Shown piece after piece: positions 1 to 64,000 of a stretch of 64,000 nucleotides of DNA (positions are counted from its first letter, which is position 1; every line of letters starts with the position of its first letter). The translations under genes and the position numbers were made by a program. The notes beneath the pieces were generated by a model. That model had not been told where the DNA came from. It ran no database searches and was given only the letters and a program-made list of their open reading frames with translations. The DNA is from Muribaculaceae bacterium (GTDB taxonomy: Bacteria; Bacteroidota; Bacteroidia; Bacteroidales; Muribaculaceae). The DNA lies in the NCBI GenBank assembly GCA_017557425.1, contig JAFYYU010000012.1:62001-126000 (forward strand). Direction: 5' to 3'.

Positions 1-216
1 CAACTTGCCAGTAACCTTGTCGGCAAACTGCAGGATTTGTCGATAAAGTATGACAAAAGGATTGAGTATGACTTTGCTAAGATTAAAAGGGAGTATGGGC
101 TAAATAATTCCACGAAACTGCAAGTTTTGGATTTTATCCTGAAGCATGACTTCCTGCGGCATCAGTATGTGAAGTACTTGAAGTTCAGAACGGTTGAAAA
201 CCGGGATAAGGAGTAA
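1..216 (+). CDS. C-terminal end of an unidentified protein (cut by window edge)
   Basis: The first frame is open from base 1 to a TAA at 214-216, giving 71 residues of a protein whose start lies outside the window. The visible part is rich in Lys, Asp, Tyr and Leu, looks soluble and carries no motif I recognise. It ends three bases before the ATG of the next glycosyltransferase, so it is almost certainly co-transcribed with it and belongs to the same polysaccharide locus. It could be the tail of a glycosyltransferase or of a polysaccharide-modifying enzyme; the sequence does not decide this. Confidence 0.7.
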   Translation, partial: QLASNLVGKLQDLSIKYDKRIEYDFAKIKREYGLNNSTKLQVLDFILKHDFLRHQYVKYLKFRTVENRDKE

Positions 217-219
217 GAG

Positions 220-1245
220 ATGGCGTTAAGTGTTTCAATCATTGTCCCAGTCTACAATGTAGAAAACTATATTAAAGACTGCTTTCAATCCATTGTCGAC
301 CAAACATACACCGGTCCAATAGAATGCCTGTTCATTGATGATTGCGGCACAGATAACAGCATCGTGGTCCTGAAAGCATTAATGTCCAAATATGACGGCC
401 CCATCAACATGCGATTGCTGCATCATGATAAAAATAAAGGTTTATCAGTAGCTCGCAATACAGGCATTTCATATTCTCAAGGAGAGTATATATTCTTTCT
501 TGATTCAGATGACCAATTGTATCCTGGTTCGATTTCTTGTCTGGCAAGAGCTGCTATGGATGAAAAATTGCCCGACCTTATCTTGGGCAGTTATCAGGTG
601 AACATTCCTGATCATGTGATTAATCGTTTCAAGTATAAGTATGAGGTCTTGGATAATCATCTTCAGATAGTTAATGCGTTCTTGAAAGGTAATTTATACT
701 GTATGGCCCATAACAAACTTATTCGCCACGATTTCATATCGAAGAATCAATTGTATTTTAAAGAGGGCATCATTCATGAGGATAATCTATGGTCATTCCA
801 GTCATACCATTTGGCGCAGAAAGTTGTCACGATTCCAGAACAGACTTACTATTATTTGATTCGCATGGGTTCAATTATGACTTCAATGAGTCTTGATCGG
901 CAACTGTCGAGTGCTAAGATTATAAAAGAAGAGATTTTAAAGGATGCCCATGATGGCAGATATGAACTGGTCGGGGATGATTCATTAAATTACGTAGAGA
1001 ATCTGTTGTGGGTGAAGTGTAGTGCAATATTGAATCAAATCTATAAATCTGAGATGATTCGTAAAGAACGGGTATCGAGATTGAGGTCTTTTCCTGATGA
1101 TTTGAAGCCATTGATGCGTAACTATTTGTTTTCGGGTACAGCATTTCTGAGCATGCTTAATTACCTGTTGCGACTACGCCAATACGGTTTATTTGATGCG
1201 ATTATGAAATATTTATATTCAAGAAACCAACAGGTGTTTTCTTAG
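220..1245 (+). CDS. GT2 family glycosyltransferase
   Basis: A 341-residue GT-A fold family 2 glycosyltransferase that should transfer a sugar from a nucleotide donor to the lipid-linked repeat unit on the cytoplasmic side of the membrane. Visible motifs are VPVYN at residues 9-13, the nucleotide-binding DDCGTDN near 40-46, the metal-binding DSDD at 95-98, and an HED at 186-188 that probably carries the catalytic base. The second Asp-Gly pair is DCG instead of the usual DGS, a modest variation. The C-terminal third is Leu/Tyr-rich, as in many capsule GT2s. It starts three bases after the preceding stop. The donor sugar cannot be told from sequence. Confidence 0.93.
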   Translation: MALSVSIIVPVYNVENYIKDCFQSIVDQTYTGPIECLFIDDCGTDNSIVVLKALMSKYDGPINMRLLHHDKNKGLSVARNTGISYSQGEYIFFLDSDDQLYPGSISCLARAAMDEKLPDLILGSYQVNIPDHVINRFKYKYEVLDNHLQIVNAFLKGNLYCMAHNKLIRHDFISKNQLYFKEGIIHEDNLWSFQSYHLAQKVVTIPEQTYYYLIRMGSIMTSMSLDRQLSSAKIIKEEILKDAHDGRYELVGDDSLNYVENLLWVKCSAILNQIYKSEMIRKERVSRLRSFPDDLKPLMRNYLFSGTAFLSMLNYLLRLRQYGLFDAIMKYLYSRNQQVFS

Positions 1246-1347
1246 TTGTTGCTAATCAACGATAATTGAAATTCTGATTGTTGGTGAATGATTAAGAAAA
1301 CGGTATTGTGTCATTTGATAAAAGATTATCGTAATACCAGTAATAGG

Positions 1348-2262
1348 ATGCTCAGTATAATTGTTCCAATATTTAAAAGTGAAAGGTATCTTGGGGGTTG
1401 CATCAAGAGTATTCTAGAGCAGGATTACAAAGATATTGAACTCATCCTTGTCAATGACGGCAGCCCTGATAGTTGTGGAAATATTTGTGAAGAGTTCGCA
1501 AAAAAAGATTCTAGAATTATTGTTATTCATAAGAATAATGGAGGACCGAGTTCCGCAAGAAATGCCGGTATTGATATTGCGAGAGGCCAGTACATTACAT
1601 TTGTTGATTCAGATGACACCATAGCAAAAAATACATATTCTCATAATATTGACTTATTGGAATCTATGCCACAAGTTGATATAATACAGTTTCCGTGTAT
1701 AAAAGGATATGGTGGGAATTCTCCTAAACATGTATACAATTGTTGTCAAGAAATAGAAGGATCCGAGTTTTTATATAAAGCATGGTTGAAAGACAGAAAG
1801 ATATCTAATTATGTTTGTAATAAAATTTTTCGCAAGAGTCTTTTTGTGAATAAAAGATTTAAAGAAGGAATCTTTTATGAGGACCGCCATTTTATAAGCG
1901 AGGTGTTGGCGGATATTCAAGGAATATATCTCTCAAATATTGGTTTATATTTCTATTTCGAAAGAGAAGGACAAACAACAAGCAAACCCGATAACGCATT
2001 CATTCTTTCATCTAAGATTACCGCAGATATGAATATTTACAGGCATATTAAAAAGTATCCTTCTCTTTCTTGCCAATCGATGGAAAGATATAATAATTCA
2101 CTATTTTATTATAATAGAATAAAAAAGAATCATTGGACTATTGAGGATAGTATCGTTCATGAATTGAGAAACAATATGCCATCATGGTCTACTATATTAT
2201 TTTCGCCTTCACCTTTAGGTATTAAGTTGCAAATTTTAAAAGCAAAACTTTTGGGTATATAA
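1348..2262 (+). CDS. GT2 family glycosyltransferase
   Basis: Family 2 glycosyltransferase of 304 residues when started at the ATG at 1348. The frame is open further upstream (an ATG at 1288), but family alignment begins with the hydrophobic strand of MLSIIVP, so the later start is preferred. Motifs: VPIF at residues 6-9, NDGSPD at 36-41, DSDD at 87-90 and a YED in the middle of the protein. The gene is noticeably more A+T rich than its upstream neighbour, especially in the 3' half, which suggests independent acquisition. It is followed by a stretch of decayed sequence rather than by another intact gene. Acceptor and donor are unknown. Confidence 0.9.
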   Translation: MLSIIVPIFKSERYLGGCIKSILEQDYKDIELILVNDGSPDSCGNICEEFAKKDSRIIVIHKNNGGPSSARNAGIDIARGQYITFVDSDDTIAKNTYSHNIDLLESMPQVDIIQFPCIKGYGGNSPKHVYNCCQEIEGSEFLYKAWLKDRKISNYVCNKIFRKSLFVNKRFKEGIFYEDRHFISEVLADIQGIYLSNIGLYFYFEREGQTTSKPDNAFILSSKITADMNIYRHIKKYPSLSCQSMERYNNSLFYYNRIKKNHWTIEDSIVHELRNNMPSWSTILFSPSPLGIKLQILKAKLLGI

Positions 2263-2552
2263 CAAATGAATATTTGATTCTGCTGTCCCGATAAAATGAC
2301 GACTAGATAAAAAATGGATTCAAAAATCCACTAACGTGTTGAAAAAGAGATATTGGTTTGTAGCATTCTGAGAAAATCCATCTATTATTCATTTCAGATC
2401 CGTGCGCTTCTGATATCGTTATATGATTTTAATTATCAGTAATTTAAAAGCGTTTCCCAAAATTCTTGGGACACTAATGATTTAAGATGAATCGAGATGA
2501 TATTTCATTCATTGTAAATAATTACTCTAATTAGAATGCGTAAGTCATCAAA

Positions 2553-2633
2553 ATGAGAGTTTCTGTCTTTATTCCGGTATTTAATGCTGCATCCTATTTG
2601 AAGCGATGTCTGGATAGTGCGGATGCCAAATAA
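2553..2633 (+). pseudogene. Relic of a GT2 glycosyltransferase N-terminus
   Basis: An ATG at 2553 opens a 26-codon frame that reads like the first strand and helix of a GT2 enzyme (IPVFNAASYLKRCLDS), then breaks into ADAK and a TAA. It resembles the N-terminus of the intact GT2 gene beginning at 11,980, which has IPVFNAELYLRRCLDS. The rest of the domain, including the DGS and DSDD motifs, is missing here. This is what an internal deletion would leave behind. I call it a pseudogene, not a peptide gene. Confidence 0.75.
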
Positions 2634-2662
2634 GTTTGATTCGTGAAATTTGTAGTTAGGAA

Positions 2663-2911
2663 ATGAAAGGTATTGACTACTGGACCGTCCCTAGTAAAGT
2701 CCACCTACAAGTCGACTTCCTCGAGTCACACTCCGATTACTCTCTCTTAGTCCATGGATATTCAGAACGGGATAAGGGAAAGGGCGCTTATAAGCCTTAT
2801 CAGATCAAGCATCTGGAAGATACGAAAGATGATTTGGCGTTAATTAATGATACCTTTTGCACCATTGATGATTTACAAAGGGAATTGTATTTTCCTAATA
2901 AAATGCTTTAG
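2663..2911 (+). pseudogene. Relic of a GT2 glycosyltransferase middle section
   Basis: An 82-codon frame that matches, from my knowledge of the family, the segment after the metal-binding motif of a common Bacteroidales GT2 subfamily (GDDYWTDP followed by KLQKQVDFLE). Here it reads GIDYWTVPSK, then HLQVDFLESHSDYSLLVH. The N-terminal nucleotide-binding part and the C-terminus are absent and the acidic GDD has become GID, so it cannot be an active enzyme. A second decayed copy of the same segment lies at 10,200-10,582, and the two share words such as ESHSDY, KGAY, QIK and TKDDLAL. Confidence 0.75.
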
Positions 2912-3064
2912 GTATTTCGCTATACGGGCATTTCATTTGGCTATTTTCAACCCATGACAAATGTTTAAAGGTTTATACGCGAGGGGATATTGGGTATTTG
3001 AGGGCGAGTTTTAGATATTCATGAATATGTTGATGTCAAAGTGTTTAGAGTTAGGCCTCATTAA

Positions 3065-4228
3065 ATGAAACGTATTTTCTTCCTTATTCATAGCATGAAC
3101 GTGGGTGGTGTTGAAAAAGCACTCATAGGCCTTCTTTCATTGATTCCCTTAGATAAGTATGAAGTTCATGTGGGGCTGCTTAACAAGAATGGAGGTTTCT
3201 TGGATTGTTTGCCAAAAGAGGTGATTGTACATGAGATTAAATGTTATGCAGACAATTGGAGACTGATTAATGACCCTCCTTTGCGGAATATAAAGATGAT
3301 GTTGAGCAAGAGGCAATTGGTGGAAGCGATTGTTCATTTCTTCTTATATTTACAAATTAAACTTACGTCAAATAGATACTGGTTTTATAAGTTTATTCTT
3401 AGAAAAGAGGATTGTTTTCCTATTGATTTTGATTTAGCGGTTTCTTTTGCTGGCCCATCACAATCGATGGATTATTACATTTGTAAAAAGGTAAAAGCGA
3501 ATAAAAAGTGCTGTTGGATTCATTTTGATGTATCAAAGTATGGTATTGACAAGAAGATGACAGCAATACTATATCAGAGATTTGATGGTATATTTATAGT
3601 GTCAGAGGAAGGGAAAGATATTTTTGATAAAATGTTCCCTCAATTTGCAGCCAAGACTGAAGTTTTCCATAATGTGGTTTCTCAAGAGAATGTTCTCAGT
3701 TTAGCTGAAGTTGGACCATCATTTGATGACGGTTTTTACGGGAAACGCATTCTCACTGTTGGTCGCTTTTCTGAAGAAAAGGGTCAACAAGTTGCAATTG
3801 TTGCTCTGAAATTGCTCTTGGATAAAGGATATGCGTTGAGATGGTACTTTGTGGGCGATGGTAATCATAGAGATAGCTGTGAACAGTTGGCAGAGGAATA
3901 TGGTATAAGAGAACATGTCGTTTTTCTGGGTACACAGATTAATCCCTATGGATATATGAAAGATTGCGACGTATACGTTCAACCTTCGCGCCATGAGGGC
4001 TTTTGTATAACGCTTGCGGAGGCGTTATGCTTTAATAACCCAATTGTTGCGACCAGCTTTACTGGAGCGAATGAGCAATTACAACATCGTGACAATGGAC
4101 TAGTTGTCGGTATGTCTGCTGGAGATATTTCAAAGGGTGTGATTGACGCTTTGAGAAAGGGACCTTGTTGCAATAACCAGATACAGTCCTATTCTGATGT
4201 GACTAAATTACTAGAACTTTTGTCGTAA
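3065..4228 (+). CDS. GT4 family glycosyltransferase (first of a duplicated pair)
   Basis: A 387-residue retaining GT-B glycosyltransferase of the GT4 (glycosyltransferase family 1 domain) type. It has the N-terminal GGVEKA loop at residues 14-19, a start of the C-terminal domain at KRILTVGR, and the E-x7-E signature in HEGFCITLAEAL with the first Glu at residue 311. It should add a hexose or amino sugar to a lipid-linked intermediate at the cytoplasmic face. The next gene encodes a protein of exactly the same length that is very similar along its whole course, so the pair arose by tandem duplication and then diverged mainly in the N-terminal, acceptor-binding half. Confidence 0.93.
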   Translation: MKRIFFLIHSMNVGGVEKALIGLLSLIPLDKYEVHVGLLNKNGGFLDCLPKEVIVHEIKCYADNWRLINDPPLRNIKMMLSKRQLVEAIVHFFLYLQIKLTSNRYWFYKFILRKEDCFPIDFDLAVSFAGPSQSMDYYICKKVKANKKCCWIHFDVSKYGIDKKMTAILYQRFDGIFIVSEEGKDIFDKMFPQFAAKTEVFHNVVSQENVLSLAEVGPSFDDGFYGKRILTVGRFSEEKGQQVAIVALKLLLDKGYALRWYFVGDGNHRDSCEQLAEEYGIREHVVFLGTQINPYGYMKDCDVYVQPSRHEGFCITLAEALCFNNPIVATSFTGANEQLQHRDNGLVVGMSAGDISKGVIDALRKGPCCNNQIQSYSDVTKLLELLS

Positions 4229-4300
4229 TAACAGGAATACTAATATAGTAATGCTTTTTGTTTTACGCCATCCTGTTGTTGGAATTTGTATTAGTTTGCA

Positions 4301-5464
4301 ATGAAGCGGATTTTCTTCCTTCTTTATAGCATGAGAGTGGGTGGTGTCGAACGGGCACTATTGGGATTATTGTCGATAATACCTTTAGATAAATATGAAG
4401 TTCATGTCGGATTACTCCGTAAAGAGGGTGAATTCCTTGATTTCTTACCAAAAGGAGTAATTGTTCATGAGATTAATTGCTATGAGAAGAATTGGCAATT
4501 GATTCAGAATCCTCCAATAATAGGGATAAAGAGATTGATTAGGCATGGTAATCTGATTGAGGCATTCGTGCAGTCGTTGATACATATACAGTATAAAATA
4601 GTGCCGGACAGGTACTGGTTTTATAAATATATTATCAGAAAAGAGCCCTCATTGCCATGTATTTTTGATTTGGCTATATCATTTGCAGGTCCATCCAGTA
4701 TGATTGATTACTATATTTGTGAGAAAGTAGTAGCCAAAAAGAAGTGCGGGTGGATTCATTTTGATGTGTCTCAGATTAATATAGATAAGCGTGTGATAGA
4801 GCGTTTGTATAAGAAATTTGAGAAGATTTTCATTGTATCTGAAACAGGGAAAGAGATATTTGACGAGAAATTTCCTCAATTTGCCGACAAAACAGAGTTG
4901 TTCCATAATGTAGTATTGCAAGAGCAAATTCTGAGTATGGCTGACAAAGCTCCGACCTTCAATGATCATTTTGACGGGAAACGCATACTGACCGTTGGAC
5001 GTCTTTCTGAGGAAAAAGGACAAAGGTTCGCTATTGATGCTCTGAAAATTCTTTTGAACAAAGGCTACAAAGTGAAATGGTACTTTGTGGGTGAAGGTAA
5101 TCATCGGAATAGTTGTGAATTGCTGGCAGAGGAATATGGTATAAGAGAAAATGCTGTTTTTCTGGGTACTCAGACTAATCCCTATGGATTTATGAAGAAT
5201 TGCGACGTATACGTTCAACCATCGCGTCATGAAGGCTTCTGTATTACGCTTGCGGAAGCTCTCTGTTTCGATAATCCCATTGTGGCAACTAATTTTACTG
5301 GGGCACAAGAGCAACTGCAGAATCGACAGAATGGTGTTGTGGTTGGAATGTCTGCAAGGAATATTTCAGATGGGGTTATAAAAGCGTTGGAAATGGAGCT
5401 GGCAGATGGTTTCCAGGAAAAGTCTATTAATGATTTATTTAAATTACTGGAATTAATTAAATGA
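4301..5464 (+). CDS. GT4 family glycosyltransferase (second of a duplicated pair)
   Basis: Paralogue of the upstream gene, also 387 residues, separated from it by 72 bases. Motifs are in the same places: GGVERA at residues 14-19, KRILTVGR at the domain boundary, NPYGFMKNCDVYVQPSRHEG, and E-x7-E beginning at residue 311. By eye about two thirds of residues match, with the C-terminal donor-binding domain the most conserved, which suggests the same donor sugar used on two different acceptors. Its stop overlaps the ATG of the following GT2 gene by four bases (ATGA), indicating translational coupling. Confidence 0.93.
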   Translation: MKRIFFLLYSMRVGGVERALLGLLSIIPLDKYEVHVGLLRKEGEFLDFLPKGVIVHEINCYEKNWQLIQNPPIIGIKRLIRHGNLIEAFVQSLIHIQYKIVPDRYWFYKYIIRKEPSLPCIFDLAISFAGPSSMIDYYICEKVVAKKKCGWIHFDVSQINIDKRVIERLYKKFEKIFIVSETGKEIFDEKFPQFADKTELFHNVVLQEQILSMADKAPTFNDHFDGKRILTVGRLSEEKGQRFAIDALKILLNKGYKVKWYFVGEGNHRNSCELLAEEYGIRENAVFLGTQTNPYGFMKNCDVYVQPSRHEGFCITLAEALCFDNPIVATNFTGAQEQLQNRQNGVVVGMSARNISDGVIKALEMELADGFQEKSINDLFKLLELIK

Positions 5465-6465
5465 GTCCTGCCGTCTCAATAATTGTGCCGGTTTATAATG
5501 TCGCGCCATATCTATGTCAATGCCTGAATAGCACTGGCGCTCTCGGACGTGAAGATATCGAGGTTATTCTTGTTAACGACGGGAGTACCGATGACAGCGG
5601 GGTTATTTGTCTCGAATATGCCAACCGTTGGGAAAATGTAAGATTGATTGAGAAAACAAATGGTGGCCTGAGTGATGCACGCAATGAGGGTATGAAGGTC
5701 GCAAGAGGCAAATATGTGTACTTTCTGGACAGTGATGACTGGCTTGTTCCGGGAGCGATAGATGCTCTATATCGTTTTGCTGAGGAGAATAATTGCGACG
5801 TGGTTCAAGGAGGCTTCTATTATGCCTTTGATGATCATTTGGAACTGGATAATCGTTATCTCTCGGAGAAAAAGCCTCCCTTTGCCCTTGAGCGTCAAGT
5901 TGCTATGCGTGAGCTGATAAAGAACAATTACGTCAAAAACTTCGCATGGGGCAAATTATATAGGAGTGATATCGTCAAGAGGCATCAGTTCCCCGTTGGT
6001 AAATACTTCGAAGACAGCTACTGGCAGCATTCGGTTATTGATGAGTGTAATCGGTATGGTGTGGTACCAGAGCCTCTTTATTACTATCGTCAACGACAGG
6101 ATAGCATCTCGAGCAGTATTGGCTCAAAGGCATTAGACCTTTTTGATGGCTATGAGGAACGCTTGAGATTCATTCAACTGAATTATCCCGAGTTAATATC
6201 ATTGATGGCCGATCGATTGTGGAGAACAGCGTTTACCTATTATAGATATAGCAATAAGAAAGAATTCCGGGATGCATTGAACCTCATCACTGCTCAATAC
6301 GAACCATTTTTCACTTGGAAACTTAAGCATTCCATCATTTATTTGCTGTCAAGGTATGAATCCCAATATATCCGCAAGCCATTTCTATTTCTGCTTCGGG
6401 CTTACGAATTTTTGACGGTTAAGCGACTTAAAAAGATTAAACTAATTGTCGATGAAAAGATATGA
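5461..6465 (+). CDS. GT2 family glycosyltransferase
   Basis: A 334-residue GT2 enzyme. VPVYN lies at residues 9-13, NDGSTDDSG around 39-47, a GGLSDARN motif near 68-75 and DSDDW at 90-94; a YFEDSYW segment probably supplies the catalytic acid/base. The ATG overlaps the stop of the preceding GT4 gene (ATGA), and its own 3' end overlaps the start of the next, truncated gene, so this is one translation unit. The C-terminal part is basic and Leu-rich and may sit on the membrane. The specific linkage made cannot be read from sequence. Confidence 0.93.
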   Translation: MSPAVSIIVPVYNVAPYLCQCLNSTGALGREDIEVILVNDGSTDDSGVICLEYANRWENVRLIEKTNGGLSDARNEGMKVARGKYVYFLDSDDWLVPGAIDALYRFAEENNCDVVQGGFYYAFDDHLELDNRYLSEKKPPFALERQVAMRELIKNNYVKNFAWGKLYRSDIVKRHQFPVGKYFEDSYWQHSVIDECNRYGVVPEPLYYYRQRQDSISSSIGSKALDLFDGYEERLRFIQLNYPELISLMADRLWRTAFTYYRYSNKKEFRDALNLITAQYEPFFTWKLKHSIIYLLSRYESQYIRKPFLFLLRAYEFLTVKRLKKIKLIVDEKI

Positions 6466-6826
6466 TGATATTTGTCAAGTGTTCAATCTCTTGAATGCGA
6501 GTGGGGTGGATTATTTAGTCCTTCGCAATTACGAGATGATGTTGAGTCCGGAGCTCTTCGTCGGAGATTGTGCTGATATTGATTTGTTATGCGAGGATAG
6601 CCAAAAGATAGTGCAGGTACTTGATGCGCGTTCAAAGAAGAATGCTGGATATACTCCAGATGGTGATGGTATTCATTATTTTTTGAATATAGGAGGTAAG
6701 GATGTCAGTTTAGATTTACGTCAAGTTGGGGATGGGTATTACTGTGAACAATGGGAGAGAGATTTGTTAAGTAGGAAGAAGTTTACCCATTGTTTCAATG
6801 TGATGAATGATGTGGATCAGGATTAA
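6452..6826 (+). pseudogene. Truncated nucleotidyltransferase-like protein
   Basis: About 124 codons from an ATG at 6452, overlapping the upstream GT2 gene. A TTG six bases earlier is an alternative start. The sequence (LNASGVDYLVLRNYE, then DIDLLC) resembles the N-terminal domain of a family of polysaccharide-locus proteins with a nucleotidyltransferase-like fold; that assignment is from memory and moderate. From memory full-length members are much longer, whereas this frame stops abruptly after VMNDVDQD. A C-terminal truncation is therefore likely, although a short functional protein cannot be excluded. It lies next to the glycerol-phosphate genes. Confidence 0.55.
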
Positions 6827-6890
6827 GTCGCTTATGATAATATTAGAGTAAAATAAACTTTTTTCTTTATTAAAATAATACTATACAATT

Positions 6891-7319
6891 ATGACAATAG
6901 GATATACCACAGGTGTTTATGATTTGTTCCATATCGGTCACCTCAATCTTTTGAAAAATGCCAAGGGCATGTGTGATAAACTCATCGTTGGTGTAACCGT
7001 TGATGAGTTGGTGGATTATAAGGGGAAAAAAGCTATTATACCCTTCGTGGACCGTATAGAGATTGTGCGCAGCATAAAGTTTGTTGATGCCGCTGTTCCT
7101 CAATATAATATGGACAAGTTGGAGGCCTGCAAGAAATTGGGTGCGAAATTCCTATTTGTGGGTGATGACTGGTATGGCACTGAGAGATGGCAAGAGTATG
7201 AAAAACAGTTTGCCGAGGCAGGCATCAAAATTGTCTATTTCCCATATACTAAAGGTATCTCATCAACTCAGATTGCCAAGGCTCTGAATGCGGTGCGTGG
7301 TGCAGACTCCATGATGTAA
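6891..7319 (+). CDS. tagD: Glycerol-3-phosphate cytidylyltransferase (TagD-like)
   Basis: A 142-residue member of the cytidylyltransferase family that makes CDP-glycerol from CTP and sn-glycerol 3-phosphate. The nucleotide-binding HIGH motif lies at residues 14-17 within GVYDLFHIGH, and the second family signature appears as KGISST near residues 121-126 where other members have RTGIST. The length is typical for TagD/TarD. The neighbour at 7509 encodes a CDP-glycerol-dependent transferase, so the two together should put glycerol phosphate on the polysaccharide. The family includes other cytidylyltransferases (for example for ethanolamine phosphate), but the neighbour supports glycerol. Confidence 0.9.
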   Translation: MTIGYTTGVYDLFHIGHLNLLKNAKGMCDKLIVGVTVDELVDYKGKKAIIPFVDRIEIVRSIKFVDAAVPQYNMDKLEACKKLGAKFLFVGDDWYGTERWQEYEKQFAEAGIKIVYFPYTKGISSTQIAKALNAVRGADSMM

Positions 7320-7508
7320 ATGCCCCCGACAACAAGACTCAAAATATTGATTAACAAGGAATTCTACTTGAAATTTAATGTGGCTGTTTTCCTACTTAAA
7401 TTGAAGGTTTGAGTTTAGCATAGACAAGCCTCATCATTTAATCAGGTCCATCCTTGTTGAAAACCGCATCCGTGTTGTCAGTGCTGTATTATTGTATAAT
7501 GATTTGGC

Positions 7509-8639
7509 ATGAAAAACAGCATCTATAAAATATTCATCTTCATCTTTTCGTTTTTCCCAATAAGACGAAAAAAAATACTGTTCTTGAGTTACTATGGAAG
7601 TGATTATGGATGTAATCCTAAGTATTTGAGTGAATATATTGTACTGAATAGAAAAGATTGGAAGGTTGTGTGGGCATTTGTTAGCCCCAAAGAGCATAAT
7701 ATTGAAGGTATTACTACAGTTAAATACTTATCATATAAATATTTCTTTCATCTATTGACGAGCAAAGTGTTTGTTACGAACTATAGAATGACAGAATTAT
7801 ATAAGAAAAGGGCTGGACAATTCTATGTTCAAACTTGGCATAGTTCGTTGCGATTGAAGAAGATCGAAGCAGATGCAGTAGATAGTTTAACGGATAACTA
7901 CATTAGAATGGCAAAAGCGGATTCTAAACAGACTGATCTGCTCATTTCTGGCTGTCAGTTTAGTACAGAGATATTTCGTCGGGCCTTTTGGTATGATGGT
8001 CCTATCGTTTCTACTGGGACTCCAAGAGGAGATGTTCTCTTTAATCGCAGTGAAGAATTGACCTATCGCATAAAGAAATCATTAGGTGTCAACTCAGAAG
8101 ATAAGTTGGTATTGTATGCTCCTACTTTTCGAAAGGATCATTCATTAGAGTCTTATAATATTGACTTTACATGTCTCATGTCTTCTTTGTCTCAAAGATT
8201 TGGAGGAGCATGGAGAGTGCTGTTAAGATTGCATCCTCATCTTCGAGGGCTATCAGAAGGGTTATTAAATAAAGAAACAGATGGCAAAATAATTGATGTA
8301 ACTAGTTACGATGATATTCTAGAACTTTTGTGTGTCTCGGATGTTGTCGTCAGTGACTATTCTGCATTGATATTTGATTTTGCGGTTACAAATCGTCCTT
8401 GCTTTTTATATGTTCCTGATCTTGAATGTTATACTCTAAATGATAGACAATTGTATTTTGATATTAAAAAGCTTCCTTTCCCTATTTGCAGGAATAATAA
8501 TACACTTAGTAATAGTATTCTGGAATTTGATTCTTTGACATACGAGAACAGACTCAAACAATTTAATAAAATGATAGGGACATTTGAAAAGGGACATGCT
8601 TGTGAGAATCTCATGAGAGAAATTGAAGAAAGAATATAA
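7509..8639 (+). CDS. CDP-glycerol glycerophosphotransferase (TagB/TagF-like)
   Basis: A 376-residue protein of the Glyphos_transf family (TagB, TagF, SpsB). It should transfer glycerol phosphate from CDP-glycerol to a sugar or to a growing chain at the inner face of the membrane. Family landmarks are TWHS at residues 109-112, STGTPRGD in the middle, LYAPTFRKD, a LHPH motif and the late VVSDYSALIFDF segment. An N-terminal hydrophobic stretch (IYKIFIFIFSFF) may anchor it. Together with the TagD-like gene 190 bases upstream it makes a complete donor-plus-transferase pair. Whether it adds one residue or a polymer cannot be told from sequence. Confidence 0.92.
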   Translation: MKNSIYKIFIFIFSFFPIRRKKILFLSYYGSDYGCNPKYLSEYIVLNRKDWKVVWAFVSPKEHNIEGITTVKYLSYKYFFHLLTSKVFVTNYRMTELYKKRAGQFYVQTWHSSLRLKKIEADAVDSLTDNYIRMAKADSKQTDLLISGCQFSTEIFRRAFWYDGPIVSTGTPRGDVLFNRSEELTYRIKKSLGVNSEDKLVLYAPTFRKDHSLESYNIDFTCLMSSLSQRFGGAWRVLLRLHPHLRGLSEGLLNKETDGKIIDVTSYDDILELLCVSDVVVSDYSALIFDFAVTNRPCFLYVPDLECYTLNDRQLYFDIKKLPFPICRNNNTLSNSILEFDSLTYENRLKQFNKMIGTFEKGHACENLMREIEERI

Positions 8640-8682
8640 GAAGATCACTTCATATTAAATTGTAATTGACACATCTCAATGA

Positions 8683-9867
8683 ATGAAAACAATGATTAAG
8701 AAAAAAATCCTCTTTGTAATAGAGTCATTGGTGGCGGCAGGAGCTGAGAAAAGCCTTGTCACTTTGCTGAACGAACTGGATTATAGCAAATATGATGTCG
8801 ATCTGCAATTGTTCTCTTATGGCGGGGAATTTGAACGATATCTGCCCGAACAAGTGAACTTATTGCCTCCACTTCCGTTTCTTGAGTTCCTTTCTGGACA
8901 CAAACAAGGTACAGCTAGGATGTGGATTTCGAGATTGTTTTATTCTTTTTGGATACGTTTTGGGAAAGACCAATCAATAAAGGGTAAAGCCAGAAAGTGG
9001 TGGATTTGCGCAAAATCAAATATTGAGGTTTTTCAAAATGACTACGATGTTGTTATCGGGTATTCACAGTGTATACCTACTTTTTACGTAGTTGATAAAG
9101 TGAGGGCGCAAAAGAAAATTGGATGGGTCAATTGTATTTACCATCTTGATGGGAAAGAACGAGAGTGGCAGAAAAAATATTATGATGCCCTGGATAAGGT
9201 GATATTGGTAAGCATGGGTGCTCTGACACATTTAAAACAAGTATATCCTGAATATTCTGATAAAATGGAACTTATGCTCGACATGATTTCAGCAACGACT
9301 ATAACTAGACTGTCAGCTGAAAAGGAACAACCCTTTGAAGACAGTATTAACTCAAAGTTGTTAACTGTTGCTCGTCTGGATGATAGAGACAAGGGGTATG
9401 ATATCACTCTTGAAGCTTGCAAGATTCTGCGCGATAGAGGCTTGAAGTTCAAGTGGTATGCAATAGGTCGGGGCTCTTATCGCAAGGAAATGGAAGAGTA
9501 TATCGCGGCCAATAGTTTACAGGATTGTTTTATCCTTTTAGGAACTACCCCCAATCCATATCCATATATCAAGAATTGCGATATTTACGTTCAGACTTCA
9601 CGTCATGAGGGTTTTGGTCTCTCGATAGCCGAAGCAAGAATATTGAATAGGCCAGTTGTGACGACAAAGTTTGATAGTGTATACAACCAGATGGTACCAA
9701 ACAAGAATGGTCTTGTTGTCCCAATTAATGCGACAGCTGTGGCCGATGCTATTCAAAGATTGTTAGAAGACAAAAGCCTATACAATTCCATTGTGGACTT
9801 TCAGCGTCAGGAAAAGAAGGGGAATGTGGAGGAGATAGAGAAATTCTATCAGTTGATAGAGAACTAA
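8683..9867 (+). CDS. GT4 family glycosyltransferase
   Basis: A GT-B enzyme of about 394 residues; an in-frame ATG at 8692 (KKKILFVIES follows) is an equally good start. It has AGAEKS in the N-terminal loop, a LLTVARLDDRDKGYD segment opening the donor domain, and E-x7-E in HEGFGLSIAEAR. It belongs to the same subfamily as the genes at 12,986 and 16,224, sharing the opening pattern (F-x-x-x-S-L-x-x-x-GAEKSL) and the NPYPYIK stretch. It follows the glycerophosphotransferase and precedes a broken flippase gene, with a 40-base spacer on its 5' side. Confidence 0.92.
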   Translation: MKTMIKKKILFVIESLVAAGAEKSLVTLLNELDYSKYDVDLQLFSYGGEFERYLPEQVNLLPPLPFLEFLSGHKQGTARMWISRLFYSFWIRFGKDQSIKGKARKWWICAKSNIEVFQNDYDVVIGYSQCIPTFYVVDKVRAQKKIGWVNCIYHLDGKEREWQKKYYDALDKVILVSMGALTHLKQVYPEYSDKMELMLDMISATTITRLSAEKEQPFEDSINSKLLTVARLDDRDKGYDITLEACKILRDRGLKFKWYAIGRGSYRKEMEEYIAANSLQDCFILLGTTPNPYPYIKNCDIYVQTSRHEGFGLSIAEARILNRPVVTTKFDSVYNQMVPNKNGLVVPINATAVADAIQRLLEDKSLYNSIVDFQRQEKKGNVEEIEKFYQLIEN

Positions 9868-9894
9868 TTTGATTTTCTAATTATTTTCGGAGCA

Positions 9895-10085
9895 TTGTCT
9901 GAAGAGCTCACTCATAGTAATAGCCAGCGGATTGCGAAGAATGCGGTGATGTTGTACATCCGTATGTTCTTGACAATGATTGTGGGGCTTTATGCCTCGC
10001 GTGCCGTCCTAGATGTGTTGAGTGTTGAGGATTATGGTACATCTAGCGTAGTTGTCGGTGTTGTGGCAATGATAGGTTACCTGAA
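9895..10085 (+). pseudogene. Truncated Wzx-type flippase, N-terminus only
   Basis: From a TTG at 9895 about 60 codons read as the amino-terminal end of a polysaccharide flippase of the MOP superfamily: NSQRIAKNAVMLYIRMFLTM, then VGLYASRAVLDVLSVEDYG and a second hydrophobic helix. After roughly YLNLSE the flippase sequence stops making sense; in this frame it ends at a stop near 10,146, while another frame continues with unrelated coding-like sequence. The intact protein would be over 400 residues with about 12-14 membrane helices, so this is a remnant. No intact flippase gene is present in the window. The end coordinate is approximate. Confidence 0.8.
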
Positions 10086-10199
10086 TCTCTCAGAAATGGC
10101 GTCTGGGCTGCTGCCATCATCTGCGAATACGCCGAGAAATACCTAGATAACATCACCCGTCTACGAGACCGACCAATGCCGAAAGGGAACTATTGGTAA
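10083..10199 (+). pseudogene. C-terminal fragment of an unidentified protein
   Basis: In the frame that includes 10,104 the sequence reads as a plausible protein tail, LRNGVWAAAIICEYAEKY, then LDNITRLRDRPMPKGNYW and a TAA at 10,197-10,199. It begins where the truncated flippase loses its identity, so a deletion or recombination junction lies around 10,080-10,100. I do not recognise the family; a transposase or phage-derived tail is possible but unsupported. The next fragment continues in the same frame directly after the stop. Confidence 0.4.
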
Positions 10200-10582
10200 A
10201 AAATATTAGCAGTAGAACATCCTGATGCCAAATTCTTCGCTTTATGTAATAATTGGACTGATCCTCACGAACTTCAAATCCAAGTGGATTTCTTTGAGTC
10301 ACATTCCGATTACACTCTAACTGTCCATGAATATACCAAATGGGATGAGGAAAAGGGCGCTTACCAGCATCATCAGATAAAGCTTTTAGTGATTACTAAA
10401 GACGATTTGGCATTAACTCTTGATGATTATGCTACTTGTGTATTCTTTACGAAAACCTTAACGAGTGTCTATCGAAGAAGTTCACTTGGAGCATAAAGTA
10501 TCAGAATTATAGTTGTGAATTTGATATGACGCTGTTCTACGCATTGAAGATTCAGGGCAAATGTTACTTTTTTAATCGGTAA
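10200..10582 (+). pseudogene. Frameshifted relic of a GT2 glycosyltransferase
   Basis: Starting right after a TAA, the frame reads ILAVEHPDAKFFALC, NNWTDP, then QVDFFESHSDYTLTVH, which is the part of a Bacteroidales GT2 that normally reads FALCEGDDYWTDP. The metal-binding acidic residues have been lost. At the stop at 10,494-10,496 the match continues in another reading frame (YQNYSCEFDMTLFYALKIQG) to a TAA at 10,580-10,582, so there is at least one frameshift. It is a diverged second copy of the relic at 2663-2911, with a longer stretch preserved. It is not functional. Confidence 0.72.
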
Positions 10583-10913
10583 TGAGATGTTATCGGATTC
10601 AACCAAACTGTATCCTACCACCATCCCCAAAACATCAGCAAGTTCCTACTTAGCACCAATGAAGTATTTTTCAGCCTCTTCCCACATTGGCATACTTCTA
10701 GATGCAAACAGAGCAATCCAGGGAATTAGTGTACAATTTCTTAAAAACCTTTGCGTTGTCAGTCATTGTCAATCGACAATGAGGCACTATAAAAGGGTAT
10801 TGCCTTTATTTGGGAATAAGATGCGCATTTATCCTAACCACTGTTGAGCCTTTCAAGATGGCGTTTTGCGTACTCAATAATAAGTAAAAATGAATGACTG
10901 CTAAATTTATTTT
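10583..10913. other. Gene-free stretch with a possible minus-strand relic
   Basis: About 330 bases without an intact gene. On the minus strand, roughly from 10,766 down to 10,560, coding-like reading appears in two frames: a start MTDNAKVFKKLYTN, then in a neighbouring frame IPWIALFASRSMPMWEEAEK, interrupted by a TAG and continuing as ELADVLGMVVGYSLVESDN. This looks like a frameshifted and stopped gene fragment lying opposite to all neighbours. I cannot assign a family. An 86-codon + strand frame at 10,587-10,847 has no family resemblance and is probably the shadow of this relic. Confidence 0.35.
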
Positions 10914-11873
10914 GTGGAAATGAGAGAATATGTGTTGTCACACGAGAACCGTCAATGGTGGATGGGCCTTGCTATGATTTGGATTATTGTATACCATCTA
11001 TGGATATCGGATGGAGGATTGAAAAGTTACATAAATATAGATTTTTTGGATTTCTTTTTCTCAAAAGGCTATTTGGGCGTTGATATTTTCTTTTTTCTAT
11101 CAGCCTATGGCTGTGCTTGCTCTTTGAGTAAGAATTCATTAAGGACATTTTATAGAAATCGTTTTTTCCGTTTGTTCCCAATATATATAGTTTATACAAT
11201 TATTTTAGTTCTAATCCTGTGTGGTTATTATCGTCAGACTTGGTGGTTAATGTTTGTTAAACAAGTTACCGGCCTCTCAACACTCACGTTGGGCAGACTA
11301 CAGGTTGAATGGTATATGCCAGCACAAATTCTTGTGTATGTACTTTTCCCGATTATTTATAAATTGGCTAAGATGATTCATAAGAATGCGGTATCGTTCT
11401 TTCTTGTGGTGTTATTCTTCAGTATATTTGTTTTTGTTATTGACAGGATTTTTATTTCAAATTTTGCTTATCGCATACCGATTATAATTATTGGCACTGT
11501 AACCTACTTTTTGTTGGCCAAGAATAATAATCAACGCTTGCTCTTATATTATCTGATGGGAGGACTTATAGCTTTTTTATCGATCAATAGTGTCATTTTA
11601 TTCTCTTCATTAACATTGCCGCTTCTTCTGTACGCATTTAGTAAATGCGATCTTCATCTTCCCTTGAAACGGGGCGTCAGTTTTATTGGTAAGCATTCAT
11701 TAGAGATTTATCTTGCACAGAATTTTGCTTTAGATCATTTTTTGGGTAAAATGAGTGTGGTTAATCCATTAGTAAAATTTTTTGAATGTGCAATGATAAT
11801 TATTTTAGGAAGCTGTTTGTTATATTACATTCAATTTTTATCATCTAAATTTTTGAAAAATAGTATTCTGTAA
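10914..11873 (+). CDS. Acyltransferase 3 family membrane protein
   Basis: A membrane protein of about 319 residues of the acyltransferase 3 (OafA/NodX) type, which acetylates or otherwise acylates sugars of surface polysaccharides. The start may be GTG at 10,914 or ATG at 10,920. The N-terminus has RQWWMGLAMIWIIVYHLW, with the family's conserved His in the first membrane helix, followed by a second helix ending in FFLSAYG, and about ten hydrophobic segments in all. Near the C-terminus the family pattern HSLEIYLAQNF is seen. The gene is very A+T rich and follows the relic region, consistent with separate acquisition. The substrate is unknown. Confidence 0.9.
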   Translation: MEMREYVLSHENRQWWMGLAMIWIIVYHLWISDGGLKSYINIDFLDFFFSKGYLGVDIFFFLSAYGCACSLSKNSLRTFYRNRFFRLFPIYIVYTIILVLILCGYYRQTWWLMFVKQVTGLSTLTLGRLQVEWYMPAQILVYVLFPIIYKLAKMIHKNAVSFFLVVLFFSIFVFVIDRIFISNFAYRIPIIIIGTVTYFLLAKNNNQRLLLYYLMGGLIAFLSINSVILFSSLTLPLLLYAFSKCDLHLPLKRGVSFIGKHSLEIYLAQNFALDHFLGKMSVVNPLVKFFECAMIIILGSCLLYYIQFLSSKFLKNSIL

Positions 11874-11979
11874 GAAAAGAACGCTTATCAAATATTGAGT
11901 TTTGCGAATAATAGTAATGTATTCATCTGTGGGGCGTCGGAAGGATGAAGTGTTTTTTATCATCAGAAATAAGTGAATC

Positions 11980-12972
11980 TTGAAAATAATCTCTGTTATT
12001 ATACCTGTTTTTAATGCTGAACTTTATTTAAGGCGTTGTTTGGATAGTTTTATTGTCCAAACACTGACGGATTTTGAATTAATCTTAGTAGACGATGGCA
12101 GCAACGACAACAGCGGAGAGATCTGTGATGAATATGCTGGTCAACAGGGCAACATTCGCGTTATTCATCAAACGAATCAAGGCGTAAGTGCTGCACGTCA
12201 AGCGGGATTGGACGCTGCTTCGGGGCAATATGTCATTTTTGCAGATCCTGATGACTGGGTTGAGCCGACAATGCTTGAGGAATTGTTTGAAGTTGCTATC
12301 AATAATGATGCTGATGTGGTGCTATGTGATTTTTGGATAAACAGTTCAGCGGCAGAAGGAGATCGTAAATACCAAAATTTGCGAGCTTTGAGTTCGGATT
12401 CTGTCTTGAGTCAATTGATTTCAGGGGAACTGCATGGGTTTACATGGAACAAATTATACCGAAGTTCTTGTTTGAGGAAGCATCATGTTACTTTCCCGCA
12501 GGGAATCAATTACAGTGAAGACCTGTGGTTTAATTGCAAACTGTTTTTAAATCATAATGTTAAAGTAGCGTATCTGCAGAAGCCTTTTTACCACTATGAT
12601 TATTATACTAACTCAAGTGGATTATCTCGTAAGTTGACTGCAAGATCAGTAAAGGATTATCTGTCTTTTATTGAGTTTATCCACGATGAGCTACAGGATG
12701 GGGCATTCAAAGATGAGCTGGCCCTACTTAGGTTCAATGCGATCAGATTAGCCTTTCGTTCGGACTGCTCTTCCTCTGCGTTCTATTCAATATTCCCTGA
12801 GCGCTTTGAAGAATTTAGAAAGATTCTATCATCATCTGATATGCCGATCGCTACGAAGTACGGGCTATTGTTGGCTTTGAATGGCCGATTAGCATGCGGC
12901 CGTTTTTTGCTGACGGCTTATGAAAGAACTTACTTGCCGATAGCGAAGGCACTTGCCGGGATGCGGAATTGA
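11980..12972 (+). CDS. GT2 family glycosyltransferase
   Basis: A 330-residue GT2 enzyme started at the TTG at 11,980; no ATG lies before the conserved first strand (KIISVIIPVFN). The nucleotide-binding DDGSNDNSG and a GVSAARQAG motif are present. The metal-binding motif reads DPDDW in place of the more usual DSDDW, keeping the acidic residues. A YSEDLWF segment is the likely catalytic region. The N-terminus closely resembles the short relic at 2553, so a related gene once existed upstream. Its 3' end lies just before the following GT4 gene. Confidence 0.92.
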   Translation: MKIISVIIPVFNAELYLRRCLDSFIVQTLTDFELILVDDGSNDNSGEICDEYAGQQGNIRVIHQTNQGVSAARQAGLDAASGQYVIFADPDDWVEPTMLEELFEVAINNDADVVLCDFWINSSAAEGDRKYQNLRALSSDSVLSQLISGELHGFTWNKLYRSSCLRKHHVTFPQGINYSEDLWFNCKLFLNHNVKVAYLQKPFYHYDYYTNSSGLSRKLTARSVKDYLSFIEFIHDELQDGAFKDELALLRFNAIRLAFRSDCSSSAFYSIFPERFEEFRKILSSSDMPIATKYGLLLALNGRLACGRFLLTAYERTYLPIAKALAGMRN

Positions 12973-12985
12973 TTATATTTCATTG

Positions 12986-14140
12986 ATGAAAAAGCGATTG
13001 CTGTTTATCATTGATTCATTGAATTGTGGTGGGGCAGAAAAGAGCCTGATCTCTTTGCTTCCGCTCTTGGATTATTCGCGTCTGGATGTGGATTTGCTGA
13101 TATTCAATCGCGGTGGTGTGTTTGAGAAATATCTTCCACCACAAGTTCATATCATTGGGCATAATCTGTATGGATCAGGTCTTATCAATAGGATTAATCG
13201 ATTCATTCATCAGATCGTTTTCTCATGCCGGATACGCTACGGTAAGAAACGTCATGGTGCAGAGACTCATTGGCGCGCGATGCATGAAGTTGTGGATCGT
13301 CTGAAGGGAGAATATGATGCAGCGATTGCTTATCAGCAAGGTTTGCCGACATTCTTCTTGGCGACGAAGGTCGATGCTGAAAAAAAGATTGCCTGGATCA
13401 ATGCCGATGTGTTTGAGGCTGGCTATGATATGAATTACTGCAAGCAGTTCTATGACAAAATGGATAATGTCGTAGCTGTGTCTGAGAAACTGTCTGAGAA
13501 GTTGGGCAGGAAAGCGCCATGGTTAAAAGACAAACTTTATTGCATTTATGATATCATTAATCCTGACATAGTGCATCGGCTTGCCCAAGAAGCAGTCAAT
13601 GATATGCCCGTTGAAAAAGGAGATCTGTCGATTGTAACAGTGGGACGACTCACGCGACCCAAGAATCACCTTCTAGCGGTTGATACGGCTAAAATTCTCA
13701 AAGACAGGGCTGTGGCCTTCAAATGGATCTTTGTGGGCGAAGGCGAAATGAGGCCAAGTATTGAGGAAAGAATCGAGGAAGTGGGATTAGAGCAAAGTGT
13801 TTTTTTGCTTGGGCTCAAAGAGAATCCTTATCCCTATATGGCCAAGGCTGACATATATGTACAGACATCCACTTTTGAGGGCTTCGGTATGACTATCGCA
13901 GAGGCGAAAATTCTCAGCCGACCTGTAGTCAGTACTAACTTTGATATCGTCCATGATCAGATAAAGGATCGTCAGAACGGCATGATAGCCGAGATGACCC
14001 CCGAGAGCGTTGCAGATTGCATTATAGAGCTGCATAGGGACAAAGACTTGAGAAACAGGATTATTGGCAATTTGGGTAAAGAAGTTAATTCTACTTCTGC
14101 CACCGAGCCAGCTAAGTTTATGCGTTTGATTGATGCCTGA
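12986..14140 (+). CDS. GT4 family glycosyltransferase
   Basis: A GT-B enzyme of 384 residues from the ATG at 12,986; the frame extends upstream to a TTG at 12,953, inside the previous gene, but homology begins with MKKRLLFIIDSL. It has CGGAEKS in the first loop, IVTVGRLTRPKNH at the start of the donor domain, and E-x7-E in FEGFGMTIAEAK. It is a close relative of the genes at 8683 and 16,224. It comes 13 bases after the preceding GT2, and an acyltransferase follows after 18 bases, so all three are probably one transcript. Confidence 0.92.
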   Translation: MKKRLLFIIDSLNCGGAEKSLISLLPLLDYSRLDVDLLIFNRGGVFEKYLPPQVHIIGHNLYGSGLINRINRFIHQIVFSCRIRYGKKRHGAETHWRAMHEVVDRLKGEYDAAIAYQQGLPTFFLATKVDAEKKIAWINADVFEAGYDMNYCKQFYDKMDNVVAVSEKLSEKLGRKAPWLKDKLYCIYDIINPDIVHRLAQEAVNDMPVEKGDLSIVTVGRLTRPKNHLLAVDTAKILKDRAVAFKWIFVGEGEMRPSIEERIEEVGLEQSVFLLGLKENPYPYMAKADIYVQTSTFEGFGMTIAEAKILSRPVVSTNFDIVHDQIKDRQNGMIAEMTPESVADCIIELHRDKDLRNRIIGNLGKEVNSTSATEPAKFMRLIDA

Positions 14141-14158
14141 TAAGGGAGGGACTGAGCG

Positions 14159-15130
14159 ATGAAGTTTAATCTTTCCAAGGATGCTTCGACATGCCTCAAA
14201 GGTATTTCTTGTCTATTGATTGTGTTGCATCATTGGTGTTCTGGATTATCAGGTGTGGGCTATGACAATATTCTCGTGAAGTTGCTGACACAGGCGGGTG
14301 GTGTGACGGGTGTTGCTGTCTTCTTTTTCCTGTCTTCCTATGGCTTGACCCGTTCGCAACTTGTGAAAAAGGATAGTATCAGCTTATTTTTTACTAAACG
14401 CCTGTCCAAAGTATTTGTTCCGTTAGTGTTGACAAATGCACTATGGTTGGCATTGAGGTATAATGGGCAAGGTTTTGTTCAATCGTTTCTGCAGATTTTG
14501 AATGTCAGTGATTTGCTGGATCTTGCCACTTGGTTTTGTAATATCATCATAGTCTGCTATGTGATTTTCTATGCATCTAATCACTTGAAATCAGATTGGA
14601 TGAAGGTATCAGTCAGCTGGATTCTGATTTTTGTATTAGCAGTGATACTGGTTGCTTATTTCCCTCACCGGCCATGCTATGTCTATTCACTTGTGGCATT
14701 CCCTTTGGGTGGTATGGTAGCTATTCTGCAAGACAGAATGAAGGTGTCCCAATTGATGATGCTTACTTTCGTGCCTGTGGCTGCAGTTATTGGAGCGTTG
14801 GCTGTGTTCTGTACGGGCTATAAAGCCCATTTGTTGGCCAATCTTTATTGTTGTGCTGTCATTTTTTGTTTGATGCTGATTGTGATGGGGTTGCGGAACA
14901 ATCGCGCGTCTCTGATATATGAATCGGTGTGCAGTTTAAAGAAACCAGCATCTTTCATAGGACTTTATTCTTATGAGATTTACTTGCTCCACAACAAGTT
15001 TTTGATGCTGCATAGCGATTATCATGTCACGGTTTGGTATCCCATTACAGTTGTATTCATTGTGCTTCCGTTGGCTGTTTTTCTTTATATGTGTGATAAA
15101 CAATTAACCAAATTGATGGTGAAAAAATGA
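14159..15130 (+). CDS. Acyltransferase 3 family membrane protein
   Basis: A 323-residue polytopic membrane protein of the acyltransferase 3 family. The N-terminal part contains CLKGISCLLIVLHHW with the conserved His in the first helix, followed by GVAVFFFLSSYGL, and about ten hydrophobic segments. The C-terminal part has SYEIYLLHNKF, the family's late signature. It should O-acylate a sugar residue, most often with acetate. The last codon overlaps the ATG of the pyruvyl transferase gene (ATGA), so acylation and pyruvylation are translationally coupled and probably act on the same repeat unit. Confidence 0.9.
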   Translation: MKFNLSKDASTCLKGISCLLIVLHHWCSGLSGVGYDNILVKLLTQAGGVTGVAVFFFLSSYGLTRSQLVKKDSISLFFTKRLSKVFVPLVLTNALWLALRYNGQGFVQSFLQILNVSDLLDLATWFCNIIIVCYVIFYASNHLKSDWMKVSVSWILIFVLAVILVAYFPHRPCYVYSLVAFPLGGMVAILQDRMKVSQLMMLTFVPVAAVIGALAVFCTGYKAHLLANLYCCAVIFCLMLIVMGLRNNRASLIYESVCSLKKPASFIGLYSYEIYLLHNKFLMLHSDYHVTVWYPITVVFIVLPLAVFLYMCDKQLTKLMVKK

Positions 15131-16227
15131 TTATTAAAACAATTACATGCCATCAATCATCTAATCATGGGGCGATGCTGCAAGCATATGCGTTACTCCA
15201 TTATTTGCGAGCGCTTGGACATGATGCCAGTGTGATTGATTATAGGCCTCCATATTTGAGTTTGAATCATCGTATACCACCTCAATACGAGCGTTGGGGC
15301 ATCAAGCAACTATATCTTTTGTCAAAGCTTCCTGGAGACATGGGAGGATGGCGTCGTCATAGAGCATTATTGCCGTTTTATAACCAATATGTTAAGACTA
15401 CACCCCAAAAGTATACTTCTATCGAACAGTTGAGGGCGAACCCGCCTATCGCTGATTTATATATTGCCGGTAGTGATCAGATTTGGAATACCACGTTCCA
15501 GAACGGAAAAGATGCCGCTTTTTATTTGGATTTTGGCTCTCCAAACCGCAAAATCAGTTATGCGGCAAGCTTTGCGACCGAATCACTTGAACACGGAACC
15601 GAAGAGTTCGTTAAGAAAAACTTGTGTAATCTTGATGCTATTAGTGTAAGGGAAAGCTCTGGTTTGAGAATTCTCAAAGAATTGGGTTATGATGGTGAAA
15701 TGGTGGTCGATCCCGTTTTTCTGTTGAGTAAGGAACAATGGGACCAATTTGACACAGAAGTGGCGGCTAATGAGCGTTACATTCTGACATATGATTTTGA
15801 GAAGAAAAAGAGTCTGATTGGACATATTGCTAAGCGGTTGGCCGAGGCTTCTGGTTGTAAGGTTTATTCCGTAAGTCCTTTTAAACGTGGATATGCTGAC
15901 AAATCTTTCGTTGATGTGGGGCCTGATGTGTTTATTTCGCTGATTAAACATGCCCAGTGTGTCATTTGCAATTCGTTCCATGGTACTGCATTCTCGATGA
16001 TTTATGGCAAAGACTTCTTTGTGCTTAATCGCAAAGATGGATTGAATGTTAGGATGAGGGATTTGTTGATGCGCTACAATCTCGGCTACCGTTTGATTAG
16101 TGAGAACGCACCCAATTCTCAACTGTTATCTGGAATTGACTATGGAGCTGTCTATCTACAGCTTGAGCGCGACATCGAAGCATCAAAACAGTACTTATTG
16201 AACCAAATAGAATTAGCAAAAAGATGA
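15127..16227 (+). CDS. Polysaccharide pyruvyl transferase family protein
   Basis: A 366-residue member of the PS_pyruv_trans family. These enzymes put pyruvate ketals on capsule sugars from phosphoenolpyruvate, although some relatives act on other substrates. Landmarks are SSNHGAMLQAYAL at residues 11-23, AGSDQIWN in the centre, ISYAASFA, SVRESSG, VVDPVFLL, and a late SFHGTAFSMIYGK with the conserved His. Both ends overlap neighbours by four bases (ATGA), placing it in a tight three-gene unit with the acyltransferase and a GT4. The product would carry negative charge on the polysaccharide. Confidence 0.93.
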   Translation: MIIKTITCHQSSNHGAMLQAYALLHYLRALGHDASVIDYRPPYLSLNHRIPPQYERWGIKQLYLLSKLPGDMGGWRRHRALLPFYNQYVKTTPQKYTSIEQLRANPPIADLYIAGSDQIWNTTFQNGKDAAFYLDFGSPNRKISYAASFATESLEHGTEEFVKKNLCNLDAISVRESSGLRILKELGYDGEMVVDPVFLLSKEQWDQFDTEVAANERYILTYDFEKKKSLIGHIAKRLAEASGCKVYSVSPFKRGYADKSFVDVGPDVFISLIKHAQCVICNSFHGTAFSMIYGKDFFVLNRKDGLNVRMRDLLMRYNLGYRLISENAPNSQLLSGIDYGAVYLQLERDIEASKQYLLNQIELAKR

Positions 16228-17429
16228 AACCGCGCATTTTCATCAATATGCACTATATGGAGCTTGGCGGCGCTGAAAGAGCGCTGCTGGGACTCCTCAA
16301 TGCGCTTGACACCGATAAGGTTGATGTGGACTTGTTTCTTAATCAGCACACAGGGGAATTCATGCCGCTGATACCTGATAAAATCAATCTGCTGCCTGAA
16401 CGTAGAGGTTATAATGCCATCGAGCGACCGATGAAACAGATTCTCAAAGAAGGACAATTTGGTGTCGCTATTGGTCGATTGAGGGCTCGAAAGCTCCACA
16501 AGAAGTATAATCAATCTTTGGATGACAGGGAAAGGGCTTTCGACTCCAGCGCCTTTCATTATGTTGCTGAGTGCGTTGATCGATATTTGCCGTCTTTAGA
16601 GGACTTGAGCGAATACGACTTGGCTATCAGCTTCTTGCAGCCACACAACATTGTTCTTAACAAAGTCAAAGCAAAAAAGAAGATCGCTTGGATCCATACA
16701 GATTACTCCACTGTCCACGTCAATGCCAAACTTGAATTGCCGGTTTGGGCTGGTTTTGATTATATAGCATCAATATCTCCTGACTGTACCAAGTCATTTT
16801 TGAAGACTTTTCCTTCGCTGGAGAACAAAATCATTGAGATAGAAAACATTCTTTCCACGGATTTCATTCGTCAACAAGCCGAATTGCTTGACGTCTCTGA
16901 TGAGATGCCAAAACATGGAATCAACTTGTTGTCAGTCGGCCGATATTGTCATGCAAAGAATTATGATAACGTGCCCGATATAATGAAGCGATTGGTTGAG
17001 AAGGGATTTAAAGATCTGCGATGGTACATCATCGGGTTTGGGGGTGATGAACCATTGATCAGACAAAAGAATGCCGAAGCTGGCATGGAGGATCATGTGA
17101 TTTTGCTTGGCAAAAAGGATAATCCTTATCCCTATATCAAGGCATGTGACATTTACGTCCAGCCAAGTCGCTATGAGGGAAAAAGTGTAACGGTACGTGA
17201 GGCTCAAGTCCTTTGCAAACCTGTGATAGTTACTAATTACACTACGGCAAGGAGCCAGGTTAAGGACGGGGTGGATGGCTGTATTGTGCCTCAGGATAAT
17301 GACGCATGCGCAGAAGGCATGACTGAAGCTATCCATAATAGAGCCCAACTGGATGCTATCTCGGCATATCTTCATGAACATGACTATGGCAATGAGGATG
17401 AAGTTGAGAAAATATTAGATCTCCTGTGA
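16224..17429 (+). CDS. GT4 family glycosyltransferase
   Basis: A 401-residue GT-B enzyme with LGGAERALLGLL in the N-terminal loop, NLLSVGRYCHAKNYD at the start of the donor domain, and the E-x7-E in YEGKSVTVREAQ. It differs from its paralogues at 8683 and 12,986 in this last motif (KSVTVRE instead of FGxxIAE), which may mean a different donor sugar. The ATG overlaps the pyruvyl transferase stop. It is the last gene in the coupled trio and is followed by a GT32-like gene after a short gap. Confidence 0.92.
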   Translation: MKPRIFINMHYMELGGAERALLGLLNALDTDKVDVDLFLNQHTGEFMPLIPDKINLLPERRGYNAIERPMKQILKEGQFGVAIGRLRARKLHKKYNQSLDDRERAFDSSAFHYVAECVDRYLPSLEDLSEYDLAISFLQPHNIVLNKVKAKKKIAWIHTDYSTVHVNAKLELPVWAGFDYIASISPDCTKSFLKTFPSLENKIIEIENILSTDFIRQQAELLDVSDEMPKHGINLLSVGRYCHAKNYDNVPDIMKRLVEKGFKDLRWYIIGFGGDEPLIRQKNAEAGMEDHVILLGKKDNPYPYIKACDIYVQPSRYEGKSVTVREAQVLCKPVIVTNYTTARSQVKDGVDGCIVPQDNDACAEGMTEAIHNRAQLDAISAYLHEHDYGNEDEVEKILDLL

Positions 17430-17492
17430 GTACAATGTTTAGGGATTACATTGATATCACGATTTTCTTTTAGCAAATATCATAGAAATATA

Positions 17493-18233
17493 ATGATTCC
17501 AAAGATAATTCATTACTGCTGGTTTGGCCGCAATCCCTTGCCTGAGAGTGCGGTTAAATGTATTAATAGTTGGCGTAAGTTCTTCCCTGATTACGAAATC
17601 AAGGAGTGGAACGAAGACAACTTTGATGTGAACAGCATTCCCTATACAGCCGAGGCCTATCAGGCTCGCAAATATGCTTTTGTCAGCGACTATGCCCGCT
17701 TCTGGATCCTGTTTCACTATGGCGGTGTATATTTCGATACAGATGTTGAGATCATCAAATCAATGGATGATATCATCGAGCGTGGCCCCTTTATGGGTAT
17801 CGAAGTAGAGTGTGGCCCTCACCAGCCTTATCCAATGGTCGCTCCTGGATTGGGCATTGCAGTGGAGGCGGGACATGAGGTTTATGGAAAAATGATAGAC
17901 TATTATTCACAAGTCCATTTTATGGGTGAGAATGGTGTGTTGGACCATGAGACGGTTGTCCCACGAACGACGCGCATCCTAATTGAATCTGGACTTCAGC
18001 CTCATAATGAAATGCAACAGGTGGGTGGTATATGGATTTATCCAAAAGACTTCTTTAATCCACTTGACTCCTTGACGGGTCGTCTACACAAGACAGATAA
18101 TACGCGTTCAATTCACTGGTATATGGCATCGTGGCAGGACGCCAGTTCTTTTAGAAAATGGCTCTCACGTCTGTCTCATCGCCTATTTGGATTACGTTTG
18201 CACCGAATGAAAAAAATGCTGAAGAACGGCTAA
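17493..18233 (+). CDS. GT32-like capsular glycosyltransferase (OCH1/DXD family)
   Basis: A 246-residue glycosyltransferase of the Gly_transf_sug (DXD, OCH1-like) family. The frame opens upstream at 17,451, but the family begins with MIPKIIHYCWFG, so the ATG at 17,493 is preferred. Characteristic features are the RKYAFVSDYARFWIL segment, the DTD metal site at residues 82-84 within GGVYFDTD, and a late SIHWYMASW. The usual role in such loci is adding a mannose, galactose or similar hexose to the repeat unit in the cytoplasm. The size is normal for the bacterial branch of the family. Confidence 0.92.
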   Translation: MIPKIIHYCWFGRNPLPESAVKCINSWRKFFPDYEIKEWNEDNFDVNSIPYTAEAYQARKYAFVSDYARFWILFHYGGVYFDTDVEIIKSMDDIIERGPFMGIEVECGPHQPYPMVAPGLGIAVEAGHEVYGKMIDYYSQVHFMGENGVLDHETVVPRTTRILIESGLQPHNEMQQVGGIWIYPKDFFNPLDSLTGRLHKTDNTRSIHWYMASWQDASSFRKWLSRLSHRLFGLRLHRMKKMLKNG

Positions 18234-18273
18234 ATTATTACACTTTGATCTAATTACTCAGAATTCTATAGTT

Positions 18274-19461
18274 ATGCAACCACTTGACCTCGTCGAACCT
18301 TGGCTCTACAATACGGTTTATTACTTATTGTTCCTGTTTCTAAGTTGGGGAACTGTGCTCTATTATATAGGCTCTAATCAACAGAAGATACTTCATTCTG
18401 AAGGCTCAGCGATGCAGGGTGCTGCTTTGTTTTTAACGGTAGTTCTTACATTCTATTTGGGCCTTAGACCTGCTTCGGGTTCATTTGGCGATATGAACCT
18501 GTATCGTCACTCATACTTAAATATAATTAATAACTATGTCCCAATTAATTTTAAAGAGGAATGGTTGTGGCACAATTTGTCGTTTTTTTGCAAACGAATA
18601 GGATGTAATCCGTATGAATACTTCTTGATTGTAGAAATCGGTTATTTTGCGGGAATGTTCATTTGCTCAATGATGCTGATGCGCAAGAATCTTTGGTTTG
18701 CAGTCCTGTTCTTCTATATTTCTTTCTCTTGTTATTCATATGGGACAAATGGTATTCGCAACGGCTTAGCGTGTAGCCTCGATTTGATTGCCATTACCTA
18801 TTTTGCTTTAGGAGGATCAAAGCGCCCCGCCGGTCTTGTTTTAATGGCTTTGGCTATGGGAATTCACCGTTCTACTGTATTACCAAGTGCGGCAGCAATT
18901 GTCTCTTTATATTTTGTGAAAGACACTAAAACCGCTATACGTTTCTGGATAGCGTCAATTGCAATTTCCCTTGTTGCCGGTCCACTTGTTGAGCGTTTTT
19001 TTGCCGCATTGGGCTTTGATGACCGAATGAGTGATTATGCTAGTACAAACCAAGAGGAAGGCGCTATGGACCAGTTCTCACAGTCGGGCTTTAGATGGGA
19101 CTTCTTGTTCTATAGTTCATTCGCTGTTGTTATGATTTGGTATGTGACACGTTATCGAAAATTTAAGGATAGTGTATATACAATTATTGCTAACTCATAC
19201 CTATTATGCAACGCGTTTTGGATTATGGTAATCCGTTCGGCTTTCTCCAATCGTTTCGCATATCTATCATGGTTCCTATATCCTGTGGTGATGGCTTATC
19301 CCTTATTGCGTATGAATCTATGGAAAGACCAGGATCGCAAAACGGCCCTTATCTTCTTCTTGTACTCTGGTTTCACGCTCTTTATGTTCTTTATTTTCTA
19401 TTTTGGAACTTCTAGTGGATTTAGAGGTTTCGACCTTTATTGGTGGAAACGACAGTATTAG
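18274..19461 (+). CDS. EpsG-like polysaccharide polymerase
   Basis: A 395-residue protein with about ten membrane segments, matching EpsG-type (Wzy-like) enzymes that join repeat units on the periplasmic side of the inner membrane. Visible landmarks are the first helices (TVYYLLFLFLSWGTVLYYIG), FYLGLRPASGSFGD with the conserved Arg near residue 69, and a GTNGIRNGLACSL segment, typical for EpsG. It is the only polymerase candidate in the window and so probably defines the polymerisation linkage. It is followed four bases later by a GT2 gene. Only a truncated flippase is visible here to work with it. Confidence 0.85.
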   Translation: MQPLDLVEPWLYNTVYYLLFLFLSWGTVLYYIGSNQQKILHSEGSAMQGAALFLTVVLTFYLGLRPASGSFGDMNLYRHSYLNIINNYVPINFKEEWLWHNLSFFCKRIGCNPYEYFLIVEIGYFAGMFICSMMLMRKNLWFAVLFFYISFSCYSYGTNGIRNGLACSLDLIAITYFALGGSKRPAGLVLMALAMGIHRSTVLPSAAAIVSLYFVKDTKTAIRFWIASIAISLVAGPLVERFFAALGFDDRMSDYASTNQEEGAMDQFSQSGFRWDFLFYSSFAVVMIWYVTRYRKFKDSVYTIIANSYLLCNAFWIMVIRSAFSNRFAYLSWFLYPVVMAYPLLRMNLWKDQDRKTALIFFLYSGFTLFMFFIFYFGTSSGFRGFDLYWWKRQY

Positions 19462-19464
19462 CTT

Positions 19465-20388
19465 ATGGCGACACTTACAGTTTTTACTCCATCATATAAC
19501 CGTGCTCATACTATTTGGCGTACATATGAAAGCCTTTGCCGTCAGACGTGCAAAGACTTTTGCTGGTTGGTTATCGATGATGGGAGTACTGACAATACTC
19601 GTCAGCTGGTGGCATCGTGGATAGGTGCGTCACAAACTACAGCAGATTTCAGTGGTCAATGTGAGGCTGGCTTTTCAATTCGGTATATCTGGAAAGAGAA
19701 TGGGGGATTGCACACTGGCTACAATACAGCATACGCTAACATTGAAACTGAGCTATGCGTATGCATAGACAGTGATGACTGGATGCCTGATGATGCCGTA
19801 GAGAAGATTGTTAATTACTGGAAGGAAAAAGGAGGAAACCGATATGCCGGTATTATGGGATTGGACTTTGATACCAAGGGGAAACCACTGGGTGGCTATT
19901 TCCCGGACAATCTCCATGAAGCCTATTTCCTTGACATGTATATCAACAATATCCATCGGGCGGATACCAAAGAAGTTATGAGAACAGACTTGATGAAGAA
20001 GGTCGCGCCACAAGTTGGTTTCGAGGGAGAGAAGAACTTCAATCCGGTTTATATGCTTCTACAAGTCTGTGATGATTACCCTCTTTTAGTGCTAAATGAG
20101 AACCTGTGTATTGTTGAGTATCAGCAGGACGATAGCATGTCCAGGGGTATTTATCGTCAATATATGAACAGCCCTCGCAGTTTTGCCAAATTGCGCTTGT
20201 TGGAAATGAATTTGAAGCGCAATACATTTAAGCATCGCTTCCGTTCGGCTGTTCATTATGTTTCCAGCTGTATGATTTCAAAAGACAGGAATTGGCTAAA
20301 ACAGGCATCAAACAAATGGTTGGTGCTCTTGGCGTCGCCGTTTGGAGTTGCCTTGTCTTACTATATCAAATCCAAAGCCAAGAAATGA
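19465..20388 (+). CDS. GT2 family glycosyltransferase
   Basis: A 307-residue GT2 enzyme opening with TVFTPSYNRAHTIWRTYESL, an N-terminal pattern seen in capsule glycosyltransferases. Nucleotide-binding DDGSTDNT lies around residues 38-45, followed by a KENGGLHTGYN stretch and the metal-binding DSDDW. A Leu/Val-rich hydrophobic tail may lie along the membrane. It begins four bases after the polymerase gene and its stop overlaps the next gene's ATG (ATGA), so it forms part of a tightly packed set. Donor and acceptor are not identifiable. Confidence 0.92.
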   Translation: MATLTVFTPSYNRAHTIWRTYESLCRQTCKDFCWLVIDDGSTDNTRQLVASWIGASQTTADFSGQCEAGFSIRYIWKENGGLHTGYNTAYANIETELCVCIDSDDWMPDDAVEKIVNYWKEKGGNRYAGIMGLDFDTKGKPLGGYFPDNLHEAYFLDMYINNIHRADTKEVMRTDLMKKVAPQVGFEGEKNFNPVYMLLQVCDDYPLLVLNENLCIVEYQQDDSMSRGIYRQYMNSPRSFAKLRLLEMNLKRNTFKHRFRSAVHYVSSCMISKDRNWLKQASNKWLVLLASPFGVALSYYIKSKAKK

Positions 20389-21362
20389 ATTATTCATATT
20401 CAATCGCTATACGTACCTTAGGTACTTCAGGTGAGAAATTTGTCCGCGAATTGGAATCAATCAAGCGGCAAACCGTTCAGCCTGAAAAAGTGGTTGTCTA
20501 TATTGCGGAGGGTTATAACAGACCAGAATACACCATTGGAAAGGAAGAGTATGTCTGGGTCAAGAAAGGGATGATGTCCCAAAGGATACTACGCTATGAT
20601 GAAATTGATTCACCTTTGTTGCTACTTCTCGACGATGATATAGAGTTAGCCCCTGATAGTGTCGAGAAGCTTATTGGCGCAATGGAAGGGAATCAATTGG
20701 ATTGCATTGCACCCGACACATTCCGGAATCATAAAATGCCGTTATTTAGAAAGATTTATGCAGGGGTCACTAATCTGGTATTCCCTCATTACAGCGACAA
20801 GTGGGCTTTTAAAATTCATGGTAATGGCAGCTTCAGTTATAACAACAGTGTTAAAAAAGACGTTTACCTCTCTCAGAGTGCTGCGGGACCCGCTTCATTG
20901 TGGAAAAAAGACGTCTTCTTGGCATTACATCTGGATGATGAATTGTGGCTTGAACGATTTGGTTTTCCTTTTGGAGAAGATGCGTTAACGTTCAATAAAT
21001 TATTCAAGAATGGGTACAGGATGGGTGTTCATTACAATAGCGGCGTGAAGAACCTGGATGGAAAATCCTCGAGTGGTGCTTTTCAACTCAATACAAGGAA
21101 GTTTTATGTCCGTTCGATTGCTTCTCTGTTGATTTGGTATCGAATTTGCTTTAGCCCGTCAAATTTATCGATCTTTAGAAGAATATGGGCTGTGCTTTCG
21201 TTTTCCATAAAGGCATTATGGCTCTTATTGGTGAATACTCTTGCCGCTATCCGTCTATTGAGGCCGCAGGCGTTATACTATTATCTGAAAGGCCTTTTTG
21301 ATGGCATTAAATTGATTCATTCAAAGGACTTTCAGTCTCTTCCTAATTATGTGGTCCGGTAA
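20385..21362 (+). CDS. GT2-like glycosyltransferase
   Basis: A 325-residue protein from the ATG at 20,385; the frame runs upstream into the previous gene, but the family strand starts with MNYSYSIAIRTLG. It looks like a divergent GT2 fold: the DGS motif is not obvious, but LLLLLDDDIELAPDSVE around residues 82-98 gives the metal-binding DDD. A long hydrophobic tail (AVLSFSIKALWLLLVNTLAAI) suggests C-terminal membrane association. It overlaps its upstream neighbour by four bases. The function is inferred to be sugar transfer within the same repeat unit, with lower certainty than for the other GT2s. Confidence 0.8.
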   Translation: MNYSYSIAIRTLGTSGEKFVRELESIKRQTVQPEKVVVYIAEGYNRPEYTIGKEEYVWVKKGMMSQRILRYDEIDSPLLLLLDDDIELAPDSVEKLIGAMEGNQLDCIAPDTFRNHKMPLFRKIYAGVTNLVFPHYSDKWAFKIHGNGSFSYNNSVKKDVYLSQSAAGPASLWKKDVFLALHLDDELWLERFGFPFGEDALTFNKLFKNGYRMGVHYNSGVKNLDGKSSSGAFQLNTRKFYVRSIASLLIWYRICFSPSNLSIFRRIWAVLSFSIKALWLLLVNTLAAIRLLRPQALYYYLKGLFDGIKLIHSKDFQSLPNYVVR

Positions 21363-21368
21363 ATAACG

Positions 21369-22448
21369 ATGAGGATTCTTCACGTCATTACATCATTGTA
21401 TAACGGTGGAGCAGAGCGCTTAATGGTGGATCTGTTGCCACGGTTACGCAATGACGGAGAAAATGAGGTTGAACTTTTGCTGTTCAATGGTGTGGAAACC
21501 ATTTTTAAGAAAGAACTGCAACAGACAGGCATAAAAATCATCTCTCTATCGACCACTAATGATGTGTATCATCCTCGCCGTTTGCTAAAGCTCCGTCGCA
21601 TTATCCGGCAATACGACATTGTGCATACTCACAACACCGCTTGTCAGTTTTATGTCGCGTTAGCAAGTTGCTTAATGCGCAACAAGCCTCTCTTGGTGAC
21701 CACCGAACATAACTCCACAAATCGGCGTCGTTCTAAATTTTGGCTACAGCCTATTGACCGATGGATGTACGGCCGTTATGCGTCTATTGTGTGCATTGCT
21801 GAGCAAACACGACTTAACTTGTTGGAGTATATTGGCAACAATAATCGTTTGTGCACTATCCACAATGGTGTTGATGTCTCGCGCTTTATAAAGCCGATAA
21901 AAGACATTGCTAGCAAAACAGATTTTATCATTACGATGGTGGCCGCCTATAGGCCGCAAAAGGATTTCGGCACTCTGTTTAGGGCTCTGACTCATTTGCC
22001 TGATAATTTCAATGTAAGGATAGTTGGTGGAGGCGACCCACGTGAAGGGGAGCGCATCAAGTCATACTGTTCGCAGCTAGGTCTTGACAATCGCGTTGTT
22101 TTTATGGGCGTCAGGCCAGATGTCCCGGATATTCTTGAACAGAGTGATGTTGTCGTTCTATCGTCTCATTGGGAAGGACTGTCGCTCTCAAGCATAGAAG
22201 GTTTAGCTTCCGGTTGTCCGTTCATAGCTAGTGACGTTGATGGTCTGCACGATATTGTGCAAGGGGCAGGTGCCCTTTTCCCTGAGGGGGATGACAAGGA
22301 GTTAGCACGCCAAATCAGGCATTTATGTGAGCACCCAGATGAATACCAAAGAATCGCTGAGCAATGTCAGCAGCGGGCCCGCCAGTTCGACATCTCCATA
22401 ATGGCCGAAAATTATCTCAAACTGTACAAAGAACTAGCAGGCAAATAA
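21369..22448 (+). CDS. GT4 family glycosyltransferase
   Basis: A 359-residue GT-B enzyme with NGGAERLMVDLL at residues 13-24, a THNTACQFYVALASC segment, HNGVDVSRF at the domain linker, and the E-x7-E in WEGLSLSSIEGL. It is of a different GT4 subgroup from the genes at 3065, 8683 and 12,986 (shorter, with a HNGVD linker typical of PglA/PglH-like enzymes). It directly abuts the GT2 at 22,449 with no spacer, so the two are probably translated from the same mRNA. Confidence 0.93.
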   Translation: MRILHVITSLYNGGAERLMVDLLPRLRNDGENEVELLLFNGVETIFKKELQQTGIKIISLSTTNDVYHPRRLLKLRRIIRQYDIVHTHNTACQFYVALASCLMRNKPLLVTTEHNSTNRRRSKFWLQPIDRWMYGRYASIVCIAEQTRLNLLEYIGNNNRLCTIHNGVDVSRFIKPIKDIASKTDFIITMVAAYRPQKDFGTLFRALTHLPDNFNVRIVGGGDPREGERIKSYCSQLGLDNRVVFMGVRPDVPDILEQSDVVVLSSHWEGLSLSSIEGLASGCPFIASDVDGLHDIVQGAGALFPEGDDKELARQIRHLCEHPDEYQRIAEQCQQRARQFDISIMAENYLKLYKELAGK

Positions 22449-23243
22449 ATGGCACGAATTTCAGTTATTATGGGCGTTTATAATTGTGCTACGACGTTGG
22501 TCGAGGCATTAGATTCACTGTATGCCCAAACCTATCTTGATTTTAAGATAATCCTTTGTGAGGACGGTTCGACCGACGATACCTATGAGGTCGCACAACG
22601 TTATGCTAAGGAGCACAATAACATTGTGCTCTTGCGAAATGAGCACAACATGGGTTTGAATTATACATTGAACCGTTGTCTTGAGCATGCAGATACCGAG
22701 TATGTTGCCCGCATGGACGGCGATGACATCTCACTCCCAACCCGCTTTGAAAAGGAGCTTAATTTCCTCGATACACACCCAGAGTACGCGTTCGTTAGCA
22801 CTCCGATGATTTATTTTGATTCAGATGGAATATATAGAACAAGTAGAAAAGGAGGAGAACCGTCTCCGCTGGATTTCCTTTATGGAAAAAGTTTTTGCCA
22901 TGCTCCACTACTTATTCGTTCATCGGCAATAAAAGATGTTGGAGGGTATACAGTTTCGCCTTATCTTCTGCGAGTAGAAGACCGTCACTTATGGTATAAA
23001 CTCTATATGAATAATTATAAGGGAAACAATCTAAATGACCCTCTATATATGATGCGTGATGATAGGAATGCTAAGAGACGACGAACTTTTATGAATCGTC
23101 GAAATGAAGCATATATGCGATTGTTGTATTGTAAAGGGTTTAATTTGCCATGGTGGCATTATCCTGAGAGTATTATTGTTCCACTGTTGAAATGGCTGTT
23201 ACCCAATTGGTTCTACAATCTGCTACATAGAGCAAGAAAGTGA
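22449..23243 (+). CDS. GT2 family glycosyltransferase
   Basis: A 264-residue GT2 enzyme. It opens with RISVIMGVYNCATTL, has CEDGSTDDT for nucleotide binding, a NMGLNYTLNRCL segment, and the metal site MDGDDIS around residues 95-101. A VEDRHLWYKLY segment is the likely catalytic region. It is of the short GT2 class with an amphipathic C-terminus (IIVPLLKWLLPNWFYNLL). It starts immediately after the stop of the preceding GT4 gene and is followed by a 113-base spacer without recognisable signals. Confidence 0.93.
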   Translation: MARISVIMGVYNCATTLVEALDSLYAQTYLDFKIILCEDGSTDDTYEVAQRYAKEHNNIVLLRNEHNMGLNYTLNRCLEHADTEYVARMDGDDISLPTRFEKELNFLDTHPEYAFVSTPMIYFDSDGIYRTSRKGGEPSPLDFLYGKSFCHAPLLIRSSAIKDVGGYTVSPYLLRVEDRHLWYKLYMNNYKGNNLNDPLYMMRDDRNAKRRRTFMNRRNEAYMRLLYCKGFNLPWWHYPESIIVPLLKWLLPNWFYNLLHRARK

Positions 23244-23356
23244 TTGCTGTTTTAGTTTGTTTGAACTCGTTATTTCTGTGATGTAAATGCATCTGGCCTT
23301 TTAGGGTTGGACTCGAAAGAAGGGAGCTCTTTCATAAACAGAAATGTATTAAAGCG

Positions 23357-24475
23357 ATGAAGATTGTTCGCAGTGCTACAGTTCCGCAGTCTTTGAATAC
23401 GTTTTGCAAGGGCGTGTTGAAGGAGTTGTCGCACCAATATGAGGTAGTGGCGGTTTCATCTCCAGGAATTGCGCTTGACGAGGTGGGGCAGCGCGAAGGG
23501 GTGAGGACCATAGCCGTTCCAATGCAGCGGCACATATCGCTGACAAAAGACCTGAAGTCGCTGTGGCGTATGTGGCGAGTTTTACGTAAGGAGCACCCGG
23601 ATATGATTCACTCGATGACACCTAAGGCTGGGCTCATCAGCATGATGGCAGGTTGGCTGGCTGGGGTGCCGGTGCGGGTGCACACTTTCACTGGCCTTGT
23701 GTGGCCAACGTCTACAGGCCTGAAGCGACGCATCTTGATGGCTACAGATTGGCTGACATGCGCTTGTGCCACCCACGTGATTCCCGAAGGCGAAGGCGTA
23801 AAAAACGATCTGTTGAATCACCACATTACTCGCAAGCATATCGAAGTGTTGGGTTACGGCAATGTTCGCGGCATTGACCTGGATTATTATAATCCTGCTT
23901 CAATTGAGGTGAAGCATAATGAGGGCTTTACGTTCGTGTTCGTCGGGCGTATTGTTCGAGACAAGGGCATCAACGAGCTGGTTTCGGCTTTTGATCGTCT
24001 TCACGCTGAGCACAACGATATCAGATTGATTCTGGTCGGAGCCCGCGAGGACAATCTCGATCCTGTTTTACCCAACACAATTGAACGGATCAATCGAGGT
24101 GATGGCATTGAGGCTGTGGGTAGACAGAGTGACGTGCGCCCGTTTTATGCCCAAGCAGATGCATTAGTATTCCCGAGCTATCGTGAAGGTTTCCCAAATG
24201 TCGTCATTGAGGCTGGTGCTATGGGGCTTCCAAGTATAGTTACCGATATCAATGGTTCTCGAGAAATTATCATTGATGGGCAGAACGGCGTAATTATTCC
24301 GTCCCAAGACGAGGAAGCGCTTTATCAAGCGATGAAACGATTTGTAGAACACCCCGACGAAGTCGCCGCAATGGCCGCTCAAGCGCGTCCGCTCATAGCC
24401 TCACGATACGAACAAGGCTACGTCAGGCAATGCCTTTATGACTACTATCACGAAATATTAATAGATCAAAAGTGA
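23357..24475 (+). CDS. GT4 family glycosyltransferase (PglA-like)
   Basis: A 372-residue GT-B enzyme commonly found beside PglC-type initiating transferases. Features are a HSMTPKAGLISMMAGWLAGV segment, VHTFTGLVWPT with the conserved His, FVFVGRIVRDKGINEL opening the donor domain, and the E-x7-E in REGFPNVVIEAG. The following gene encodes the initiating phosphoglycosyltransferase and overlaps it by four bases, so this enzyme probably adds the second sugar to the undecaprenyl-linked primer (inference from order and family). Confidence 0.92.
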   Translation: MKIVRSATVPQSLNTFCKGVLKELSHQYEVVAVSSPGIALDEVGQREGVRTIAVPMQRHISLTKDLKSLWRMWRVLRKEHPDMIHSMTPKAGLISMMAGWLAGVPVRVHTFTGLVWPTSTGLKRRILMATDWLTCACATHVIPEGEGVKNDLLNHHITRKHIEVLGYGNVRGIDLDYYNPASIEVKHNEGFTFVFVGRIVRDKGINELVSAFDRLHAEHNDIRLILVGAREDNLDPVLPNTIERINRGDGIEAVGRQSDVRPFYAQADALVFPSYREGFPNVVIEAGAMGLPSIVTDINGSREIIIDGQNGVIIPSQDEEALYQAMKRFVEHPDEVAAMAAQARPLIASRYEQGYVRQCLYDYYHEILIDQK

Positions 24476-25116
24476 ACATATATCGAGATTATATTAAGCG
24501 AGTGTTGGGATTCTGCATTTCGCTTGTTGCAATAATATGTTTGTCGCCGCTATTGCTGGTGGTGACCATCTGGCTTCACTTCGCCAACAAAGGGGCTGGC
24601 GCTTTCTTCTTTCAGGAACGACCAGGTAAGAATTCTAAAATCTTCAAAATTATTAAATTCAAGTCAATGACTGATGAGCGGGATGAGAATGGGCATCTGT
24701 TGCCCGATGCTCAAAGATTGACGAAGATTGGTTCCATTGTGCGTAAAACATCCATTGACGAGTTGCCTCAGCTGATAAATGTGTTTAAGGGTGATATGGC
24801 TTTAATCGGGCCAAGGCCACTATTGCCTGATTATCTTCCGTATTATACTGAAAGAGAACAATTGAGACATGCTGTTCGGCCAGGGATAACAGGTTGGGCC
24901 CAAGTGCATGGCCGAAATCATACTACATGGGATGAAAAATTGGAAAACGATGCTTATTATGTAGAGCACATGTCATTTCTGATGGATTGTAAAATAATTC
25001 TTGCAACTATAAAGAATGTGCTGCAAGGGAAGGACATTGATGTGGTACCAGCAATGAAAAGTCTTAGACTGGACGATGAACGCAAGGGTAAAAGTAATGC
25101 AAATCAGAGAACTTGA
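24472..25116 (+). CDS. Initiating phosphoglycosyltransferase (PglC-like)
   Basis: A 214-residue bacterial sugar transferase that starts repeat-unit synthesis by moving a sugar-1-phosphate from a UDP-sugar to undecaprenyl phosphate. The start is GTG at 24,472, overlapping the previous stop (GTGA). A single hydrophobic segment at about residues 10-35 is the re-entrant helix of the small, monotopic PglC class. Signature pieces are FFFQERPGKNSKIFKIIKFKSM, a TSIDELPQLINV segment with the catalytic Asp-Glu pair, GPRPLLPDY and PGITGWAQVHGRN. With PglE- and PglD-like proteins elsewhere in the locus, the primer may be a bacillosamine-type amino sugar. Confidence 0.95.
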   Translation: MNIYRDYIKRVLGFCISLVAIICLSPLLLVVTIWLHFANKGAGAFFFQERPGKNSKIFKIIKFKSMTDERDENGHLLPDAQRLTKIGSIVRKTSIDELPQLINVFKGDMALIGPRPLLPDYLPYYTEREQLRHAVRPGITGWAQVHGRNHTTWDEKLENDAYYVEHMSFLMDCKIILATIKNVLQGKDIDVVPAMKSLRLDDERKGKSNANQRT

Positions 25117-25597
25117 ATTGGATGACTTGCCAGTTCGTGTGGAGTGGATGAACAATCCAAAGGTGTATTCTTCGATGCATTTCGAGGTGCCAATATTGCT
25201 GGACAATACCATAAGATGGTTTGAAAAGAATAAGAAAAATGAGAATCGTCGTGATGTAGTGTTTCTTGATGAAAATAAAATTGTGGCCTTCGGCGGATTG
25301 ACATCAATTACCAGAGACACTCAAATGGCTGAACTATATATCTTTGTAGACCCCAACTTACAGCATCATGGTATCGGAACTGCGGCCACTACGTTATTAT
25401 GTCAATGGGGATTCTCTATACTAGGCCTTCGGAAAATTTATCTTTATACGAATGAAGATAATCATTCTGCAATAAAAGCATATGGAAAATGCGGATTTGT
25501 ACTGGAAGGCAGGCATCGACTAGAATATATAGATCATACTGGAGAATACAAGGACCGTTTATATTTTGGAATACTGAAAACTGACTTAGAAAGATGA
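25097..25597 (+). CDS. GNAT family N-acetyltransferase
   Basis: A 166-residue GNAT protein from the ATG at 25,097, overlapping the end of the initiating transferase gene by 20 bases; the frame itself extends to 25,076. The N-terminus (MQIRELELDDLPVRVEWMNN) and the acetyl-CoA site (HHGIGTAATTLLCQWGF) are clear, followed by the late YTNEDNHSAIKAYGKCGF. It may acetylate the 4-amino group of a nucleotide sugar or another small molecule. The next gene overlaps by four bases. Two NeuD/PglD-like proteins are also present in the locus, so the role is not unique. Confidence 0.9.
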   Translation: MQIRELELDDLPVRVEWMNNPKVYSSMHFEVPILLDNTIRWFEKNKKNENRRDVVFLDENKIVAFGGLTSITRDTQMAELYIFVDPNLQHHGIGTAATTLLCQWGFSILGLRKIYLYTNEDNHSAIKAYGKCGFVLEGRHRLEYIDHTGEYKDRLYFGILKTDLER

Positions 25598-26520
25598 AAT
25601 TATGGAGACCGGATTCAGTGATATTGGATTCCATTTTGTATGATGGGATCGAACTCCAAGTATTGCGTGATGATATTTACCCGTTTATTGGTGGTGGTAG
25701 TAAAGCACGTAAGGCCGTATATTACGAGAACTTTCTTAGTGCGAATGGCTATAATGCAGTAGTGACCTGTGGTGGTATTCAAAGCAACCATAATAGAGCA
25801 ATAGCATTAATGGCGGCACGCAATGGTTGGAAATGTCATCTTTGTATTCAAGGTTTTGAGGAACGTTTTTATCAAGAGAAGGGAAATGCGTTGCTTGATC
25901 GGTTGAGCGGGGCAGAGTATGAATTGATACAACCAGAGGATACGGCAGCAGCCATGGATAATGCAATGGATCGTTTCCTCGCTAAAGGTTATAAACCATA
26001 TTATATCCATGGAGGAGGACACGATTTGCCTGGAGGTATGGCTTTTGTTGAGGCGGTACAATCGTTAAAGGCGATATGTGATAATAAGGGTTATAAACCA
26101 GATTTTATATTTCATGCATCGGGAACAGGTTCTACTCAGGCTGGAATTATGGTCGGTCTGGATATAGTGGGATGGAATGATGTGAAGGTCGTAGGTATTT
26201 CTGTTGCCCGACAACGTGAAAGGGGCCTACAAGTAATAGCGGATTTTGCTGATAGTCTTGCAAAGCATTACGGGATGAAAGAGAAATATGCTAATCGTAT
26301 CATCTTTTCTTCTGATTATCTTTTTGGCGGCTATGAGCAGTATTCGCAAGAGTTGAAATCCTATTTGACTTGTGTTATGAAAAAAACTGGTTTGATATTT
26401 GACTTGACGTATTCAGGAAAAGCTTTTTACGGTATGATGGATATTGTTATAAAACACAGATTAGAGGAGAGTAATTTGTTGTTTTGGCATACAGGTGGAC
26501 TGCTGAATGTTTTAAAATAG
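25594..26520 (+). CDS. PLP-dependent desulfhydrase/deaminase-like enzyme
   Basis: A 308-residue fold-type II PLP enzyme resembling D-cysteine desulfhydrase and ACC deaminase. The cofactor lysine is in GGGSKARKA near residue 39, followed by CGGIQSNHNRA and the phosphate-binding ASGTGSTQAG. The family breaks down D-cysteine or 1-aminocyclopropane carboxylate, but members in polysaccharide loci act on unknown amino acids. It overlaps the GNAT gene (ATGA), with the asparagine-synthase-like gene next. I infer that it prepares or modifies an amino-acid-derived substituent of the polysaccharide; no direct evidence shows the substrate. Confidence 0.85.
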   Translation: MKLWRPDSVILDSILYDGIELQVLRDDIYPFIGGGSKARKAVYYENFLSANGYNAVVTCGGIQSNHNRAIALMAARNGWKCHLCIQGFEERFYQEKGNALLDRLSGAEYELIQPEDTAAAMDNAMDRFLAKGYKPYYIHGGGHDLPGGMAFVEAVQSLKAICDNKGYKPDFIFHASGTGSTQAGIMVGLDIVGWNDVKVVGISVARQRERGLQVIADFADSLAKHYGMKEKYANRIIFSSDYLFGGYEQYSQELKSYLTCVMKKTGLIFDLTYSGKAFYGMMDIVIKHRLEESNLLFWHTGGLLNVLK

Positions 26521-26534
26521 AAACTAAACGAGTT

Positions 26535-28028
26535 ATGAATAGAACGTTCAAATATGAGCTGTTAGACGCTATTCCATCGTTAGCATGGTTGATGAAGATT
26601 ACAAAAAATGAAGAAGTCTTGGTCAAACATGGTAAAATGGTAGAAAGAAGAGATCGTTTTTTTGTGTCAGGCGTTTGGGATGGAAACTTTGAAGAAGGGA
26701 ATTTTGTATCAGCTAAATTTTCTTGTTGTTCTGGAGGAATTATTAATAATGATGGGGATGTTATTATAACAACACCTTCACATCTTCAAGAAGCAGTTTT
26801 TTCACTGTCACAAACTAATTATTTAATTATAAGTAATTCTTTGCCATTTTTATTGTCTGAGGTTAAAATGGGATTAGATGAAAACTATTACCAATACGAA
26901 GCAGATTTTTGTTCTGTTGTTTTTGGTGAAAAGGATGCTGCTAAATTTATTCCATTAATTGAAGGTTATCGGGTTCGAATGCACAGGAATTGCAACATTA
27001 GCATAGCCGATTATCATAGAATTGAAGAAGTATCTAAGGGGGTTGATGATAGATTTAACAACTATAATGACTACTACAATTTCTTGCATGGAGTGTTAAA
27101 AAGAATAAAAGATAATGCGACTGATGGAAAAAGGAAATTTTGCTATGGAATGATTTCGACTATTTCTCAAGGTTATGATGCAACTGCTGTCTCTGCTCTG
27201 GCTGCAGATATAGGTTGCAAAGAAGTAATTACACTGAGAACTCCAGCAAATGACAATGGGAAAAGTATCGCGCTAAAATTAGGTTATACAAAAGTTCATG
27301 AAATTGAGCGAGATGCTTTTGAAAAGAATGAGATTCTCCTTGAAGCAGAGGCCGCCGCTAGTGGTCAGGTTGGTGGCATGATATTTGAGGCGTATGAGAA
27401 TTTTTGTTCTGGGAAATTAATTTTCATGGGTACTCGTGGAGACTCTATTTGGGAAAAAAAACGGATTGGTGTGAACGAAGAACTGGCTTTCCCGTATAAT
27501 GGCTATGCCCAAGCAAGCCTTTCCCCTACTGAGCATCTTTTTAGGATTAACTCAATTATTATTCATGTACCCTTAATAGGAGCTGATAAATGGCCAGATA
27601 TAGCTAAAATCTCTAATTCCGATGAAATGAAACCATGGAGTGTAGGAGGAGTGTATGATCGTCCGATAGCTCGAAGAATAGTTGAAGAAAAAGGGGTCCT
27701 AAGAAAGGAATTTGGTACAATCAAATTAGGAGCTGGTATCAGTTTTCATTTCAATACGTTGACTAGTTTGAAACGAAAAATGTCTCCAACTAGTTATGAA
27801 TCATTGATTGCATATAAAGCCCAGAATAAATCAAATTCAATAAATTCATTATTATTTAAAGTGAACTTCGTCCTCTCTGAATTCCCTGTTTTTTTCAATT
27901 ATTTGATGTCCAAAAATAGGATTCGCTTTTTTATTGATGAGCGTATGTGCGGGCAGAAGAGTAGCCCTGTTGGAAATCTAATGATTCTATGGGGCGTTAA
28001 TGAAATGACAAAAAGGTATAAGTTATGA
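26535..28028 (+). CDS. Asparagine synthase-like protein
   Basis: A protein of about 497 residues resembling asparagine synthetase B family members, started at the ATG at 26,535. The C-terminal ATP-pyrophosphatase domain shows a loop reading SQGYDA at residues 211-216, where typical enzymes have SGGxDSS; the Gly and Asp remain but the rest is altered. The N-terminal 200 residues do not begin with the usual catalytic Cys, so a glutaminase activity is unlikely. Known relatives in polysaccharide loci amidate uronic acids or similar groups. It is by far the most A+T rich gene around here. Its stop overlaps the next gene (ATGA). Confidence 0.8.
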   Translation: MNRTFKYELLDAIPSLAWLMKITKNEEVLVKHGKMVERRDRFFVSGVWDGNFEEGNFVSAKFSCCSGGIINNDGDVIITTPSHLQEAVFSLSQTNYLIISNSLPFLLSEVKMGLDENYYQYEADFCSVVFGEKDAAKFIPLIEGYRVRMHRNCNISIADYHRIEEVSKGVDDRFNNYNDYYNFLHGVLKRIKDNATDGKRKFCYGMISTISQGYDATAVSALAADIGCKEVITLRTPANDNGKSIALKLGYTKVHEIERDAFEKNEILLEAEAAASGQVGGMIFEAYENFCSGKLIFMGTRGDSIWEKKRIGVNEELAFPYNGYAQASLSPTEHLFRINSIIIHVPLIGADKWPDIAKISNSDEMKPWSVGGVYDRPIARRIVEEKGVLRKEFGTIKLGAGISFHFNTLTSLKRKMSPTSYESLIAYKAQNKSNSINSLLFKVNFVLSEFPVFFNYLMSKNRIRFFIDERMCGQKSSPVGNLMILWGVNEMTKRYKL

Positions 28029-29728
28029 ATATATTGTTTACTTGTGCGGGCAGGCGCACTTATTTGTTAAAGTATTTTAAGGAGCAATTAGGGGATGGCG
28101 GCAAGATTATTGGTGCTGATATGCAGTTGACAGCCCCAGCTTTATCTGCAGCTGATGAACGTGTGCTTGTACCTGCAGTATACGATGAGCATTATGTGGA
28201 TGCATTGCTCGAAATCTGTGAGTTGCATAAAGTAGATGTCCTGATATCACTTAATGACCTTGAATTGCCAATTCTTGCAGATAAAAAGTCGTTGTTCAGT
28301 GAAATTGGCACAACTGTTCTTGTATCTTCCCCTGACGTTATTGACATTTGTTTTGACAAACTGAAGACCAGTCAGTATATCGAGTCATTGGGTTTAAGAA
28401 CACCTAAGACTTTTTCGGACCTAGATGCTGCGATGAATGCACTGCATACAGGAGAGTTACAATTTCCATTGGTGATAAAACCTCGTTGGGGATCTGCTTC
28501 TATCGGTATTGAATATGTCGATAGTATTGAGGACTTGCAAGTAATATATGAACTGATCAAACGGAAAATTCGTCGAGGTATTCTAGGTGAAGTTTCCCAA
28601 CATGATGAGAATTTTATTCTCATACAGCAGAAGATTACAGGTAAGGAATATGGTCTTGACATTATCAATGATCTGAGTGGCAACAATGTCTCTGTTTCTG
28701 TCAAACAAAAACTTGCAATGCGTGCTGGAGAAACTGATAAAGCTACGACGGTTGACAGTGAAGAATTAAGACGCATTGGTCAAGTTATTGGAAGTAATTT
28801 GGGCCATATCGGTAATTTGGATTGTGATATTCTGGAAATGGATGGCAAGTTCTATATATTGGAACTGAACCCACGTTTCGGAGGCGGATTCCCGTTCTCA
28901 TACCAAGCCGGTGTGAACCTTCCTAAAGCAATTATCAAATGGATTAAAGGTGAGCCGTTTGATAATAACGAATTGTGCCCTGTATATGGATTAACCTATG
29001 CCAAATGTGATTATTTGGTTGATATGACACGTAAGGTCGTACATCAAACACAACAACAGAGCATAGCAGTGAATGGGGTTAAGAAGATTGCTGTATATGG
29101 TGCTGGCGGACTTGGCCGTGAGGTGGCTGGTGGCATTCAGCGTATCAATAACGGTGGCCGTCAGCAATGGGAGATTATTGGCTTCTTCGATGATAATATC
29201 CCGGTTGGGACGCAGGTATCGCACTTTGGGCATGTGCTTGGCGGTATTGAAGAACTCAACGCTTTCGGTGAACCTCTTGCATTGGCGATTGCAGTCGGTT
29301 CTCCCAAGACACGCAAGCAGATTCATGACCGCATTACTAACTCCAATATCAGCTTCCCCAACTTGATAGCTCCGTCGTTCAGGGTTCTTGATAGGCAAAC
29401 TTTTGAGATTGGTGAGGGAAATATCATCCAGGACAACTGCAGTGTGACGTGCGATGTGAAGATCGGCAATTTCAATGTCTTGAATGGCTCTAATGCACTG
29501 GGACATGACGTATGCGTGGGTGACTTCAATGTGCTGATGCCTGGCGTGCGCTTGTCTGGAGAGGTAACCGTTGGCAACTGTAATCTGCTGGGGGTGGACA
29601 GTATTGTGCTGCAGCGCGTCAAGATGGGCGACTGCGTCACTCTGGGCGCAGGCAGTGTAATGATGACCAAGCCCAAAGATGGCTTTACCTATATCGGCAT
29701 TCCCGCTAAGAAGTTTGACTACGAATAA
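28025..29728 (+). CDS. ATP-grasp protein fused to a NeuD/PglD-like acyltransferase
   Basis: A 567-residue two-domain protein. Residues 1 to about 340 form an ATP-grasp ligase: TCAGRRTYLLKYFKE at the N-terminus, FPLVIKPRWGSASIGI for ATP binding, and LELNPRFGGGFPFSYQAG for Mg-ATP. Residues about 349-567 form a NeuD/PglD sugar acyltransferase: IAVYGAGGLGREVA, then a left-handed beta-helix with repeated hexapeptides and the end GIPAKKFDYE. The acyltransferase half closely matches the separate 213-residue protein at 36,562. The fusion suggests that a ligase-made substrate is passed directly to a sugar N- or O-acyltransferase. Confidence 0.92.
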   Translation: MNILFTCAGRRTYLLKYFKEQLGDGGKIIGADMQLTAPALSAADERVLVPAVYDEHYVDALLEICELHKVDVLISLNDLELPILADKKSLFSEIGTTVLVSSPDVIDICFDKLKTSQYIESLGLRTPKTFSDLDAAMNALHTGELQFPLVIKPRWGSASIGIEYVDSIEDLQVIYELIKRKIRRGILGEVSQHDENFILIQQKITGKEYGLDIINDLSGNNVSVSVKQKLAMRAGETDKATTVDSEELRRIGQVIGSNLGHIGNLDCDILEMDGKFYILELNPRFGGGFPFSYQAGVNLPKAIIKWIKGEPFDNNELCPVYGLTYAKCDYLVDMTRKVVHQTQQQSIAVNGVKKIAVYGAGGLGREVAGGIQRINNGGRQQWEIIGFFDDNIPVGTQVSHFGHVLGGIEELNAFGEPLALAIAVGSPKTRKQIHDRITNSNISFPNLIAPSFRVLDRQTFEIGEGNIIQDNCSVTCDVKIGNFNVLNGSNALGHDVCVGDFNVLMPGVRLSGEVTVGNCNLLGVDSIVLQRVKMGDCVTLGAGSVMMTKPKDGFTYIGIPAKKFDYE

Positions 29729-29743
29729 GAAAAGCATACTACA

Positions 29744-30487
29744 ATGGATTATAATCCTTTTTCTCTCAAAGGCAAGGCCATCCTGGTCACTGGCGCTTCA
29801 TCGGGTATCGGGCAGACGACAGCTGTCTCATGTGCACAAATGGGCGCCGAAGTGGTTATCACCGGACGTGATGCCGAGCGATTACAGGCGACATCTGATC
29901 TCATCGGAACGCCAGTTACGCAAATCTCCGCCGACTTGACCAACAATGATGATGTCGAACGTCTGGTAGCGTCTCTCCCGCCTCTTGATGGGGCAGTGTT
30001 GTGCGCAGGTAACTCGACGACATTGCCGTTGCAGTTTGGCACACGTGAGAAGTTTGACGACATGTTCAATGTCAATTTCTTTGCTCCGGTCGAATTGTTG
30101 CGGTTAATGTATAAAAAGAAGATTCTCCAGAAAGGCGCATCGGTCGTGTTGATCGCTTCGATAGGAGGCACACACAGTTTCATGCCAGGTAACGGCGTGT
30201 ATGGGGCCTCTAAAGCGGCTCTTAACTCACTGATGAAATACGCCGCCCGTGAGTATGCCTCACGCAAGATACGTGTCAACAGCATCTGTCCTGGTATGGT
30301 GGATACCCCATTGATTCATCGGGGTACCATTACCGAGGAACAGTTAGCCGAAGATGCCAAGCGTTATCCTTTGGGCCGATATGGAAAGCCCGAAGATATC
30401 GCCAACGGTGCGGTTTATCTGTTGAGCGACGCATCGTCCTGGCTTACAGGGCATGATTTGGTTATTGATGGCGGCTTTTCAATATAG
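29744..30487 (+). CDS. SDR-family oxidoreductase (FabG-like)
   Basis: A 247-residue short-chain dehydrogenase/reductase. The cofactor site TGASSGIG lies at residues 16-23 and the catalytic Tyr-x3-Lys at 153-157 (YGASK), with the Ser about 13 residues earlier. The overall pattern resembles 3-oxoacyl-ACP reductase FabG, including SICPGMVDTPL and the late ending LTGHDLVIDGGFS. It lies 15 bases after the ATP-grasp fusion and just before two ACP genes, so it may reduce a ketoacyl-ACP in the adjacent acyl module. Acting on a nucleotide-linked sugar is an alternative. Confidence 0.88.
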   Translation: MDYNPFSLKGKAILVTGASSGIGQTTAVSCAQMGAEVVITGRDAERLQATSDLIGTPVTQISADLTNNDDVERLVASLPPLDGAVLCAGNSTTLPLQFGTREKFDDMFNVNFFAPVELLRLMYKKKILQKGASVVLIASIGGTHSFMPGNGVYGASKAALNSLMKYAAREYASRKIRVNSICPGMVDTPLIHRGTITEEQLAEDAKRYPLGRYGKPEDIANGAVYLLSDASSWLTGHDLVIDGGFSI

Positions 30488-30502
30488 TTTTTTCTTGATT
30501 TT

Positions 30503-30533
30503 TTTGTGAATTTCAAAAATGTGTGTACTTTTG
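30503..30533 (+). promoter_or_regulatory. Bacteroidetes-type promoter before ACP genes
   Basis: A TTTG at 30,503-30,506 and a perfect TAnnTTTG (TACTTTTG) at 30,526-30,533 are 19 bases apart, the normal layout of a sigma-ABfr promoter. Transcription would begin near 30,540 and run into the ACP gene at 30,583. It suggests that the acyl module is its own transcription unit, separate from the upstream reductase. Confidence 0.65.
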
Positions 30534-30565
30534 CCAATTGATTTGATGGAATTGGTTGTTTAGAA

Positions 30566-30577
30566 CGTAATTACACC
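30566..30577. promoter_or_regulatory. 12-base element shared with the second ACP operon
   Basis: The sequence CGTAATTACACC here is the exact reverse complement of GGTGTAATTACG at 37,340-37,351. Both contain the palindrome GTAATTAC, and both lie in the leader between a TAnnTTTG box and the start of an atypical ACP gene. It may be an operator or RNA-level control site; no regulator is known to bind it. Confidence 0.35.
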
Positions 30578-30582
30578 ACGAT

Positions 30583-30816
30583 ATGAATTTAGAGGACTTT
30601 ATTGAAAACTTTGCTGCACAGTTCGACGACACTGATGCGGAAATGTTTACCGCCGAAACTAATTTCAAGCAGTTAGATGAGTGGTCATCACTGGCTGCAT
30701 TGTCAATTATTGCGATGGTTGACGATGAATATGATGTAATTATCAAGGGTAATGATATCATCAGTTCTGATACCATAAAAGACTTGTTTGATGTTGTCGT
30801 CAAATTGCGTGGATAA
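30583..30816 (+). CDS. Acyl carrier protein with Ser-Ser-Leu variant site
   Basis: A 77-residue acidic four-helix protein of acyl carrier size. The presumed phosphopantetheine attachment site reads EWSSLAAL around residues 33-40, so Ser36 is preceded by Ser and not by the Asp of the usual DSL motif. Otherwise the pattern (FKQLDEWSS, MVDDEYDV, DLFDVVVKL) fits ACPs. It is a paralogue of the ACP at 37,367, which has the same variant. It sits just after a clear promoter and 26 bases before a second, ordinary-looking ACP. It presumably carries the acyl chain handled by the KASIII-like enzymes. Confidence 0.85.
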   Translation: MNLEDFIENFAAQFDDTDAEMFTAETNFKQLDEWSSLAALSIIAMVDDEYDVIIKGNDIISSDTIKDLFDVVVKLRG

Positions 30817-30842
30817 ATCGCTGCCTTTCATTAGGCGCATCA

Positions 30843-31073
30843 ATGGAATTACAAGTAAAAGAAATTATAGCCCGCGTGTTGAACGTGGCTTTGGATCAGA
30901 TTACTGATGACTTGTCATCGGGTGATATACCCGAGTGGGACTCTGTCGGTAATTTGGCAATTATAAGTACATTAGAGCAGGAACTAGACTTGGAGTTTCC
31001 GCTCGAAGATCTCTTTGATTTGACCTCCGTCCGCTCGATAGTCGAGGAGGTTGAGCAGCTGACTAATGTTTGA
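30843..31073 (+). CDS. Acyl carrier protein (canonical DS site)
   Basis: A 76-residue ACP with the normal attachment motif: PEWDSVGNL with Ser34 preceded by Asp33. The amphipathic helices VKEIIARVLNV and VRSIVEEVEQL frame it. Its last codons overlap the ATG of the AMP-forming ligase by eight bases, so this carrier is most likely the partner loaded by that ligase. Together with the atypical ACP just before it, two carriers with different sites are made from one transcript. Confidence 0.9.
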   Translation: MELQVKEIIARVLNVALDQITDDLSSGDIPEWDSVGNLAIISTLEQELDLEFPLEDLFDLTSVRSIVEEVEQLTNV

Positions 31074-32535
31074 AGCCCCTCACAGCATCCTGCTGTGTGA
31101 AATTTCAAGGCATGCTATTGAAACCCCCGACAAGATTGCTCTTGTTGAGGGCGATACTCGTGTGACTTATGCCCAGCTGATGGCCAACATCGAGATGACG
31201 GCACATGCTATGCACTCATTGGGCTTGAAGTCTGGTGACCGCATTGTGCTGGCGGCACAGAAGGAACTGGGCTTTGTCTATCATTATTTTGCAGCCCATT
31301 TGCTGGGCGTGGTCAATGTGGTGGTGGATGTGGCATCACCACGTGAACGCCTGGACTATATTATCAGTGTTGTCAAGCCGTCGGCGTTATTCAGTTCAGG
31401 ACTCGAGGTAGTCCAAGGAGTGGCGTGTTATTCCTTCAATCGGCCGGAACCTGAAGAGGGCCAACTGCTTGATACGGAATTGCCAACAATCGCTGCTGAC
31501 GATGTGGCCGATGTAATGTTCACCACAGGAACCACAGGAGTCCCAAAGGGCGTGTGCCTCACCCATGCCAATATTGCAGGCTCGGCCGGAAATACTAACG
31601 GCTTTATCGGAACCTGTTCCGGTGACATCGAGGCCTTGGCGCTCCCACTGAGCCATTCGTTTGGGCTTGGACGTTTGCGCTGTGTGCTCATGAAAGGAGC
31701 CACACTGGTGCTTGTCGGCAATTTCGCCAACCTGAAGTCGTTTTTCTCAGTTCTTGACACTTGGCATGTAACTGGTTTTGGCATGGTGCCAGCTGTATGG
31801 CAATACATCAAGCGCCTGAGTGGAAGGCGCATAGCCCGCTTTGCCGACCAGTTGCGGTATATTGAGATAGGCAGTGCCGCCTTACCTGTCGAGGACAAAC
31901 TGCTCCTTATGGAGCTGTTCCCGAATACACGCCTGTGCATGCACTACGGTCTTACCGAAGCCTCACGTGCCATGTTTACGGAATTCCACTCACATTCCGA
32001 CAATCTGGATACCGTCGGCCGTCCCGCTTCGCCATTTGTCGAGGCAACGGTTCGTGACGATGATGGCAATCCAGTCGCCAATGGTGTGGACGGCGAGATT
32101 TGCGTGCGTGGCAATATGGTCACCTGGTCCTATTTCAAGCCCGAAGATAACGCTGACAGTTTTTACGGCGATTGGTTCCGCACGGGGGACTGGGGACATC
32201 GCGATGACAATGGCGATTTTTACCTGACAGGAAGGAAAAAAGAACTAATCAACGTGGGGGGCGAGAAAGTGAGTCCCGCAACAATTGAGGACGCGATACG
32301 CTCCCTAGGTGTCACCGATTGTGCATGCATCGCTGTGCCTGACCCCAATGGGGTCTTGGGCGAGGTACCCAAGGCATTTTTGCAAAAGGGTGATAACCAA
32401 ATGGATATTGACGACATCAAGAACCAACTGGGCCGTATGCTGCCACCGCATGAAATTCCTGTTGAGTGGGAATGGGTTGACAGCATTCCGCGCACAGCTT
32501 CGGGAAAAATACAACGATTAAAACTCAAACAATAA
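31066..32535 (+). CDS. AMP-forming acyl-ACP/CoA ligase
   Basis: A 489-residue ANL-family enzyme that activates a carboxylic acid with ATP and passes it to a thiol, here probably an ACP. The phosphate-binding loop is TTGTTGVPKG at residues 153-162; YGLTEAS, WFRTGDWG, TGRKKELINVGGEK and the C-terminal catalytic lysine in ASGKIQRLKLKQ are all present. It overlaps the upstream ACP gene. The pairing suggests loading of a free acid onto the carrier. The acid could be a short hydroxy, branched or aromatic acid; the pocket cannot be read from sequence. Confidence 0.93.
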   Translation: MFEAPHSILLCEISRHAIETPDKIALVEGDTRVTYAQLMANIEMTAHAMHSLGLKSGDRIVLAAQKELGFVYHYFAAHLLGVVNVVVDVASPRERLDYIISVVKPSALFSSGLEVVQGVACYSFNRPEPEEGQLLDTELPTIAADDVADVMFTTGTTGVPKGVCLTHANIAGSAGNTNGFIGTCSGDIEALALPLSHSFGLGRLRCVLMKGATLVLVGNFANLKSFFSVLDTWHVTGFGMVPAVWQYIKRLSGRRIARFADQLRYIEIGSAALPVEDKLLLMELFPNTRLCMHYGLTEASRAMFTEFHSHSDNLDTVGRPASPFVEATVRDDDGNPVANGVDGEICVRGNMVTWSYFKPEDNADSFYGDWFRTGDWGHRDDNGDFYLTGRKKELINVGGEKVSPATIEDAIRSLGVTDCACIAVPDPNGVLGEVPKAFLQKGDNQMDIDDIKNQLGRMLPPHEIPVEWEWVDSIPRTASGKIQRLKLKQ

Positions 32536-32538
32536 GAT

Positions 32539-33603
32539 ATGTCACAACTTACCATCAACAACGTGCGTATTGCAGGCATGAGTGCCTGTGTGCCCGCTAC
32601 CGTTGAGGACAATCGCACTCTTCCCATCTACAAGGACGAGAACGATGCCCTCAAGGTCATTGCTTCGACAGGCATTGAGCGCCACCACAAGGTGGATTCC
32701 GGTACGACGGCATCTGATCTCACTGTCAAAGCTGTAGAGCGACTGCTGGAAGAAATGGGATGGAAACCAGAGGACGTGGACTGTTTTGCCTACGTTTGCA
32801 CTTCCCGGGATTATATCGCTCCACAGACAGCCTGTGTCCTTCAGGACCGGTTAAAGTTGCGCAGCGATTGCTGTGTGTTTGACTTGCCCTTCGGCTGTTC
32901 GGGATGGGTCTATGGTATGAGTATCGTCGCTTCCATGATGTCACATGGAACTCTTAAACGGGCCATTCTGGTGGCTGCCGAGACCAATACCCAGAACCGC
33001 AACCCCCGCGACACAACGGTGCGCCCGCTGTTTGGAGATGCGGCTACGGCCACGGCATTGGAGTACGATTCCGAGCGTTCACATCCCATGAATTTCATGT
33101 ATGGTGTTGACGGCAAGGGTTTTGATGCCGTTTGGGCTCCTTATGGTGGAATGCGTAATCCGGTCACTATCGAGTCGTTGGAAGAGAAAGAGGTTTCGCC
33201 TGGCGTTTTCCGTCGTGGCGTCGATATGATTGTCAACGGCATGGATGTCTTTGGGTTCGCCATCAAGCAGCCGCCGCGCTCGCTCAAGGAGTTAATAGCG
33301 ACCTTTAACATTGATATTGAGACCGTTGACTTGTTGCTCCTGCATCAAGCCAACAGGTTCATCGATGAAAAGATACGCAAAGCCATCAAGATTCCGCCCG
33401 AGAAGACCCCATATTGCCTCGAGGAGTATGGCAATGTCACGAGCGCATCGATTCCCCTGACCATGGTGACCCGCTGTCACGATAAACTTTCAGGCGGCAA
33501 TGAACAGCATTGCCTGGCCTGCGGATTTGGCGTCGGACTGGCATGGGCAAGTATGGAATTTTATGCCGGTGGCTTGAAAATGTGTGACGTGATTACTTAT
33601 TAA
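32539..33603 (+). CDS. KASIII-like 3-oxoacyl-ACP synthase
   Basis: A 354-residue FabH-like protein. The catalytic triad is intact: Cys120 in FGCSGW, His269 in LLLHQANRF and Asn299 in YGNVTS. It should either condense an acyl thioester with a malonyl-ACP or, as some relatives do, transfer an acyl group to an oxygen or nitrogen. It starts three bases after the ligase. A second enzyme of the same kind lies at 37,713 with a different pattern around the active site, which suggests two distinct substrates or steps. Confidence 0.92.
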   Translation: MSQLTINNVRIAGMSACVPATVEDNRTLPIYKDENDALKVIASTGIERHHKVDSGTTASDLTVKAVERLLEEMGWKPEDVDCFAYVCTSRDYIAPQTACVLQDRLKLRSDCCVFDLPFGCSGWVYGMSIVASMMSHGTLKRAILVAAETNTQNRNPRDTTVRPLFGDAATATALEYDSERSHPMNFMYGVDGKGFDAVWAPYGGMRNPVTIESLEEKEVSPGVFRRGVDMIVNGMDVFGFAIKQPPRSLKELIATFNIDIETVDLLLLHQANRFIDEKIRKAIKIPPEKTPYCLEEYGNVTSASIPLTMVTRCHDKLSGGNEQHCLACGFGVGLAWASMEFYAGGLKMCDVITY

Positions 33604-33614
33604 GCGATAGTATT

Positions 33615-34715
33615 ATGGCCAAATACATCAATTCCAACCAAGAGTACTACTGGGGTGACTGGTATTTCAAGAACCACGTCATGCCTGCCGACTTTAACTA
33701 TAAAACGCATAAGAAGGAGCTCTCTCCATACTTCGAACAGCGCGGTTTCAAGGTCTCGATGATGTTCGATGACTATTTCTCCAGTTTGAGCGGTATCCAC
33801 AGCGACCGTTATCTGTCGATGGATGTTTACTACTTCTATGTGATCCCCGCGCTTAACCGCCATGACTTCAAGGACGCTTATCTGGATAAGAACATCTACA
33901 GCGAGCTTTTCCCCCAGGTGAAACAGCCCGTCGCAGTCATCAAGAACATCCACGGCCATTATTATAGAAACGGTGAGGAAATCACCCTCAACCAAGCTGT
34001 CGAGGCCGTTTGCGCCGCTGAACACGAGCTCATTATCAAACCCACTGTTGAGACTTGCAATGGCGAGGGAGTAGAACAGATTGATAATCGTGACCCCCAA
34101 AAGTTAAGCGCTTTGTTCAGTCAATATGCCCTCAACTTCATTGTGCAGGAGAAAGTAAAGCAGCATCCTGACTTGCAGCGTGTTAACCCCACGTCACTTA
34201 ACTCGATGCGCCTCTATACTTATCGTCGCCAAGACGGAAGCTACGAGTACCTGTATCCATTTGCCCACATGCGCTTTGGTGGCAAGGGCGCCATTAAGGA
34301 CAATGTTTCTCAAGGTGGCGGCACTTGCCTGATTCTTGATGACGGCAAGGTTGACGACAGGGTTTATCGTTTCAAGAACATGGAAGTGTCTTCGCTCAAG
34401 CGTGAGACGGGGGTGGAGAATCTCGTTGTCCCCAATTACGGCAAGGTGATTGAAACATTGCTGTCATTGCACAGGCGATTGCCATATTTCGACTTTGTGG
34501 GGTGGGATGTCACGGTTTTGCCCGACGGTGATCCCTTGCTCATCGAGTTTAATCTCGTGCCTAGTGTGGAAGGCCCTCAGATGATGGCAGGACCCATGTT
34601 CGGGCCTTATCTTGACGAGATTATTGACCGTGCTCGACAGGTGGATTGTGCAAGAATGCAGACGTTCAAAAAGACATTTCCCAAGGAAATGAACTTTTAT
34701 TTGCACATGCAATGA
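33615..34715 (+). CDS. Sugar-transfer associated ATP-grasp protein
   Basis: A 366-residue protein of the ATP-grasp family often found next to glycosyltransferases (ATPgrasp_ST). Recognisable parts are FKVSMMFDDYF near the N-terminus, ELIIKPTVETCNGEGV for ATP binding, HPDLQRVNPTSLNSMRLYTY, the NVSQGGGTCLIL loop and DVTVLPDGDPLLIEFN with metal-binding residues. It should couple a carboxylate to an amine or hydroxyl using ATP. It lies 11 bases after the KASIII-like gene, so the product may be joined to an acyl or sugar intermediate made by that module. The substrates are unknown. Confidence 0.88.
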   Translation: MAKYINSNQEYYWGDWYFKNHVMPADFNYKTHKKELSPYFEQRGFKVSMMFDDYFSSLSGIHSDRYLSMDVYYFYVIPALNRHDFKDAYLDKNIYSELFPQVKQPVAVIKNIHGHYYRNGEEITLNQAVEAVCAAEHELIIKPTVETCNGEGVEQIDNRDPQKLSALFSQYALNFIVQEKVKQHPDLQRVNPTSLNSMRLYTYRRQDGSYEYLYPFAHMRFGGKGAIKDNVSQGGGTCLILDDGKVDDRVYRFKNMEVSSLKRETGVENLVVPNYGKVIETLLSLHRRLPYFDFVGWDVTVLPDGDPLLIEFNLVPSVEGPQMMAGPMFGPYLDEIIDRARQVDCARMQTFKKTFPKEMNFYLHMQ

Positions 34716-34780
34716 CGTTTAAGACAATTTTTGTTGTTTTTTCACGTTATATTTAAAAATAGTTACCAACGAATTAACAA

Positions 34781-35365
34781 GTGGTCATACGGCAAGTCGT
34801 GAATACGGTATTTAACTCGTGCAGCTATGTCCTTTCCGGAGGCGGTGTCTCGTGGATTGTGGACTGTGGTGACGTGGACTTGCTGTTGCCTCTTATCGAA
34901 GGTCAGTTGCGAGGGGTGATGATTACCCATTCCCATTTTGATCACATCTACGGATTGAACAATCTGTTGGCTTTGTTCCCCGGAATTCGTGTTCTGACCA
35001 ACGAGGCTGGCCGCGAGGGACTGCTCTGTGACAAATTGAATTTCTCAAGGTATCACGAGACCCCCTTTGTCCTGGATGCACCTGAGAATATCGAAATCAT
35101 TGCCGATGGTGATAATGTGAACCTCTTTGAGGATGTCAGTGCCCAAGCCGTCTATACACCGGGACATAGTCCTTGCAGTGTGACATGGCAGGTGGGAAAC
35201 GCACTTTTTACAGGCGATAGCTACATACCTGGCGTGAAAACGGTAACTAATTTTCCGAACTCCGACAAGAGGGTGGCCCAACTCAGCCGTGAATACATCC
35301 TGCAACTGGCACAGCAAGGGCAGGTCTATCCAGGTCACCCCGCCCAGTCAGAGGTTGAATTATAG
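34781..35365 (+). CDS. MBL-fold metallo-hydrolase
   Basis: A 194-residue metallo-beta-lactamase-fold hydrolase, started at the GTG at 34,781. The metal-binding THSHFDH lies at residues 49-55, followed by TPGHSP, LFTGDSYI and the late PGHPAQ. It resembles glyoxalase II-like thioesterases, so an activity releasing an acyl group from an ACP, CoA or glutathione is conceivable; this is inferred from the neighbourhood. A 65-base A+T-rich gap separates it from the ATP-grasp gene; no consensus promoter is visible there. Confidence 0.88.
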   Translation: MVIRQVVNTVFNSCSYVLSGGGVSWIVDCGDVDLLLPLIEGQLRGVMITHSHFDHIYGLNNLLALFPGIRVLTNEAGREGLLCDKLNFSRYHETPFVLDAPENIEIIADGDNVNLFEDVSAQAVYTPGHSPCSVTWQVGNALFTGDSYIPGVKTVTNFPNSDKRVAQLSREYILQLAQQGQVYPGHPAQSEVEL

Positions 35366-35386
35366 TGAAAAGAAGAAAAAGAGACT

Positions 35387-36529
35387 ATGGCTAATAACAA
35401 AATACTGCTTTGTCTGGCTCATATGAGTGGCCAGGAAATGAAATACATCCAAGAGGCGTTTGACACCAACTGGGTCGTGCCCCTTGGCCCCAACGTGAAT
35501 GCATTTGAAGAGGATTTGGAGCGCCTCTGCGGCCAGAACAAGAAAGTTGTAGCCCTCAGTTCGGGAACGGCAGCTATTCATCTGGCCCTCGTCAAGTTGG
35601 GCGTTGGGCGTGACGATGAGGTCATCTGCCAGTCGATGACTTTCTCGGCAAGCGCTAATCCGGTGACCTACCAGGGCGGAACCCCTGTGTTTGTCGATAG
35701 TGAGCCTGATACATGGAACATTGACCCGAATCTTCTCGAGGATGCCATCAAGGACCGCATTGCAAAAACAGGACGCAAGCCCAAAGCCATCATCCCCGTT
35801 TATCTCTATGGCATGCCGGCCAAAATTGACGATATCTTGGAGATTGCCAACCGTTATGAGATTCCCGTTGTCGAGGATTCGGCCGAGGCTTTCGGATCAC
35901 GTTACCGTGGACAGTTGTGCGGCACCTTTGGCAATTATGGCATTATGAGCTTCAACGGCAACAAGATGATTACCACCAGTGGCGGTGGCGCGCTCATCTG
36001 TCCTGATGAGGAGGCGAAAAAGAAAATCATGTTCTACGCCACTCAGTCGCGTGAGCCCATGCCTTACTACCTGCACAAGGAGATTGGTTATAACTACCGC
36101 ATGAGTAACATCTGCGCTGGTATTGGACGCGGACAGATGACCGTCTTTGAGGAGCATTTGGCACATCACAAGCATTTATGTAATCGTTATGTGGAATTGT
36201 TCGCCGATATTGACGGTATCGACGTTCACACCAATTATGATGAGCGCTCGGACAGCAATTTCTGGCTCAACACCATCCTGATCGACCCGGCAAAGACCGG
36301 TACTGACTATGAGACGGTGCGTCTTCACTTGGATGCGTGCAACATCGAGTCACGCCCCCTGTGGAAGCCCATGCACACTCAGCCCGTATTCTCGGGAGCA
36401 CCTGCCTATGTCAATGGCGTCAGCGAACACCTCTTCTCTCGAGGTTTGTGCCTGCCCAGCGGACCCTGGGTGACCGATGAGGACGTCGAGCGTGTGGCTC
36501 GCGAGATCATCGCTTGCTGCAAGAAATGA
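35387..36529 (+). CDS. DegT/DnrJ/EryC1 sugar aminotransferase (PglE-like)
   Basis: A 380-residue PLP-dependent aminotransferase that converts a 4-keto nucleotide sugar to the 4-amino sugar. The PLP lysine is in FNGNKMITTSGGG (Lys193), preceded by SSGTAAIHLALVKLGV for phosphate binding, SMTFSASANPVTYQGG, and EDSAEAFGS with the Asp that holds the pyridine nitrogen. It closely resembles PglE-type enzymes of the bacillosamine pathway. The next gene is a PglD/NeuD-like acyltransferase, giving a classical aminotransferase-acyltransferase pair. The 4,6-dehydratase of that pathway is not in the window. Confidence 0.92.
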   Translation: MANNKILLCLAHMSGQEMKYIQEAFDTNWVVPLGPNVNAFEEDLERLCGQNKKVVALSSGTAAIHLALVKLGVGRDDEVICQSMTFSASANPVTYQGGTPVFVDSEPDTWNIDPNLLEDAIKDRIAKTGRKPKAIIPVYLYGMPAKIDDILEIANRYEIPVVEDSAEAFGSRYRGQLCGTFGNYGIMSFNGNKMITTSGGGALICPDEEAKKKIMFYATQSREPMPYYLHKEIGYNYRMSNICAGIGRGQMTVFEEHLAHHKHLCNRYVELFADIDGIDVHTNYDERSDSNFWLNTILIDPAKTGTDYETVRLHLDACNIESRPLWKPMHTQPVFSGAPAYVNGVSEHLFSRGLCLPSGPWVTDEDVERVAREIIACCKK

Positions 36530-36561
36530 GGACTTGAATAATTAACTAAAACCTATAAACA

Positions 36562-37203
36562 ATGAATATCGCAATCTATGGAGCTGGGGGATTTGGCAAG
36601 GAAGTGGCCTGCCTCATCAACAGGATCAACGCCAATGGCGGGGATTGGCATTTGATAGGCTTCTTCGATGACTCTAAACCCGTTGGAATGCCCGTGTCCA
36701 GCTATGGAACGGTGATTGGCGGCATGGATATGCTGGCCGAATACAGTGAGCCGCTGGCCATTGCTATCGCAATCAACGACAATAAGACAGTCAGGAGAAT
36801 CCGCGAGAGCATCAGCAATCCCAACATCACGTTCCCCAACTTGATTGACCCGTCGCTGTTTCTTGTTGATGAAAACACCTTTAAGATGGGTGAGGGTAAC
36901 ATCATTCAGAATGACTGCATGATTTCATGCGATGTGACGATAGGAGATTTCAACCTCATCAATGACCACGTCGTGGTGGGGCATGACAATGTGATCGGCG
37001 ACTTCAATGGACTCATGCCGGCGGCACATCTCTCTGGCGGTATTACCATCGGAGACAACAACCTGTTGGGTGTGGCCAGTGTCGTTCTGCAAGGAATGGT
37101 CATCGGTAATGGTGTCACTCTGGGTGCCAATAGCGTGCTCATGACACAACCTCGTGACAATGCCACTTATCTAGGCGTACCTGCCAGGAGGTTTGACTTT
37201 TGA
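36562..37203 (+). CDS. NeuD/PglD-like sugar acyltransferase
   Basis: A 213-residue left-handed beta-helix acyltransferase: IAIYGAGGFGKEVA at the N-terminus, FFDDSKPVG, then hexapeptide turns and an ending of YLGVPARRFDF. PglD enzymes acetylate the 4-amino group of UDP-bacillosamine precursors. The catalytic His is expected in the HVVVGHDN stretch. It is a close paralogue of the C-terminal half of the fusion at 28,025. Its partner aminotransferase lies just upstream. In this context the acyl donor could be an acyl-ACP instead of acetyl-CoA (inference). Confidence 0.93.
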   Translation: MNIAIYGAGGFGKEVACLINRINANGGDWHLIGFFDDSKPVGMPVSSYGTVIGGMDMLAEYSEPLAIAIAINDNKTVRRIRESISNPNITFPNLIDPSLFLVDENTFKMGEGNIIQNDCMISCDVTIGDFNLINDHVVVGHDNVIGDFNGLMPAAHLSGGITIGDNNLLGVASVVLQGMVIGNGVTLGANSVLMTQPRDNATYLGVPARRFDF

Positions 37204-37311
37204 TGATCCTTGAGAGCTGTATTTTTCTCTTGTTTGGGTCATGATTGAACTGATTTTAGAAAAAAGTGCTGTAAAAATTGGTTAGAAAGTGCTGAATTAA
37301 GTTTTTTTGTG

Positions 37312-37319
37312 TAATTTTG
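37312..37319 (+). promoter_or_regulatory. TAnnTTTG promoter box before the second ACP operon
   Basis: A perfect TAnnTTTG (TAATTTTG) lies 48 bases before the preferred ACP start. A T-rich run precedes it, but no TTTG sits at the expected 19-21-base distance, so the upstream element is weak. It follows the stop of the NeuD gene by about 110 bases, the longest gap in this part of the locus, which supports a separate transcript. Confidence 0.5.
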
Positions 37320-37339
37320 CACCCGCTAAATAAAATCAT

Positions 37340-37351
37340 GGTGTAATTACG
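37340..37351. promoter_or_regulatory. 12-base element, inverse copy of the one at 30,566
   Basis: GGTGTAATTACG matches the reverse complement of the element at 30,566-30,577 without a mismatch. It lies in the same context: downstream of a TAnnTTTG box and 15 bases before the ATG of the second variant ACP gene. Confidence 0.35.
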
Positions 37352-37366
37352 GTGTATTTACAGCAG

Positions 37367-37600
37367 ATGAATTTGGATCAATTCATAGAATACTTCGCAG
37401 ATCTGTTAGATGAAACAGACTCTGAAAATATAACGGCCACAACTCAATTCAAGGATTTGGAAGAGTGGTCTTCACTTGTTGCATTGTCAGTCATTGCGAT
37501 GGTTGACGAGGAATACGATGTGGAATTCCGCGGAGATGACATTCGCAACAGCAATACCGTTGAAGACCTGTACAATGTAGTCAAGAAAAAGGTAGGGTGA
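37367..37600 (+). CDS. Acyl carrier protein with Ser-Ser-Leu variant site
   Basis: A 77-residue ACP from the ATG at 37,367 (a GTG at 37,352 is an alternative). It matches the ACP at 30,583 along its whole length, including MNL at the start, EEWSSLVAL with Ser36 as presumed attachment site, and IAMVDEEYDV. Here too the usual Asp before the Ser is replaced by Ser. It is the first gene of the second acyl operon and is followed by a KASIII-like gene. The duplication of gene and leader implies that both operons came from one ancestral unit. Confidence 0.85.
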   Translation: MNLDQFIEYFADLLDETDSENITATTQFKDLEEWSSLVALSVIAMVDEEYDVEFRGDDIRNSNTVEDLYNVVKKKVG

Positions 37601-37712
37601 TGTAGCGTCGCTATTAGCACCCTCCCTGCACCCGGCTTAAAGCCCGAGTGTATCTCATAAAATCTTTCACGAGACATCTTTTCACCACGTTAAGAGTTAA
37701 CACCCTCTTACT

Positions 37713-38762
37713 ATGGCAAAAATTACTTTTCAAGGAGTAGGCATCAAGGCTATGAGCGCTTGTGTGCCCCCTGAGGTCGTCTATAATAAAGACCTCGGCT
37801 ACCTCATTCCTGAGGAAGAAATCGAAAAAACCATCAACAACATCGGCATTGAGCAGCGGCGCATCGCCGCCCCCGATGTGACCGCCAGTGACTTGTGTTA
37901 CAAGGCTGCACAACAGTTGATGGAGGATAACGACATAGATCCCGCCAGCATCGACGTGCTCTTGTTCATGAGCCAGACTCCGGATTACCGCATCCCGGCA
38001 ACGTCATGCCTGTTGCAGCATCGTTTGGGATTGCCGCGCGAGACCATGTGTTTTGACATCTCGCTGGGTTGCTCAGGATACTTGTTCGCCCTGAGCACTG
38101 CCTTTGCTTATGCTTCGATGCAGGGTGTCAACCGCGTGCTTCTCCTTGACGGCGAGACGTTCTCCAAGATTGTCAATCGTCGTGATAAGGTGGACTGGCC
38201 CCTTTATGGCGATGCGGGCACGGCGACGCTGATCGAGAAGGGCGACTATGGCACATCGACTTTCCTGCTCTATACCGACGGCAGCGGTGAAGACGTGCTT
38301 AAGATCCATGCGGGGATGAGAAACCCGATTACTCCTGACTCCTGTGTGGAACGTGAGCGCGAGGACGGCAATATCCGCACTGACCTGGAGGTGTTTATGG
38401 ATGGTATGGATGTTTTCAATTTTGCCATCAGCAAGGTCCCCAAGAGCATAAAACTGTTGCTCAGTGAGACGGATCATACCATCGACGACTTGGACTATCT
38501 GGTTTTCCATCAGGCCAACCGCTTCATGATGGACTTCTTTGTCAAGAAACTCAAGATGGACCCGGCGCGCGTGCCTTATTGCATCAACAAGTATGGCAAC
38601 ACCAGCAGCGCTTCGGTACCCTTAACTGTCGCCAGCGAGCTGGTGGGACGGTTAGACGGTGAGCGCTTGGTGATGATGAGTGCCTTCGGCGCCGGTTTGA
38701 GTTGGGGCTCTGCCCTCATGCCGATGCGTGACTGCAAGATCTCTCCTGTCATCGAGTACTGA
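37713..38762 (+). CDS. KASIII-like 3-oxoacyl-ACP synthase
   Basis: A 349-residue FabH-like protein with intact Cys120 (LGCSGY), His266 (VFHQANRF) and Asn296 (YGNTSS). It is a paralogue of the enzyme at 32,539 but with different residues round the active site, such as GCSGYLF in place of GCSGWVY. It lies 112 bases after the variant ACP gene and its stop overlaps the VOC gene's ATG by one base. It may extend the acyl chain or transfer it. The combination of ACP and KASIII repeats that of the first operon. Confidence 0.92.
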   Translation: MAKITFQGVGIKAMSACVPPEVVYNKDLGYLIPEEEIEKTINNIGIEQRRIAAPDVTASDLCYKAAQQLMEDNDIDPASIDVLLFMSQTPDYRIPATSCLLQHRLGLPRETMCFDISLGCSGYLFALSTAFAYASMQGVNRVLLLDGETFSKIVNRRDKVDWPLYGDAGTATLIEKGDYGTSTFLLYTDGSGEDVLKIHAGMRNPITPDSCVEREREDGNIRTDLEVFMDGMDVFNFAISKVPKSIKLLLSETDHTIDDLDYLVFHQANRFMMDFFVKKLKMDPARVPYCINKYGNTSSASVPLTVASELVGRLDGERLVMMSAFGAGLSWGSALMPMRDCKISPVIEY

Positions 38763-39160
38763 TGTTGACTTTTCATCACATAGGCATCGCCTGCCGCGAT
38801 ATTACGAAAACCCAGGACTTCTATTTGCACATGGGTTATACGGCCTCGCCTATAGTCGAAGACCCGGTGCAGCATGTGCGCATCAGTTTTCTGGAGAAAG
38901 AAGGGGCGCCGCGGTTGGAACTTCTTGAGCCGCTCGATGAAAAGAATCCGGTGGCACGCACCCTGGCCACAGCTGGAGTGTCCCCCTATCACATATGCTA
39001 TGAGGTAGAGGATATTGAGGCTGCCATTGCCGAACTGCGTAGTCAACGGTTCTTGCTTGTCAATGACCCTGTTCAGGCATGTGCGATGGACAATAAAAGA
39101 ATCGCTTTTCTCTATCAAAAGAATACCGGACTCATCGAACTGGTTGAAGCACAACCATGA
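38762..39160 (+). CDS. VOC-fold (glyoxalase-like) protein
   Basis: A 132-residue vicinal-oxygen-chelate protein resembling methylmalonyl-CoA epimerase. It begins with LTFHHIGIACRDI, giving the metal-binding His, and ends with a Glu in GLIELVEA. It could epimerise or isomerise an alpha-substituted acyl thioester carried by the ACPs, an inference from family and neighbourhood. Its start overlaps the KASIII stop, and its stop overlaps the next GT2 gene, so it is translated with both. Confidence 0.85.
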   Translation: MLTFHHIGIACRDITKTQDFYLHMGYTASPIVEDPVQHVRISFLEKEGAPRLELLEPLDEKNPVARTLATAGVSPYHICYEVEDIEAAIAELRSQRFLLVNDPVQACAMDNKRIAFLYQKNTGLIELVEAQP

Positions 39161-40164
39161 TGGATGAACTGCTGTTGACATACATCATCCCGCTTTATAA
39201 CACCGAGCACTATGTGCTACGGTGTTTGCATTCTATTGTAAATCAGCAGCTCTGGCCAAACGATTACGAGGTGCTTGTCGTTGACGACGGCTCGACTGAC
39301 GGCAGCAGGTCTGTTGTCGAGACTTTTGTCAGCGAGCACCCTCAGGTGAAGTTGTTGACACAGGAGAATTCCGGTGTGAGCGCTGCACGTAATCTTGCCT
39401 TGGACAACGCCCGTGGCCGTTATATCATGTTTGTGGATAGTGATGACCGTTTAGAGGACGAAGTGGTTCACCGATTGGTGCAGCATGCGGTTGACGATGA
39501 CCTTGACGTACTCTCGTTCAACTATCGTTGCGAGAATTCGCAGGGCAATTCGTTACCGCACACTCGCGACGACAACTATGGGTCAACTGCTGTCATGACG
39601 GGCTGTGATTTCCTCGATGGGCACAGCATGACGCCTTATGTGTGGCGTTTTCTCATTAAACGTGATTATCTGGAACGGAGCGGATGGCGTTTTGACACCT
39701 CACTCATCGCGTGTGAGGATGGCGCGCTTATTGCCAGATTCCTGCTAAATGCACCGCGCATGGCCCACGACGATACCGTTGCCTATTGCTATGTCAACCG
39801 CAGCGATAGCGCGATGCATAAAACCGATAAAGACCACTTGAGGCGCCGCGTATATAGCCAGGTCGATGCGGCCGCATCGATCGACACTTCCGCACGGCAG
39901 TTCGAGGCCGCTACTGGCCGCAAGGCCCCTGCAAGTGTTGACGGCGTGAGGAATGTCTATCTCTATTTCTCAATGACCAAGGCATTGACGTGTGGCCTGG
40001 TGGACGAGGTGTTGGATCGGATCCGTAAGGCAGGTCTCTTTCCTTTCCCGTGTATAGGTCCTGAAGCCGACTATCACGGCACGAAATGGAAAATGATCCA
40101 CCGCTTGATGATGGTTCCGGGCCTATGGCGTTTTTTAAGCAAAATCTATCAAATGATCAAATAA
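39157..40164 (+). CDS. GT2 family glycosyltransferase
   Basis: A 335-residue GT2 enzyme: IIPLYNTEHYVLRCLHSIV at the N-terminus, DDGSTDGSR for nucleotide binding, GVSAARNLAL, and DSDDR for the metal. An ACEDGALIARFL stretch is the likely catalytic site. It overlaps the VOC gene by four bases and is followed by the FkbH-like gene after four bases. Its position inside the acyl module suggests that it transfers the modified sugar, or acts just after modification. Confidence 0.92.
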   Translation: MMDELLLTYIIPLYNTEHYVLRCLHSIVNQQLWPNDYEVLVVDDGSTDGSRSVVETFVSEHPQVKLLTQENSGVSAARNLALDNARGRYIMFVDSDDRLEDEVVHRLVQHAVDDDLDVLSFNYRCENSQGNSLPHTRDDNYGSTAVMTGCDFLDGHSMTPYVWRFLIKRDYLERSGWRFDTSLIACEDGALIARFLLNAPRMAHDDTVAYCYVNRSDSAMHKTDKDHLRRRVYSQVDAAASIDTSARQFEAATGRKAPASVDGVRNVYLYFSMTKALTCGLVDEVLDRIRKAGLFPFPCIGPEADYHGTKWKMIHRLMMVPGLWRFLSKIYQMIK

Positions 40165-40168
40165 AGAA

Positions 40169-41761
40169 ATGACAACATTTGTCTTTCGCAATCAGACGGT
40201 TGAGCCTTTCCTAGACTATGACGGCATGATTTATTCGGGTTATGACGACATCAGCGTGACGCATGCCGATGCTGATAGGTATATCTGGTTTTATCAGGTG
40301 CCTGTCAACGCTAACAGCGTCCAATTAGCCGAAGAGATTGATTCCTATCGTGGCAAATTGGATTTGGTGCTCTCTGGTATCGATAACCAAAAACCGTTTA
40401 TCGTCTTCTCGCTGGTTAACCTGTTTCCATTGAGGGTGACAGGTGACCAAACCGCTCTGGACGAGGCCATTGCTGCCTTTAATGCTCATGTGGCTCAGTT
40501 GTCGCGTGAACGTCGCAATGTCAAGTGGGTGGACTTTTCTGAATTCACCCTGCGTTATGATGCTGACATGCTCATCAACTGGAAGTACTTCTTGATGTCC
40601 CAAACACTTCTCAACCCCAAGCTGGCACATGATTTCCAGGCATGGTGGTCTCGAATCGAGGAGGAACTGTCCATGAAACGCAAAAAATGCCTGGTATTGG
40701 ATTTGGACAACACGTTGTGGGGTGGTGTGCTGGGTGAAGACGGCATTGACGGAATCCGATTGGGCGGCGACTATCCCGGTAAGGCCTATACCTATTGGCA
40801 ACGTTCCCTGTTGCAGTTGTCACGTCACGGCGTGATACTGGCTGTTTGCAGCAAGAATAACGAGGCAGATGTGATCGAGGCCTGGGAAAAGAATGCGGCT
40901 ATGGTACTCAAGCGTGAGCACTTCAGCGCTGTGCGCATCAATTGGAAAGATAAGGTGACCAACATGCGTGAATTGGCGGCTGAACTTAACATCGGACTCG
41001 ATAGCATGGTGTTCCTCGATGATAGTCCCATCGAGCGGGAACTCGTCAAGCAGATGTTGCCTGAAGTCGAAGTGCCTGATTTCCCTGATAAACCTTATGG
41101 CCTGATGCCGTTCTTTAAGGAGCTGCTGGAGAAGTATTTCCGTATCTATTTAGTCACCGACGAGGACCGCTCGAAGACTGAGCAATATCAGGCCAATGCC
41201 CTCCGTCAGGCCGAGCAGTCGCGTTTCACCGATCTCGAGGGTTATCTCTATAGCCTTGACATGTCGCTTGATATCATTCCCGCCGATGAGCACAATCTGC
41301 CGCGCATTGCCCAGATGACGCAGAAGACCAACCAGTTCAATCTCACCACTCGCCGCTATGACGAGGCCGCAGTGCGGCAACGTCTGGATGACGGATGGCG
41401 CATTTATTGCATGAGTGTGAGAGACCGCTTCGGCGACAGTGGCATCACGGGCACCATCTTTTTGGAACCCGTCGATGACTTGACGATGCACATCGATACA
41501 CTTTTGCTCAGTTGCCGCATTTTGGGCCGCGGCATCGAAGAAGCGTTTATCAAGACGGTGTTTAACCTGTTGCGGCTGGATGGATTCAGGAAGGTAAAGG
41601 CAGTCTATCTGCCTACCGCGAAGAACAGCCAGACTGCCGATTTCTATGACCGAATGGGCATGACGTGTATGAGCGTTGATAACGATGGTGCGAAGCATTA
41701 CGAGATGCCTTTAACGGATGTGTTTGAGTTGAAGAATTACTACAATATAAGAGTGTTATGA
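40169..41761 (+). CDS. FkbH-like HAD-IIIC protein
   Basis: A 530-residue FkbH-type protein. The HAD phosphatase core starts at LDLDNTLWGG (Asp178 and Asp180), followed by VCSKNNEADV and FLDDSPIERE. The C-terminal 150 residues resemble the GNAT-like part of FkbH proteins (RFGDSGITG, then LLSCRILGRGIEEAF). Known FkbH homologues take a glyceryl group from 1,3-bisphosphoglycerate and load it on an ACP. The ACP gene at 41,758 follows with a four-base overlap, the classical pairing. A glyceryl substituent on the polysaccharide is therefore a concrete possibility. Confidence 0.92.
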   Translation: MTTFVFRNQTVEPFLDYDGMIYSGYDDISVTHADADRYIWFYQVPVNANSVQLAEEIDSYRGKLDLVLSGIDNQKPFIVFSLVNLFPLRVTGDQTALDEAIAAFNAHVAQLSRERRNVKWVDFSEFTLRYDADMLINWKYFLMSQTLLNPKLAHDFQAWWSRIEEELSMKRKKCLVLDLDNTLWGGVLGEDGIDGIRLGGDYPGKAYTYWQRSLLQLSRHGVILAVCSKNNEADVIEAWEKNAAMVLKREHFSAVRINWKDKVTNMRELAAELNIGLDSMVFLDDSPIERELVKQMLPEVEVPDFPDKPYGLMPFFKELLEKYFRIYLVTDEDRSKTEQYQANALRQAEQSRFTDLEGYLYSLDMSLDIIPADEHNLPRIAQMTQKTNQFNLTTRRYDEAAVRQRLDDGWRIYCMSVRDRFGDSGITGTIFLEPVDDLTMHIDTLLLSCRILGRGIEEAFIKTVFNLLRLDGFRKVKAVYLPTAKNSQTADFYDRMGMTCMSVDNDGAKHYEMPLTDVFELKNYYNIRVL

Positions 41762-41985
41762 ACGCCTTGGAAGAGAAAGTTTTGGAGATTATGCGTGAGA
41801 CCTTCGGGGTGGAGGCGCTGACGACAGATGCATCACAAAAGAATTGTGAGTCATGGGACTCATTGAGGCACCTCGCGTTGGCCTCTGAGCTGGAAGACGC
41901 GTTTGATTTGGAGTTGGAGCCCGAGGAGATTGCCGAGATGACCGACTTCTCACGCGTCATTGCGATGCTTGAATCGAAATTGTAA
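41758..41985 (+). CDS. Acyl carrier protein (partner of the FkbH-like protein)
   Basis: A 75-residue ACP with the normal site: CESWDSLRHL, Ser35 preceded by Asp34. Leu/Glu-rich helices follow (LASELEDAFDLELEP). Its ATG overlaps the FkbH-like stop, so the two are made together, and FkbH should load this carrier. It is the fourth carrier protein in the module; no dedicated phosphopantetheinyl transferase is visible in the window. Confidence 0.9.
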   Translation: MNALEEKVLEIMRETFGVEALTTDASQKNCESWDSLRHLALASELEDAFDLELEPEEIAEMTDFSRVIAMLESKL

Positions 41986-42009
41986 CACGCCATACCTCCA
42001 GCTGTTCGG

Positions 42010-43026
42010 ATGCCGCGCCAGCGCATTGCCTTTATCGATTTCATGAAATGCTTGTGCATCATGCTTATCGTGATGTACCACATTGACCATGAATTCTTTA
42101 ATTATCTGGCACCGAATCTGAATAACGCTTTGCAGGCTTTCCGCCTGCCCATGTACTACTTCATCTCGGGCATCTTTTTCAAGCTCTATGAGGGCTTTGC
42201 CGATTTCACGCGGCGCAAGGTGAATAACATCCTTGTGCCGTTTGTTTTCTTTATTGTCCTCAACTTTGTGATGAAATGCGTCGAGGCATTGCTGCGTTAC
42301 CTCATTGGAGCCGATCCTATCGAGGTGAATCCGGTGATTCTTGTGGAACCCTTCTACCTGCGCACTTGGCTGTGGACAACACCGCTGTGGTTCTTGCTTA
42401 GCCTGTTTTGGGTCAACGTCCTTTTTTACGCCATGCAGCGTTATATCAAGCCCTTATGGGCGTTGCTGTTGTTGACTGTCGTGCTCTCGGTGGTGGGTTA
42501 TGGACTTGCAGCCAACAAGATTCAACTGCCGCTGATGATGGATACCTCACTCGTGGCTTTGCCCTATTTTGTGCTGGGTTGGGGTATCAACCGCCTGGGG
42601 GCGATACAGCCTTCACGATGGGATAAATGGGGCTTGGCGGCTTTGGCTATTGCCTTCATTCCCATCTATTTATTCAGCGATTTCATGAATCTTCATTATC
42701 AGATCTTACCGCAGTACTGGAAACTCTATCTTTTCCCGTTCCTGGCCATCTTGACGTTCTTTTGGGCTTGCAAGCCACTCCCTCGGATTCCCTTGCTTTG
42801 CCATTATGGACGTTACTCGTTGATTATCCTGGGCACTCATCCATTATTCTTTCTGCCTACTAGGTTTGTGCTGATTCATTACGGATTTGAGCCCGGTGTA
42901 CAGCTCACGTTGATTGTGTTTGCGGTTACCATGTTACTTGAGTTACCCATGATTTGGATTTTGAAGACATATTTCCCGCGCTTTGTGGCACAAAAGCCTT
43001 TCTTTAAATCGGGGTGGAAACTGTAA
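42010..43026 (+). CDS. Acyltransferase 3 family membrane protein
   Basis: A 338-residue membrane protein with about ten helices. The family signature is in IAFIDFMKCLCIMLIVMYHI (conserved His in the first helix) and LPMYYFISGIFFKLYEG. The C-terminal RYSLIILGTHPLFF is also typical. Because the previous gene is the FkbH partner ACP, it might move an acyl group from that carrier onto the polymer, although the family normally uses acyl-CoA; this is speculation. It is closer to the eps/wecH-type branch than the two acyltransferases further upstream. Confidence 0.9.
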   Translation: MPRQRIAFIDFMKCLCIMLIVMYHIDHEFFNYLAPNLNNALQAFRLPMYYFISGIFFKLYEGFADFTRRKVNNILVPFVFFIVLNFVMKCVEALLRYLIGADPIEVNPVILVEPFYLRTWLWTTPLWFLLSLFWVNVLFYAMQRYIKPLWALLLLTVVLSVVGYGLAANKIQLPLMMDTSLVALPYFVLGWGINRLGAIQPSRWDKWGLAALAIAFIPIYLFSDFMNLHYQILPQYWKLYLFPFLAILTFFWACKPLPRIPLLCHYGRYSLIILGTHPLFFLPTRFVLIHYGFEPGVQLTLIVFAVTMLLELPMIWILKTYFPRFVAQKPFFKSGWKL

Positions 43027-43030
43027 ATCC

Positions 43031-44086
43031 ATGAAGTATATTTTCCGTCTGATAGCGATTATCGCCTCCTTTGCATTGTTGTTCTCGGCCTATGGCGGCC
43101 GTGTGGACCCTAACATCTGGACCTTTCCCTCGTTGGCCACGCTGGCGCTGCCTGCTGTGGCTCTCGTGGTGCTAGCCTTGTTGGCGTTGTTGGTCTTGCT
43201 GCGGCAATGGCGTGCAGCGGTTGTACTCATCGGAGCCCTCTGCTTGTCATGGCCAACGCTACGGTTGATATCTCCCGTTAATCTGTTTGGCCCTAAGGAG
43301 GATCCTGACGAGGTCCATCTCAAGGTGCTGACGATGAACGTGACCGAATTCAACTGGCAGGAAAATACCGACGAACCGAGTAAAAACATGCGCTATATTC
43401 TTGACGAAGATGCCGATATCGTCGTTATCCAGGAGGGGTTGGTCTATTACTCCTATGAACAACAAGCCCGCATCAAGCCCATGTTGGAAGAACTTTACAA
43501 GAAGTATCCTTATCGCAAGAAACACTTCTTTGATGTCGGCATATTGTCCAAGTATCCCTTCACCGAGGTCAAATCGCCTGTGCTCGCTCAGGACTCGCTG
43601 GGTTATTTTATCAAGGCATGGGACGTGGATGCTCCCGGCGGTGAGCTGAGGGTCGTGAGCATGCATCTGAGTTCGTTGCGGCTCGACAACAACGAGCGGG
43701 GTGTGATCGAGACCATGAATCTGCCGTCCGGCCGCAAGCGCCGTATCCAGTCGGTGACACGCAAGCTGGATATCGGTTTTATCAGCCATGCGCGCCAGGC
43801 AGGGGCCATGCGGCAACTGCTTGACGATACCTCAGGCGATGTGCTGGTTATGGGCGATATGAACGATACACCAGGCTCGTTTGCCTATCGCACCGTGTGT
43901 GGCGATGACTTGCATGACGCTTGGGCTGAAACGGGATTAGGACCTATCCACACCTTTAATTCCCATCACTTGTATGTGAAAATCGACCACATCCTGTATC
44001 GAGGCTGCCTCAAGCCGCTGTGGTGCCGACGGGACAAGGCGGGCGAGAGCGACCATTACCCGCTGGTGGCCCTGTTTGAGCGTTGA
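43031..44086 (+). CDS. Endonuclease/exonuclease/phosphatase-family membrane protein
   Basis: A 351-residue protein from the ATG at 43,031 (the frame opens at 42,983 inside the previous gene). The first 100 residues hold three hydrophobic segments, followed by an EEP domain: VLTMNVTEFNWQ, VVIQEGL with the metal-binding Glu, GILSKYPF, VSMHLSS, MGDMNDTPGS and the late ESDHYPL with the catalytic Asp-His. Family members hydrolyse phosphodiesters or phosphomonoesters. Conserved in Bacteroidales, it is probably a chromosomal housekeeping gene and not part of the capsule locus, and it marks the end of the locus. Confidence 0.88.
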   Translation: MKYIFRLIAIIASFALLFSAYGGRVDPNIWTFPSLATLALPAVALVVLALLALLVLLRQWRAAVVLIGALCLSWPTLRLISPVNLFGPKEDPDEVHLKVLTMNVTEFNWQENTDEPSKNMRYILDEDADIVVIQEGLVYYSYEQQARIKPMLEELYKKYPYRKKHFFDVGILSKYPFTEVKSPVLAQDSLGYFIKAWDVDAPGGELRVVSMHLSSLRLDNNERGVIETMNLPSGRKRRIQSVTRKLDIGFISHARQAGAMRQLLDDTSGDVLVMGDMNDTPGSFAYRTVCGDDLHDAWAETGLGPIHTFNSHHLYVKIDHILYRGCLKPLWCRRDKAGESDHYPLVALFER

Positions 44087-44154
44087 TGGAATGACACTAC
44101 ACACTAAACCGACCTGTTTTCCGTTCATTATATAAAAACTAGGATTACAGAATT

Positions 44155-45588
44155 ATGGCTCATACCAGATATTTACTGTGGGTTGCAGTTACCGCTTGCT
44201 TGGCGATGCTGACGTTCTCGTCGTGTATCGAAGACGGGTTCACGACATCGCCCGGCGATGTGCTGGCTTTTAACAAGGACACGGTAGCATTCGATACGGT
44301 GATCACGCTTCAGGGAACGACTACCAAGCAGATGGTGGTATATAACCGCAGCAAGAAACAGATCAATATTTCGTCCATCAAGGTGGCTGGACTGGCTACT
44401 AAAGGGCATTTCCACCTCAACGTGGATGGCGTGCGGGGCGACGAGTTCCAAAATGTGGAGATTCGGGGCAACGACTCGATTTTCATCTTTATCGAAGCCA
44501 CACTCGACGAAATGGAGAAAAACGAACCTACTCTGTTGGAGGACAGGCTGGAATTTGTCACTAACGGTGTGAGCCAGAAAGTGGTGCTCACGGCTTGGGG
44601 GCAGGACGTGGTGCGCCTTTATGGCGACACGATTTCCCGTAACAGGCGTTTTACCGCAGATAAGCCCTATCTCATTTATGACACCGTTTATGTGTCCGAA
44701 GGCGTCACGCTGACGATTGATGCCGGGGCTACCTTGCTCTTCCATGACAAGGCCGCGATGCGCTGTGCCGGTAAGATGTTGGCCAATGGCACTGCTGAGG
44801 ATCCCATCTTTTTCCGTGGCGATCGCCTTGACCGCGTCGTCGGCAGCACTAGTTTTGACGTGATGTCAGGCCAGTGGGGTGGGATTATCTTCACGCCACC
44901 CACGATGAATAACGTGCTCAAGCATGTCATCATGAAGGGCAGCAGCATCGGCATGCATTGCAGCGCTTATGGTGACACAATCCATTGCGCCCTTAAACTG
45001 CTGAATTGCGTTTTGACAAATTCGGCATCGACTTGCTTGGCAACAGCTACCTGCTACGTCCAGCTCATTGGCACCGAAATCAGTGATGCTGCCGAGGAAG
45101 TCGTCTATTTTGCAGGAGGCAAGGTGAAGGCCAGCCAGTGTACTTTTGCCAACTATTACCTGTTCAAGGTGCCGTCATATCCCATCGTCAATATTTTTGA
45201 TGTAGAATACACCGATGGCTCAATCGGCAAAATCAGGGCGGACTTCAATAACTGTATCCTCTATGGGCTTTACAGCGAGATCAACGAGGGCAAACTGGAT
45301 GACTTCAACGTCTATATGCGCTATTGTCTGTTCAAGAGCCCAGGTACTGACGACGCCCATTTCATCAACTGCATTTGGGAAGGTGATCCGCATTTTCTCA
45401 CTGTGCGCGATGATTACATCTTTGACTATCGCTTGGGCAACGAGAGTGACGCCATTGGCAAGGGTAATCCGGACCTTTGTCCTGCCGAGGCACGCTATGA
45501 CCGCTACGGCAACGACCGCCTAGTGCATGGAGCCCTAGACCTGGGAGCCTATGTTTGGATCCCTATTTCTGACGAAGAAATCAATTAA
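44155..45588 (+). CDS. Beta-helix lipoprotein
   Basis: A 477-residue lipoprotein. The N-terminus has a lipobox, LTFSSC, with Cys at about residue 23, then CIEDGFTTSPGD. A small domain of beta-rich repeats (NISSIKVAG, NDSIFIFIEATL) is followed by a right-handed parallel beta-helix recognisable from repeats such as TLTIDAGATLLFHDKAAMRC and LKHVIMKGSSIGMHCSAYGD. Such proteins are common Bacteroidales surface or periplasmic lipoproteins without a known reaction. The window does not show a SusC/SusD pair nearby. Confidence 0.85.
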   Translation: MAHTRYLLWVAVTACLAMLTFSSCIEDGFTTSPGDVLAFNKDTVAFDTVITLQGTTTKQMVVYNRSKKQINISSIKVAGLATKGHFHLNVDGVRGDEFQNVEIRGNDSIFIFIEATLDEMEKNEPTLLEDRLEFVTNGVSQKVVLTAWGQDVVRLYGDTISRNRRFTADKPYLIYDTVYVSEGVTLTIDAGATLLFHDKAAMRCAGKMLANGTAEDPIFFRGDRLDRVVGSTSFDVMSGQWGGIIFTPPTMNNVLKHVIMKGSSIGMHCSAYGDTIHCALKLLNCVLTNSASTCLATATCYVQLIGTEISDAAEEVVYFAGGKVKASQCTFANYYLFKVPSYPIVNIFDVEYTDGSIGKIRADFNNCILYGLYSEINEGKLDDFNVYMRYCLFKSPGTDDAHFINCIWEGDPHFLTVRDDYIFDYRLGNESDAIGKGNPDLCPAEARYDRYGNDRLVHGALDLGAYVWIPISDEEIN

Positions 45589-45608
45589 CTAAAATACCTT
45601 TTTTTGTT

Positions 45609-48600
45609 ATGAAACGATATATTATCTTAACTCTTTTTTTCGGTATCTCAGTGGTTCTGAATGCTGCAACCACATTTACTATCAATGGAATAGAATATAC
45701 GTCATCGACTGCTGGCGTAGCAAGTGTGAAAAGCGGTAGCAGTTGTAGTGGCGACGTTGTTATTCCAGACACTGTAGTGTATAACGATGCCGCATACGAG
45801 GTCCGTACGATCTCCGCATCGGCTTTCAAAAGCAATAAGTCAATAACATCCATCACTATTCCTAAAACAATCACATCAATGGGCAGTAGTGCTTTCTCTG
45901 GATGTACAGGATTGTTGAGTGTGGAGTGGAATGCAGTGAAATGCAGCAATTTTACTTCAACAGCTAGTTCACAGCCTTTTAACGGATTAACTAACATCGC
46001 TTCGTTTAAATTTGGCGATGACGTTACGACTATTCCCGCCTACCTGTGTTATGGATTAACGGGACTGAACTGCTCGTTGGTCATCCCCGATGCAGTGACC
46101 ACAATCAGCGCATATGCTTTCAACGGATGTAGCGGACTGAATAGTGTGACGATTGGCAATGCAGTTACCTCTATCGGTCAGAGCGCCTTTTCAGGATGCA
46201 CTGGACTAACGAGTGTGAGATGGAATGCCGTAAATTGTGGAAATTTCACTTCAACGGCGAGTTCACGGCCTTTTAATGGCTTGACCAACATCACATCATT
46301 TGAATTTGGCGATGAGGTTACGACGATTCCTGCATATCTGTGTTATGGCTTAACGGGGCTTAACTGCCCCCTGATCATCCCTGCTACAGTAACAGCCATC
46401 GGCAACTATGCGTTTTATAATTGTAGCGGCTTGAATGGCACACTTGTTATCCCTGATGCTGTGACTTCCATCGGCACCTATGTGTTTTATAATTGCAGCG
46501 GTCTGAATGGTGCATTGGTCGTCCCAGATGCGGTGACTTCCATTGGCAGTAATGCGTTCTATGGATGTAGCAGTTTAGACAGTGTCACTATTGACAAAGC
46601 AGTTACCTCCATTGGTCAGAATGCCTTTGCCAAATGTACTGGGTTGATGAGTGTAAAGTGGAATGCCGTAAATTGTGGAAATTTCACTTCAACGGCGAGT
46701 TCACAGCCTTTTAATGGCTTAATTAACATTACTTCGTTTGAGTTTGGTGATGAGGTTACAAGAATTCCTGCATACCTATGTTATGGATTAACTGGACTTA
46801 ACGGTTCGTTGGTCATCCCCGATGCGGTGACTGCTGTCGGTGCTGATGCGTTCTATAACTGTAGTGGCCTGAAAAGTGTGATCATTGGCAAAGCAGTGAC
46901 CACCATCGGTCAGAATGCCTTTGCTAAATGTACTGGGTTGATGAGTGTACAGTGGAATGCACGGAATTGCGCCGATTTTACGTCAACAGCGAGTTCACGG
47001 CCGTTCAATGGCTTGACGAACATTACGTCAATAGAATTTGGAAATGAGGTCACGACGATTCCCGCATACTTGTGTTATGGTTTAGCGGGTCTTAACTGTA
47101 CGCTGTTCATCCCCAACTCGGTAACCTCCATCGGCACCTATGCGTTCTATAATTGCAGCGGCCTGAATGGTCCGCTTGTCATCCCTGCTGCTGTGACTTC
47201 CATCGGTACCTATGTGTTCTATAATTGCAGCGGCCTGAACGGGGTATTGGTTATTCCCGATGCTGTGACGTCTATTGGCAGTAATGCGTTCTATGGATGC
47301 AGCGGACTGAACAGTGTGACTATTGGTAACGCGGTTTCATCCATCGGTCAGAGTGCCTTTTCAGGATGTACTGGGCTGACGAGTGTGAGATGGAATGCTA
47401 CAAATTGCACTGGTTTCACGTCCACGGCAAGTTCACGACCTTTCAATGGTTTGACCAACATCACTTCGATCGTATTTGGCAATGAGGTCAAGACGATTCC
47501 TGCATATCTGTGTTATGGATTAACTAGCTTGAATTGTACAATGGTCATCCCCGACTTGGTGACTACCATCGGTCAGAATGCATTTGCAGGATGCAGTGGG
47601 TTGTCAAGCGTGAAATGGAATGCTGTAAATTGCAGCAACTTCACTGCAACAGCGAGTTCACAGCCATTTAACGGATTGACCAACATCACCTCGATTGATT
47701 TTGGTAATGAGGTCACGACGATTCCCGCATACCTGTGCTACGGATTAACGGGCCTGAACTGCCCTCTGGTCATTCCCAGCTCAGTAACCTCTATAGGTGA
47801 CTATGCTTTTTATAACTGTAGCGGATTGAATAGTGCGACAATCGGCAATGCTGTGACAGAAATCGGTACTTCTTCGTTCTATGGTTGCGCTGGACTGAGC
47901 AACACGCTAGTTATTCCCCCGTCGGTAACTACCATTGGCCAGGGTGCATTTTATGGATGTTCTGGTATCACCAAGGTAATACTTGAGGACGGCAGTGACC
48001 TATTGGAGAATGGTTATGCCAGTTATTCCTATTCAGGCGGCGATCCCTACGCAGGTTATGGCTATGAAGGGAGCAGTTCCTGCACCTATACTTTTAACTC
48101 TTGTAATGTGGATTCAATCTACATTGGTAGAAAAGTAAAGAACTATCTGTTTGGTTCAAATAGCAGCAGTTGGGGAAATGGTTCCAGCTCTGACTATTAC
48201 GGTAAGAACACTAAGGTCAAAACAGTCATTTACAGCTGCAACCAGCAATATTTGGAGAAGCTATGTACCGGAATAGAGACATTAACCTTCATGGAAAGTG
48301 TTACTTCGTTGACATCTTCAAGTATTGCAAGCACTGCGTTGAGGGATGTGTATGTTTACTGGTCAGATCCACCCACGATTGCAGAATCCTTCTTCACAAC
48401 TTCGGCTTATAATAATGCGATTCTCCATATTCCTGAGGGTGCGAGCGATACTTATAAGAGTCGTGTGGGCTGGAAAAACTTCACTATTGTAGAGAACGCG
48501 CCATCGTTTATATTGGGCGACGTGGACGGAGATGGCGTACTCAATATCGCAGACATTTGTAAATTGATAGACATGCTAATATCAGGTGATGTTACAGTTG

Positions 48601-48680
48601 ATATGAGAATCTATGATGTTAACAATAACAATAAATTGGACATTGCCGACATCATAACACTTATTGATCTATTGTTATGA
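45609..48680 (+). CDS. BspA-like LRR protein with dockerin-like C-terminus
   Basis: A 1,023-residue secreted protein with a signal peptide (YIILTLFFGISVVLNAA). Residues about 30-780 consist of BspA-type leucine-rich repeats (for example TSIGTYAFYNCSGLNG), of a kind that mediates adhesion in Bacteroidales. A longer unit, containing PFNGLTNI and IPAYLCYGL, occurs six times. The last about 55 residues hold two calcium-binding dockerin-like repeats, starting with GDVDGDGVLNIADICKLID and ending in LDIADIITLIDLLL. This combination suggests a surface adhesin held by a cohesin or a similar partner. The gene overlaps the next by four bases. Confidence 0.93.
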   Translation: MKRYIILTLFFGISVVLNAATTFTINGIEYTSSTAGVASVKSGSSCSGDVVIPDTVVYNDAAYEVRTISASAFKSNKSITSITIPKTITSMGSSAFSGCTGLLSVEWNAVKCSNFTSTASSQPFNGLTNIASFKFGDDVTTIPAYLCYGLTGLNCSLVIPDAVTTISAYAFNGCSGLNSVTIGNAVTSIGQSAFSGCTGLTSVRWNAVNCGNFTSTASSRPFNGLTNITSFEFGDEVTTIPAYLCYGLTGLNCPLIIPATVTAIGNYAFYNCSGLNGTLVIPDAVTSIGTYVFYNCSGLNGALVVPDAVTSIGSNAFYGCSSLDSVTIDKAVTSIGQNAFAKCTGLMSVKWNAVNCGNFTSTASSQPFNGLINITSFEFGDEVTRIPAYLCYGLTGLNGSLVIPDAVTAVGADAFYNCSGLKSVIIGKAVTTIGQNAFAKCTGLMSVQWNARNCADFTSTASSRPFNGLTNITSIEFGNEVTTIPAYLCYGLAGLNCTLFIPNSVTSIGTYAFYNCSGLNGPLVIPAAVTSIGTYVFYNCSGLNGVLVIPDAVTSIGSNAFYGCSGLNSVTIGNAVSSIGQSAFSGCTGLTSVRWNATNCTGFTSTASSRPFNGLTNITSIVFGNEVKTIPAYLCYGLTSLNCTMVIPDLVTTIGQNAFAGCSGLSSVKWNAVNCSNFTATASSQPFNGLTNITSIDFGNEVTTIPAYLCYGLTGLNCPLVIPSSVTSIGDYAFYNCSGLNSATIGNAVTEIGTSSFYGCAGLSNTLVIPPSVTTIGQGAFYGCSGITKVILEDGSDLLENGYASYSYSGGDPYAGYGYEGSSSCTYTFNSCNVDSIYIGRKVKNYLFGSNSSSWGNGSSSDYYGKNTKVKTVIYSCNQQYLEKLCTGIETLTFMESVTSLTSSSIASTALRDVYVYWSDPPTIAESFFTTSAYNNAILHIPEGASDTYKSRVGWKNFTIVENAPSFILGDVDGDGVLNIADICKLIDMLISGDVTVDMRIYDVNNNNKLDIADIITLIDLLL
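45955..47790 (+). repeat. Six long repeats inside the LRR gene
   Basis: A unit of about 220-430 bases is repeated six times, recognisable at protein level by TASSxPFNGL, then FGxEVTTIPAYLCYGL. The copies are also similar at the DNA level. A larger stretch, with three successive YNCSGLNG/IPDAV blocks, occurs twice (around 46,390-46,600 and 47,110-47,330). This is a probable hot spot for slipped-strand or recombination-based length variation. Confidence 0.85.
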
Positions 48681-50197
48681 TGAAACGTCTTTTTCTCTTG
48701 TCGATGCTCGTTGTGGCATTGACGGGATGCATCGTCGCAGCCAATGGCGGGTCAGGGCAGTCACAACTGCCCAAGCACGAGTTCCGTGGTGCGTGGATGC
48801 ATATCATCGGGCAGAAACAGTATGCCAAGATGAATCCCGAGCAGACCCGTCAATACCTCATCGAGCAGCTTGATTTGTTGCAGCAGGCCAACTGCAACGC
48901 CGTCATCTGGCAAATCAGGCCCCAGGCCGATGCTGCCTATCCCGGCGAACTGGAGCCATGGACACGCTGGCTCACCGGTGAAGCAGGCAAGGCTCCAGAT
49001 CCCTTGTGGGACCCCTTGCAGTTCATGATTGAACAGACCCATCAACGTGGCATGGAGCTGCATGCCTGGATCAACCCCTATCGTGTGACCAGCAGTGAAC
49101 AGGATAGCCCTGCGCCAGGACACATTTATTACCAGCATCCCGAGTGGTTCCTGAAATATGCCGACGGTAAACTCTACTTTGACCCTGGTTTGCCCGAGAG
49201 CCGCGACTTCATCGACACGGTGGTCAGGGATATCCTGGTGCGCTACGACATCGATGCCCTGCATATGGACGACTACTTCTATCCTTATCCTGTCACTGGT
49301 GTGGAATTCCCCGACACGGCATCTTATAACGAATACGGCATCGGCTGGGATCGTGGCGATTGGCGGCGACACAACGTAGATCTGCTTATCGAGCAGTTGC
49401 ATAACACGATTCAGGAGGTGAAGCCCTGGGTGCGCTTCGGCATCAGCCCGTTCGGCATCTGGCGTAACAAGTCCAGCGATCCCGACGGCAGCGAAACAAA
49501 CGGGTTGGAGTGTTATGATGCACTGTTTGCCGACTGCTGCAAGTGGACCGCCGAAGGCTGGATAGATTATATGGTGCCCCAACTGTACTGGGAACTTGAG
49601 CATGAGCGAGCCAGCGACCTCGTGCTCATGCACTGGTGGAGCGAACATGCCAACGGCCGACACATGTACTATGGTCAGTCGGTTAACAACGTGATGTCCC
49701 ATCAAGACATCGCCGATGAGGGTGGTGACCCCTCCAACCCCACGCAGCTCGACCACAAGATGCGCCTGCAAAGGACGATAGATAACGTGCACGGTGTGAC
49801 CTGGTGGCCAGGTTACTCAATCACGAGTAATTTTAAGGGTGTGCTCGACTCGCTCTCGAGCAAGCAAACATCCCGTCCGGCTCTTATTCCCGCATATACT
49901 TGGCTCGATAATGATAAGCCACACCGCGTCCATGATCTCAATATCAAGAAGATTAACGGCAAGAAATGCCTTGTGTGGCGCTCTCACGATACCGACGATC
50001 CGATGCAGCAGGCGGTGCGTTACGTCATCTATCGCTTCCCCAAGGGCAAGAAAGGTAGCATAAGCAATGCCGATGCTATTCTTGCCATCACCGGCGAAAC
50101 CTCTTATCCCTTACCCGACGGCGGCAAGGGCAACTGGCAATATGCCGTTACCGCACTCGACCGTTGCTGGAACGAGAGCGATCCCACCTGGAAATAA
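48677..50197 (+). CDS. Glycosyl hydrolase-like 10 lipoprotein
   Basis: A 506-residue lipoprotein (lipobox at LVVALTGC) of the GHL10/DUF187 family. Diagnostic segments are EFRGAWMHIIG, CNAVIWQIRPQADAAYPGELEPWT, HAWINPYRV, YDIDALHMDDYFYP and WIDYMVPQLYWE. Members are thought to act on cell-wall or other glycans, usually with an Asp or Glu in the HMDDY segment. It overlaps the end of the LRR gene by four bases (ATGA), which suggests co-expression. The C-terminal part has a fibronectin-like pattern (YPLPDGGKGNWQYAVTALD). Confidence 0.9.
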   Translation: MMKRLFLLSMLVVALTGCIVAANGGSGQSQLPKHEFRGAWMHIIGQKQYAKMNPEQTRQYLIEQLDLLQQANCNAVIWQIRPQADAAYPGELEPWTRWLTGEAGKAPDPLWDPLQFMIEQTHQRGMELHAWINPYRVTSSEQDSPAPGHIYYQHPEWFLKYADGKLYFDPGLPESRDFIDTVVRDILVRYDIDALHMDDYFYPYPVTGVEFPDTASYNEYGIGWDRGDWRRHNVDLLIEQLHNTIQEVKPWVRFGISPFGIWRNKSSDPDGSETNGLECYDALFADCCKWTAEGWIDYMVPQLYWELEHERASDLVLMHWWSEHANGRHMYYGQSVNNVMSHQDIADEGGDPSNPTQLDHKMRLQRTIDNVHGVTWWPGYSITSNFKGVLDSLSSKQTSRPALIPAYTWLDNDKPHRVHDLNIKKINGKKCLVWRSHDTDDPMQQAVRYVIYRFPKGKKGSISNADAILAITGETSYPLPDGGKGNWQYAVTALDRCWNESDPTWK

Positions 50198-50225
50198 CCC
50201 TCATCCTCTCCCATGTCAATCAAGC

Positions 50226-50254
50226 GACAGCCGCTCCATCACGGGGCGGCTGTC
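50226..50254 (+). terminator. Hairpin terminator after the GHL10 gene
   Basis: A 12-base stem (GACAGCCGCTCC pairing with GGGGCGGCTGTC, with one G-T type mismatch) round a 5-base loop, ending 30 bases after the stop codon and followed by a T-rich stretch. It probably ends the upstream transcript, between convergent genes. Confidence 0.7.
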
Positions 50255-50263
50255 GTCATATTT

Positions 50264-50291
50264 CTCTAATCTCTAATCCCTAACCTCTAAT
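50264..50291. repeat. Four tandem heptamers (CTCTAAT/CCCTAAC)
   Basis: Four consecutive 7-base units, three CTCTAAT and one CCCTAAC, between the GHL10 hairpin and the convergent MarC gene. The core CTAA resembles the units of the second heptamer array at 53,035. Function unknown. Confidence 0.8.
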
Positions 50292-50306
50292 CAGCAGCTT
50301 TGCTGC

Positions 50307-50885
50307 TTAGAACAAATGTGCGATGTTCTCGGTCATCATCTTCACTGACATGGCCAGCAGGATGATGCCAAAGAACTTGCGTGAAAACATCATACCGCCT
50401 TCACCCAGCAGTTTTTGTATCTTGCCGGTGCTCTTGATGACGAGGAACACCCACAACATGTTGATGGCCAGGCCGATGAAGATATTGATATCGTCATACA
50501 TCGCCTTGAGAGAGATGAGCGTCGTCAACACGCCGGCACCTGCGATAAGCGGGAAAACCATGGGCACCATCGTCGCACCCTTGTTGGGCGTGTTGTTCTT
50601 GAAAATCTCCACGTCAAGAATCATCTCCAGCGACATCAGGAACATGAGGAAACCGCCAGCAGTGGCAAACGAGTGGATGTCGCAGTTGAAGATGCGCAAC
50701 AACCAGTGGCCGCCGTAATAAAAACCCACCATCAGCAGGGTAGAGTAGATAGTTGCTTTCAGGGCATCGACATGTCGCCCTTTCTCCCTTAACTGCAGGA
50801 TAATAGGTATCGACCCGACAATGTCGATAATACTGAGCAACACCAACGTCGCACTCAAAATCTGCGTAAAATTAATCGTTCCCAT
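50307..50885 (-). CDS. MarC family integral membrane protein
   Basis: A 192-residue protein with six hydrophobic helices and the family pattern LSIIDIVGSIPIIL, then ATIYSTLLMVGFYYGGHWLL and GATMVPMVFPLIAGAGVLTTLI. MarC-type proteins lie in the inner membrane and have no established function; the old link to antibiotic resistance has not held. The gene is on the opposite strand to its left-hand neighbour. A TAnnTTTG box (TACCTTTG) in the 72-base gap upstream suggests its own promoter. Confidence 0.92.
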   Translation of the reverse strand: MGTINFTQILSATLVLLSIIDIVGSIPIILQLREKGRHVDALKATIYSTLLMVGFYYGGHWLLRIFNCDIHSFATAGGFLMFLMSLEMILDVEIFKNNTPNKGATMVPMVFPLIAGAGVLTTLISLKAMYDDINIFIGLAINMLWVFLVIKSTGKIQKLLGEGGMMFSRKFFGIILLAMSVKMMTENIAHLF

Positions 50886-50913
50886 AATCAGTTGGCTTGG
50901 TTTTTTATGCCGA

Positions 50914-50921
50914 CAAAGGTA
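50914..50921 (-). promoter_or_regulatory. TAnnTTTG box for the MarC gene
   Basis: On the minus strand TACCTTTG lies about 29 bases before the ATG of the MarC-like gene. No clear TTTG occurs at the usual distance upstream. Confidence 0.4.
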
Positions 50922-50957
50922 ATACTTTTATTTCACTCAGCATGGTTATAAGTATGC

Positions 50958-53027
50958 TCATTTATCTGATTCCAGGCAGTAGGCTCCCAAACGCGAGAGC
51001 GGGTGAATGGCAATGGACAGGGAGTCGCATTCACGCAACAGGGGGGTGAGGGTAGTGGCATGCATGGCTCCTGAGATAATGAGACGGTCAAACTTGTAGA
51101 GATCCTGCAATTTAGCGGCTCCACCATGATAGCGTTTGGTAACGATGATCTCGTCAACATCGAGATGGCTTGAGGCTGTTGCATGTTTCCATTGGCCACT
51201 GCCCACGGCTACGAATTTGTGCCCCATCAGATGGGCATATGGCGGTTTAATCAGCGCTCCGTCCAGGCGCATGATGGTGTCGTTGCTGATGAACCTCAGG
51301 TCATTGATGTTGCGCCGAGCAAGAAAATGGGCATGATAGCGGGCAAACGCGGCAGAGTCGGTCTCCTCCTCATCGGGAGTCCACACATAGCCCGTCCCGT
51401 TGTCGTAGTACAGCACCGGTGTGGAGGTGAACGAGTTAAACACGACCAGCCCTTGATGTGGAACTTGTGCATCGCTCCACAGCGAGTGGCCTAGGGCAAC
51501 AACAAGGGAAAGTCCTGCCGCTAACAGATACCGGTGATCGCGACGGTAGAGCCATAGCACGGCGAGTGCCATCACAATGAAATAGGCAATAACGCCAAAA
51601 GTACTCATATACACACCGCCCATGTGTGACAAGGGCAAGGCATTGACTGAGCCAGCCGCCCAGTGGATATAGCGGTAGAGGCTGTCAAGCATGCTGTCTA
51701 ACATGGGCCAGTGAAACCCGGCGGCATTAACCAGCAGAAAGAGTGCCCCCAGTACCATGAAAAAAGGAAGCACGGGCAAGATGAGCAGATTGCTCAAGAC
51801 CGATAGGAACGAAATGGTGTGAAAATAGTGTGCACTCAAGGCTACTGTCGCCAGCATCGCTACGGCTGAGGCCATAATGGTGGTACTCAGGTAATTGACC
51901 CATTGGTAACGGCTCTTGAAACGTTCGGGCAAACGTGCGGAAACCAATAAGGCCGCCACAGTGACGAAACTGAGTTGGAAGCCGACGCTGTAAAGTGATG
52001 ACGGCGAGAACAATAGGATGGCGAGTGCGGCCATCGCCAACGCATTTAGGGAGACGGATCGCCGATAAAAGATGAGTGATGCGAAAACAAATCCAATCAT
52101 TACCGTTGCACGCACCACACTGGGTGAGCCTCCCGTGAACAGGGCAAATCCAATAATGGCTACAAGAGTGATGACAAGGCGCAGTTTCTTTTGCCGTAAA
52201 TAGTCAAGAGGAAACAGTAACCACCATATAATCAATGCGATAAAGCCGACATGCAGGCCACTCAACGCCAGGATATGGGCGATACCCGCTGCCGAGAATT
52301 CCTGCCTTGTCGTCTTATCGATAAGACTGCTGTTTCCCAGCAGCAGTGCCACAACAAACCGCTGAGCGCCCTGTGACAACTGTGAGTTCAGCACCTGTGT
52401 TTGAACATTGCGTCTCGCATTGGCCAGCCGTGTGGAAAGAGTAGGGGAATACCCCACTTTTTTTATTTGGCCGAGGGGCAAATGCTGCTGGTAGCGGATA
52501 CCTTCATTATTGAGCAAATAGTTGGCATAGTCCATCTCATCGGGATTGCCCATGTTGCCCACCTCATGAAGTTCACCCTGCCAGGCAATCAAGTCTCCCG
52601 CCTGCATGGTGTAGTCGCAGCCACGGGTTGATATCAGTACATAACACCGTGGCAGGTCGTTATCCAGCACGTCCACTGTCAGGCGCATCGAGAAGTCGGT
52701 GTAGTCCACGCCGATGACGCGTCCAGTTAAGACTCTGTTCGCTCTTTGCCCTTCGCTCAAGTGTGCAGGACAGTGGATATCCGCAGACAGCCATCCCAAT
52801 GCGAGTGCCGCTATCGCTAACGGCAGGATGAAATAAGAGCGCCACCGCAGTCGTCCTTGTGGGCTTTGCGACAGATCGTTCAGAGTGATGTAAAAAGCAA
52901 TTGCAGTGATGATGAGTATTGCCGGAGCCAGCCAGGAGTGCCAAACCTGATGAAGCAAGATGCCTAACGCAAATGGCACAAGAATGCGCAAAACCGGAAT
53001 CCTGCTCAATACCGCCTGCGCTTCCAT
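50958..53027 (-). CDS. comEC: ComEC/Rec2 family DNA uptake protein
   Basis: A 689-residue membrane protein of the ComEC family, the channel for single-stranded DNA in natural transformation. N-terminal residues hold membrane segments and an OB-like region (VLTGRVIGVDYTDFSMRL), followed by the competence domain with AGIAHILALSGLHVGFI and a run of about ten helices including SPSSLYSVGFQLSF. The C-terminal 130 residues lack a clear metal-binding HxHxDH, as in many Bacteroidales versions. It sits downstream of aroE on the same strand, with a 55-base gap filled by heptamers. Confidence 0.93.
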   Translation of the reverse strand: MEAQAVLSRIPVLRILVPFALGILLHQVWHSWLAPAILIITAIAFYITLNDLSQSPQGRLRWRSYFILPLAIAALALGWLSADIHCPAHLSEGQRANRVLTGRVIGVDYTDFSMRLTVDVLDNDLPRCYVLISTRGCDYTMQAGDLIAWQGELHEVGNMGNPDEMDYANYLLNNEGIRYQQHLPLGQIKKVGYSPTLSTRLANARRNVQTQVLNSQLSQGAQRFVVALLLGNSSLIDKTTRQEFSAAGIAHILALSGLHVGFIALIIWWLLFPLDYLRQKKLRLVITLVAIIGFALFTGGSPSVVRATVMIGFVFASLIFYRRSVSLNALAMAALAILLFSPSSLYSVGFQLSFVTVAALLVSARLPERFKSRYQWVNYLSTTIMASAVAMLATVALSAHYFHTISFLSVLSNLLILPVLPFFMVLGALFLLVNAAGFHWPMLDSMLDSLYRYIHWAAGSVNALPLSHMGGVYMSTFGVIAYFIVMALAVLWLYRRDHRYLLAAGLSLVVALGHSLWSDAQVPHQGLVVFNSFTSTPVLYYDNGTGYVWTPDEEETDSAAFARYHAHFLARRNINDLRFISNDTIMRLDGALIKPPYAHLMGHKFVAVGSGQWKHATASSHLDVDEIIVTKRYHGGAAKLQDLYKFDRLIISGAMHATTLTPLLRECDSLSIAIHPLSRLGAYCLESDK

Positions 53028-53034
53028 TATCCCA

Positions 53035-53076
53035 CCCCTAAAGCCTAAAGCCTAAAACCTAAAACCTAACGCCTAA
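53035..53076. repeat. Six tandem heptamers (nnCCTAA)
   Basis: Six back-to-back 7-base units ending in CCTAA (such as AGCCTAA and AACCTAA) fill nearly the whole gap between aroE and comEC. The pattern recalls telomere-like arrays and the shorter array at 50,264. No protein is encoded there. Confidence 0.85.
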
Positions 53077-53082
53077 AAACCA

Positions 53083-53859
53083 CTAATCCTCCATCGTCCA
53101 GATGCGATATGAGTCAAAAGCTTGCAGCAGCAGCATCTCAATGCCGTTCTTGGTCTCAGCCCCGTATTGAGCCGACTTTTTCATGAATAGCGTTTCCTCA
53201 GGATTGTAAACCAAGTCATAGCAAAAGTGCTCCTTTGTCAGGAAGCGGTAGGGGAAGTCAGGGAACTTGTCGTCGTCAGGGTATTTGCCTACAGGTGTGG
53301 CATTGATGATGATTTTGTGGTCGGCGACCATTGAGCGTGTTATTTCTTCATAGATTAATGTGTGTTCCGACTTGCGGCGCGACACCAGCTGCACGTTGAT
53401 TCCATGGCGACGCAAAGCGGCGCTCACGGCTTTGGCGGCACCACCGGTGCCCAGGACCATTGCACTGGTGCGCGACGGGGATTGAAAACTGGGGATGGTT
53501 TTCTCAAAGCCTGCGACATCGCTGTTGTAACCTCGCAGTTCCACAAAGTCGCCTGACCGGTGGTCATGGATCAAACGGATCACGTTGACTGCTCCAATCT
53601 CGCGGGCGTCGTCGTCAAGCGAGTCTAACAGCGGGATGACGGCCTCCTTGTATGGGGCTGTAACGTTCAGACCTTTAAGGTTGGGGTACTCGGCTATCAC
53701 TTCCATGAGTTGTCCGACGTCTTTAATCTCGAAGTTGACATATTGTGCGTCGATGTTTTCGGCCATAAACTTCTGGTTAAAGAAATCGCGTGAGAAAGAG
53801 TGGACCAGCGGGTAGCCGATCAGACCGTAAATATGTTTGCAGGCATGTGGAGATTTCAT
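53083..53859 (-). CDS. aroE: Shikimate dehydrogenase
   Basis: A 258-residue enzyme that reduces 3-dehydroshikimate to shikimate with NADPH in the aromatic amino acid pathway. Motifs are YGLIGYPLVHSFSRDFFN (substrate-binding Ser pair), NVTAPYKEAVIP with the catalytic Lys, VLGTGGAAKAV for NADPH, and NATPVGKYP. The size is usual for a short AroE. It lies on the minus strand, upstream of comEC. A TAnnTTTG box sits 53 bases before the ATG. Confidence 0.95.
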   Translation of the reverse strand: MKSPHACKHIYGLIGYPLVHSFSRDFFNQKFMAENIDAQYVNFEIKDVGQLMEVIAEYPNLKGLNVTAPYKEAVIPLLDSLDDDAREIGAVNVIRLIHDHRSGDFVELRGYNSDVAGFEKTIPSFQSPSRTSAMVLGTGGAAKAVSAALRRHGINVQLVSRRKSEHTLIYEEITRSMVADHKIIINATPVGKYPDDDKFPDFPYRFLTKEHFCYDLVYNPEETLFMKKSAQYGAETKNGIEMLLLQAFDSYRIWTMED

Positions 53860-53911
53860 AATTGTGGACAGTCTATGTTTGTTACGGACAGGAAACTAGA
53901 AACTGAAGATG

Positions 53912-53919
53912 CAAAAATA
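53912..53919 (-). promoter_or_regulatory. TAnnTTTG box for aroE
   Basis: TATTTTTG on the minus strand, about 53 bases before the aroE start. It is a perfect match to the -7 element, without a clear -33 box. Confidence 0.45.
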
Positions 53920-54067
53920 GGCACATTTCCTGTAATTATCACCGTAATTGGTTATTTTTTTGTCCAAAAAGGCCTTTTTCTCCCTTCATCCCACTTAAAA
54001 ATGCCCTTGAAGGCTATTAAAATAACGTAAAAAAGAAAAAAAGGCCCCCACATATAGAACAAATTTG

Positions 54068-54075
54068 TAATTTTG
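54068..54075 (+). promoter_or_regulatory. TAnnTTTG box for the MCE gene
   Basis: TAATTTTG about 35 bases before the ATG at 54,110 on the plus strand. The -33 region is not recognisable. Confidence 0.5.
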
Positions 54076-54109
54076 TCGTTCAGTACGATGTAATCAATTT
54101 GAACCGAGC

Positions 54110-55012
54110 ATGAAGTTTTTCAATAAGAATGTCAAAATAGCCCTTACCGTAATAGCTGGTCTCGCACTGCTTTACTGGGGAATTAACTACCTGAAAGGTG
54201 TCAACCTGTTGACGCCGGCCAATCGTTACTATACCGAGATCGAGAGCACCAATGGCTTGATTGAGGCGGCCCCTGTCACTGTCAACGGATTCCAGGTGGG
54301 ACAGGTGAGAGAAATCAATTACGACTACAGCAAGAACAAGATTACTGTTATGCTGGCTATGAACAAGGAAATGAAAGTGCCTCAGGGCAGTACCATTAAT
54401 CTCGTGTCAGGCCTGATGGGAGGCGCCTCGCTGGTGCTCAATCTGGGCAGTGGGGCACCGATGCAGCAGGGTAGCTTCATCCCCACTACCGACGTTCCCG
54501 GCCTCATGGACCATGTGACTGAGAATGTGTTGCCGGCAGTCACTGACTTACTCCCTAAGGTGGACTCTATTATTGATAATGTTAATGGTCTTACCGGTGA
54601 TCCGGCTGTGGCTGCCGCAGTCACTAGGCTTGATGCCATCACCCGCCAGCTTCAGATCAGTGCCCAGCAACTCACCATGCTCATGAATGGCTTGAACCGC
54701 AGTGTGCCTGGCGTGATGACCAATGTCAATGGTATCACCAACAACCTCACGGGCGCCACGGGCAACCTCACGGAACTGTCCGAGTCGCTCAAGCAGATGC
54801 CGCTCGATGAGACGATGAACAAGCTAAACACCACGCTTGCCAACTTGCAGGCTTTGAGCGAGCAGCTCAACGACAAGAATTCGTCTCTGGGCAAGATCAT
54901 GAACGACCGGGAACTCTATGACAATGCCAATCATGCTATCGCCAGTCTCGACTCGCTGCTGACCGATATCAAGGCACATCCAAAACGCTATATCAATGTG
55001 AAAGTGTTCTGA
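54110..55012 (+). CDS. MCE/MlaD domain protein
   Basis: A 300-residue protein with an N-terminal membrane helix (VKIALTVIAGLALLYWGINYL) followed by one MCE domain (LIEAAPVTVNGFQVGQVREI, then LVSGLMGGASLVLNLGSG). The rest is a long helical part with Asn/Leu/Thr repeats. MCE proteins bind lipids in the periplasm and work with an ABC permease and ATPase. Those partners are not adjacent in the window, so it is a detached substrate-binding subunit here. Its role is probably outer membrane lipid transport. Confidence 0.92.
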   Translation: MKFFNKNVKIALTVIAGLALLYWGINYLKGVNLLTPANRYYTEIESTNGLIEAAPVTVNGFQVGQVREINYDYSKNKITVMLAMNKEMKVPQGSTINLVSGLMGGASLVLNLGSGAPMQQGSFIPTTDVPGLMDHVTENVLPAVTDLLPKVDSIIDNVNGLTGDPAVAAAVTRLDAITRQLQISAQQLTMLMNGLNRSVPGVMTNVNGITNNLTGATGNLTELSESLKQMPLDETMNKLNTTLANLQALSEQLNDKNSSLGKIMNDRELYDNANHAIASLDSLLTDIKAHPKRYINVKVF

Positions 55013-55435
55013 TGAACGGTAACATATTCATAGCCAGTCAGACATCGAATATCGTGTCCAAAAAACACGAAAAACCAACGGCAAAAAATCCTATTTGGAC
55101 TTAATCTAAATAGGATTTTTTTTTAAAATTACTGTTTTCGGGATTTACAAATTCAAACCCTTGTATTAACAGCAGTTTGCGAGGGTACCAAAATAGATAG
55201 AGAAAAACAGCGAAATAGTTAGATGGTTGATAATCAGTATAATGCAATTATTGTAGGTGCACTAATTGTTACGATTTTTAAACTGACTTGTAACCCTTTG
55301 TTTTTCAATGTTCTTATGCTATAAATGAAATATCCAAATTTTTTTGACACTTTTTTTATAGAAATTATTGACCGAAATTTGTACTGCTAAAAAGCACAGA
55401 ATATACCAACCTTACTAAGCAAAAATTAGAGTTAA
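55013..55435. other. Intergenic region before dnaA
   Basis: 423 A+T-rich bases between the MCE gene and dnaA. Besides the terminator at 55,083 there are poly-T and A-rich tracts such as at 55,338-55,346 and 55,351-55,357. I could not find a cluster of TTATCCACA-like DnaA boxes, nor a convincing TAnnTTTG promoter at the right distance. It may contain the dnaA promoter; there is no direct evidence for oriC. Confidence 0.7.
55083..55124 (+). terminator. Strong intrinsic terminator
   Basis: AAAAAATCCTATTT and AAATAGGATTTTTT form a perfect 14-base stem round an 11-base loop (55,097-55,107), and the T-run continues to 55,124. It ends about 110 bases after the MCE gene and because of its A- and T-rich arms could work on both strands. 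Confidence 0.88.
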
Positions 55436-56839
55436 ATGTTTAACGTTGCACAACAGTGGAACCGCTGCCTTGACGTCATCAAGGCTAACCTGCCGGCCGA
55501 ACAGTTCAATGTTTGGTTCGCTCCCATTGTTGCCGTTGACTATGACCAGGAAAACGACCGTGTGACGCTCAGAGTACCCTCGCAGTTCTTTGTTGAGCAA
55601 ATCGAGGGACGATATATCACCATCCTTTCGGCTGCCTTGAAAAAGGTGTTTGGCGAGAATGTCAAGCTCACCTATAAATATAATGTGGTGGGCAACGACG
55701 ATGCCAGCGCTGTGGAGCAACATGAGGCTGGTGCGAGCACGAAGCTCAAGCAGGAACTCAAGATCCGCAAGCCGCGTGTCGCCAATCCTTTTGACAATGA
55801 CGATAGGCTGGAGGACATCGATCCGCAACTCAATCCGCGATACACCTTTAACAACTATTGCAGCAGCATGAGCAACAAGCTCGCCGTGAGCATTGCTCAA
55901 GCCATTGCCGAGCATCCTGAAGTCAAGACCTACAATCCCTTGTTCGTCTTTGGCTCGACGGGTGTGGGCAAGACCCACCTGCTGCAGGCTATCGGCATTA
56001 AGCTCAAGGAGGAGAATCCGCGCATGAGGGTGCTTTATGTATCTTCCAGGGTCTTTGAGAGCCAATACACGACCGCTGTCATTCAGAAGAAAGTCAACGA
56101 CTTCATCAATTTCTATCAGAGTATTGACGTGCTCCTGCTCGATGATATCCAGTTCCTTGCAGGAAAGCTCAAAACTCAGAACACCTTCTTCCACATCTTT
56201 AACCACCTGCATCAGCACCAGCGCCAGTTGGTGATGTCCAGCGACCGTCGTCCCAGTGACCTTGACGGCATGGAGCCCAGGCTCATCTCCAGGTTCAAGT
56301 GGGGCATGACGGTAGAGCTGGCCAAACCCGACTATGAGCTCCGTCGCAAGTTCTTGACCATGAAGGCGGCTCAAGACGGACTCAATATCCCTGACGAGGT
56401 GCTCGATTTCATTGCTTCCAATGTCACCGACAGCGTGCGTGAACTCGAGGGTGTGATGGTGGCCTTGCTGGCTCATGCCACTATGCTCGACCAGGACATC
56501 ACGATCGACCTGGCTCGAAGCATCATCGGCAATACCGTAAGAGTGGCCCCCAAGCAGCTCACGTTTGAATACATCGCTGAAACAGTGGCCGACTATTACA
56601 ACCTGCCCACCGACGTGCTCTACGGCAAGTCACGCAAGCGCGAAATCAGCGATGCCCGCCAGCTGGTGATGTATCTGGCCAAGAAAGAGGCACAGATGTC
56701 TTCGACCAGCATCGGCGCCAAGCTCGATCGCACCCATGCCACGGTATTGCATGCCTGCATACAGATCGAGCAGCGCATGTCGATAGAAAAAGACTTCTCC
56801 CGCGAGGTACAGGCTATTACTGCCAGCCTGACTCAATAA
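55436..56839 (+). CDS. dnaA: Chromosomal replication initiator protein DnaA
   Basis: A 467-residue DnaA that opens the replication origin. The order is: N-terminal DnaB-contact domain (FNVAQQWNRCLDVI), a linker with acidic and basic runs, an AAA+ core with Walker A GSTGVGKT at residues 173-180 and Walker B LLLDDIQFL near 233-241, a sensor region (MSSDRRPSDLDGMEPRLISRF) and the C-terminal DNA-binding helix-turn-helix ending with DRTHATVLHACIQ. The length fits the family. It stands on the plus strand between an MCE gene and a convergent exonuclease gene. Confidence 0.98.
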   Translation: MFNVAQQWNRCLDVIKANLPAEQFNVWFAPIVAVDYDQENDRVTLRVPSQFFVEQIEGRYITILSAALKKVFGENVKLTYKYNVVGNDDASAVEQHEAGASTKLKQELKIRKPRVANPFDNDDRLEDIDPQLNPRYTFNNYCSSMSNKLAVSIAQAIAEHPEVKTYNPLFVFGSTGVGKTHLLQAIGIKLKEENPRMRVLYVSSRVFESQYTTAVIQKKVNDFINFYQSIDVLLLDDIQFLAGKLKTQNTFFHIFNHLHQHQRQLVMSSDRRPSDLDGMEPRLISRFKWGMTVELAKPDYELRRKFLTMKAAQDGLNIPDEVLDFIASNVTDSVRELEGVMVALLAHATMLDQDITIDLARSIIGNTVRVAPKQLTFEYIAETVADYYNLPTDVLYGKSRKREISDARQLVMYLAKKEAQMSSTSIGAKLDRTHATVLHACIQIEQRMSIEKDFSREVQAITASLTQ

Positions 56840-56863
56840 TTCAAGTCAAGAAAATCAATTAAT

Positions 56864-56899
56864 GAGGGTGACCCCGGCAATTACGGGTTCGCCCTCTAT
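56864..56899. terminator. Hairpin terminator between dnaA and the exonuclease gene
   Basis: GAGGGTGACCCC and GGGTTCGCCCTC form an imperfect stem (56,864-56,875 and 56,885-56,896) followed by TATTTTTATA on the plus strand. The genes on both sides converge on it, so it may stop both transcripts. Confidence 0.72.
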
Positions 56900-56901
56900 T
56901 T

Positions 56902-57393
56902 TTATAATAGTTGCAGGGCGATGTGTGCGCATGCCTCGGCGTCGGCCAGGGCGTGATGGTGATGCAGCAGGTCAAAACCGCAGTAGGCGGCGACAGTGTG
57001 CAATTGGTGGTTGGGCAACTGCTTGAGCAGGCGTTTAGCGGCCAGGCAGGTGCACAGGAAAGGGTAGTCGGGGTAATCCATCTGGTAGCAGCGGAATACT
57101 GCTTTTAGGCAGCTCTCGTCAAAGCTCTTGTTGTGAGCTACCAATGGCAGGCCTTCGATGAGCGGCTCAATCTGGGCCCACACCTCGGGAAAGACGGGAG
57201 CGTCGTCGGTGTCTTCATGACCGAGACCGTGGACGCGTTGGCACCAGTAATTGTAATAGTTGGGCTCGGGCTGGATGAGGGAGTAGAAGGTGTCAACAAT
57301 GCGGCCGTCGCGCACGATAACCACGCCCACCGAGCACACGCTGGTGCGCTCGCCGTTGGCCGTCTCAAAGTCTATGGCTGCAAAGTCCCGCAT
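56902..57393 (-). CDS. DnaQ-like 3'-5' exonuclease
   Basis: A DEDDh-family exonuclease of 163 residues when started at the ATG at 57,393. Motifs are FAAIDFETAN (first Asp and Glu), HNKSFDESCL (second Asp) and HHHALADAEACAHI (His and last Asp). The open frame reaches further upstream to 57,435, but a TAnnTTTG box lies inside that extension, so transcription probably begins after it. Such proteins are the editing subunit of polymerase III or stand-alone nucleases. A helicase or DNA ligase domain is absent. Confidence 0.9.
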   Translation of the reverse strand: MRDFAAIDFETANGERTSVCSVGVVIVRDGRIVDTFYSLIQPEPNYYNYWCQRVHGLGHEDTDDAPVFPEVWAQIEPLIEGLPLVAHNKSFDESCLKAVFRCYQMDYPDYPFLCTCLAAKRLLKQLPNHQLHTVAAYCGFDLLHHHHALADAEACAHIALQLL

Positions 57394-57417
57394 CGTCAAG
57401 TTATCATAAAACCAGGG

Positions 57418-57425
57418 CAAAAATA
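57418..57425 (-). promoter_or_regulatory. TAnnTTTG box deciding the exonuclease start
   Basis: On the minus strand TATTTTTG lies 24 bases before the ATG at 57,393 and within the longer open frame. It implies a transcript starting near 57,411, which supports the shorter protein. Confidence 0.5.
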
Positions 57426-57520
57426 CTGCTTTCATGGGACAAAAACGGCTCTTGAATGAAAAATCACGGGCATTTTAAACATTTTATCTACAATTCAGTC
57501 AAAAAGTGGCGCAAACCGAC

Positions 57521-57550
57521 TTGCCGAATGAGAAAAAATGCGTATTTTTG
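57521..57550 (+). promoter_or_regulatory. Promoter of gyrA
   Basis: TTG at 57,521-57,523 and TATTTTTG at 57,543-57,550 (19-base gap) form a good Bacteroidetes promoter. The start of transcription would leave a leader of about 90 bases before the gyrA ATG. Confidence 0.65.
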
Positions 57551-57646
57551 TAGGTTAAACCTAATGTCGTGACATCCGTGCTAGCCTGGGGCTAAAGTGA
57601 GCCTGCAGTGCGGTGTCCGGAACAGATTTAAAACGTAAAAATACAA

Positions 57647-60220
57647 ATGGACAACGATCGAATTCTAGAGATCAACATTGAGAACGAAATGAAGACCAGT
57701 TACATCGACTATTCGATGTCGGTCATCGTTTCGCGAGCGCTACCCGATGTGCGGGACGGCTTCAAGCCGGTGCACCGCAGGGTACTGTACGGCATGGACA
57801 AGTTGCGCAACTATTCCAATGCCCCCTATAAGAAATCGGCACGTATTGTGGGTGACGTGCTTGGTAAGTACCACCCCCATGGTGACTCGTCGGTTTATTT
57901 TGCCATGGTCCGTCTGGCCCAGGAATGGGCGATGCGTTACCCGCTGGTAGACGGACAGGGTAACTTCGGTTCGGTGGACGGTGACAGCCCTGCTGCCATG
58001 CGTTACACCGAGGTGCGTCTCGACAAGATGGGCGAGAGCATGATGGAGGACATGGACAAGGACACCGTGGACTTCGTTCCCAACTTCGACAACACGCTTG
58101 AGGAACCCTCGGTATTGCCCACCCGCATCCCCAACCTGCTGGTGAACGGTGCAACGGGTATCGCTGTGGGTATGGCGACCAATATGGCCCCCCATAACCT
58201 GAGCGAGTGCATCGACGGCTGCCTGGCCATGCTCGAAGACCCCGATATGGAGGTGAGCGACTTGATGAACTACATCAAGGCGCCTGATTTCCCCACCGGC
58301 GGCATCATCTACGGCTATCAGGGCGTGAAAGATGCCTTTGAGACGGGTCGCGGACGCATCGTCGTGCGCGCCAAGGCCGAGATTGAGACCGAGCACAACC
58401 ACGAGCGCATCGTCGTGAACGAGATTCCTTACAACGTCAATAAAAAGGACCTCATCGAGAACATCGCCCGCCTGGTCGAGGAGAAGAGGATTGAGGGCAT
58501 TGCCGACATCAACGATGAGAGCGACCGCCACGGTATGCGCATCGTCATCGACGTCAAGAAGGACTTCAATCCCAATGTGCTGCTCAACAAGCTGTACAAG
58601 ATGACTGAGCTGCAGTCATCGTTCAGTGTCAACAATGTGTGTCTGGTCAACGGACGTCCCATGCTGTTGAACCTCAAGCAGCTGCTGCATTATTTCCTGG
58701 AGCACCGCCACGAGGTGGTGATCCGCCGCACCCAGTTCGACCTCAAGAAGGCCAAGGAGCGTGCCCACATCCTGGAAGGACTGATCATCGCCAGTGACAA
58801 CATTGACGAGGTGATTGCCATCATCAAGAGCAGCGACTCGACCGACCACGCCATCCAGCGCCTGTGTGAGCGCTTCAGCCTCACCGAGGTCCAGGCACGT
58901 GCCATCGTCGAGATGCGACTGCGCCAGCTCACCGGACTGGAGCAGGAGAAGCTGCACAACGAGTTGGCCGAGGTGCGCAAGACCATCGAGCACCTGCAGG
59001 CCATCCTCGACGATCCCGCCGAGTGCCGCAAGGTCATCGAGCAGGAACTGCTCGAGGTCAAGGAGAAGTTCGGCGACGAGCGCCGCACCCAAATCGTTTA
59101 TTCCAGCGAGGAGATGAACGCTGAGGACTTCTACAGCGACGATCCCATGATCATCACCATCTCCCACTTCGGTTATATCAAGCGCACCCCGCTCAAGGAA
59201 TACCGCGCCCAGGCGCGCGGCGGCGTGGGTGCCAAGGGCAGTGATACACGCGATGAGGACTTCATCGAGTATATCTATGAAGCTACCAATCACAATTACA
59301 TGCTGTTCTTCACCGCCACGGGACGCTGCTTCTGGCTGCGTGTGTTCGAGATTCCCGAGGGCACCAAGAACAGCAAGGGACGTGCTATCCAGAATCTGCT
59401 CAACCTGGACAGCGAGAACCGCATCATGGCCTTTGTCCGTGCCACGGCACTCACCGATCCCGAGTACAACCAGTCACATTACATCGTCTTTGCCACTAAG
59501 AACGGTATCGTTAAGCGCACGAGCCTGAGTGCCTACTCACGTCCCCGTGCCAACGGTGTGCGTGCCCTTAACATCGCCGAGGACGACCAGCTCGTGGGCG
59601 CCATCCTCACCGAGGGCGACAGCGAGGTCATCCTGGCCAACAGCAAGGGCTATGCCATCCGCTTCGCTGAGACCACGGTACGTGCCATGGGCCGCACCGC
59701 AACCGGTGTGCGCGGTATGAGATTGACCGAGGGTGACGAGGTTATCGGCATGATCTGCATGCGTTCGGGTACCCGCGACAATGTCCTCGTCGTTTCAGAG
59801 CAGGGCATGGGCAAGCGTAGTGCTCTCGAGGACTACCGCGTGACCAACCGTGGCGGTAAGGGTGTTAAAACCATTAACATCACCGCCAAGACTGGCAAGC
59901 TAATTGCAATCAAGAATGTGAACGACGATAACGACCTTGTCATCATCAACAAGAGCGGTATCGCCATCAGGCTCAAGGTGAGCTCGCTCAGGGTAGTGGG
60001 ACGTGCGACACAAGGCGTGAGACTCATCAACCTGGAGAAGAAGAACGACGAGATTGCAAGCGTTTGCAAGGTGGACACCGAGCCCGAATTGACCGATGAG
60101 GAAGGCGTACGCGACGCTTTCAACGAGAACCCCTCGGAGATCTCCGAGCCCTCTGATAACGCTGAGCTCTCCGAGAACTCTGAGCCCACTACAGATGAAC
60201 AACAAAACGAGAACGAATAA
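57647..60220 (+). CDS. gyrA: DNA gyrase subunit A
   Basis: An 857-residue GyrA. The breakage-reunion domain has [20 protein letters not shown], the quinolone pocket [10 protein letters not shown] and the catalytic Tyr120 in [10 protein letters not shown]. The C-terminal beta-pinwheel domain shows several blades ([41 protein letters not shown]). The tail is acidic ([16 protein letters not shown]). Residue S81 (equal to Ser83 in E. coli) is the sensitive type, while the equivalent of Asp87 is Phe85. No gyrB nearby. It negatively supercoils DNA together with GyrB. Confidence 0.98.
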
Positions 60221-60251
60221 ACATTATAAACTGCTTTAATTGTTAAGAAAA

Positions 60252-61385
60252 ATGAAAAAGATGATTCTTTTCGCCGCTGCCGCTATCATGGCGCTCGGCG
60301 CATCGGCTCAGATGAGCCTCGTGAAAGACCTTGCCAAGAAGGCCTCTTCGGGCAACCCTCAGGCATTAATGGAGGTGCTCCAGGCCATTGAGCCCGCCTT
60401 TGAGAATCCCGAGACTGCCAATGACGTGCTCACTTACTACACTTTTGGTAAGGCCGCCTTTGGTCTCTATGACGAGATGTACAAGATGAAACTCATGCAG
60501 CAGCCCGTTGATGACGACATGATGAATGAGTTGCTGACCAACGCTTTTGCTTGCTACATGGAGGCTCTGCCCTTGGATAGTGTGCCCGAAGTTGACAAGA
60601 ACGGTGTTCCCAAGCTCAACAAGGACGGTAGCAAGAAGATCAAGACCAAGTACAGCAACGAAATCATTGGCGCACTCACCTCTCACATGGGCGACATTGC
60701 AAATGCCGGCAACGTTTATCTGCAGGCAAGCAATTGGGAGAAAGCCGCTGATTCTTTCGGTAGCTATGCCGACATCGCTTCTTCAGCCTTCGCTATCGCT
60801 AACGGCGTTGCCGCTGCCGACAGCACGCTGAGCCAGGTGCGTTTCTTCCAGGGCTATTCTCAGTACCAGATCCAGAAGTTTGCCGAGGCCTATGAGAACT
60901 TCACCAAGGCTCGCAAGCTGGGTTACACCGAGAACAACATCGCTGACTTCCAGACCTCGTCGCTGGCCAATATGGTACAGGGTATGCTTGACGCAAACGA
61001 GTATGACAAGGCTAACGCATTCATCGACAATGCTCTCAAGGACGATCCCATGAATGGTACCCTGCATGACATCAAGGGCTTCACTATTGAGCTGACTGAT
61101 GGTGTTGACGCCGCATTGCCCCACTATCGCAAGGCTACCGAGGTTGAGCCAACTTATGCCAACGCTTTCTTTGACGTGGGTCGCTGCCTCTACCTGCAGG
61201 CTCAGAAGATTATCGACGATAATCCCAACGCCACCAACAAGGAACTCGTTCCCAAGCTCAAGCCCATCTATGACGAGGCTATCCCCTTCCTGGAGAAGGC
61301 TACCCAGCTCAACCCCGATGACAACAAGGCAAAGAATGTCTTGGATGACATCCTCTGGAAGTTTGAGGTCATGGGCGTGAAGTAA
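60252..61385 (+). CDS. TPR protein, exported
   Basis: A 377-residue secreted protein starting with a signal peptide (MILFAAAAIMALGASAQ). The preferred ATG at 60,252 lies four codons after the TTG of the open frame. It has TPR-type helical repeats, such as YDKANAFIDNALKDDPMNGTL and ALPHYRKATEVEPTYANAFF, ending with AIPFLEKATQLNPDD. It is paralogous to the next gene (both contain a TKYSxD/N segment after a Lys-rich loop). Function unknown, probably scaffolding in the periplasm. Confidence 0.9.
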   Translation: MKKMILFAAAAIMALGASAQMSLVKDLAKKASSGNPQALMEVLQAIEPAFENPETANDVLTYYTFGKAAFGLYDEMYKMKLMQQPVDDDMMNELLTNAFACYMEALPLDSVPEVDKNGVPKLNKDGSKKIKTKYSNEIIGALTSHMGDIANAGNVYLQASNWEKAADSFGSYADIASSAFAIANGVAAADSTLSQVRFFQGYSQYQIQKFAEAYENFTKARKLGYTENNIADFQTSSLANMVQGMLDANEYDKANAFIDNALKDDPMNGTLHDIKGFTIELTDGVDAALPHYRKATEVEPTYANAFFDVGRCLYLQAQKIIDDNPNATNKELVPKLKPIYDEAIPFLEKATQLNPDDNKAKNVLDDILWKFEVMGVK

Positions 61386-61411
61386 TCAGTAGTATTATCC
61401 AATAACTATAG

Positions 61412-61445
61412 CGGGCGGTGAGGAAGTTGATTCCTGCACCGCCCG
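61412..61445 (+). terminator. Hairpin terminator after the first TPR gene
   Basis: CGGGCGGTG pairs with CACCGCCCG (61,412-61,420 and 61,437-61,445) and an inner stem AGGAA/TTCCT strengthens it. It is followed by TCATTTTGA. It lies 27 bases downstream of the stop. Confidence 0.8.
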
Positions 61446-61460
61446 TCATTTTGACGGCAG

Positions 61461-61491
61461 TTGCACAGTTATGGAAAAATAACTAATTTTG
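61461..61491 (+). promoter_or_regulatory. Promoter of the second TPR gene
   Basis: TTG at 61,461-61,463 and TAATTTTG at 61,484-61,491 with a 20-base gap make a good match to the Bacteroidetes consensus. It begins 15 bases after the terminator and lies 30 bases before the GTG start. Confidence 0.65.
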
Positions 61492-61520
61492 CGGGCGTTT
61501 TAAAATAGGTAAAATCGATT

Positions 61521-62765
61521 GTGAAGAAGTTTGCTATCATATTACTGATGACTACTGTGTTGCTGCCGTTCAATGTGTCGGCCCAACATCAGCTGGTCAG
61601 TCAGGCCAAAAAGGATATCACGGGCTTAACGATGACCGTGGACAGTTATAACAAGGCTTTCAATAAGCTCAAGCCTGCACTGTCCAACGATGAAACACGC
61701 AATCAGGCCGAGACCTGGGCGCTGGCAAGCCGCATCAAGATAGAGTTGTTTGACAAATACATGGACAACCGCCGTGTGGGTAAGAAGATTGATGTTAAGG
61801 CGATGGGACACTCGCTCATCGATGCTTATGACTACAGCCTCATGGCTCTTGAACTCGATACAACCCGCATCCTGGATAAGAAGGGTGAACCCGTCATCGA
61901 CAAGAAGACCAAGCGTCCCAAAGTGAAGACGAAATACAGTAAGGACGTCGTGAACCGCCTGGTGGAGCATCATGACAATTATCGGTTGGCGGGTAGTGAC
62001 CTTTATAACGTCAAGGACTGGGACGGCGCTTACAAGGCGTGGGATTACTTTTGCCGGATGGCAAACCGTAGTGATGACCCGCGATGGATCAAGCCTGACA
62101 CCATTGTTGCCGAGGTGCGCTATTATCAAGGCATTGCAGCCTGGCAAAAGACGGATACCATCGATGCTGTGCGCCTGTTCAGTGTGGCACGCCACTCGGG
62201 TTATAACCACAAGGAGGCATACGACTATGCCCTGGTATGTCTGAATGATCTGGGCAACGAGGCCGAGGTGGTCAAGTTGGCGTGGGAGGCTTTTCTCAAG
62301 TTCGGTACCAGTGATCCGCAGTATATCCGCATCTTGATCAACGACTTCATCTCCAGGGAGGACTATTCGGGTGCCAACGACTTGATCGACGAGGCGATGG
62401 AAGTTAATCCCGATGATGACGAGCTGCTGAATCTCAAGGGACTGGTAGTGGAAAGTAAGGAGAACATTTATGATGCTTTCCCATATTACCAACGCTGCAT
62501 AGAACTTAACGACAGCAATGCCGGCGGTCTGTTCAACGTGGGTCGCTATTTCTACAACAAAGCGATGGAAACCCGCATGAACAGTAACTTGTACGGCAAG
62601 AAGCTGGCCGACCTGGTCAACCCCATGTACCGTGAGGCCTTGCCCTATCTGGAGAAATCCTACGCGATCAATCCCAAGAATCAGGACCTGATCAACGCTT
62701 TGCGGGACATCTACTACAAGTTGGGCGAGGCCGATAAGCTTCAGGCCATCGAGTCAACTCACTAA
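61521..62765 (+). CDS. TPR protein, exported
   Basis: A 414-residue protein from a GTG at 61,521 with a signal peptide (FAIILLMTTVLLPFNVSAQ). TPR-like repeats run from about residue 200 to the end (for example DYSGANDLIDEAMEVNPDDDEL and ALPYLEKSYAINPKNQDL). It shares with its upstream paralogue a central Lys-rich loop, here DKKTKRPKVKTKYSKDV. A promoter between the two shows independent expression. Role unknown. Confidence 0.9.
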   Translation: MKKFAIILLMTTVLLPFNVSAQHQLVSQAKKDITGLTMTVDSYNKAFNKLKPALSNDETRNQAETWALASRIKIELFDKYMDNRRVGKKIDVKAMGHSLIDAYDYSLMALELDTTRILDKKGEPVIDKKTKRPKVKTKYSKDVVNRLVEHHDNYRLAGSDLYNVKDWDGAYKAWDYFCRMANRSDDPRWIKPDTIVAEVRYYQGIAAWQKTDTIDAVRLFSVARHSGYNHKEAYDYALVCLNDLGNEAEVVKLAWEAFLKFGTSDPQYIRILINDFISREDYSGANDLIDEAMEVNPDDDELLNLKGLVVESKENIYDAFPYYQRCIELNDSNAGGLFNVGRYFYNKAMETRMNSNLYGKKLADLVNPMYREALPYLEKSYAINPKNQDLINALRDIYYKLGEADKLQAIESTH

Positions 62766-62796
62766 CTTGTTTAAACATAGAAGACAATAAAAAAAA

Positions 62797-62836
62797 CTTG
62801 GACAACACTTGATTGAAAGCGTTGTCCAAGTCTTTT
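62797..62836. terminator. Bidirectional terminator between TPR gene and lpxA
   Basis: CTTGGACAAC and GTTGTCCAAG form a perfect 10-base stem round a 14-base loop. On the plus strand TCTTTTAAT follows, and on the minus strand a run of eight T's, so both convergent transcripts can end here. Confidence 0.88.
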
Positions 62837-62850
62837 AATATCGTTGGATG

Positions 62851-63624
62851 TTACGGCTTGCGCACGATGCCGCGCTTGCTGGCGCGCACAAAGTCGATGA
62901 TGATGTCACGCTCGGGACTGGCGGGCAGTTGGGCAGCCAGTTCGAGAGACTGCGTAATGTTCAGACCCGAATCATAGATGGTGCGATAAACGTCGGAGAT
63001 GGCGTCGATCTGCTCGCTGGTGTAGCCGCGGCGGTGCAAGCCCACCCTGTTGACTCCCTCATAGGCGATGGGGTAGCGGGCGGCCATGCAATAGGGAGGG
63101 ATGTCCTTGTTGACCAGGGCGCCGCCCTGAATCATCACATGGCATCCGATGTGGGTGAACTGGTGAATGAGGGCGCCACCGGCGATAATGGCCCAGTCGG
63201 CAACCTCCACCTCTCCTGCCAGCTGGACGGCATTGGACATGATGACATGGTTGCCCACCACGCAATCGTGCGCTACATGGCTGTAGGCCATGATCAGGCA
63301 GTTATTGCCCACAACGGTCTTTCCTCGGGAAGCTGTGCCGCGATGAATGGTGGCAAACTCGCGGATGACCGTGTTGTCGCCGATGATGGCAACGGTGTCT
63401 TCTCCTTGGAATTTAAGATCCTGAGGGATGTCGCCCACAACAGCATTGGCGTGGATGTGGCAGTTCTTGCCGATGCGCGCACCGCTGCGCACAACAGCAC
63501 CGCTGTCGATGATGGTACCGTCCCCGATTTCCACATTGGCATCGATGGTCACAAAAGGACCGATTTTCACATTTTCCCCAATTTTAGCGTCAGGGTGGAC
63601 GACGGCAAACTGATGGATATCCAT
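62851..63624 (-). CDS. lpxA: UDP-N-acetylglucosamine acyltransferase
   Basis: A 257-residue LpxA, first enzyme of lipid A synthesis, which moves a 3-hydroxyacyl group from ACP to UDP-GlcNAc. It begins with IHQFAVVHPDAKIGENVKIG and consists of left-handed beta-helix hexapeptides, with the catalytic His region NCLIMAYSHVAHDCVVGNHV and the C-terminal helices (RGYTSEQIDAISDVYRTI). Length is normal. It is transcribed with the fabZ/lpxC gene to its right (34-base gap). Confidence 0.97.
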   Translation of the reverse strand: MDIHQFAVVHPDAKIGENVKIGPFVTIDANVEIGDGTIIDSGAVVRSGARIGKNCHIHANAVVGDIPQDLKFQGEDTVAIIGDNTVIREFATIHRGTASRGKTVVGNNCLIMAYSHVAHDCVVGNHVIMSNAVQLAGEVEVADWAIIAGGALIHQFTHIGCHVMIQGGALVNKDIPPYCMAARYPIAYEGVNRVGLHRRGYTSEQIDAISDVYRTIYDSGLNITQSLELAAQLPASPERDIIIDFVRASKRGIVRKP

Positions 63625-63658
63625 TATGGTTGTTTTTAGTCTATTATTGTTTTAGTCT

Positions 63659-64000
63659 TTAGTCGGGATTTTTGACAATCTGAGCCATGAACTCGGCTTC
63701 TGTCACGATCTTTTCGCCTACAAAGGCATACCCCTTCATCACGGCCGTACCGCGACGGATAGGAGTCATCAGCGACAAGTGGAAGATGAGCGTGTCGCCG
63801 GGAACGACCTTATGGCGGAACTTCACGTTGTCGATTTTCAGGAAGTAAGTCGAGTAGTTCTCGGGATCATCCACATTGCTTAATACCAGGATGCCGCCCA
63901 CTTGGGCCATCGCTTCGACTTGCAGCACGCCAGGCATGACGGGCTCATGGGGGAAGTGTCCCTGGAAGAATGGCTCGTTGGCTGTGACATTCTTGATGCC
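63659..64000 (-). CDS. FabZ-type dehydratase domain (C-terminal part of LpxC/FabZ)
   Basis: An open frame reaching the right edge, encoding 113 residues with the hot-dog dehydratase signature [20 protein letters not shown] (catalytic His) and a late end [19 protein letters not shown]. In Bacteroidales this domain is commonly the C-terminal part of one protein with LpxC; the position directly upstream of lpxA supports that, but the LpxC half lies outside the window. A separate FabZ cannot be ruled out. It dehydrates 3-hydroxyacyl-ACP. Confidence 0.9.

Follow-up and report, generated by a model that had tools for sequence, protein, structure and literature searches.

We infer, with a probability of about one half, that the interval 29744-41985 of the window (the whole 64,000-nucleotide stretch of Muribaculaceae DNA analyzed here), part of a surface-sugar gene cluster in a Prevotella-like rumen bacterium, encodes an assembly line that builds acyl groups on carriers for a bacillosamine-type sugar pathway; its reactions, step order and product are all predicted. 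Gene content, conservation, co-occurrence, catalytic residues and pocket differences were computed directly. Gene calls and family matches in the window placed all listed genes, including those discussed around the interval, on the plus strand. In order, they encode a FabG-like SDR reductase (29744-30487; PF13561, 190.9 bits), the carriers ACP1 (30583-30816) and ACP2 (30843-31073), an AMP-forming acyl ligase (31066-32535; PF00501, 223.5 bits), KASIII-1 (32539-33603), an ATP-grasp protein with no assigned role (33615-34715; PF14397, 94.7 bits), an MBL-fold hydrolase with a THSHFDH motif, which is a possible carrier thioesterase (34781-35365; PF00753, 56.2 bits), a PglE/LegC-like DegT aminotransferase (35387-36529), a NeuD/PglD-type N-acyltransferase (36562-37203), ACP3 (37352-37600), KASIII-2 (37713-38762), a VOC protein resembling methylmalonyl-CoA epimerase (38762-39160), an FkbH-like protein (40169-41761) and ACP4 (41758-41985). 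Profile matches found every gene listed by the initial annotation present, intact and in the family it had named. A GT2 glycosyltransferase gene (39157-40164; PF00535, 119.6 bits) also lies inside the interval. The flanks are formed by an ATP-grasp/NeuD (PglD-type) fusion, assigned by family matches (28025-29728), and an acyltransferase-3 membrane protein of uncertain cassette membership (42010-43026; PF01757, 97.9 bits). Rfam and tRNA scans found no Rfam family and no tRNA.

The best solved match of the PglC-like phosphoglycosyl transferase (24472-25116), which likely catalyzes the first step of the repeat unit, was the diacetylbacillosaminyl-1-phosphate transferase 8e37 (215.9 bits, versus 109.6 bits for WbaP). 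The closest solved chains of the DegT protein were 1o61 and 4ztc, which we take to be Campylobacter PglE; the protein scored below the curated cut-off of the LegC aminotransferase model TIGR04181 (360 versus 420 bits) and is a relative of that family, not a member. The NeuD protein, also below its cut-off (TIGR03570, 156 versus 160.8 bits), grouped with the N-acetyltransferases of pilin glycosylation, perosamine and UDP-N-acetylbacillosamine, and a 680-aa Polysacc_synt_2 protein elsewhere in the genome is a candidate 4,6-dehydratase. Set against the bacillosamine pathway PglF-PglE-PglD-PglC, the DegT protein, NeuD and the phosphoglycosyl transferase match PglE-, PglD- and PglC-type proteins, respectively. 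The window differs in that the acyl donor would be an acyl-ACP instead of acetyl-CoA, and in that the dehydratase candidate lies away from the locus. These matches, together with the dehydratase candidate, fit the initial proposal that a special acyl group is built on a carrier for an amino sugar. The tetronate genes rfbKLMN of Vibrio cholerae O1 likewise use an ACP and an acyl ligase to provide the N-acyl group of an O-antigen sugar; unlike the window, to our knowledge, they include no KASIII and no FkbH.

The FkbH-like protein scored well above the curated family cut-off (TIGR01686, 291.6 versus 146.65 bits) and carries the HAD motif, and its residues D178/D180, D284/D285 and Cys449 were invariant among 11 aligned orthologs. 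The VOC protein scored 72.1 bits, below the curated cut-off of 114.95 bits for TIGR03081, and has a Val at the position of the Glu common to the human and Streptomyces methylmalonyl-CoA epimerases, which is presumably the catalytic base; it was therefore rejected as an ordinary methylmalonyl-CoA epimerase. Among aligned VOC proteins, this position was hydrophobic in 25 of 27, with Glu in L082 and Gln in L086. ACP1 (22.1 bits), ACP2 (35.5 bits) and ACP3 (27.9 bits) scored above the Pfam cut-off for PF00550, and ACP4 fell just below it (20.6 versus 20.8 bits). ACP1 and ACP3 have Ser-Ser (WSSL) in place of the usual Asp-Ser of ACPs; ACP2 is of the WDSV type and ACP4 of the WDSL type. The carrier directly after FkbH reads W-D-S in 82/85 cases and W-N-S in 3/85, and elsewhere in the cassettes Asp precedes the Ser in only 2 of 61 carriers. 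ACP1 and ACP3 may be product or extender carriers, ACP2 the starter carrier for the ligase, and ACP4 the glyceryl carrier loaded by FkbH. The initial statement that all catalytic residues are intact is correct for the KASIII Cys/His/Asn residues, the FkbH HAD motif and Cys449, and needs caveats for the WSSL motif of ACP1 and ACP3 and for the Val-for-Glu replacement in the VOC protein.

Both KASIII enzymes, assigned by family match and by catalytic and pocket residues, retain the Cys-His-Asn triad, which was also kept in 67/67 and 30/30 FkbH-linked KASIII relatives. According to the available portion of PMC3734052, position 87 of FabH sets starter choice. KASIII-1 has Ala87/Val207 and KASIII-2 has Ile87/Tyr157 (E. 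coli FabH numbering). Ala87/Val207 was found in 25/25 ligase-adjacent KASIII-1 enzymes and 0/11 other KS1-class enzymes, and Ile87 in 54/54 VOC-positive and 1/13 VOC-negative FkbH loci. As judged from these alignments, the pocket residues appear to track the loader, though confounded by lineage; once the pocket columns were left out of the tree-building, there were three supported independent VOC contrasts, of which two agreed and one was neutral (p = 0.5). Ile87 was rejected as a hallmark of FkbH loci, since 16 of the 30 KASIII enzymes from FkbH-less genomes of the order carry it. Trp32 was lost in the KASIII of these FkbH-less genomes as well, often together with Arg36, so the loss of these CoA-contact residues is no proof of an ACP-borne starter.

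The cassette genes are under strong purifying selection. For 16 genes at 29744-43026, dN/dS against L060, the nearest fetched relative, was 0.019-0.131, values that are rough since dS was high (0.7-1.7). The search for the same gene set in other loci, suggested by the initial annotation, found that it is not unique: the full set of 14 listed genes was kept in 11 of 18 fetched genus relatives with FkbH, and its core reaches other phyla. Given these dN/dS values and the recurrence in other genomes, the gene set is above chance. Simple acetylation alone was discarded as an explanation, because too many conserved carrier genes are under selection. The block ACP1-ACP2-ligase-KASIII-1-ATP-grasp was absent in 3/18 of the same relatives. 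Two NeuD domains persist in L061 and in L066 even though both are without the ligase block, so these variants do not permit matching each NeuD to one acyl group. A homologue of the ATP-grasp/NeuD fusion adjoins the SDR gene in most genus relatives. The acyltransferase-3 gene follows ACP4 in 17/18 genus loci, as would be expected if the acyl group were transferred to a hydroxyl by this protein, or released as a small molecule, and the amino sugar were not the target. We consider this very improbable, because no gene labeled acyltransferase-3 directly follows ACP4 in the core-cassette loci outside the genus and NeuD-like genes accompany many of the non-genus cassettes.

Bacteroides fragilis, Chryseobacterium, Bergeyella and Verrucomicrobiota share with the window a core of NeuD, ACP, reductase, KASIII-2, sometimes VOC, FkbH and ACP4. 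Among 45 FkbH loci outside the genus group (FkbH at least 500 bits, at least 3 kb on each side), those with KASIII-2 had at least two carriers in 27/28 and an SDR in 27/28, and those without it had multiple carriers in 0/17 and an SDR in 0/17. Among supported independent pairs taken from the FkbH tree, carriers tracked KASIII in 7/8 and so did the SDR, with no pair showing the reverse (p = 0.0156), showing that KASIII, second carrier and reductase were gained or lost together; NeuD did not track KASIII in independent pairs. VOC occurred without KASIII-2 in 15 of 89 loci with FkbH of at least 500 bits, and since VOC-FkbH-ACP4 is found without KASIII, glycerate can be used unextended. FkbH-ACP4 alone and KASIII-ACP-SDR alone each occur in some loci. 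The FkbH-less loci L333 and L334 have two carriers and several KASIII, and L269, L270, L272 and L334 have one or two W-S-S carriers without any loader. The initial idea of a single pathway for one acyl group fails here, as three or more units can be told apart among the relatives. Such units could make separate short acyl groups with no condensation between them, FkbH/VOC/ACP4 passing a glyceroyl group directly to NeuD and KASIII/SDR/WSSL-ACP making a 3-hydroxyacyl group from a CoA starter, in the manner of FkbH-less loci. This reading, which we hold doubtful, agrees with the solitary occurrence of both units, the two NeuD domains in the window and the N-(D-glyceroyl)-Qui2NAc4N described for the Pragia fontium O-antigen in the part of PMC10609480 available to us. 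It does not predict, however, that KASIII, second carrier and SDR follow one another among FkbH loci, nor that VOC-positive, VOC-negative and FkbH-less loci have different KASIII pocket residues, and the cassette genes remain contiguous across large distances.

In the carrier-based line that we favor, FkbH would take glycerate from 1,3-bisphosphoglycerate and load it onto ACP4, and the VOC protein would alter the glyceryl-ACP4, perhaps in its C2 configuration. KASIII-2 would then join the glyceryl-ACP4 starter to a malonyl unit borne by ACP3, a WSSL carrier, and the SDR would reduce the ketone to something like 3,4,5-trihydroxypentanoyl-ACP3. In a parallel line, the ligase may charge ACP2 with an unnamed acid, which KASIII-1 would use to form a product on ACP1. 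A 4,6-dehydratase and the PglE-like aminotransferase would make a UDP-sugar whose 4-amino group receives the acyl group from the NeuD/PglD-type transferases. With the acylated sugar, the PglC-like transferase would begin the repeat unit. The MBL hydrolase may serve to free carriers that have stalled.

The initial annotation knew of no system described as having all of these genes, which is compatible with the literature searched, although there is a close precedent: as far as PMC6519341 was accessible, wfpB-wfpG with pglE/pglF of Flavobacterium psychrophilum are the predicted source of a 3,5-dihydroxyhexanoyl group on Qui2NAc4N of the O-antigen. The window shares with this system two ketoacyl-ACP synthases, an ACP, a ketoacyl reductase and a PglD-type transferase grouped in a glycan locus, a PglC-like initiating transferase, a PglE-like aminotransferase and, by prediction on the window side, a carrier-built acyl group for a 4-amino sugar. 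It adds FkbH, VOC, ligase and a second carrier, none of which is named for wfp in that portion of the source, the two being likened by gene content and description. An FkbH-less cassette version with gene content as in the wfp genes is widespread. FkbH, ACP and a FabH-like enzyme make up the proposed glyceryl-ACP chemistry of tetronates, and the glycerate-utilisation operon (e.g. mad7, mad8, mad16-18), as presented in the accessible sections of PMC7489565, resembles the window in having an FkbH-like protein with a dedicated ACP, and a FabH-like enzyme. The window differs in its glycan context and in its additional SDR, VOC, second carrier and PglD-type transferase. Judged by family matches, no Agg4-like acyltransferase or Agg5-like dehydratase was recognised among the interval genes. 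In the same sections, FkbH and ACP also open the methoxymalonyl pathway of tetromadurin and other clusters, so that glyceryl-ACP4 could become a hydroxymalonyl-type extender that KASIII adds to another acyl chain. This is improbable, as it needs two dehydrogenases acting on glyceryl-ACP (PMC7489565, same sections) and no such pair was seen between SDR and ACP4. No report of FkbH within a polysaccharide pathway was found in the open-licence literature searched, nor HAD-IIIC among the matches listed from related open-licence literature; matches listed in another search concerned tetronates and other natural products. By analogy, the cassette appears to be of a known kind, the wfp-type carrier-built acyl cassette, with FkbH in a glycan context apparently new in the literature searched.

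More widely, we tentatively suggest, at less than even odds, a modular "mini-polyketide" code in bacterial glycan loci, in which interchangeable loaders, each paired with a KASIII whose primer pocket is tuned to it and with a separate W-S-S product carrier, would lead to a PglD-type end and yield polyhydroxylated acyl amides, 3,4,5-trihydroxypentanoyl among them, that have spread between phyla. The loaders would be FkbH/ACP for glycerate, with or without VOC, ligase/ACP for other acids and none for CoA starters, and VOC would contribute a new kind of chemistry on glyceryl-ACP. Two cultured strains, Bacteroides fragilis Q1F2, whose copy lacks VOC, and Chryseobacterium jejuense CC143, carry the core cassette, which makes the proposal testable; the predicted mass increments, if it is true, are +88.016 for glyceroyl, +132.042 for trihydroxypentanoyl and +176.069 for tetrahydroxyheptanoyl. 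FkbH/ACP would then be the gene type to seek wherever N-glyceroyl sugars occur, for example in Tannerella forsythia, for which the responsible gene is called elusive in the accessible part of PMC6120980. If true, the acyl group of amino sugars would become readable from the glycan locus, and tetronate-type glycerate chemistry would be joined with surface polysaccharides.

The cassette spans positions 29744-41985 of the window and carries on the forward strand, in this order, an SDR, ACP1, ACP2, an AMP-forming ligase, KASIII-1, an ATP-grasp protein (PF14397), an MBL hydrolase, a DegT aminotransferase, a NeuD-type transferase, ACP3, KASIII-2, a VOC protein, a GT2, FkbH and ACP4, with spacing from 8-base overlaps up to 148 bases. 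Family searches agreed with these identities, and dN/dS across the 16 genes from the SDR to acyltransferase-3, calculated against the nearest relative fetched (L060), was 0.019-0.131, a rough range given the high dS. The gene list of the initial annotation was thus borne out; the cassette genes are real and under selection. They sit in a run of glycosyltransferase genes that also includes those for a pyruvyl transferase, a member of the EpsG family and a small phosphoglycosyl transferase. The glycan locus also contains a 514-aa reading frame (26484-28028) with no match in Pfam or NCBIfam, to which a gene in the genus relative L065 is 40% identical, and a PLP enzyme of the D-cysteine desulfhydrase / ACC deaminase type (25594-26520). 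Elsewhere in the window, a CDP-glycerol glycerophosphotransferase-like protein (7509-8639; PF04464, 268.5 bits) lies amid glycosyltransferases, and a 1023-aa protein (45609-48680), judged by its sequence, is made up of numerous near-identical leucine-rich-type repeats and has a dockerin-like terminus. The source genome, a 2.58 Mb draft that is 85% complete, has two PPTase candidates; one candidate lies near a 2423-aa NRPS-like frame with two carrier domains (G000:C15:201258-207505).

FkbH was found in 37/297 genomes of the family (28 near full length), 23/295 of the order and 25/395 of the phylum, the window's genome being counted each time. Loci from 27 family relatives and 2 others were fetched for comparison. 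Among the 18 genus relatives (L060-L077), 14 keep the ACP1-ACP2-ligase-KASIII-1 block; a contig end interrupts it in L068, and L061, L062 and L066 lack both the block and the ATP-grasp gene. By BLAST labelling, all 14 genes of the initial annotation are present in 11 of the 18, so the set does recur in other Bacteroidales loci, as that annotation had proposed to check; single absences are NeuD in L065, ATP-grasp in L072 and MBL in L076. A wider genome-collection scan covered the best 80 of at least 539 confirmed relatives; the closest named FkbH relative among the matches listed is on the uncultured Prevotellaceae RUG401 contig ONKU01000001.1 (89% identity). Bacteroides fragilis Q1F2 (L171) has a cassette of NeuD, ACP, SDR, KASIII-2, FkbH and ACP4 without VOC. 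Cassettes with these six genes also occur in Bergeyella (L203, L207), Chryseobacterium jejuense (L205) and three Verrucomicrobiota (L211-L213), the SDR following ACP4 in the three Weeksellaceae loci. The B. fluxus locus (L202) shows the series ACP-SDR-KASIII-2-FkbH-ACP4, with neither VOC nor a gene labelled NeuD. Because the verrucomicrobial FkbH proteins sit among Bacteroidota in the FkbH tree (long branch, moderate support 81/78), the tree hints at transfer. A Bacteroidota-type cassette was also seen on a contig filed as a Candidatus Methanofastidiosia archaeon (L177), which may be a binning error, and the B. fragilis Q1F2 and C. jejuense genomes encode a second, more distant FkbH (L278 and L279; 396 and 391 bits). 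In two genomes of one genus outside the class (L135, L136), NeuD, KASIII, FkbH and ACPs adjoin a PglC-like gene, with a KASIII identity of 36-37%; these KASIII enzymes form a distant clade with His157.

Of 129 loci, 112 distinct FkbH loci (FkbH at least 250 bits) were scored with profiles, counting same-strand genes up to 8 kb away. The cleanest subset comprised 45 loci with FkbH of at least 500 bits and at least 3 kb on each side, the 27 loci of the genus group being excluded. In this subset, two or more carriers were present in 27/28 loci with KASIII-2 versus 0/17 without, and an SDR in 27/28 versus 0/17. Over all 112 loci the counts were 62/67 versus 2/45 for carriers and 41/67 versus 6/45 for the SDR, which in most genus loci falls outside the 8-kb limit. 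A tree built from 73 FkbH proteins shows 9 switches of the KASIII label, 8 of which are forced by supported branches; among 8 independent pairs with support, carriers went with KASIII in 7, as did the SDR, and neither went against it in any (p = 0.0156). VOC was not tied to KASIII in the 45-locus subset (18/28 with KASIII-2 versus 11/17 without). NeuD was counted in 18/28 versus 1/17, and its association with KASIII was absent in the independent pairs. Therefore, KASIII-2, the SDR and a second ACP behave as one unit, and FkbH, ACP4 and often VOC as another.

The ACP directly 3' of FkbH carries W-D-S in 82/85 cases and W-N-S in 3/85, and the 61 other ACPs of these loci comprise 50 W-S-S, 5 W-T-S, 2 F- or Y-S-S, 2 W-D-S, 1 W-N-S and 1 unread. 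The ligase-adjoining ACP of the window has WDSV, as it does in 14 relatives, and in 4/4 ligase loci lacking FkbH the motif is WDSM. The window's four ACPs are thus of two kinds, with two members each. Ligase homologs occur in 20/294 family genomes, 16 with the cassette (the window's genome counted) and 4 without it. In three of these four (L330-L332), which have no FkbH, ACP2, ligase and KASIII-1 adjoin an SDR, and in two of the three there is NeuD and a WSSL carrier as well; in the fourth, L329, no KASIII-1 adjoins the ligase. The ligase block is therefore a third, movable unit.

KASIII-2 matched 27/390 phylum genomes (the window's counted), and FkbH was absent from all 20 loci fetched, one per genome, from 20 of the other 26. 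These loci carry an SDR label (18/20), a NeuD-type label (16/20), a PglC-like label (13/20) and two KASIII genes (9/20), each with one detected carrier (WDSL 15, WSSL 3, WNS 2); two of four further FkbH-less stretches from the same order (L333, L334) have two carriers and several KASIII. Their gene content is that described, in the part of PMC6519341 consulted, for wfpB-wfpG with pglE/pglF of Flavobacterium psychrophilum, the predicted makers of 3,5-dihydroxyhexanoyl-Qui2NAc4N by a type II fatty acid synthesis-like route.

The FkbH motifs in the window are intact. For tetronate clusters, an excerpt of PMC7489565 proposes that glyceryl-ACP is made by an FkbH-like protein with a dedicated ACP and is used by a FabH-like enzyme; the same three parts are present in the window. 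By this likeness, FkbH and ACP4 would form a glyceryl-ACP4 starter, which KASIII-2 would elongate by two carbons on the W-S-S carrier, with reduction by the SDR to follow. The PglE-, PglD- and PglC-like neighbours, together with a 680-aa Polysacc_synt_2 protein encoded elsewhere in the genome, suggest the type of acceptor sugar. Transfer of glycerate without elongation by KASIII-2 is a serious alternative, since Pragia fontium is known to have N-(D-glyceroyl)-Qui2NAc4N (PMC10609480, in part) and VOC-FkbH-ACP4 is found alone in some loci.

The VOC protein resembles methylmalonyl-CoA epimerase, scoring under that family's cut-off, and has Val in place of the Glu common to the human and Streptomyces epimerases, which we take to be the catalytic base. 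Because VOC accompanies FkbH both with and without KASIII, its substrate would most simply be glyceryl-ACP4; C2 epimerisation is a first guess at the reaction and dehydration a second.

The Cys112-His244-Asn274 triad (E. coli numbering) is intact in all FkbH-linked KASIII-2 (67/67) and KS1-class (30/30) enzymes and in 29/29 FkbH-less ones, and Tyr157 is present in 57/67 FkbH-linked KASIII-2 versus 0/29 and 0/30 FkbH-less enzymes. Position 87 sets FabH starter choice according to mutagenesis cited in PMC3734052. KASIII-2 has Ile87 in 54/54 VOC-positive versus 1/13 VOC-negative FkbH loci (otherwise Gln 8, Ser 3, Met 1). This column is the most VOC-associated in 40 rows outside the genus (Fisher p = 2.3e-9, uncorrected for lineage or column number); a tree built without pocket columns gave only 3 supported independent contrasts (2 agreeing, 1 neutral, p = 0.5), and Ile87 is common in FkbH-less KASIII of the order (16/30). 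Ala87 with Val207 marks KASIII-1 adjoining the ligase (25/25; other KS1-class 0/11). The pattern is suggestive of pocket residues that track loader type. Loss of Trp32/Arg36 is not special to FkbH loci, because the 30 FkbH-less enzymes of the order share it (Trp32 absent in 30/30; position 36 Lys in 9, non-basic in 21); the genome's housekeeping FabH retains both residues.

The general idea of the initial annotation, a special acyl group built on a carrier, already has a described precedent in the wfp genes (PMC6519341, in part), and the cassette is therefore not a new kind of system; we file it as a variant of the carrier-built N-acyl cassette. Searches of open-licence papers, at listing level, showed neither FkbH nor a loader-KASIII pairing placed in a polysaccharide pathway. 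In T. forsythia, the gene for the glyceroyl group is said to remain elusive (PMC6120980, in part), and FkbH/ACP is a candidate gene type for it.
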